Source: a virus
Strand: one strand, 5' to 3'
Length of the DNA stretch: 23,951 nt
Virus record (IMG/VR): IMGVR_UViG_3300023180_004922
Location: 1 to 23,951 of that record
This document shows, one piece after another, positions 1 through 23,951 of the stretch. A program made the translations under genes and the position numbers. How positions within the stretch are numbered: the first letter of the stretch is position 1; every line of letters begins with the position of its first letter. The notes beneath the pieces are model-generated. The model was not told the DNA's origin. It saw only the letters and a program-made list of their open reading frames with translations, and ran no database searches.

Positions 1-561
1 TCAGTAATTAAAAAGGATACACATACATTAATTCAAACGGATAATAATACAATTGATTTAACAGGATTAATTGATATTGTTGAGAATGAATTAGAGTCCG
101 ATTATTGGTTTTATATTCATGATACTTGTAAAGTTGGTCCACAATTTAAGAAATTACTTTATAATATACCAGAAAGTCTTCCCGATAAGATTGCTTTGAC
201 TATTCCTCCATCAATGAATATTGCTTCTTATAAGTATTCTTGCTTGATGAAATATAAAAATACATTATTAAAATATAAAAATCAAGACTATTCTGAAAAA
301 AAATTAAAACATTTAAAAGAGTGGAATATTTATTGTGAAGATATTATACTTCATAAGCCACATCAAACTGGAATGAGTATGATTGGTATTCATAGTGATA
401 CTATAGAATTTTATAATCAAGAAATATCTGATTGTATTAAAATTGAAAATCAAGACTGGTATGGGGGAGTAAAAAGAATCATTGAGTACTATCCTCAATT
501 AGATCTTTATAAGTCTAAAGCAAACTATCATCGTAGAATTAAACCAATCATAGAAATTTAA
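1..561 (+). CDS. Glycosyltransferase-like hypothetical protein, 5' truncated by window
   Basis: The reading frame is open from base 1 to the TAA at 559-561, giving 186 visible residues; the true start lies upstream of the window. A TTG at 196 is an in-frame internal codon and an unlikely start, because coding sequence continues before it. Visible features are YWFYIHDTC at residues 35-43, which resembles the strand ending in an acidic residue seen in GT-A glycosyltransferases, and TIPPSMNIASYK at 67-78. The C-terminal half is rich in K, Y and I and ends with a basic stretch. No complete catalytic motif is visible, so the function is inferred mainly from the neighbours: a methyltransferase starts 5 bases downstream, then a glycosyltransferase and a sulfotransferase follow. 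The coding frame is secure; the function is a guess. Its codons are very AT-rich. Confidence 0.6.
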   Translation, partial: SVIKKDTHTLIQTDNNTIDLTGLIDIVENELESDYWFYIHDTCKVGPQFKKLLYNIPESLPDKIALTIPPSMNIASYKYSCLMKYKNTLLKYKNQDYSEKKLKHLKEWNIYCEDIILHKPHQTGMSMIGIHSDTIEFYNQEISDCIKIENQDWYGGVKRIIEYYPQLDLYKSKANYHRRIKPIIEI

Positions 562-566
562 AAAAC

Positions 567-1136
567 ATGGAACACATTTATCACTTACCGCAATTTGGAG
601 AACATTGGTTTAAGTGTCAAGGGTTGTATGCAGAAATGGTGAAAAATTTTCCATCAGGATCTCATTTTGTAGAAGTGGGATCATGGAAAGGAAAATCTTC
701 ATCTTTTATGGCGGTAGAAATTATAAATTCTGGAAAACAAATTTCATTTGATTGTGTTGATACTTGGGAAGGCAGTAAAGAACATCAAGGTTATTCATGT
801 ATTTCTAGATTATTTGAAATTTTTCAAGAAAATATGAAACCATTGGAAGGTAATTATAATGCAATTAAGATGAAATCTATGGAAGCAGTTAAATTATATG
901 AAGATGAATCTATAGATTTTATTTTTCTTGATGCTTCTCATGAATATGAAGATGTTAAAAATGATATCATTCATTGGATGCCTAAATTAAAAGAAACCGG
1001 AATTATTGGTGGTGATGATTATGGTAATAGATATTTTCCTGGAGTAAAAAAAGCGGTGGAAGAAATTTTTAATAATAATTTCAAATATAAAGAAGCTACT
1101 TGGTATTACTCTAAAAATTTAAACTTTGAAATTTGA
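567..1136 (+). CDS. Class I SAM-dependent methyltransferase (Methyltransf_24-like)
   Basis: This 189-residue protein has the layout of a small Rossmann-fold methyltransferase. Motif I is FVEVGSWKGKSS at residues 34-45 (SAM-binding glycine loop), an acidic strand end CVDTW is at 63-67, and IDFIFLDASHEYEDV at 116-130 matches the motif IV region with D and H residues. GGDDYGNRYFPGV follows at 138-150. This pattern is known from the Methyltransf_24 family, which often sits in sugar, O-antigen and capsule clusters. The substrate cannot be read from the sequence; the adjacent glycosyltransferase and sulfotransferase suggest a glycan. The ATG lies 5 bases after the upstream stop with no Shine-Dalgarno sequence, so translation may be coupled to the preceding gene. 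Fold call is good, substrate unknown. Confidence 0.85.
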   Translation: MEHIYHLPQFGEHWFKCQGLYAEMVKNFPSGSHFVEVGSWKGKSSSFMAVEIINSGKQISFDCVDTWEGSKEHQGYSCISRLFEIFQENMKPLEGNYNAIKMKSMEAVKLYEDESIDFIFLDASHEYEDVKNDIIHWMPKLKETGIIGGDDYGNRYFPGVKKAVEEIFNNNFKYKEATWYYSKNLNFEI

Positions 1137-1161
1137 CATTTTCAAAACTATAATATATAAT
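1133..1161 (+). promoter_or_regulatory. Consensus sigma70-type promoter
   Basis: TTGACA at 1133-1138 and TATAAT at 1156-1161 are both exact consensus hexamers with exactly 17 bases between them. The -35 overlaps the last codons of the methyltransferase and the -10 covers the ATG at 1160. Transcription would begin near 1168, giving a leader of about 16 bases before the ATG at 1184. T4-like cyanophages are known to use host-sigma70-like early promoters, so this could give early or separate expression of the glycosyltransferase and sulfotransferase. No experimental evidence; exact matches at optimal spacing are the basis. Confidence 0.75.
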
Positions 1162-1183
1162 GTACCTCAGTAGTGGTTTACTT

Positions 1184-2089
1184 ATGAAATCAAAGTATTG
1201 TATATTTCATGTGCAAGGTGGTATTGGAAAACATATTGCAGCAACGGCAGTAGCAAAAGCAATTAAAAATAATTATCCAGATAGAAAACTAATTATTGTC
1301 TGTGTTTGGACTGATATCTTCATTAATCTAACCTTCGTAGATAGAGTTTATCCTCTGGGTGGAACCCAATATTTCTATCAGAATTATATTCAAGACAAAG
1401 ACTCTTTAATATTTGGGAATGAACCATATTTCACGACAGATCATGTAAATAAAAAACTTCCTCTTGTGGAAACATGGTGTAAAATGTATGGTATTAAATA
1501 TAGTGGAGAAAAACCAGAAATTAGGTTTAATAAACTTCAAACAAACCTTTCTAAGCAGTACTGGTGCCAAGGTAAAAAACCGGTCATGGTTATTCATACT
1601 AATGGCGGAGTTCAAACTACAGATGCTAAACCTTATATGTGGGCAAGAGATATGCCTGATGATCTAGCACAAAGAATCGTTGATCATTATAAAGAAGATT
1701 ATCATATTTATCAGGTTACAAAATTAAATTCTGTAAAACTTGAAGGTGCTCAGCATATTTTTGCTTCTCCGGAACAATCATATAATTTAATAGAACTTTT
1801 TAGTTTGATTCTTCATAGCAAAAAAAGAATTTTAATTGATTCTTGTTTGCAACATGCTGCAGCAGCATTAAGAAAACCATCTACAGTTCTTTGGAATGGT
1901 ACAAGTCCAAAAATCTTTGGATATGAAATGCATGATAATATTTGCACTCAAATTCCCTATGAATTCAAACTTCCTGGGAGCTATCTGTTTGACTTTGACT
2001 TTAATGGTGTAGAACAAGAATATCCATTTGATGATGATCAAGAAATATTTGATTTTGATAAAGTTATAGAATCTATTGATAAGCAGTAA
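1184..2089 (+). CDS. GT-B glycosyltransferase, family 9-like (heptosyltransferase-like)
   Basis: With the start at 1184 the protein has 301 residues. The N-terminus FHVQGGIGKHIAATAVAKAI (residues 8-27) looks like the first strand, glycine loop and helix of a GT-B N-domain. In the C-domain, LIDSCLQHAAAAL (217-229) followed by WNGTSPKIFG (237-246) matches the donor-binding 'D-S-x-x-x-H-x-A-A-A-L-x-K-P' and 'G-x-T-S-P' pattern of ADP-heptose transferases. A GT9-type sugar transfer to a lipopolysaccharide-like or other acceptor is therefore inferred. The upstream in-frame ATG at 1160 was rejected because it lies within the promoter -10 box. The 1184 start also places the first strand right after the Met. 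No strong Shine-Dalgarno is visible. The C-terminal ~35 residues are strikingly acidic (DFDFN, PFDDDQ, FDFDK), outside the usual fold. The sulfotransferase starts 14 bases downstream. Confidence 0.8.
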   Translation: MKSKYCIFHVQGGIGKHIAATAVAKAIKNNYPDRKLIIVCVWTDIFINLTFVDRVYPLGGTQYFYQNYIQDKDSLIFGNEPYFTTDHVNKKLPLVETWCKMYGIKYSGEKPEIRFNKLQTNLSKQYWCQGKKPVMVIHTNGGVQTTDAKPYMWARDMPDDLAQRIVDHYKEDYHIYQVTKLNSVKLEGAQHIFASPEQSYNLIELFSLILHSKKRILIDSCLQHAAAALRKPSTVLWNGTSPKIFGYEMHDNICTQIPYEFKLPGSYLFDFDFNGVEQEYPFDDDQEIFDFDKVIESIDKQ

Positions 2090-2090
2090 T

Positions 2091-2095
2091 AGGGG
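2091..2095 (+). promoter_or_regulatory. Ribosome binding site of the sulfotransferase gene
   Basis: AGGGG lies 8 bases before the ATG at 2104, in the short gap after the glycosyltransferase stop. It supports the 2104 start. Confidence 0.55.
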
Positions 2096-2103
2096 TACTT
2101 AAT

Positions 2104-3009
2104 ATGAATACTGATAAAACTTTTTATTTTATGGCAGGTCTTCCACGTTCTGGAAGTACATTGCTTTCTTCTCTATTAAATCAAAATCCTAGGTTTTATT
2201 CTGGACCAAGTTCTCCAGTTGTTCCTACAATGCTAACATTAGAAAATAGTTTTAGTAATGATGAACTATTTTTAGGATATCCGAAAATAGAAGTTGCTAA
2301 AAACATTATTGCATCCATTCTTCCTCAATATTATTCTGATATTGATAAACCAGTTATTTTTGATAAGAATAGATCATGGGTTAATCGAATGAATTATATT
2401 CCTGGATATTTTGATATTGTCCCAAAAGTCATTTGTCCAGTAAGGGATATTAGTGAAATTTTAACATCATTTATTACAATGGTTCGACGCAACCCATATA
2501 ATAACCAACCAAAAATAAATTTTGTTGATGAACAATTAATTAAATCAAATATTCCATTAACTGATGATAATCGTTGTGAATTTATAGCTGGTCAGGGAAT
2601 ACTTGGGCAATCTTATACTGGATTGAAGCAAGCAATCATGGAAGGATATGATCATTGCTTACATTTTGTTGAATATAAAGATCTAGTGAGCAACCCACAG
2701 GAGACATTAAATAAAATTTATGATTTTCTTGGTGAGGATGAATTTGAACATACATTTGATAATTTAAAAAATCCCCATCGTGAAAATGATCAGCAAATCT
2801 ATGGTCTTGCAGATATGCATGAAGTTAGATCTAAACTTCATTCCATTGCACCAAATCCAGAAGAAGTCCTCTCTGAAAGGATTTTAAATTCTTGTAAAGG
2901 ACAAGAGTTTTGGAGAGAACTTGCTATTGATTCTGATGATGAAGATGATGATGAATTTGATTTTCCACTAGAAAATGATCAAGATGAAACAAATCTAATT
3001 GGCATATAA
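2104..3009 (+). CDS. PAPS-dependent sulfotransferase (Sulfotransfer_3-like)
   Basis: This 301-residue protein begins with a strand and P-loop, FYFMAGLPRSGSTLLSSLL (residues 7-25). GLPRSGST is the classic 5'-phosphosulfate-binding loop of sulfotransferases, which move a sulfuryl group from PAPS to a hydroxyl or amine. FDKNRSW (86-92) corresponds to the substrate-side segment of this family, and CPVRDISEI (111-119) carries the Arg and Ser of the 3'-phosphate-binding motif. EYKDLVSNPQETLNKIYDFL (about 190-209) is the typical helix near the end of the domain. The acceptor is unknown; the sugar-modifying neighbours suggest a glycan. PAPS would have to come from the host. The tail after about residue 275 (SDDEDDDEFDFPLENDQDE) is very acidic and not part of the core fold. 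The stop is separated by one base from the stop of the convergent NblA-like gene. Confidence 0.88.
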   Translation: MNTDKTFYFMAGLPRSGSTLLSSLLNQNPRFYSGPSSPVVPTMLTLENSFSNDELFLGYPKIEVAKNIIASILPQYYSDIDKPVIFDKNRSWVNRMNYIPGYFDIVPKVICPVRDISEILTSFITMVRRNPYNNQPKINFVDEQLIKSNIPLTDDNRCEFIAGQGILGQSYTGLKQAIMEGYDHCLHFVEYKDLVSNPQETLNKIYDFLGEDEFEHTFDNLKNPHRENDQQIYGLADMHEVRSKLHSIAPNPEEVLSERILNSCKGQEFWRELAIDSDDEDDDEFDFPLENDQDETNLIGI

Positions 3010-3010
3010 T

Positions 3011-3172
3011 TTATAATAATGCGATAACTTCTTGTTGTTTTAGATATAACTTACAATAAAGTTTTGCGAAGTTTTGAAGATCTTCGAAACTAAGTTCTTC
3101 AATGAGTCTTACATGTTTTTCATACTCAAACATTTTATTGATACTTTCGAGCGTGATTTCATTTGGGTCCAT
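3011..3172 (-). CDS. NblA-like small protein (candidate phycobilisome degradation adaptor)
   Basis: A 53-residue protein read from ATG 3172 to TAA 3011. The start is backed by a strong ribosome binding site, AAAGGAG, 7 bases upstream. The sequence forms two amphipathic helices split by a turn at LSFEDL. Compared from memory with NblA of Synechococcus PCC 7942 (FDLQKYRQQVRDISREDL), residues 15-32 FEYEKHVRLIEELSFEDL align without gaps: F, K, S, E, D and L are identical and D/E, V/I and I/L are conserved. Length and the LY-x(3)-L-x(8)-LL end (residues 39-53) also fit NblA, a short helical adaptor that brings phycobilisomes to Clp protease. NblA-type genes are known in freshwater and marine cyanophages. 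Its start overlaps the upstream 66-residue gene by 14 bases, at the end of the tail operon. The gene is well supported; the function is a candidate only, since short helical proteins can look alike by chance. Confidence 0.65.
   Translation of the reverse strand: MDPNEITLESINKMFEYEKHVRLIEELSFEDLQNFAKLYCKLYLKQQEVIALL
3071..3090. repeat. Near-perfect 20-base inverted repeat
   Basis: GTTTTGAAGATCTTCGAAAC pairs with itself at 9 of 10 positions; the tenth is a U-G wobble in plus-strand RNA and a mismatch in minus-strand RNA. It lies inside the NblA-like gene, about 60 bases past the stop of the sulfotransferase. Neither direction has a clean U-tract after it, so it is not a standard terminator. 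It could still form a hairpin in read-through plus-strand RNA. Confidence 0.4.
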
Positions 3173-3359
3173 TAATTAACTCCTTTAAAAGTAATTTTAT
3201 TTCTTCAATATCATTTTTTATTTTATCCAATTCTTCTTTTTGTTTTTGTTTTTCAGATCTCATTTTAACATATTGAAAATATTCATGAGTATCCGTATTG
3301 ACAATAGCACCAGACTTTTCATCCCTGAAAAGATTTTTATGTCCTTCTACGGGAATCAT
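3159..3359 (-). CDS. Small conserved phage protein with C-terminal coiled coil
   Basis: This 66-residue protein starts at ATG 3359, which overlaps the stop of the 2350-residue gene as ATGA (3356-3359), so its translation is probably coupled. The N-terminal part, GHKNLFRDEKSGAIVNTD (residues 6-23), has a form I recall from short conserved proteins near the structural genes of T4-like marine phages. The rest, about 35-62, is a charged heptad-like helix (EELDKIKNDIEEIKLLLKEL) predicted to be a coiled coil. There is no signal peptide or membrane segment. Function is unknown; a small virion or assembly role is possible from its position. The 3' end carries the ribosome binding site and first bases of the NblA-like gene. 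Confidence 0.8.
   Translation of the reverse strand: MIPVEGHKNLFRDEKSGAIVNTDTHEYFQYVKMRSEKQKQKEELDKIKNDIEEIKLLLKELINGPK
3180..3186 (-). promoter_or_regulatory. Strong ribosome binding site of the NblA-like gene
   Basis: AAAGGAG on the minus strand lies 7 bases upstream of ATG 3172. It is among the best Shine-Dalgarno sequences of any gene in the window and lies inside the coding sequence of the 66-residue protein. It is the main argument that the 53-residue frame is expressed. Confidence 0.75.
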
Positions 3360-6300
3360 GCTAGTGCTATTGTCCTGAGATCTTTTAATTTAACTGCATG
3401 TGCTTCATCAGTACCACTCATAACAATCTTAATAACAAATCCAGTAAATTGGTCAAGATTTTCAGCACTAAACTGATACTCTAAGAATTCATCATCTCTG
3501 CTAGCACGAACAAAAGAATCGGGTAAACCACTATTCTTTGTTGGATCAATTGCAGTATCTCCAAACCCATCACCATCAGAATCGTTTAAATTGTCATATC
3601 CTGGGAATAGTTCATAGGTTGGTTCAATCTCACTAGAATCTGCTTTATAAAGTTTATAAAGAACTCTAAAGTCTGCAGAAGAGTGGCGATAAGCACCAAC
3701 AATAACTTTCAATGAAGATGCTGGTTGCTTAAGATCCACTCTGTTTGAAACATAAACAGCAGAATGTGGGTCATTAGAATTTTGATTAACTCTAAAGTCT
3801 CCTGAATAGTTACTAATAGGATTATTAACTCTATTTCTAACCAGAGCTACAAATGCTGTTTGTGTATCAATAACTGGTGATAAATTTGAATCTGAAGAAT
3901 TTAATGTGAGGTCAACTGTTAGCGACTTATTCTTAGGAAGAGTTGTTAAGTATTCTTCCTCATTAACTTCGGAGCAAACCAAACGAGTAGAATCTAAGTA
4001 ATTAATTTGGTTAAGTTCTACGGGTTCATATCCCTGATCTACAAATGATATTTCAGATCCACCAGCACTTGTTCCAGAAACAGTTCTAATTCTGGCATTA
4101 ATTGTTGTATTTTGTCCAGGAGTTATAACATTGTATTGTGGGATAATCCCATTGTACTGGAAGTTTTGTGATATAGAAACATTCGTACCGCCAAGAGATT
4201 TTTCATCAGTGAAACTCAGTTGAGTATCTCCAGAAGATCTATCGGATCTGTCAATTTGCAAATGATATGTATCAATTTCTCTCACTGCTTTCAATGCGGG
4301 ATCATTGGGTAATGTATGGGTTGTGTTAATTCTTGAGAGGGAAATACCATTTAGTTCATACTTATAAATTCTGTCACCAACACTATGTTGTCTGGTTCCA
4401 GAGAGAAGAAGATCATTTCCTCTAGAACCAATTCCAAGAGTTCCAGATCCAACACTATTATAGTAAATGATCTCATTATTGATCTTTACATACCCTCTTG
4501 TAGTGGATATTCCTTCAAATGTAGCAAATACTGAAGTATTAGCAACAGAAATCGTAGTATCACTTAAACCAAGATCAGCACTTAAGGTAGTTGGTATTGT
4601 ATTTGGTTCTATGTTAGAAATAATAACCTTATTAGTATCTTGATGCATACCATGGTTATACTCATTGATTTGAAGCGCTCTTCCATCATAAAGATTGCTC
4701 ACTACGCTGGAATTTTCTCTAACAGTAACACCAAGTGCTACATTTGATGATCCATTAAAATACTGAAGATTATCATTAGTTGCAAAAGATTCACCCTGAA
4801 CATTAGTCAGGTATAGAGTGTCAACTCCACCAATCGATGAAACTGAAATCTGGGCATTTTTGCCCTTGGCGACGCTAGAAGTTGTAATTCCAAGAACATC
4901 ACCAACAGCATAACCATTACCAACCGAAGTAATAGTTGTTGATGATAGTTGACCAGAAGCAAATACTATAGTTGCTTCTGCCCCACTTCCAGATCCAGTT
5001 ATTGAATATAAAGGTACAGAAGTAAATGATCCATTTGAATATCCAGCACCAACATTTGCGCTGCTAACAGTTGCGATCTTGCTTCCAACATTTTCAATGT
5101 ATCCATATGGTCCAGAAGAACCAGTCTTAATAACTTTAGTTCCTGGAATTAGATTAGCAAGTACAGAAACATCAGTTTCTTCAGTTGATACGCCAACTTT
5201 TAATTTTCTTGGTAAAGTTCTAACTGGATTAATATCCGCTGCTGGGATATTTTCATCTTCAGATCCAAGAGTTGGATTGTAGAATGTAACTGTTCCAGAA
5301 GTAGAAGTAAAGTTTGCTTTATAAAGTTTGAACTTAAGATCTTCAAACTGACTTGGTGTCCAAATTGTTCCATTTTGTGATTTAAACAAACTTCCACCAA
5401 GATATTGGCGTGTTACTAGAACATTTTCTGGATTTGGTAGTAACTGCGTATTCACAGTCTTCTCACCCATTCTAGCAATCCAAGTTTCATAATTATCTGA
5501 TGATGGTGCTAGAAGAACTAGAGCATATTCTGTATTTGGTTGTAGGTAAACTGGTGATGGAAATTTGAGATTTGTAGCAACAGTAGCATCCGTTGATGTT
5601 GTAATTTGGTCAGGGTAAACCTCAATAGTTGCATAATCTTGAACTAATTGACTTGTTGGTGTTCCAAGTTCAACCGTCCTCAGTTCAACAAACATCTTTT
5701 CATTTTCATCCTTGTTGCCAAAGTAAAGATCGACGGATGTCAAGAACGCTCCAGTCTCATCAACTGTAAATGTCTGAGCAAGTGGATCTCTTCTTGGTGG
5801 TGGAGGTGGGGGTGGAGTTCTTACATGTACAGTGACTTGAGCAAATGTATTAACTATACCACTTGCACTGTATGTTGTTTCACCACTAGAAATTAGAAGA
5901 CTTCCTGGAAGTGGTGTGGCATTTGTTGGACTTGATGTTACCTTAAATGATTTGGTTCCAGTAGTTATTCTTATTACTGGTGGTGGTGATGCTAAAGGAT
6001 TTCTGATGAAGAACGAACCTTGAGAATCTCCCCAGTTATCTGTAACTATTCTAATATTAGATACTGATGCTTCTGCGGAACTAGATCTTCCAACAAAAAC
6101 AATATCATTTGCGATATATCCAAAGAACCTTCCCTGTGCTTCTTCACATAGAGATGCTGTGTCAATATTGAGGATTGTAGAAGAAGCAGAATATGAAGAT
6201 CCAATTGAAGATGATTTATTATATGGATTAATATTATAAGTTCTGTTTGGATTATTATATGCTCCAGTCTTATGATTTGGTTGAGCAGTTCTGAAAGAAA

Positions 6301-9300
6301 TAACTCTTTCAGAACCAATAAATCCATCAACAATTTCTCCAGTTTGGAAAGTTCCAGAAATCATTGATATTTCAATAAGTTTCGGAATAATATCAATTCC
6401 GCTTACGCCATCAAGGAAAGCATAATATCTTGTTAATGGTTTTAGACCACTATTACTGTACTCAACATTTCTCGATCTCATATGAGTATCGGGAACACTA
6501 CTGATTAAAACATTTTCTATGTAAGATCCATTCCAACCGCCAGTTTCTGTTCTAGAACCACCTGGAACAAAGATGTTTCTAACCCAGTTATCTGATGCTG
6601 GATTGAGTTTAACAACACCTTTATATTCAATCATATTAAATGGATTAACATTCTCAACTCTAGAGGCAAGTGGTTGCTCTAACCATCCTTTTTCTACGTA
6701 ATCTAGAGTAATCAGATCTCCAGTTTTTCTTACATTAGAGTCAAGAAGAGGTAAATCTGTTCTATAATCTACAGTATCTTCATTAAGAGATGGAGAAACT
6801 GCTAAGTTAGTTTTTAGTGAATAGAAATCAATAGGAGTGTTTAACTCTCTTCTTTCAACATCAACATCAACATTACAATCTGGATCTGAAAGATTTAAAA
6901 GTTGATTATTCTTGAAGTCATCAACGAAGAAACCACTCTTGAATCTGGATAAACCATCAGCATCTTGAATCTGTAGAGTCTTAGTGTTTAGTTCAAGTAA
7001 GGATAGTGAAGTAACAACTTCTAGATTTTCAATTCTATCTTCTAACTTACCAATATCTCTCATGGTATATCTTCTATTATCCACCAGAGTAATTACAGCA
7101 TCTTTTGGATCATATAAGTATGCTGGAAGATCTATAGAAGCAATATCCATTGCTTCTTCAACATTAACTGGTTGTTTTGGATCTAGAGAAGATGTTCCCT
7201 TGATTACAGAAAGATTTCCAAGTTTGTCTAAAACAAGTTTATCTTTTCTTGGTAGATAATTCTTATAACCAATCAAAGAACTTTCTCCAGGACTTACAAC
7301 CAGAGTTGGATTAGTTCCTGTTGAAGCAAAGTTTCTGCTACCAAAAGCAAAAGGTGAACTTGTAGTTGAAGTGAACTCAGAAACTCTTGGTCTGAAATCC
7401 AAAGTATCGGATGCCCTTAGACCAGTTGGTAGTAAAGGAATATCCTTTCCAAATCTTTCTGAAGAATATGAATTTACAGTATAAACATCACCATTATCAT
7501 TTGATGGCACTTGATAGCAGTTGTATACTACCAATAGTTTTCTTGAAGGTGTTTGGGATGATTTTTTTCTTATGATTCTTGAATAATCATAATATTGATT
7601 TTTTTGCCCTTTATCAAGATCAAAAGAATTTGTTAGATTCTGATAATTTCCAAAAGAAATGGCAACAATATTGCTGGTAATATTTGATTCTTCAAAGTTT
7701 ACCGTTTCACCAACAGTAAACTTATTGGAGTTTAAGTAGACAAACTCAACTTGTGTTGAAGATAATCTAGTTGCTAACTGAGCAACTGCTCCACTTTCTT
7801 GACCGATTATTTTCTCACCAAGAATTGATGCTGTATCTAAACTTAAACCAGAAACAAAAGTTAATTTATCTAAAACGGGTGAACTGGAATCTAGAGATTC
7901 ATAAACAGCAATTACATTTGCTACATCTGGAACATTAAGAGAAATTTCTTTATCATCAACTCTTAAACCATAGTAATTACTTGTTGTTAAACCACTTATT
8001 GAAGTTGAAACGCCCGAACTTACTTTATCGACGGTTAGTTTCTGACTTCTAACATAATTTTTTGTTTTATTCTGTATTGAATTTTTCTTAACAGAAACAT
8101 TTACAGTTACATTTCCAGATTGACTTGGAGTTAAACCAGTAAGGGTAAGTAATGTAGCATTTGATGATAATGTAAATTGATCATCTGTTAAATCTTCGAT
8201 AGTACCATTACTATAGAAAACGGAATATCTTTCCGCATCAAAAGTTTCAAAGAATGCACTAGAAATTCCTGTTGAAGAAACATTAACTGTTAATGATCCA
8301 GTAGAGTCTGTTGACTGACCTGTAATCTGTCTGGAAACTAAAAGGTTTGAACCTGATAGATCTACTGATGATACATTAGAAGCAGAAATAGGAGCGTATA
8401 AGTAAGCATCTTCAGTATTCCCTATTTGTGGACGTCCAACAGAGAAGGTTGTTAATACTTCAGATGTTGGGAAAGCACCATTGCATATACCAGAAGTTGT
8501 TGGAACAGTTGCTAATTGTAGAGATGTTCCATCGGAAGAAACACTTTCAACTCTATTAAATGTTTCATCAGTTAATCCGGCAATCTGATATCTAATAATA
8601 GCATCACTTCTGATTCCAGTAAATGTTTTTCCTGGGCAAGTAGCAATACCAGTATTATTAATTTGTAGTTTATCAGTTATTGTAAATTTATTAGGCGTAT
8701 AACTTTGTAAAACTGTATCTCCAACAAAATTTGTTTCTAACCCAAGATCAGAAGATCTTTGGAAGACTGACTTAATATCTTCAGTACTATAAACTTTAAC
8801 TGATTTTACTGATCTGGTTAGACTTCTGGATTCGTTGACGAGAATTTGCTCACCAGCAATAAAGGTTCCAGATGTCTGGTTAATGGTTACGTCTGCCCCG
8901 CTAGGGGTTCCTACGGTGTATCCAGATGCTCCACTACTTAAACCCCTAATGAAAGAGGTCTCAGGGCAATCTGCTGCTAGTACAGACTCATTTAGAGATA
9001 ATACAGTATATGTTTGAATATCAAATAGATACAAATCCCATTCAGAAGCAGACGAAGAAAAAGAATTATCTGCTGTTCCAAAAGAATAAACTCTTGCCGT
9101 ACCAATCGTAGTTCCAGTTCCAGCAGAAGATCCGCTAGTTCTTTGATTATTGAGATCTACAGTATTATCATTATTGTCTACACCAATAACTGGAGTTCCA
9201 GTAACGTTATTGAGTTTTAATCTATTTCCCATTTCAAATGGGACCAAGGAGGATGATACTGATTGTACATCTCTTGGTTTTTCAACATCTAAAATTGTTG

Positions 9301-10408
9301 TTCCTGGAAGATCAATATCATATCCTCTGACGTATGCTTTTCCGGCAGAAACCTTAACACACATTAGATCATCACTAGGATTATTGCCTTGTTCTGTCTT
9401 TTGTGTATCTAGATATAGACCTTCATTAGAAATACGATTATTAAGAGAATTGGCAACTTGAATATCGAAGTTATCTACAGAATAATCTCCAGATTCTTCA
9501 AATGTTCTCTTAGCAAAATAATCCTTAATTATTGAGTATTGTGACTTATCTTGTAACTTTTTGATTTCTCCATTGTCAAGTCTTATAATTTCTACAAAAT
9601 CCTTATCATCAAAATCTGTTAATTCTTTTTGTGTCAGAATTGTTGAGATTTTTAATCTATCTGCTCCAGGCGCAGCAAAGTTTGAAAAACCTTTAGCATT
9701 ATCATAAAGAGATGTATCTGCACCAACGTTTATAATCTCTTCTTTTATTTGTAAACCTACACGGAAAGAAGGATTATTTGTAAATGGAGTAACAATTAGA
9801 GTATCTCCATCTACATTTACAAAAGTACCTCTAATAAAATAGACTCCTGGTGTTATACCTACAGATGCTCCAATAGCAGTCGCGTCAGAGTCAATTAGAG
9901 ATGCTACAGTATCGCCAGAATTTATTGTTGTATTTCCATAAGTAACACTATCAAGGGTAATTAAGACTTCACCATCGCCAAATGGTGTAAATTGAAAATC
10001 TGAATTTGAATCAATATATTTTACAAATAATGTTGCTGATTCTACATCCTTAGATGGTGGTAACAAGTAATTTACTACTTTGGCAGTAATACCTGTTGTT
10101 TGACCCTGTAGTGTTTTTCCAACTAGTTGCCTGATGTAAAGAGAAACATCAATTCCAAGATGGTCGGAATTTAACTTAACAGCATAATATTGGGGATCGT
10201 AAGTGATACTTCCGGGTATCACCATTGATCCTTCTTTGAAAATATGGCTTCCAAAAGATTCAATTTGTTCTTGAAGAATTGACTGTAGAGTAGTTAATTC
10301 CCTAGCTTGAACAGGGAATCCTGGTTTAAATAATACCCTATAGAAATTATCGGACGGATCAAAGTCATCATAATATGGATTGATATTTAAATTAGTCTTC
10401 TGTGGCAT
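3356..10408 (-). CDS. Giant DUF4815-type virion protein (baseplate/fibre-associated)
   Basis: This 2350-residue protein lies directly after gp8, in the place of the peripheral baseplate and fibre genes of T4. Residues 1-80 carry the strongly conserved phage signature NPYYDDFDPSDNFYRVLFKP, then ARELTTLQSILQEQIESFG and FKEGSMVIPG, which I associate with DUF4815. A second signature at about 1108-1165 (YTMRDIGKLEDRIENLE, then LSRFKSGFFVDDF) includes a short helical stretch. A seven-proline linker at about 1531-1538 precedes a beta-rich domain beginning RRDPLAQTFTVDETGAFLTS, with YLGGSLFKSQNGTIWT near 1675. The C-terminal third has a G-S-G-Y-type module, a module with KINNEIIYYN, and an acidic loop DSDGDGFGD near 2275 that looks like a calcium-binding loop. 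It ends KLKDLRTIALA. No T4 protein is an obvious full-length match. It starts 2 bases after the gp8 stop with only a weak GGA upstream, so coupling to gp8 is likely. Virion location is inferred from context and family. Confidence 0.83.
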   Translation of the reverse strand: MPQKTNLNINPYYDDFDPSDNFYRVLFKPGFPVQARELTTLQSILQEQIESFGSHIFKEGSMVIPGSITYDPQYYAVKLNSDHLGIDVSLYIRQLVGKTLQGQTTGITAKVVNYLLPPSKDVESATLFVKYIDSNSDFQFTPFGDGEVLITLDSVTYGNTTINSGDTVASLIDSDATAIGASVGITPGVYFIRGTFVNVDGDTLIVTPFTNNPSFRVGLQIKEEIINVGADTSLYDNAKGFSNFAAPGADRLKISTILTQKELTDFDDKDFVEIIRLDNGEIKKLQDKSQYSIIKDYFAKRTFEESGDYSVDNFDIQVANSLNNRISNEGLYLDTQKTEQGNNPSDDLMCVKVSAGKAYVRGYDIDLPGTTILDVEKPRDVQSVSSSLVPFEMGNRLKLNNVTGTPVIGVDNNDNTVDLNNQRTSGSSAGTGTTIGTARVYSFGTADNSFSSSASEWDLYLFDIQTYTVLSLNESVLAADCPETSFIRGLSSGASGYTVGTPSGADVTINQTSGTFIAGEQILVNESRSLTRSVKSVKVYSTEDIKSVFQRSSDLGLETNFVGDTVLQSYTPNKFTITDKLQINNTGIATCPGKTFTGIRSDAIIRYQIAGLTDETFNRVESVSSDGTSLQLATVPTTSGICNGAFPTSEVLTTFSVGRPQIGNTEDAYLYAPISASNVSSVDLSGSNLLVSRQITGQSTDSTGSLTVNVSSTGISSAFFETFDAERYSVFYSNGTIEDLTDDQFTLSSNATLLTLTGLTPSQSGNVTVNVSVKKNSIQNKTKNYVRSQKLTVDKVSSGVSTSISGLTTSNYYGLRVDDKEISLNVPDVANVIAVYESLDSSSPVLDKLTFVSGLSLDTASILGEKIIGQESGAVAQLATRLSSTQVEFVYLNSNKFTVGETVNFEESNITSNIVAISFGNYQNLTNSFDLDKGQKNQYYDYSRIIRKKSSQTPSRKLLVVYNCYQVPSNDNGDVYTVNSYSSERFGKDIPLLPTGLRASDTLDFRPRVSEFTSTTSSPFAFGSRNFASTGTNPTLVVSPGESSLIGYKNYLPRKDKLVLDKLGNLSVIKGTSSLDPKQPVNVEEAMDIASIDLPAYLYDPKDAVITLVDNRRYTMRDIGKLEDRIENLEVVTSLSLLELNTKTLQIQDADGLSRFKSGFFVDDFKNNQLLNLSDPDCNVDVDVERRELNTPIDFYSLKTNLAVSPSLNEDTVDYRTDLPLLDSNVRKTGDLITLDYVEKGWLEQPLASRVENVNPFNMIEYKGVVKLNPASDNWVRNIFVPGGSRTETGGWNGSYIENVLISSVPDTHMRSRNVEYSNSGLKPLTRYYAFLDGVSGIDIIPKLIEISMISGTFQTGEIVDGFIGSERVISFRTAQPNHKTGAYNNPNRTYNINPYNKSSSIGSSYSASSTILNIDTASLCEEAQGRFFGYIANDIVFVGRSSSAEASVSNIRIVTDNWGDSQGSFFIRNPLASPPPVIRITTGTKSFKVTSSPTNATPLPGSLLISSGETTYSASGIVNTFAQVTVHVRTPPPPPPPRRDPLAQTFTVDETGAFLTSVDLYFGNKDENEKMFVELRTVELGTPTSQLVQDYATIEVYPDQITTSTDATVATNLKFPSPVYLQPNTEYALVLLAPSSDNYETWIARMGEKTVNTQLLPNPENVLVTRQYLGGSLFKSQNGTIWTPSQFEDLKFKLYKANFTSTSGTVTFYNPTLGSEDENIPAADINPVRTLPRKLKVGVSTEETDVSVLANLIPGTKVIKTGSSGPYGYIENVGSKIATVSSANVGAGYSNGSFTSVPLYSITGSGSGAEATIVFASGQLSSTTITSVGNGYAVGDVLGITTSSVAKGKNAQISVSSIGGVDTLYLTNVQGESFATNDNLQYFNGSSNVALGVTVRENSSVVSNLYDGRALQINEYNHGMHQDTNKVIISNIEPNTIPTTLSADLGLSDTTISVANTSVFATFEGISTTRGYVKINNEIIYYNSVGSGTLGIGSRGNDLLLSGTRQHSVGDRIYKYELNGISLSRINTTHTLPNDPALKAVREIDTYHLQIDRSDRSSGDTQLSFTDEKSLGGTNVSISQNFQYNGIIPQYNVITPGQNTTINARIRTVSGTSAGGSEISFVDQGYEPVELNQINYLDSTRLVCSEVNEEEYLTTLPKNKSLTVDLTLNSSDSNLSPVIDTQTAFVALVRNRVNNPISNYSGDFRVNQNSNDPHSAVYVSNRVDLKQPASSLKVIVGAYRHSSADFRVLYKLYKADSSEIEPTYELFPGYDNLNDSDGDGFGDTAIDPTKNSGLPDSFVRASRDDEFLEYQFSAENLDQFTGFVIKIVMSGTDEAHAVKLKDLRTIALA
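4345..4595 (-). repeat. E-I-I-Y-Y module in the DUF4815 protein
   Basis: About 80 residues running from SDTTISVANTSVF through VKINNEIIYYNSV to SRGNDLLLSGTRQHSVGDR. It has the same order of elements as four segments in the gp7-like protein: I-x-V near the start, then a D/N-E-I-I-x-Y strand, then an R-G loop and often T-x-x-x-H. It appears to be a shared beta module of about 60-90 residues. Confidence 0.5.
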
Positions 10409-10410
10409 TT

Positions 10411-11961
10411 TTAAAATTCCAGGATAATTTTAACGTCTTCTTTTTGTCTGGAGTTCCTTGAAATCAGAGGTCGATTATCTAGATAAATTATGTCCCCCGA
10501 TCCTTTATTTATTTCAGTATTTGCCAGTCCATTTGTAAACTGAGATCCTAGATCAATTATCTTAGATCCAGTTGGATTGGTGGTTATTCCTGTGAAGGTT
10601 GTATCAATAGAACCAGAGAAACTAGCAGTAGTAACTGGATTTGATGAAGATTCGAAATTTAAAACCTTGGATGCTGTAGATATTCCAGAATAATCAGTTT
10701 GATCTAAAGTTGTCTGATTAAATGTTAGTGAACGATCAACAAAATACTTAACAACTTTCGTTTCACTATCATAAGAAGCAACATATCCTTTAGCAGTTCC
10801 GTCAGTAACAGATTGGGAAATCTTATCGCCAATGGATAAAGTTCCACTTACTGAAGAAAACTTAATAGCATTTAATGAAGAGAATTGATTTTCCGTATAT
10901 AAAGTTGTCGATCCAATAGATGTTGGATTTTTAACAATTCCAACTTGAGCAAATTTAGCATCTATAGGAAAATCTTTAGTAGAATCATCAAATCGAGCAT
11001 AGATTAAAATTTTGTCGGCACCCAATTCTTTGTAAATATCATATCCATGACCTTTTGATGGTGGAATAATTGGTATTAGGTGAGCATATGTTCCAGCAGC
11101 GCTGTCATTAATTGATCCGAGATCAACCATACCATAAGTATATCCTTTACCACCAGAAGAAACGGTGGTATTTGTTATCTTACCACTTACAACATCAACG
11201 ATCACTTTTGCTCCCGATCCATCACCAAGAATATTAACTTCTTGACCAAGTCCTCCAGAATAATTTGATCCTTGATTTTTGATGTATACTTTTTTTATTT
11301 GATTTTCATATACATCAGAGTCTCCATTATCTCTAACTGCTGATATTTGAGCATCAGTTGAGGATCCCCAGTCACCTGGGAGAGAAATGTACTCTGTAGA
11401 ATCAAATTTAATGATGTCACTTGGATTTACAGAGAAAAGATATTTCCATACATATCCATCACCACTTTCACCTGCTCTAGATGGTTCCAAATCGGTAAAC
11501 GTTGGTTCATCTTGAGAGGCATTGCCGGTTGTACTTATCCCAGAGGATCCGTTGTCAATACAAATATAAACTTTGTAATCAGAATTCATTACATAGTAAT
11601 TTGAATCATACAATCTCGTTGATTGTGTGATTGGTGATAAATTAGAAGCACTATAGTCGTGCCTGTACATTTCATATCTAGTTCCTCTCGCCCAATCAAT
11701 TCTTCTAATCAATCTTTTTGCGTTGATTGATGTTACTTTTTTGCCAAACATCATCGTTTGGCCAACATGATTTAAATTATTAAAATTGTCTACAGGAACT
11801 GGTGTATTATCATCCCAATTAGTCGATCTACCAAATCCAACCTGAGTTGGGTTTGCCAAACTCAAGAAAATGTAGTAAGAATTATTAGTAGTGTCACTAA
11901 TCGAGTCTATAAAATTACTCGCATTTAATATTCTAAACTGATCTGTTACAATTGCCGCCAT
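10411..11961 (-). CDS. gp8: Baseplate wedge subunit gp8
   Basis: This 516-residue protein matches T4 gp8 (334 residues) from memory across its length. The N-terminus AIVTDQFRILNASNFIDSI matches T4 AIVTSKFR...NFYNSI, GFGRSTNWDD matches TFGRSEPWSS, GDGYVWKYLF (167-176) matches GDGYVWEYLF, STEYI matches TNEYI, and the C-terminus GDIIYLDNRPLISRNSRQ (about 488-505) matches GEMIYMENRPPI. In T4, gp8 is a dimer in each baseplate wedge, held with gp7, gp10 and gp6. The extra ~180 residues lie between about 220 and 480 and include a G-S-G-Y-type pair (NQGSNYSGG, then SGGKGYTYG at about 224-285) also found in the flanking proteins. A late promoter sits 19 bases before the ATG; the AGGA ribosome site is 14 bases away, which is long. 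Confidence 0.93.
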   Translation of the reverse strand: MAAIVTDQFRILNASNFIDSISDTTNNSYYIFLSLANPTQVGFGRSTNWDDNTPVPVDNFNNLNHVGQTMMFGKKVTSINAKRLIRRIDWARGTRYEMYRHDYSASNLSPITQSTRLYDSNYYVMNSDYKVYICIDNGSSGISTTGNASQDEPTFTDLEPSRAGESGDGYVWKYLFSVNPSDIIKFDSTEYISLPGDWGSSTDAQISAVRDNGDSDVYENQIKKVYIKNQGSNYSGGLGQEVNILGDGSGAKVIVDVVSGKITNTTVSSGGKGYTYGMVDLGSINDSAAGTYAHLIPIIPPSKGHGYDIYKELGADKILIYARFDDSTKDFPIDAKFAQVGIVKNPTSIGSTTLYTENQFSSLNAIKFSSVSGTLSIGDKISQSVTDGTAKGYVASYDSETKVVKYFVDRSLTFNQTTLDQTDYSGISTASKVLNFESSSNPVTTASFSGSIDTTFTGITTNPTGSKIIDLGSQFTNGLANTEINKGSGDIIYLDNRPLISRNSRQKEDVKIILEF

Positions 11962-11980
11962 CGTAAATAGCTTTTTCCTA

Positions 11981-11988
11981 TATTTATA
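11981..11988 (-). promoter_or_regulatory. T4-type late promoter
   Basis: TATAAATA on the minus strand is an exact match to the T4 late promoter word recognised by phage sigma factor gp55, with the context TCTATAAATATAGG. It lies 19 bases before the gp8 ATG and contains the TAA stop of the gp7-like gene. No other exact copy was noticed before a gene start in the window. It would drive gp8, the DUF4815 gene and the two small genes independently of gp7. Confidence 0.75.
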
Positions 11989-14900
11989 GATCTTTTCTGA
12001 GCGCCCCAGTGTCTCTCAAACCATAACCACGTCTTTGAATAGTTGGGAAGGTTGATAAACCAGAATTTATGGTATTAAATCCAACGATTAAACCAGTAAC
12101 ACCAATGGAAACAGGATCAGAAGATCTTGTTATTCCAGAAAGTCTTCCCCAAGAGAATCTTCCAAGTGGGAGAGATGTACTTCCAGTAGTTGCTATTCCA
12201 ACTACTGAACTATCAGATTTAACATTAGTTACGATTTCAGCATTTCCACCAGAAGAAGAAATACTATGTACATAGTAAATATTATCTAAGAAAGTGGTTC
12301 CAATTCCAACCAACGAAGCGTCCCCACCATCAATCGAAGTAACACCATTACCAACAGTTGTATCTACAATACAAATTGGATAATTGACATTTAAATCAGT
12401 GAATGCTGTAGAATTTAAGAAGAACTTGAGAGCAAGTGGATTTCCGCCAGTTCCTGTGGTTGTAGTAATACCAGTCACTATTCCAGAGAATCCCTGAACA
12501 GTGGTAATATCGGTTACATTCTCATATGTTGGAGTTGGGAACGGTACAATAACCTTTGGTTGAACTGTTAATGAATATCCAAGACCTGGATTTGTGATGT
12601 TAGCGGTTCCGCTTAGAGATCCATTTACTACAGATATTATTGCTGTAGCAGTAGTTCCAATTCCAACACCAATCTGTTTTGGTGCTCCAATCTTAACTTC
12701 TATAGAAGATCCGATATATCCAGAACCAGCATCTGCAATGTCAAGTGATTGTATAGTCCCTGCTGCAGAAACTATTGCAGTAACCGCCGCAGAAACAGGA
12801 TCGACGCTATCAACAATCAAAGCATCAAATGAAGATATGACAATCGAAGATTCATTTTCCTCATAATTAAAGAATTGGGCGTTATCCACAAATATTTCTG
12901 TATCAGAGATTGAAAGATCTTTTATAATTCTAGCGGTTGGGTAAACTTGCGTTTCTATTGAATCTCTTGATTTTGATACAATTTCATTGGAAATAATTCT
13001 ATCAACTTTTTGTTTTGTCCAACTTAATGGTTTGAAGTTATTTTCATCTATACCACTACCAACATAGAGATTTGTTTCCATAATGTCTGAACTTGTGATA
13101 CCAACAACAACCCTAGGATTTTGAGTAATTGTTCTTGGGTTTAAGTTATCTTTTATAACCTGAACAGTATCTCCTGGTTTGATTGATTCATTTACGTCAA
13201 CAATGTCAGAATCAACGCCTTTTGTACCTCTGTAGAAGAATATTGATACAGAATCGGTTTCTTCTGGTGCTTCTGAGAATACAAAGGATGTTCCTCCGGT
13301 AAAAGAATAATGAACACCTGGATCTTGAATTACCCCATTTACAAATATAATCAATAGTGAATCCATATCAATTTCAATAGAATCCGCATTCGATGGATCT
13401 TTCTGGAAACTTAGAAGTTGTCCATTATAGTAAAGAGGGAATCTTGTTCTAATACCATTTTGTAGATTGGATATATTGTCAATGTAATCCAATTCACCAA
13501 ATTGCCATGCTGAGAATGTATCAGTAAAAGTTTCAATAACAGTTAATTCAAAATCAGCAAGTGGTTCCGAAAGATTTTTATCCGTCACCAAACCGACTGG
13601 TTTGAACACATCACCATTTCTAAATCCATAACCAGGTCTGGTTATGTTGAAAGATTTAACTTCAAATAGAGTTGACCCAATTCCAGTGGTAGAACTGGAA
13701 CCAACTTCCAAATTAAGAAGTAATCCAGTTCCAGTTTCTGATGTTGTTCCAATACCTAATCTAGAAACTCCAGTTACTGGTAGATTGCTATATGAGGGTT
13801 CTGAAACAGATACAAATGTATTTGTTTGAGCATATCCAGATCCACCACTATTAACAGTGAAAGTTAAAGAACCACCAGCACCAACTATTGCACTAATATC
13901 AGCACCATTACCAGTAGAAGAAGTGACAGCAATACTTACTTGACCTCTATATCCAGATCCATTAATATCTGTAGAACCTATTCCAACGGCAGTAATAGTA
14001 CCAGATCCATCAATAACTGCTGTTACTGCTGCTCCAACTAGTGGAGCATATCCAAGACCAGTTGTTGATCCAAGAGAAATAATATATCCACCACGAGGTA
14101 ATTGATTTTGTTCAATATAAACAGGATCAATAATAATAGATCCATCAGTTGAAGTTATTCCGGTGAAAGTAACACTAGAAACACCAACACCCCCAGATAG
14201 CTCATAGTTATTACCTTCATTATTATCTGTAGTTGGAGTTTGGAAAACATCATTTATCAATAGGATACCACTACCAGTTGATATACCAGAAGTGTTTAAT
14301 CCAGAAGTAGTAAGTGTGTATGTTTGACCAATTCCTGTAAATTGATCTGAGATATCATCATAGATCAAGTTGGAACTGTAATCCTGCTTTAAAAATACTC
14401 TGCCATTGAAAGAAGAAAATACTTTTGGTAGATTAGTGTCATCAACTATACTTCTTGCATCTCCTTTTGGAGCTTCTGTAAAGTATATGGTACTTCCTAC
14501 AATATTGTATGATCCTCGATATACTTGGAATGCAGTTGAATCTGTGTGAGATGTTGCCGAAGTTCCTACAGAACCTCTAGAAACTTCTATAAGGGTTGTA
14601 ATACCAACATTATCGATTGGTCCACTCGAAGTTGTTCCAAGTCCAACAGCAAGAACTGTTACAAATTCATCATCAACTTTTAATATATCTAATGGTCTAA
14701 TTGAAGAAATTCCAGAAACAGCGAAGAATGTAGAAGAAGCACTTACTTGACCACCATTATCAACTAAAGTGTATGATAATGGATTATATGCTAGAGGATA
14801 TTGAACAACACCATCAATTGAGAGTACGGTTTTCTCAAGTTTTTTATACATTTCAAATTCATGTGTATTTCCACTTCCAGTAGAAGTGAATGTTACTCCT

Positions 14901-17900
14901 ATTCCAGAAGAAGCATACAATGGAGTTGTTGCTACCTTAAACTGGTTATTGTTTATCTTAATAGCATAAACAGTTGATGGTAAAACATCTGTTGTTCCAA
15001 TACCAACACCCCCAGATATTTCTGTTGCTGTTGATCCAATACCAACACTAGTGAATGCTAATCCAATTACACTACTGTTTGGTGTATAATTTAATCTTTC
15101 ACCAGTGCTGAAGAAGTGATTGTTGATTGTAAATATTCCAGTCTCAGCATCAAGAATGGTTGAATCTGATGGATCAAAAGTTTTGGCGAAGATTGGAGTT
15201 TCTTCATAATTTAAATTAAAGTCAAGTTTATTTGCTCTAGATCCGTTTTTAGAATTGTAGAACGCAAGATTGACTGCTTCTGTTACGGGACCGTAGGTTA
15301 GATCTGGTGGCGTATTAATAGTATCACTATCTTCATAGAAAAATTTATTCAAACTTTGAATTTCATAAGATCCAACAATATTTGGATCTGGATAAAAACT
15401 AAGAACTAAATCGGTTCCATTGTACTCACCAGAAAATGTTCCAATACCACTAGTGCTTCCGACTGAGATGAATGGGTATTGCATAGTGTAAACATCTGTT
15501 CCATCATGTGTCATCAACACTTGATGAATAGAAGTAGTATCACCATATGAAACTCTGACTAAGGATTTAACTGAAGAAATAAGACTCTTATCGGCAGAGA
15601 ATACCGTTGAACTAGAAGATACATTAGATTCCAGTTTTATGCTTCTCTCAGATCCATCTGTTTGTGCCGAAGTTTTGAATCTATATGTTCCAACACCAAC
15701 AGATGTTGATCCAAATCCAACTAATTTACCTCTTACTAAGATTTCGTTAGTGGAATTATTTGTAAAGTCGAGTGTTAGCACACCACTATCAATAGAAATA
15801 CCAAATGATCCGATTAGACCACCAACACTTCCGAGACTACTGTCACTATAGAATTCTGAAATATAAGTATTTTCTCCATCATGGTCAATTTCTAGTTCTA
15901 CAAAGTTAATCTGATTTGAAATCTGATCATAAACTTGGAACTTACCATATACCGAAGATGTTGTAAGAGTAGAGAATCCGACTACAGTTCCAGTTGAACC
16001 AACTCCAACCAATTTATTGGCACCAATAATATCAATAAATCCAATAGATTGTGTACTAATTCCACTCAGAACAGAATTGAAACTTGAGTTAAGTACCTTG
16101 ATATTATAATCAGTATTTTCATTATCCTCTGGAGAAAATCTGAGATATAAATTTCCAAATTCATCAATGATGGATTGAATATCAGCAATTTCATTTTCAG
16201 TATTGTATAAAGAAGATTTCTCCAGGGTTATTGAGTTCAAACCATTATTTAAAACAATTAGTTCTGTTATTTGTCTATCAGTTCCATTTGGATCTACTGC
16301 TTGTATTAAAAACTCAGAGTAACTATTATCATAAGAGACAATGTCAACGTATTCTTCTGTCGTATTGTTTCTATTTTTGAATTGAGTACTGAAGTCATCA
16401 ATTTTTAAAACTCTATTTGTACTACATCTGATGTAATCTGCTAATGATTTACTCTTTAACTTGAGAAACTTAGATTTGATTTGACCATTTCCATTGGTGA
16501 TAGTGTCAATATCAACAACATTGTCATAGAAGTTGATAGTATCAACTCTCTTTTCTTCTAAAATATCTCTAACAACGATGGATTCTGAAGTACTTGTTAG
16601 AGATGTCCCAACATTAACAGATTCCTCAATTTCAGTATCGGCAAAGTTTTTCAATCCAGATGTATGAAGTAGTCTATTGACAGGATTGATTAAATCCTCA
16701 TATGCTACTGGACTCTTAACAGTATATGATAAATTTTGGTAATAATCATTATCTGGAATAACTTGATAATCAACACCAAGTTTTCCAACACTATTTGCCC
16801 ACTCATAATTTTTTTCTGATGAGTAACGAACATCAAATATACCTTCATTATTTGTTATGGTCTCAACAGTAGCTAGAGTCCCAGAATTTTCCCCTTTCAG
16901 AATCTCACCAACACTTAAGTTATAAGATCCATAAACCTTTACATATCCTTTTCCATATTCTGTTACTGATAAGTCTCTGAGAATAAATCCATCTCTGTTA
17001 TCTGTAGATAACTTTTCGCCAATTAAGAAATCCGAATACGCTGTTGTTACTTCAAACTTAGGATAATCATTATGATTTATAATATTGGCATAAGAACTTT
17101 GGTTTGTTTTTGCTATTCCTGGATTAGTTGTAATACCAGAAATATCAAATTCTAAAACTGCTGGATTAGTGTTTTGGAAACTTGATACAATGAAAAACTG
17201 ATATCCATTGTCATCAGAGTTAAATCCCGTCCCATTGGAATCTACATTTTCAATTCCCTCAACAAATATCTTGTCACCAACAGTAAAAGGAGATTGTGTA
17301 TAACCAAAAGTTGGTGTATTCATATAGCAAGTAACAATTCCAGATGTGGAAGTTTCCATAGTGTTAATTCCAATACCATTTGTATTGTTTATAGTAAAGA
17401 TTTCAACATTTCCAAACGGTAAACCTTTTGGACTTCTAGTAATATCTACAGATGCAATTGAATTTGATACTAACACTGGAGATAAAATACCACTATCATT
17501 CTTTTCTCTAGTTACAGAATTAACAACTACTAATTCTGGTAGAGAAGAATAATTTCTTCCACCATCAATAACAGAAATATTTGCAATTTCACTGGAATTT
17601 TTTAAATTAATTTTTGGAGAAATATATGCTTCTGGTCTGAGAGTTCTGTCGCATGAATAATCGAATCCCTGATCTAAAATAGTAGTATTTTTAATCCTAC
17701 CAATGGATTGTGAGATTGCTATAATGGAAGCATTCTTTCCTTCAATTGAAGTGATATCTATAAACGAAGGAGTTTTCTTATAATTGAATCCACCAGAAAG
17801 AATGCTTAATTTGGCAACTCCACCTTTCTCGTTTAATGATGTTGTAGTATACTCAATCTTACTGCAATTATTTGGAGAGTAACTTAATCTTTCTGGTTTA

Positions 17901-20900
17901 CCAGTAAGAGCAACGTCAAAAGTTGTTGATCCAGTGCCAATAACTTGATATTCCTTGTTATTGTACTTACTTTCGATAATTGATATCATTGAATAATCAG
18001 ATACACTAGTATCTGAGGTACTAATAAATCCAGATTTTTCTACATTATAGAATAATTTTGATGGAATATTTGAATCATAGTTTAGAGTCAATGAGGCATT
18101 AGTTGAAACTCCTACCGTTCCAACACCAATAACTGTAAATGGTGTGGTGTTTCCTACAGAGACAAACTCATTTCCAAAAGTTGAATTTGTATAAATCTTA
18201 AACTCATATCCTTGTAAAGAAGAGTCACTTAAATCAAATTTAAGATTGTTGCCAATATAAGTCTCAATTCTTGGATTAATAAGACTAAATTCTTGCCCAA
18301 AACCTCCAGTTCCAGCTATACTTACTATAGTTGGTGGATTTAAAGAAACATCATACTTAGTTTCGCACAGATTAAAATTATTATCATCAATTCTATAAAC
18401 ATAGTAACTTCCTGTTTCTAATCCAGAAGCAATTAAGTCTGAAGAGTCATAGAAAATTTTATCACCAGTTTTGTATCCATGATTCTCAATATTAATTTTA
18501 TTTGAGGAAGTGATTATAGATTCTGATCCAAAACCAACAGGATCAATTACAATCTTTTCAATTGAAGAATTATATTTAACTCTTACTTCCGTTGATGTTC
18601 CAATTCCAACGGTTAAATTTGGTGTTATATCAAATACGACTTTATCACCATTTCTTAATTGGTGATCTGTAGAAACAGATACTGTAGTCTTAATCCTTTC
18701 TACTTTTCCAGTTACTTGAGTATATGCACTTTCCAAATAATACTCATAATCATCACTTCCGTTATTAAAGAAGAATAATCCATCAGTATTTGTGGTTAAA
18801 CCAACAGATGTTGTTAAACCAATAAAGTCTTTCGATTTATTGATAACGTAAACGGTCTGTGAATCGCCACTTATTGGTAGATTGAATGGTATATCTCCAG
18901 AGGTTGTTCCAACAGAGATTGCACTAGAAGAACTCTTCTTATATAAAGTTACTTGCTGATTTGTTTTGAATGGGTGGTTTGGTAAATATATGCTTTGAGT
19001 TGGTATTGAAATTGTATTTGTTACTTCACCCAGAGGGAAATCTACGGCAACACCAATTCCTGATGTTGTTCCAACACCAACAGAACTTCTTGGATTAAAA
19101 TAAACCTTATCGTTGACTTTAGAGTTAAAATATTGTGAAGATGTTGGTAAAGTGAATGTGCTTGGTTCTAAAGAAACTTGCGTCGATGCTGTATGGGCAG
19201 ATCCAACAATACCTCTCTTAACTCTGAGAACTTTCTCAGTATCAAAGACATTTAACACTGAAAGAACTTCTGTACCAATTCCAATAGATGATCCTACAGA
19301 TACTAATTTTAAATTTCTAGAAAGATAAATGTCAGTTACAACACCAGCAGTTGCGTTCGCTGGAACTTGTTTGTTTAGGGATGAATGATCTGTCGATACT
19401 CCAATTTTATGTGTTTTTGATATGCCCTGTACAAAAGTAGAAAGACCAGAAATAGTGACATAATCACCATCAAGAAGAGAATGATATGGATCTACATAAA
19501 CTTCAACCTGATTCTGATTCTTCCAAGTAATTACAGCATCTTCATAAGTTTCAATCGATGTTGAAAGATCAACGATTTCTTTACCAGTCAACCTTGAAAT
19601 CGAAGCAGTTACACCGCCACCATTTGTTCCATCATTGTTAAAATTGGCAACATCTCCAATTTTATAGTCTTCTCCAGAAGAAACAATAGTAAATGATTCT
19701 ACAGATCCGGTAGTAACAGAATCAATTTTTGTTGTTTGATTTGTAATTTCATAAGATTCTGAAATAAAGTCATTATCAGCATATTTTTCAGAAACTTTAT
19801 ATGGGAATGTGTTTCTGATTAGATTTGAGTTATTAAAATCAAATGTTTGATCTAGTTTTTTGTTTTCTATGTAAAACTTAGAGTTAAAAGTATCACCAAT
19901 AAAATATGGGAACTCGGCAACCAAATTATTTGATAGAGAGTCTGTCTTAATACCACAGAAATAAGCATAAGTTCCTTGTGGAAACTCTGGAGTTTTACAA
20001 TATCTTCCATTATGAACATCGAGATCTCCAGTCGAATCAAAGGAGTAATCCTCAACAAAAAATCCAGAATCAAAACTTGGTCTGTTGGTTATATTGGATA
20101 TATCTAAAGTGTATCCAGTTTCAACCAACTTTAGTGGTGAATTCTCATCATCTGGGTCAGAATATCCATATGGACCATAAATTGGATTGCCATCATATGC
20201 CCACCCAACAATGGGAGAATGTTGATTACCCTCATCTACAGTAAACTTATTTCCTATTGCTGTAGAATACCCAACAATTCCATACTGAAGACCATTACCA
20301 GAGGAATATAGAATTTCATCTCCAAATCTATATCGATTATTCAGCGTTAATGATCTTACATCAACATCAAGCATTCCATTTGAACCTGTCGGTTTAACCG
20401 TAATTGTTGTTTTTTCTTCAGTATATCCAGAACCAGGGGTTATAACAATAACATCAGTTATAGATCCATTAGAAACAATCGCTCTAAGTACAGCACCTGT
20501 TCCATCACCAACTACAACTAAGTCTGGAGCAGCATTATATTCAATTCCTTGAGATAGAATGGAAACTTTTTCAATCTTTCCAGATATAATAATAGGTTTT
20601 AATTGTGCATTCTTACCAGTCTTAATTGAGATAAGTGGTTTTTTATGTAGGTTTAAGGTAGTTGAACCGTATCCAGTTCCAGATTCATACAAATAAGCAT
20701 CAATAATCTCACCCCTAATGATTGGAGTAGCAGTAATAATACCTGTTATACTGCTACCATAAGAAACGTTAACATTTATATTGATATCTGGATATGAGAA
20801 AGTGTGGTATCCCGATCCTACAGATTCAAATTCAACATAATTCTTTCTAATATAATTTGATTTTATTGTTCCAGCAACACCAGCATTAGCAAGTCTAAAA

Positions 20901-23900
20901 CTATTACTATCATTGGAAAGAATGTAGTATTGATTAGAGGTTGATAGTCCAGATATTACAGATCCAGTTGATTCATACTTAACTAGTTCACCATCTTTAA
21001 AGTTGTGATTTTGGAAAATTACTAGGTTTTCTGTTGTAGATATTCCAACAGGTTTTACCCTCAAAACTCTATTGGTGTATCCACTACCAGAGTTAATAAC
21101 TTTTATTTGTGAAATATTTTTCTTTCCATCAAATACTCTAAATTTATGGATACCCTGATTGGATATTGTTGTAAAACCAACGGTGTTTATCCCAGCATAG
21201 TAATCCTTATCACTTTCAAATAACCTAATAGTCTTATTGTTTACAACTTTAGTAAAATATACTGATCCATTCTTTAAAGTTCTTCCTTGATCAGTATTTG
21301 AACCACCATAACTTCCAATACCAAGTTCACTATTTCCGTTTTTATCATAAACAATTTTTTGCCCATCTACAAAATTATGGTTTGATAAGAAAGTAATTGT
21401 TTCTGCTGAAAAATCTACTCCACCACCGGAAGAAATGTCAACACCACTAAAAGATACATCTCTATATCTCGTTCTCAAAACTGGTTCTAATATTACTCCA
21501 TTACCGTTTCCACCAGTAATAGAAACAGAAATAACGTTAGAAATGTCAAATTCTGATGGATCAACTAAAACTGACTTGACGGATCCAGATACAACAGGCT
21601 GAACAAGTGCTGTTGTACCAACAGATGGTCTAGAAATTTCTATAATTGGTGGATTTACTACATCATAGTTTGATCCAGAATTAACTATAGACACTCTTTC
21701 TAGTGGACCATAATAAACTTTATCATCAGACTTGTAGTTGATAATTTCAACACCGTTTATCAACATACCAACAGATCCAACTTCCGTCTTATCTTTTCCA
21801 GAATCATTAATATTTGAAGATGCTGGAAACTTTCTCAATATCTTTTGTGGTGTTATCGATAGATTTCTCTCCGAAGAAAGAATAAACCTATGGTATCCTG
21901 ATGATTGAGTTGGTAAGTTAAACTCCAAGTAATCATCACTATGGATAAAAGATCTAGAAGAATAAAGTCTAATTTGATTTCCAGATCCTATAACCTTAAT
22001 ATAATATATCCCTTCAGTTAATCCAAATAATGGTGCAGATTCTGGTTGATAATAAACACTATCACCTGTGAGAAAATCAACAGAAGATGAAAAAGAAATA
22101 ATTGAGTATTTCTGTGTTGTATCATTATATCCCTGAATTGTTGATCCTGCCACAGCAGAATCAATTTGCTTAGAAATTAAATTCTCAGTAACCTCATATG
22201 ATGGTAAAGAATTTGAAGCAACGTAAAAATATTCATTTCCATCATTATATGTGTTCTGAACATCAGAGAAAGCAGTATTATTGCCAACATCAATAGAGAG
22301 TCCAGAACTAGAAGCTGTTTTAACATTTCTTCTTAGATCGTATTCAATTCCAGATGTTGGTGAAAATCCACCAAGATTATCCAAAATAACTTGTCCAAGA
22401 CCTTCATTGATACTGGAAACAGTAGCCCCAGAAACAACAACATTATTGGAATTTGAAGTCAAGATATCAACAGAATCATTAACTCTCAAAGAAGATTTGT
22501 CAATATCTGTTTTTAACGTAAATGTCGATCCAGAAATAGAATCCACATTAAATCTACAACTTGTATTGTATATCCAGGAATTAAAAAATTCTTGTTTGAA
22601 TGTTTTATTATCGTCTGGATTTAATATTTTTTCACCAACATTCTTAACATATACTTTTTCTCCCTCAATAGTTGATGTAACGTCACTCTTTGTATTAAAA
22701 GATGATAATGAACCAGTAATTCTAAATTCTACTTTTTTGGTTAGATCACCATCTTCATAACCATAGTAAGTATCATCAGATCTGATATTACTTGCCGTTG
22801 GAATATCTGTATCGACTCCGTTACATCCTAAGAATTGATTTACACTCTTATCTGAATATGTAATTACATTTCCAGAAGAAATTAGTGTTCCTGTCTGAGC
22901 AAAACCAACTGTTGAATCTACTGTTATTACAGACGCTCCAGAGTTAACAGTAGATAGTACTTTGGTATTTGGTGTGATACCAAAAGATCCATTAATTAAA
23001 TCATTATCATTATACCCAACAAATAAACCAACCTTATAATATGTTTGGGCATACCCTACTTTTTGACTCCTTGTAAAAATTTCAACTTCAGAAACAGAAG
23101 CATTAGTATTTGGATCCTTTGAACTTATTATTGTTTGACCAATTAACTTATTTGGATCGCCAGAAATTTGTTCAATTACTATAACTTCTCTTCTTAAAAA
23201 TTCTGCAGAAGATGGTTTGATCAAAAACTGCTCTAAATCTATTACTTTTGGAGTAACTCCAAATAGAACATTAAATAATATTCTAAAAGATTCTTCCGTT
23301 CCCTTTGCTTCATAAAACGTCCTTGCTTCCTTTATAAAGTTTCCAACGTTTAAATTAGAAACAAAATCAACATTCTCCAATCCAGGAGTAAGAGAGTATT
23401 TTAACTTATTATAAAATTCTTTTAAAAATAGGGAACTTAGGTTCTCAACCCTACTATCAGAATCATGAGAAGAACTAACAGAAGACGAAAAGGTTAGTTC
23501 TTGGGGATTATTTTCGGATCTATAAGTGGTGATTCCACTAAAACCTCGAACACAACCAGTAAATGTGTTGGTTGTTAATCCAGTGTAAGTGATAATCTCA
23601 TCATCAATCTTTAAAAGACCATACTCTGGAGGAAATCCTTTCGTTGATGAAACCTGAATAGTCTCATCTGTAGAAGATATTGACGACTCTAGAGACGTAA
23701 ACCCAACAACAACCTCTGGCGTTAGATTATCAACTTTTAAATATTGGTCTAGATTCTCAGCAATATCTACAGGTGCACCCTGATATTCTTGAGAAACATA
23801 GTATTGCTTTAAGAAATCAACAGTCTTTGGACTTTCTGATAATATAAACTCAGGTAATTGATTTTCAATAATCTGCTGAACTTTAACTCTCGTTTCAAAA

Positions 23901-23914
23901 CCCGTTGTGATCAT
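11984..23914 (-). CDS. gp7: Giant baseplate wedge protein, gp7-like
   Basis: This 3976-residue protein is almost four times T4 gp7 (1032). Residues 1-70 and about 155-265 match, from memory, the C-terminal part of T4 gp7: FYEAKGTEESFRILFNVLFG (about 199-218) against FYSTKGIEASYKFLFKVLYN, and LIGQTI against LVGQTI. The position before gp8 agrees. After this wedge module come long stretches of beta-rich repeats: G-S-G-Y modules, N-H-x-F modules, E-I-I-x-Y modules, and three V-N-G-V-I-Q-type modules at about 3032, 3216 and 3520. A YHYH-like domain lies at about 1227-1342. A less repetitive block at about 2360-2920 contains NRLLHTSGLKNFADTEI and FYNSKNGSRANKLDFNL. The C-terminus has QRRGYGLRDTG (3960-3970). 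The start is supported by AAGGGG 5 bases upstream. No frameshift or stop interrupts it. Role: wedge assembly at the N-terminus; the rest is probably an exposed or structural extension (inferred). Confidence 0.87.
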   Translation of the reverse strand: MITTGFETRVKVQQIIENQLPEFILSESPKTVDFLKQYYVSQEYQGAPVDIAENLDQYLKVDNLTPEVVVGFTSLESSISSTDETIQVSSTKGFPPEYGLLKIDDEIITYTGLTTNTFTGCVRGFSGITTYRSENNPQELTFSSSVSSSHDSDSRVENLSSLFLKEFYNKLKYSLTPGLENVDFVSNLNVGNFIKEARTFYEAKGTEESFRILFNVLFGVTPKVIDLEQFLIKPSSAEFLRREVIVIEQISGDPNKLIGQTIISSKDPNTNASVSEVEIFTRSQKVGYAQTYYKVGLFVGYNDNDLINGSFGITPNTKVLSTVNSGASVITVDSTVGFAQTGTLISSGNVITYSDKSVNQFLGCNGVDTDIPTASNIRSDDTYYGYEDGDLTKKVEFRITGSLSSFNTKSDVTSTIEGEKVYVKNVGEKILNPDDNKTFKQEFFNSWIYNTSCRFNVDSISGSTFTLKTDIDKSSLRVNDSVDILTSNSNNVVVSGATVSSINEGLGQVILDNLGGFSPTSGIEYDLRRNVKTASSSGLSIDVGNNTAFSDVQNTYNDGNEYFYVASNSLPSYEVTENLISKQIDSAVAGSTIQGYNDTTQKYSIISFSSSVDFLTGDSVYYQPESAPLFGLTEGIYYIKVIGSGNQIRLYSSRSFIHSDDYLEFNLPTQSSGYHRFILSSERNLSITPQKILRKFPASSNINDSGKDKTEVGSVGMLINGVEIINYKSDDKVYYGPLERVSIVNSGSNYDVVNPPIIEISRPSVGTTALVQPVVSGSVKSVLVDPSEFDISNVISVSITGGNGNGVILEPVLRTRYRDVSFSGVDISSGGGVDFSAETITFLSNHNFVDGQKIVYDKNGNSELGIGSYGGSNTDQGRTLKNGSVYFTKVVNNKTIRLFESDKDYYAGINTVGFTTISNQGIHKFRVFDGKKNISQIKVINSGSGYTNRVLRVKPVGISTTENLVIFQNHNFKDGELVKYESTGSVISGLSTSNQYYILSNDSNSFRLANAGVAGTIKSNYIRKNYVEFESVGSGYHTFSYPDININVNVSYGSSITGIITATPIIRGEIIDAYLYESGTGYGSTTLNLHKKPLISIKTGKNAQLKPIIISGKIEKVSILSQGIEYNAAPDLVVVGDGTGAVLRAIVSNGSITDVIVITPGSGYTEEKTTITVKPTGSNGMLDVDVRSLTLNNRYRFGDEILYSSGNGLQYGIVGYSTAIGNKFTVDEGNQHSPIVGWAYDGNPIYGPYGYSDPDDENSPLKLVETGYTLDISNITNRPSFDSGFFVEDYSFDSTGDLDVHNGRYCKTPEFPQGTYAYFCGIKTDSLSNNLVAEFPYFIGDTFNSKFYIENKKLDQTFDFNNSNLIRNTFPYKVSEKYADNDFISESYEITNQTTKIDSVTTGSVESFTIVSSGEDYKIGDVANFNNDGTNGGGVTASISRLTGKEIVDLSTSIETYEDAVITWKNQNQVEVYVDPYHSLLDGDYVTISGLSTFVQGISKTHKIGVSTDHSSLNKQVPANATAGVVTDIYLSRNLKLVSVGSSIGIGTEVLSVLNVFDTEKVLRVKRGIVGSAHTASTQVSLEPSTFTLPTSSQYFNSKVNDKVYFNPRSSVGVGTTSGIGVAVDFPLGEVTNTISIPTQSIYLPNHPFKTNQQVTLYKKSSSSAISVGTTSGDIPFNLPISGDSQTVYVINKSKDFIGLTTSVGLTTNTDGLFFFNNGSDDYEYYLESAYTQVTGKVERIKTTVSVSTDHQLRNGDKVVFDITPNLTVGIGTSTEVRVKYNSSIEKIVIDPVGFGSESIITSSNKINIENHGYKTGDKIFYDSSDLIASGLETGSYYVYRIDDNNFNLCETKYDVSLNPPTIVSIAGTGGFGQEFSLINPRIETYIGNNLKFDLSDSSLQGYEFKIYTNSTFGNEFVSVGNTTPFTVIGVGTVGVSTNASLTLNYDSNIPSKLFYNVEKSGFISTSDTSVSDYSMISIIESKYNNKEYQVIGTGSTTFDVALTGKPERLSYSPNNCSKIEYTTTSLNEKGGVAKLSILSGGFNYKKTPSFIDITSIEGKNASIIAISQSIGRIKNTTILDQGFDYSCDRTLRPEAYISPKINLKNSSEIANISVIDGGRNYSSLPELVVVNSVTREKNDSGILSPVLVSNSIASVDITRSPKGLPFGNVEIFTINNTNGIGINTMETSTSGIVTCYMNTPTFGYTQSPFTVGDKIFVEGIENVDSNGTGFNSDDNGYQFFIVSSFQNTNPAVLEFDISGITTNPGIAKTNQSSYANIINHNDYPKFEVTTAYSDFLIGEKLSTDNRDGFILRDLSVTEYGKGYVKVYGSYNLSVGEILKGENSGTLATVETITNNEGIFDVRYSSEKNYEWANSVGKLGVDYQVIPDNDYYQNLSYTVKSPVAYEDLINPVNRLLHTSGLKNFADTEIEESVNVGTSLTSTSESIVVRDILEEKRVDTINFYDNVVDIDTITNGNGQIKSKFLKLKSKSLADYIRCSTNRVLKIDDFSTQFKNRNNTTEEYVDIVSYDNSYSEFLIQAVDPNGTDRQITELIVLNNGLNSITLEKSSLYNTENEIADIQSIIDEFGNLYLRFSPEDNENTDYNIKVLNSSFNSVLSGISTQSIGFIDIIGANKLVGVGSTGTVVGFSTLTTSSVYGKFQVYDQISNQINFVELEIDHDGENTYISEFYSDSSLGSVGGLIGSFGISIDSGVLTLDFTNNSTNEILVRGKLVGFGSTSVGVGTYRFKTSAQTDGSERSIKLESNVSSSSTVFSADKSLISSVKSLVRVSYGDTTSIHQVLMTHDGTDVYTMQYPFISVGSTSGIGTFSGEYNGTDLVLSFYPDPNIVGSYEIQSLNKFFYEDSDTINTPPDLTYGPVTEAVNLAFYNSKNGSRANKLDFNLNYEETPIFAKTFDPSDSTILDAETGIFTINNHFFSTGERLNYTPNSSVIGLAFTSVGIGSTATEISGGVGIGTTDVLPSTVYAIKINNNQFKVATTPLYASSGIGVTFTSTGSGNTHEFEMYKKLEKTVLSIDGVVQYPLAYNPLSYTLVDNGGQVSASSTFFAVSGISSIRPLDILKVDDEFVTVLAVGLGTTSSGPIDNVGITTLIEVSRGSVGTSATSHTDSTAFQVYRGSYNIVGSTIYFTEAPKGDARSIVDDTNLPKVFSSFNGRVFLKQDYSSNLIYDDISDQFTGIGQTYTLTTSGLNTSGISTGSGILLINDVFQTPTTDNNEGNNYELSGGVGVSSVTFTGITSTDGSIIIDPVYIEQNQLPRGGYIISLGSTTGLGYAPLVGAAVTAVIDGSGTITAVGIGSTDINGSGYRGQVSIAVTSSTGNGADISAIVGAGGSLTFTVNSGGSGYAQTNTFVSVSEPSYSNLPVTGVSRLGIGTTSETGTGLLLNLEVGSSSTTGIGSTLFEVKSFNITRPGYGFRNGDVFKPVGLVTDKNLSEPLADFELTVIETFTDTFSAWQFGELDYIDNISNLQNGIRTRFPLYYNGQLLSFQKDPSNADSIEIDMDSLLIIFVNGVIQDPGVHYSFTGGTSFVFSEAPEETDSVSIFFYRGTKGVDSDIVDVNESIKPGDTVQVIKDNLNPRTITQNPRVVVGITSSDIMETNLYVGSGIDENNFKPLSWTKQKVDRIISNEIVSKSRDSIETQVYPTARIIKDLSISDTEIFVDNAQFFNYEENESSIVISSFDALIVDSVDPVSAAVTAIVSAAGTIQSLDIADAGSGYIGSSIEVKIGAPKQIGVGIGTTATAIISVVNGSLSGTANITNPGLGYSLTVQPKVIVPFPTPTYENVTDITTVQGFSGIVTGITTTTGTGGNPLALKFFLNSTAFTDLNVNYPICIVDTTVGNGVTSIDGGDASLVGIGTTFLDNIYYVHSISSSGGNAEIVTNVKSDSSVVGIATTGSTSLPLGRFSWGRLSGITRSSDPVSIGVTGLIVGFNTINSGLSTFPTIQRRGYGLRDTGALRKDL
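12540..12815 (-). repeat. G-S-G-Y modules, C-terminal pair of gp7-like protein
   Basis: Two consecutive units: AAVTAIVSAAGTIQSLDIAD then AGSGYIGSSIEVKIGAP, and ATAIISVVNGSLSGTANITN then PGLGYSLTVQPKVIVP. The pattern is A-x-A-x-V-x-x-G-x-(I/V)-x-x-(V/L)-x-(I/V)-x-x-x-G-x-G-Y, probably a repeated beta-strand unit. Confidence 0.65.
13795..14060 (-). repeat. G-S-G-Y modules of gp7-like protein
   Basis: Units AAVTAVIDGSGTITAVGIGS followed by INGSGYRGQVSIAVTSS, then ADISAIVGAGGSLTFTVNSG followed by GSGYAQTNTFVSV. Same pattern as the units at 12540-12815, with alternating hydrophobic residues and a G-S-G-Y turn. Confidence 0.65.
14490..14760 (-). repeat. D-E-F-V-T module of gp7-like protein
   Basis: STFFAVSGISSIRPLDILKV, then DDEFVTVLAVG, ITTLIEVSRGSVGTSATSH and a closing YFTEAP. 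It is the fullest copy of the module with an acidic-E strand, an R-G-x-x-G-T loop and a His, seen also at 19160-19350, 22820-22985 and 23530-23700. Confidence 0.5.
14840..15125 (-). repeat. N-H-x-F module of gp7-like protein
   Basis: INNHFFSTGERLNYTPNSSV opens the unit, then a glycine-rich insert, YAIKINNNQFKVATTPL, and NTHEFEMY at the end. It is the most C-terminal of at least five copies of this module. Confidence 0.55.
17525..17820 (-). repeat. Divergent G-x-x-Y modules of gp7-like protein
   Basis: Three units in a row: ILSGGFNYKKTPSFIDI, ILDQGFDYSCDRTLRPEAYI and VIDGGRNYSSLPELVVV, separated by N-A-S-I-I-A and related strands. The G-S-G-Y turn is degraded here (GFNY, GFDY, GRNY), so these look like old copies. 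Confidence 0.55.
18290..18495 (-). repeat. N-H-x-Y module of gp7-like protein
   Basis: IENHGYKTGDKIFYDSSDLI, then GLETGSYYVYRIDDNNFNLC and GFGQEFSLI. Order of elements: N-H, G-D-x-x-x-Y, G-L, Y-Y-V, N-x-F-x-L, final x-F. Confidence 0.55.
19890..20235 (-). other. YHYH-like domain within gp7-like protein
   Basis: Protein residues about 1227-1342. It opens HSPIVGWAYDGNPIYGPYGY and includes NGRYCKTPEFPQGTYAYFCG, then FPYFIG. This is the layout of the YHYH family (Pfam PF14240): D-G-x-P-I-Y-G-P-Y-G, then L-x-x-x-N-G-R, then G-T-Y-x-Y. The namesake YHYH segment reads TYAYFCG here, so the two His are not conserved. The role of the domain in phage tail proteins is unknown to me. Confidence 0.75.
20380..20705 (-). 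repeat. G-S-G-Y modules of gp7-like protein, tandem run
   Basis: Three turns in a row: AYLYESGTGYGSTTLNLHKK, ILSQGIEYNAAPDLVVVGDG and ITPGSGYTEEKTTITVKPTG, linked by GKNAQLKPIIISGKIEKVSI and GAVLRAIVSNGSITDVIV. It is the clearest tandem run in the protein and directly precedes the YHYH-like domain. Confidence 0.65.
20785..21390 (-). repeat. Two N-H-N-F modules in tandem, gp7-like protein
   Basis: The first unit (about 21130-21390) has NHNFVDGQKIVYDKNGN, YFTKVVNNKTIRLF and GIHKFRV. The second (about 20785-21020) has NHNFKDGELVKYESTGS, YYILSNDSNSFRLA and GYHTFSYP. A G-S-G-Y turn (INSGSGYTNRVLRVKP) at about 21045-21115 lies between them. The two opening segments share NHNF-x-D-G, a strong internal duplication signal. 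Confidence 0.65.
21565..22100 (-). repeat. N-H-x-F-like and G-S-N-Y modules, gp7-like protein
   Basis: The 22100-21880 part has FLTGDSVYYQPESAP, GIYYIKVIGSGNQIRLYSS and SGYHRF, a copy of the N-H-x-F module without the N-H. The 21705-21565 part has VNSGSNYDVVNPPIIEISRP and VQPVVSGSVKSVLV, a G-S-G-Y unit. Confidence 0.5.
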
Positions 23915-23915
23915 A

Positions 23916-23951
23916 TTATCCCCTTGTTAGTTCTCCGTTTGTATAGCTTGA
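23916..23951 (-). CDS. Possible 3' end of the preceding tail gene (gp6 position)
   Basis: Read on the minus strand from the window edge, one frame gives SSYTNGELTRG and a TAA at 23918-23916, one base before the gp7 ATG. This spacing matches the tight packing of the other genes here, and T4 order would place gp6 upstream of gp7. The other two frames also reach stops (at 23927 and as an ATGA overlap), so the frame is a preference only. Eleven residues are too few to identify the product. Confidence 0.3.
   Translation of the reverse strand, partial: SSYTNGELTRG
23920..23925 (-). promoter_or_regulatory. Ribosome binding site of the gp7-like gene
   Basis: AAGGGG on the minus strand lies 5 bases before ATG 23914. 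It fixes the start and overlaps the probable end of the upstream gene. Confidence 0.65.

Follow-up and report, generated by a model that had tools for sequence, protein, structure and literature searches.

The window analysed here, the whole stretch of 23,951 bases in IMG/VR record IMGVR_UViG_3300023180_004922, carries a small gene at the end of a tail operon. With somewhat better than even confidence, we read it as an accessory gene that encodes an NblA-like adaptor in a T4-like phage, the host being probably Synechococcus. Judged by its sequence, the gene is a member of the cyanomyovirus NblA-like family (PHROG 27081); it is not filed as Pfam NblA because the test against PF04485 failed. The first-pass annotation had proposed an NblA-like gene. 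That proposal is probably correct, and its substance is already in print for relatives, since the S-SCSM1 protein published as NblA is 48% identical. The window gene is a further example of these recorded relatives and not a new kind of thing.

Background

NblA is a helix-loop-helix protein that has been solved as dimers in four-helix bundles. It binds phycobiliproteins as well as ClpC, and by mimicry it may also loosen phycobilisome rods (accessible parts of PMC4103541 and PMC7966870). Phage-borne nblA, as probably in the window, is found in the freshwater phages Ma-LMM01 and PaV-LD, where it is expressed in infection with loss of phycobilisomes (parts of PMC5780444 and PMC4103541), and the NblA of freshwater phages is described as close to that of cyanobacteria (same part of PMC4103541). 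PMC3037559 stated in 2010 that nblA had so far not been seen in marine cyanophages. Nadel and others 2019, as cited in the accessible part of PMC9602691, cover S-TIM5, 14 podoviruses and active nblA from marine viral metagenomes. In PMC9602691 itself, ORF237 of S-SCSM1 was assigned as NblA, a distant homologue by HHpred, with homologues in six marine cyanomyoviruses and one freshwater cyanomyovirus.

The gene and the tail operon

The NblA-like frame runs from an ATG at 3172 to a stop codon at 3011-3013 and comprises 53 codons, whereas the plus-strand reading of the same interval, as displayed, contains four stops. The 53-residue frame described earlier is exact for the minus strand, and a ribosome-binding site precedes it. 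The start of the frame lies within the preceding virion gene, and the shared DNA is read in two frames, as NGPK-stop in the upstream gene and as the MDPN start in the NblA-like gene (Table 1).

Table 1. Features of the NblA-like locus and the tail operon in the window.
Feature	Position	Strand	Basis or remark
NblA-like gene, 53 aa (P0001), PHROG 27081	3011..3172	minus	open frame and family searches
Ribosome-binding site AAAGGAG	3180..3186	minus	7 bases 5' of the ATG, within the upstream gene
14-base overlap of upstream virion gene and NblA-like gene	3159..3172	minus	sequence
66-aa predicted coiled-coil virion structural protein, phrog_473	3159..3359	minus	P-SSM2 homologue is T4-GC 112
2350-aa DUF4815 protein, VrlC-like structural gene of related phages	3356..10408	minus	profile searches
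gp8 baseplate wedge subunit	10411..11961	minus	profile searches
3976-aa baseplate wedge / virion protein	11984..23914	minus	profile search

With just 53 residues in an AT-rich window, a chance open frame might be suspected, but the conservation of the protein leaves that explanation a negligible probability. All 12 scanned members fall in one PHROG, at least 586 environmental stretches encode a relative, and the median dN/dS in the region outside the overlap is 0.147 for the window clade (907 usable pairs with dS 0.2-1.5, among 81 sequences). The chance explanation was rejected on the tblastn relatives and this ratio; the minus-strand frame at 3011-3172 is confirmed as a real gene, and it is under purifying selection.

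The NblA-like gene is the last of a minus-strand tail operon of T4-like cyanophage type. Its stop codon is one base away from the end, at 3009, of a plus-strand sulfotransferase-like gene. This neighbour belongs to four plus-strand genes at 1-3009 that converge with the tail operon and encode a protein of unknown type, a Methyltransf_24 protein, a protein whose match to heptosyltransferases (GT9) stays below the threshold, and the sulfotransferase (PF13469, 54 bits); the four are possibly a surface-sugar modification set. It had also been remarked that no photosynthesis cassette is visible nearby. No photosynthesis gene was recognised among the nine genes scanned, but a record of 23,951 bases says little about the whole genome.

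The motif CTAAATA, a cyanophage late promoter motif, has no copy in the whole window against 7.75 expected, and its absence could mean that a promoter-like motif is avoided in a long operon. The accessible part of PMC3037559 does not contain the CTAAATA promoter motif; it quotes TATAAAT as the T4 late motif. There are nine copies of TATAAAT in the window against 14.55 expected, one of them on the minus strand 21 bases upstream of gp8, and no minus-strand copy lies between that one and the NblA-like gene. Late expression of the gene is what we infer from its position in the operon alone.

Family and distribution

When the NblA-like protein was compared by tblastn with 50,697 phage records, 23 credible records were found (not counted are three rows at E 9-10, two from Vibrio phages and one from an Escherichia phage), the best being S-SRM01 with 73.6% identity and E 1e-19. 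A second query returned the same 23 plus Sf-CH5 and Sf-CH8, giving 25 records of 19 distinct phages. In Sf-CH8 the divergent relative sits between hypothetical genes, in a gap without annotation (L331, 2001-2156), and the match in Sf-CH5 is equal to it. Among the 23 records, three (of S-SCSM1 and S-SCSM2R) carry the annotation phycobilisome degradation protein or NblA and 20 that of hypothetical protein. The PHROG 27081-type gene of S-SM2 (GU071095), placed in T4-like GC 1205, is likewise recorded as hypothetical. In IMG/VR at least 586 stretches encode a relative (586 of 600 pattern-matching stretches among the matches listed).

The PHROG 27081 profile, labelled as of unknown function, matches residues 1-51 of the 53 in the window protein with E 6.1e-16, and it is the PHROG shared by the 12 scanned members mentioned above. 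PHROG 28129 and other weak PHROG matches were dropped, each having matched just one or two members. The cyanomyovirus NblA-like proteins of S-SCSM1 (ORF237), S-TIM5 and S-SCSM2R belong to the same PHROG and are homologous to the window protein over nearly the full length, with tblastn identities of 48.1%, 46.2% and 44.0%, respectively.

Sequence relation to NblA

The first-pass annotation had aligned 18 residues of the frame without gaps to a remembered NblA sequence. The match holds: within residues 15-32, 6 of the 18 positions (F, K, S, E, D and L, counted by eye) are identical to S. elongatus NblA, in a sequence that agrees with PDB 3cs5 chain A over all 59 residues. However, only F15 is invariant in a 92-row family alignment, and much of the letter match is therefore particular to the window sequence: K19 is Lys in 87 of the 92 rows, E30 is Glu in 54, S28 is Ser in 14 and D31 is Asp in 6.

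The profile match to PF04485 that the first-pass annotation had put forward as a check was not obtained. At E up to 10 neither the window nor any of the 12 members matched; a further search at E up to 5 gave no match either, and none was obtained in 9 further records. True NblA proteins reached 28.5 to 91.5 bits with the same profile in four of five cases tried, L270 being the exception. Searches of Pfam, NCBIfam and the sequences of solved structures with the window protein and with family profiles likewise gave no NblA match, and the 1ojh stretch had no match among phage records.

More sensitive comparisons gave a similarity that is co-linear with NblA, in the expected register and mostly above reversed or shuffled controls, but weak. 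With hhalign the probability for the family against NblA was 0.4-6.3%, thus below 7%, and P ranged from 0.0058 to 0.13. By direction of comparison, P was 0.13 and 0.028 for the window-clade profile, 0.027 and 0.0074 for the all-family profile, and 0.032 and 0.0058 for the S-SCSM2R-clade profile; other alignments gave 0.098 and 0.0064. Twelve reversed controls of the three profiles gave P 0.12 to 0.45, so that the poorer direction of the window clade is no better than the best of them (0.13 vs 0.12), and the four reversed controls for the better-direction comparisons of the all-family and S-SCSM2R-clade profiles gave P 0.24-0.45. In a home-made profile alignment, 1 of 300 column shuffles reached the observed score under each of two schemes. 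An NblA HMM gave at least 4 bits for 19.6% of 321 members, which are related and not independent, against 2.2% of 6420 shuffled decoys. The window protein scored 5.6 bits with this HMM, compared with a best of 3.1 among its own shuffles; over all decoys the maximum was 9.6 bits, and no single member stands clear of them except perhaps the best one, at 11.6 bits.

As a positive control, podovirus NblA matched the cyanobacterial NblA profile with a probability of 94.6% and P 7e-8, and the window family is therefore much further from NblA. Compared with the podovirus NblA profile, the family (P 0.83 and 0.40) did worse than reversed podovirus controls (0.072, 0.13 and 0.048). The cyanopodoviruses S-TIP37, KBS-P-1A and S-SRP01 resemble the window in carrying an NblA-type frame in a Synechococcus phage. 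They differ from it in a clear NblA profile match (S-TIP37, 28.5 bits with PF04485), in belonging to PHROG 27006 and not PHROG 27081 (S-TIP37, KBS-P-1A), and in a gene that adjoins an exonuclease gene, whereas the window gene ends a tail operon. In S-TIP37 and MedDCM-OCT-S28-C3, unannotated NblA-type frames overlap the exonuclease gene (L322, L325, about 1001-1168). The freshwater phage proteins are cyanobacterial-like by description, and an environmental viral NblA of cyanobacterial type (L272) gives 91.5 bits with PF04485, in contrast to the window family with none.

The window protein is like cyanobacterial NblA (PF04485; PDB 1ojh, 2q8v, 3cs5) in size, in its predicted helix-turn-helix and in a Leu and a Phe. 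Leu8 and Phe15 are invariant in all 92 family rows and correspond to the two invariant columns of a 12-row NblA alignment, with one residue more between them than in NblA. Unlike in NblA, the near-invariant Glu-Gln before the Phe is not kept in any of the 92 rows: position 13 carries Lys or Arg in 91 rows (Lys in 87) and Gly in the remaining one, and position 12 is S, D, N, T, A or G. The family has invariant residues of its own, K41, L42, Q46 and E48, within a KLYxKQQE block in the long helix.

A 2006 study by Bienert is said to have implicated the C-terminal Leu and Lys of NblA in phycobilisome binding. In the hhalign register the Leu position corresponds to L53, which is Leu or Ile in 80 of the 92 rows, while the Lys has no counterpart, its position falling past the C-terminus of the window protein.

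The weak sequence link, the absence of PF04485 matches among the members, the replaced Glu-Gln with Lys13, and the separate set of invariant residues would all suit a small helical-hairpin protein that has the shape of NblA and acts on another target, for example as another Clp substrate adaptor, as an anti-adaptor blocking host NblA or as a host regulator. We consider such a protein unlikely, in view of the published HHpred assignment, the Synechococcus hosts of all credible isolate records and the structural model described below.

Predicted fold

NblA proteins are of about 60 residues and consist of a helix, a turn and a long helix, and the 53-residue window protein fits this description in its predicted fold. 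For the window protein, AlphaFold2 modelling from 92 sequences gave helices at 11-25 and 29-52 (mean pLDDT 95.4); for the true viral NblA L272, modelling from 9 sequences gave helices at 9-23 and 27-55 (mean pLDDT 88.3). In both, helix 1 has 15 residues, with the invariant Phe as the fifth, and a 3-residue turn that ends in Ser leads to a long second helix. The proposed NblA-like helix pair is thus borne out helix for helix in a single-chain prediction, and the agreement in helix lengths, turn and Phe position speaks against another target. The equal turn length is not family-wide, because the turn is one residue longer in 50 of the 92 rows, a difference that counts on the side of the other-target explanation.

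Fold searches of the PDB and BFVD with the window model listed no NblA and gave nothing significant. The true-NblA control model also recovers no NblA from the PDB; the failure is therefore put down to the method, which is limited for two-helix proteins of such small size, and does not count as evidence against NblA.

Genomic slot and accessory status

The position in the tail operon had been called unusual, which is too strong. Among 320 family loci (counted as loci, some contigs entering twice) 220 are in the same slot and 85 are not, although a GC 112 may have been missed in some of these; the other 15 do not extend far enough for a decision. For the 80 loci nearest to the window protein, a GC 112-type gene is directly upstream in 78 and the remaining two have too little upstream DNA; the spacing of the two genes is identical in 76 of the 78 loci measured. 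The position of the overlap stop codon is also kept in 193 of 220 slot loci vs 46 of 85 others, but this count was set aside in favour of the spacing, because MDPN followed by Glu or Asp yields the same stop through codon usage. The near-fixed overlap shows clearly how an accessory gene can be anchored within an operon of virion genes.

Such an arrangement would also fit a minor tail protein, or a tail-fibre assembly protein or chaperone. The gene overlaps a virion gene with near-fixed spacing, in S-SM2 and Bellamy it lies between T4-GC 112 and a gene annotated for L-shaped tail fibre protein assembly, and two displaced relatives still have structural or packaging genes as neighbours: that of S-SCSM1 follows a virion protein gene, and that of S-SCSM2R is flanked by terminase genes. 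On the other hand, P-SSM2, P-HM2, S-CAM9 and S-SCSM2R have a GC 112-type gene followed by another gene with no NblA-like frame annotated between, and of these four only S-SCSM2R gave a tblastn match, outside the slot. Of 12 isolate loci viewed, the gene is in the slot in S-SRM01, S-SM2, Bellamy (in these three overlapping the GC 112-type virion gene, as in the window) and SynMITS9220M01, and elsewhere in the other eight. Unlike the window gene, those of S-SCSM1, S-TIM54 and S-SCSM2R lie outside the tail slot, and in S-B05, S-TIM54, S-SKS1, DSL-LC03 and Sf-FS3 the relatives are found among non-tail genes. With the slot empty in some phages and relatives in other neighbourhoods, the NblA-like gene therefore looks like accessory cargo and not a virion component, and a tail function is regarded as quite improbable.

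Proposed function

The protein most likely works like NblA. The identity of 48.1% to S-SCSM1 NblA, the published HHpred result and the predicted fold favour the NblA assignment, but the missing PF04485 match and the weak profile similarity keep it from being complete. As an NblA-like adaptor, the gene would be expressed from the end of the tail operon and, since its start codon lies inside the preceding virion gene, the two would probably be translated in coupling. The 53-residue helix-turn-helix protein would dimerise, and the dimer would bind phycobiliproteins and hand them to the host ClpC protease. The resulting breakdown of the antenna would set amino acids free and reduce the input of light while virions are being assembled. 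We infer this dimerisation, the binding partners, antenna breakdown, translational coupling and late timing for the window protein.

If so, a small gene present in those environmental viral stretches and mostly labelled hypothetical would be an antenna-breakdown gene run together with tail genes, and amino-acid recycling and light control would be linked to virion assembly in T4-like cyanophages. More tentatively, and with doubt prevailing, the window gene may represent a branch of NblA-like genes fixed in the tail operon, with the dismantling of the antenna translationally tied to tail output by a route that is perhaps unlike that of host NblA. The remodelled N-terminal motif and the absence of the C-terminal Lys may be the basis of such a difference; phycobilisomes may be prised apart without delivery to ClpC, or the phycoerythrin of marine Synechococcus may be the target.

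Hosts

All 25 credible isolate records, from the 19 phages, have Synechococcus hosts, and the host of the window virus is probably a Synechococcus-type cyanobacterium. This agrees with the suggestion of a phycobilisome-bearing host such as Synechococcus, but S-SCSM1 is reported to infect Prochlorococcus too (accessible part of PMC9602691). Among 24 Prochlorococcus records holding gp8 none has the NblA-like gene, against about 1.4 expected; as this is close to chance and S-SCSM1 also infects Prochlorococcus, a host restriction is not established. In a scan of genome contigs the NblA-like family appeared only in two contigs labelled Euryarchaeota MAG (L268 and L269, 3001-3162), which we would guess to be cyanophage contigs binned into archaeal MAGs.
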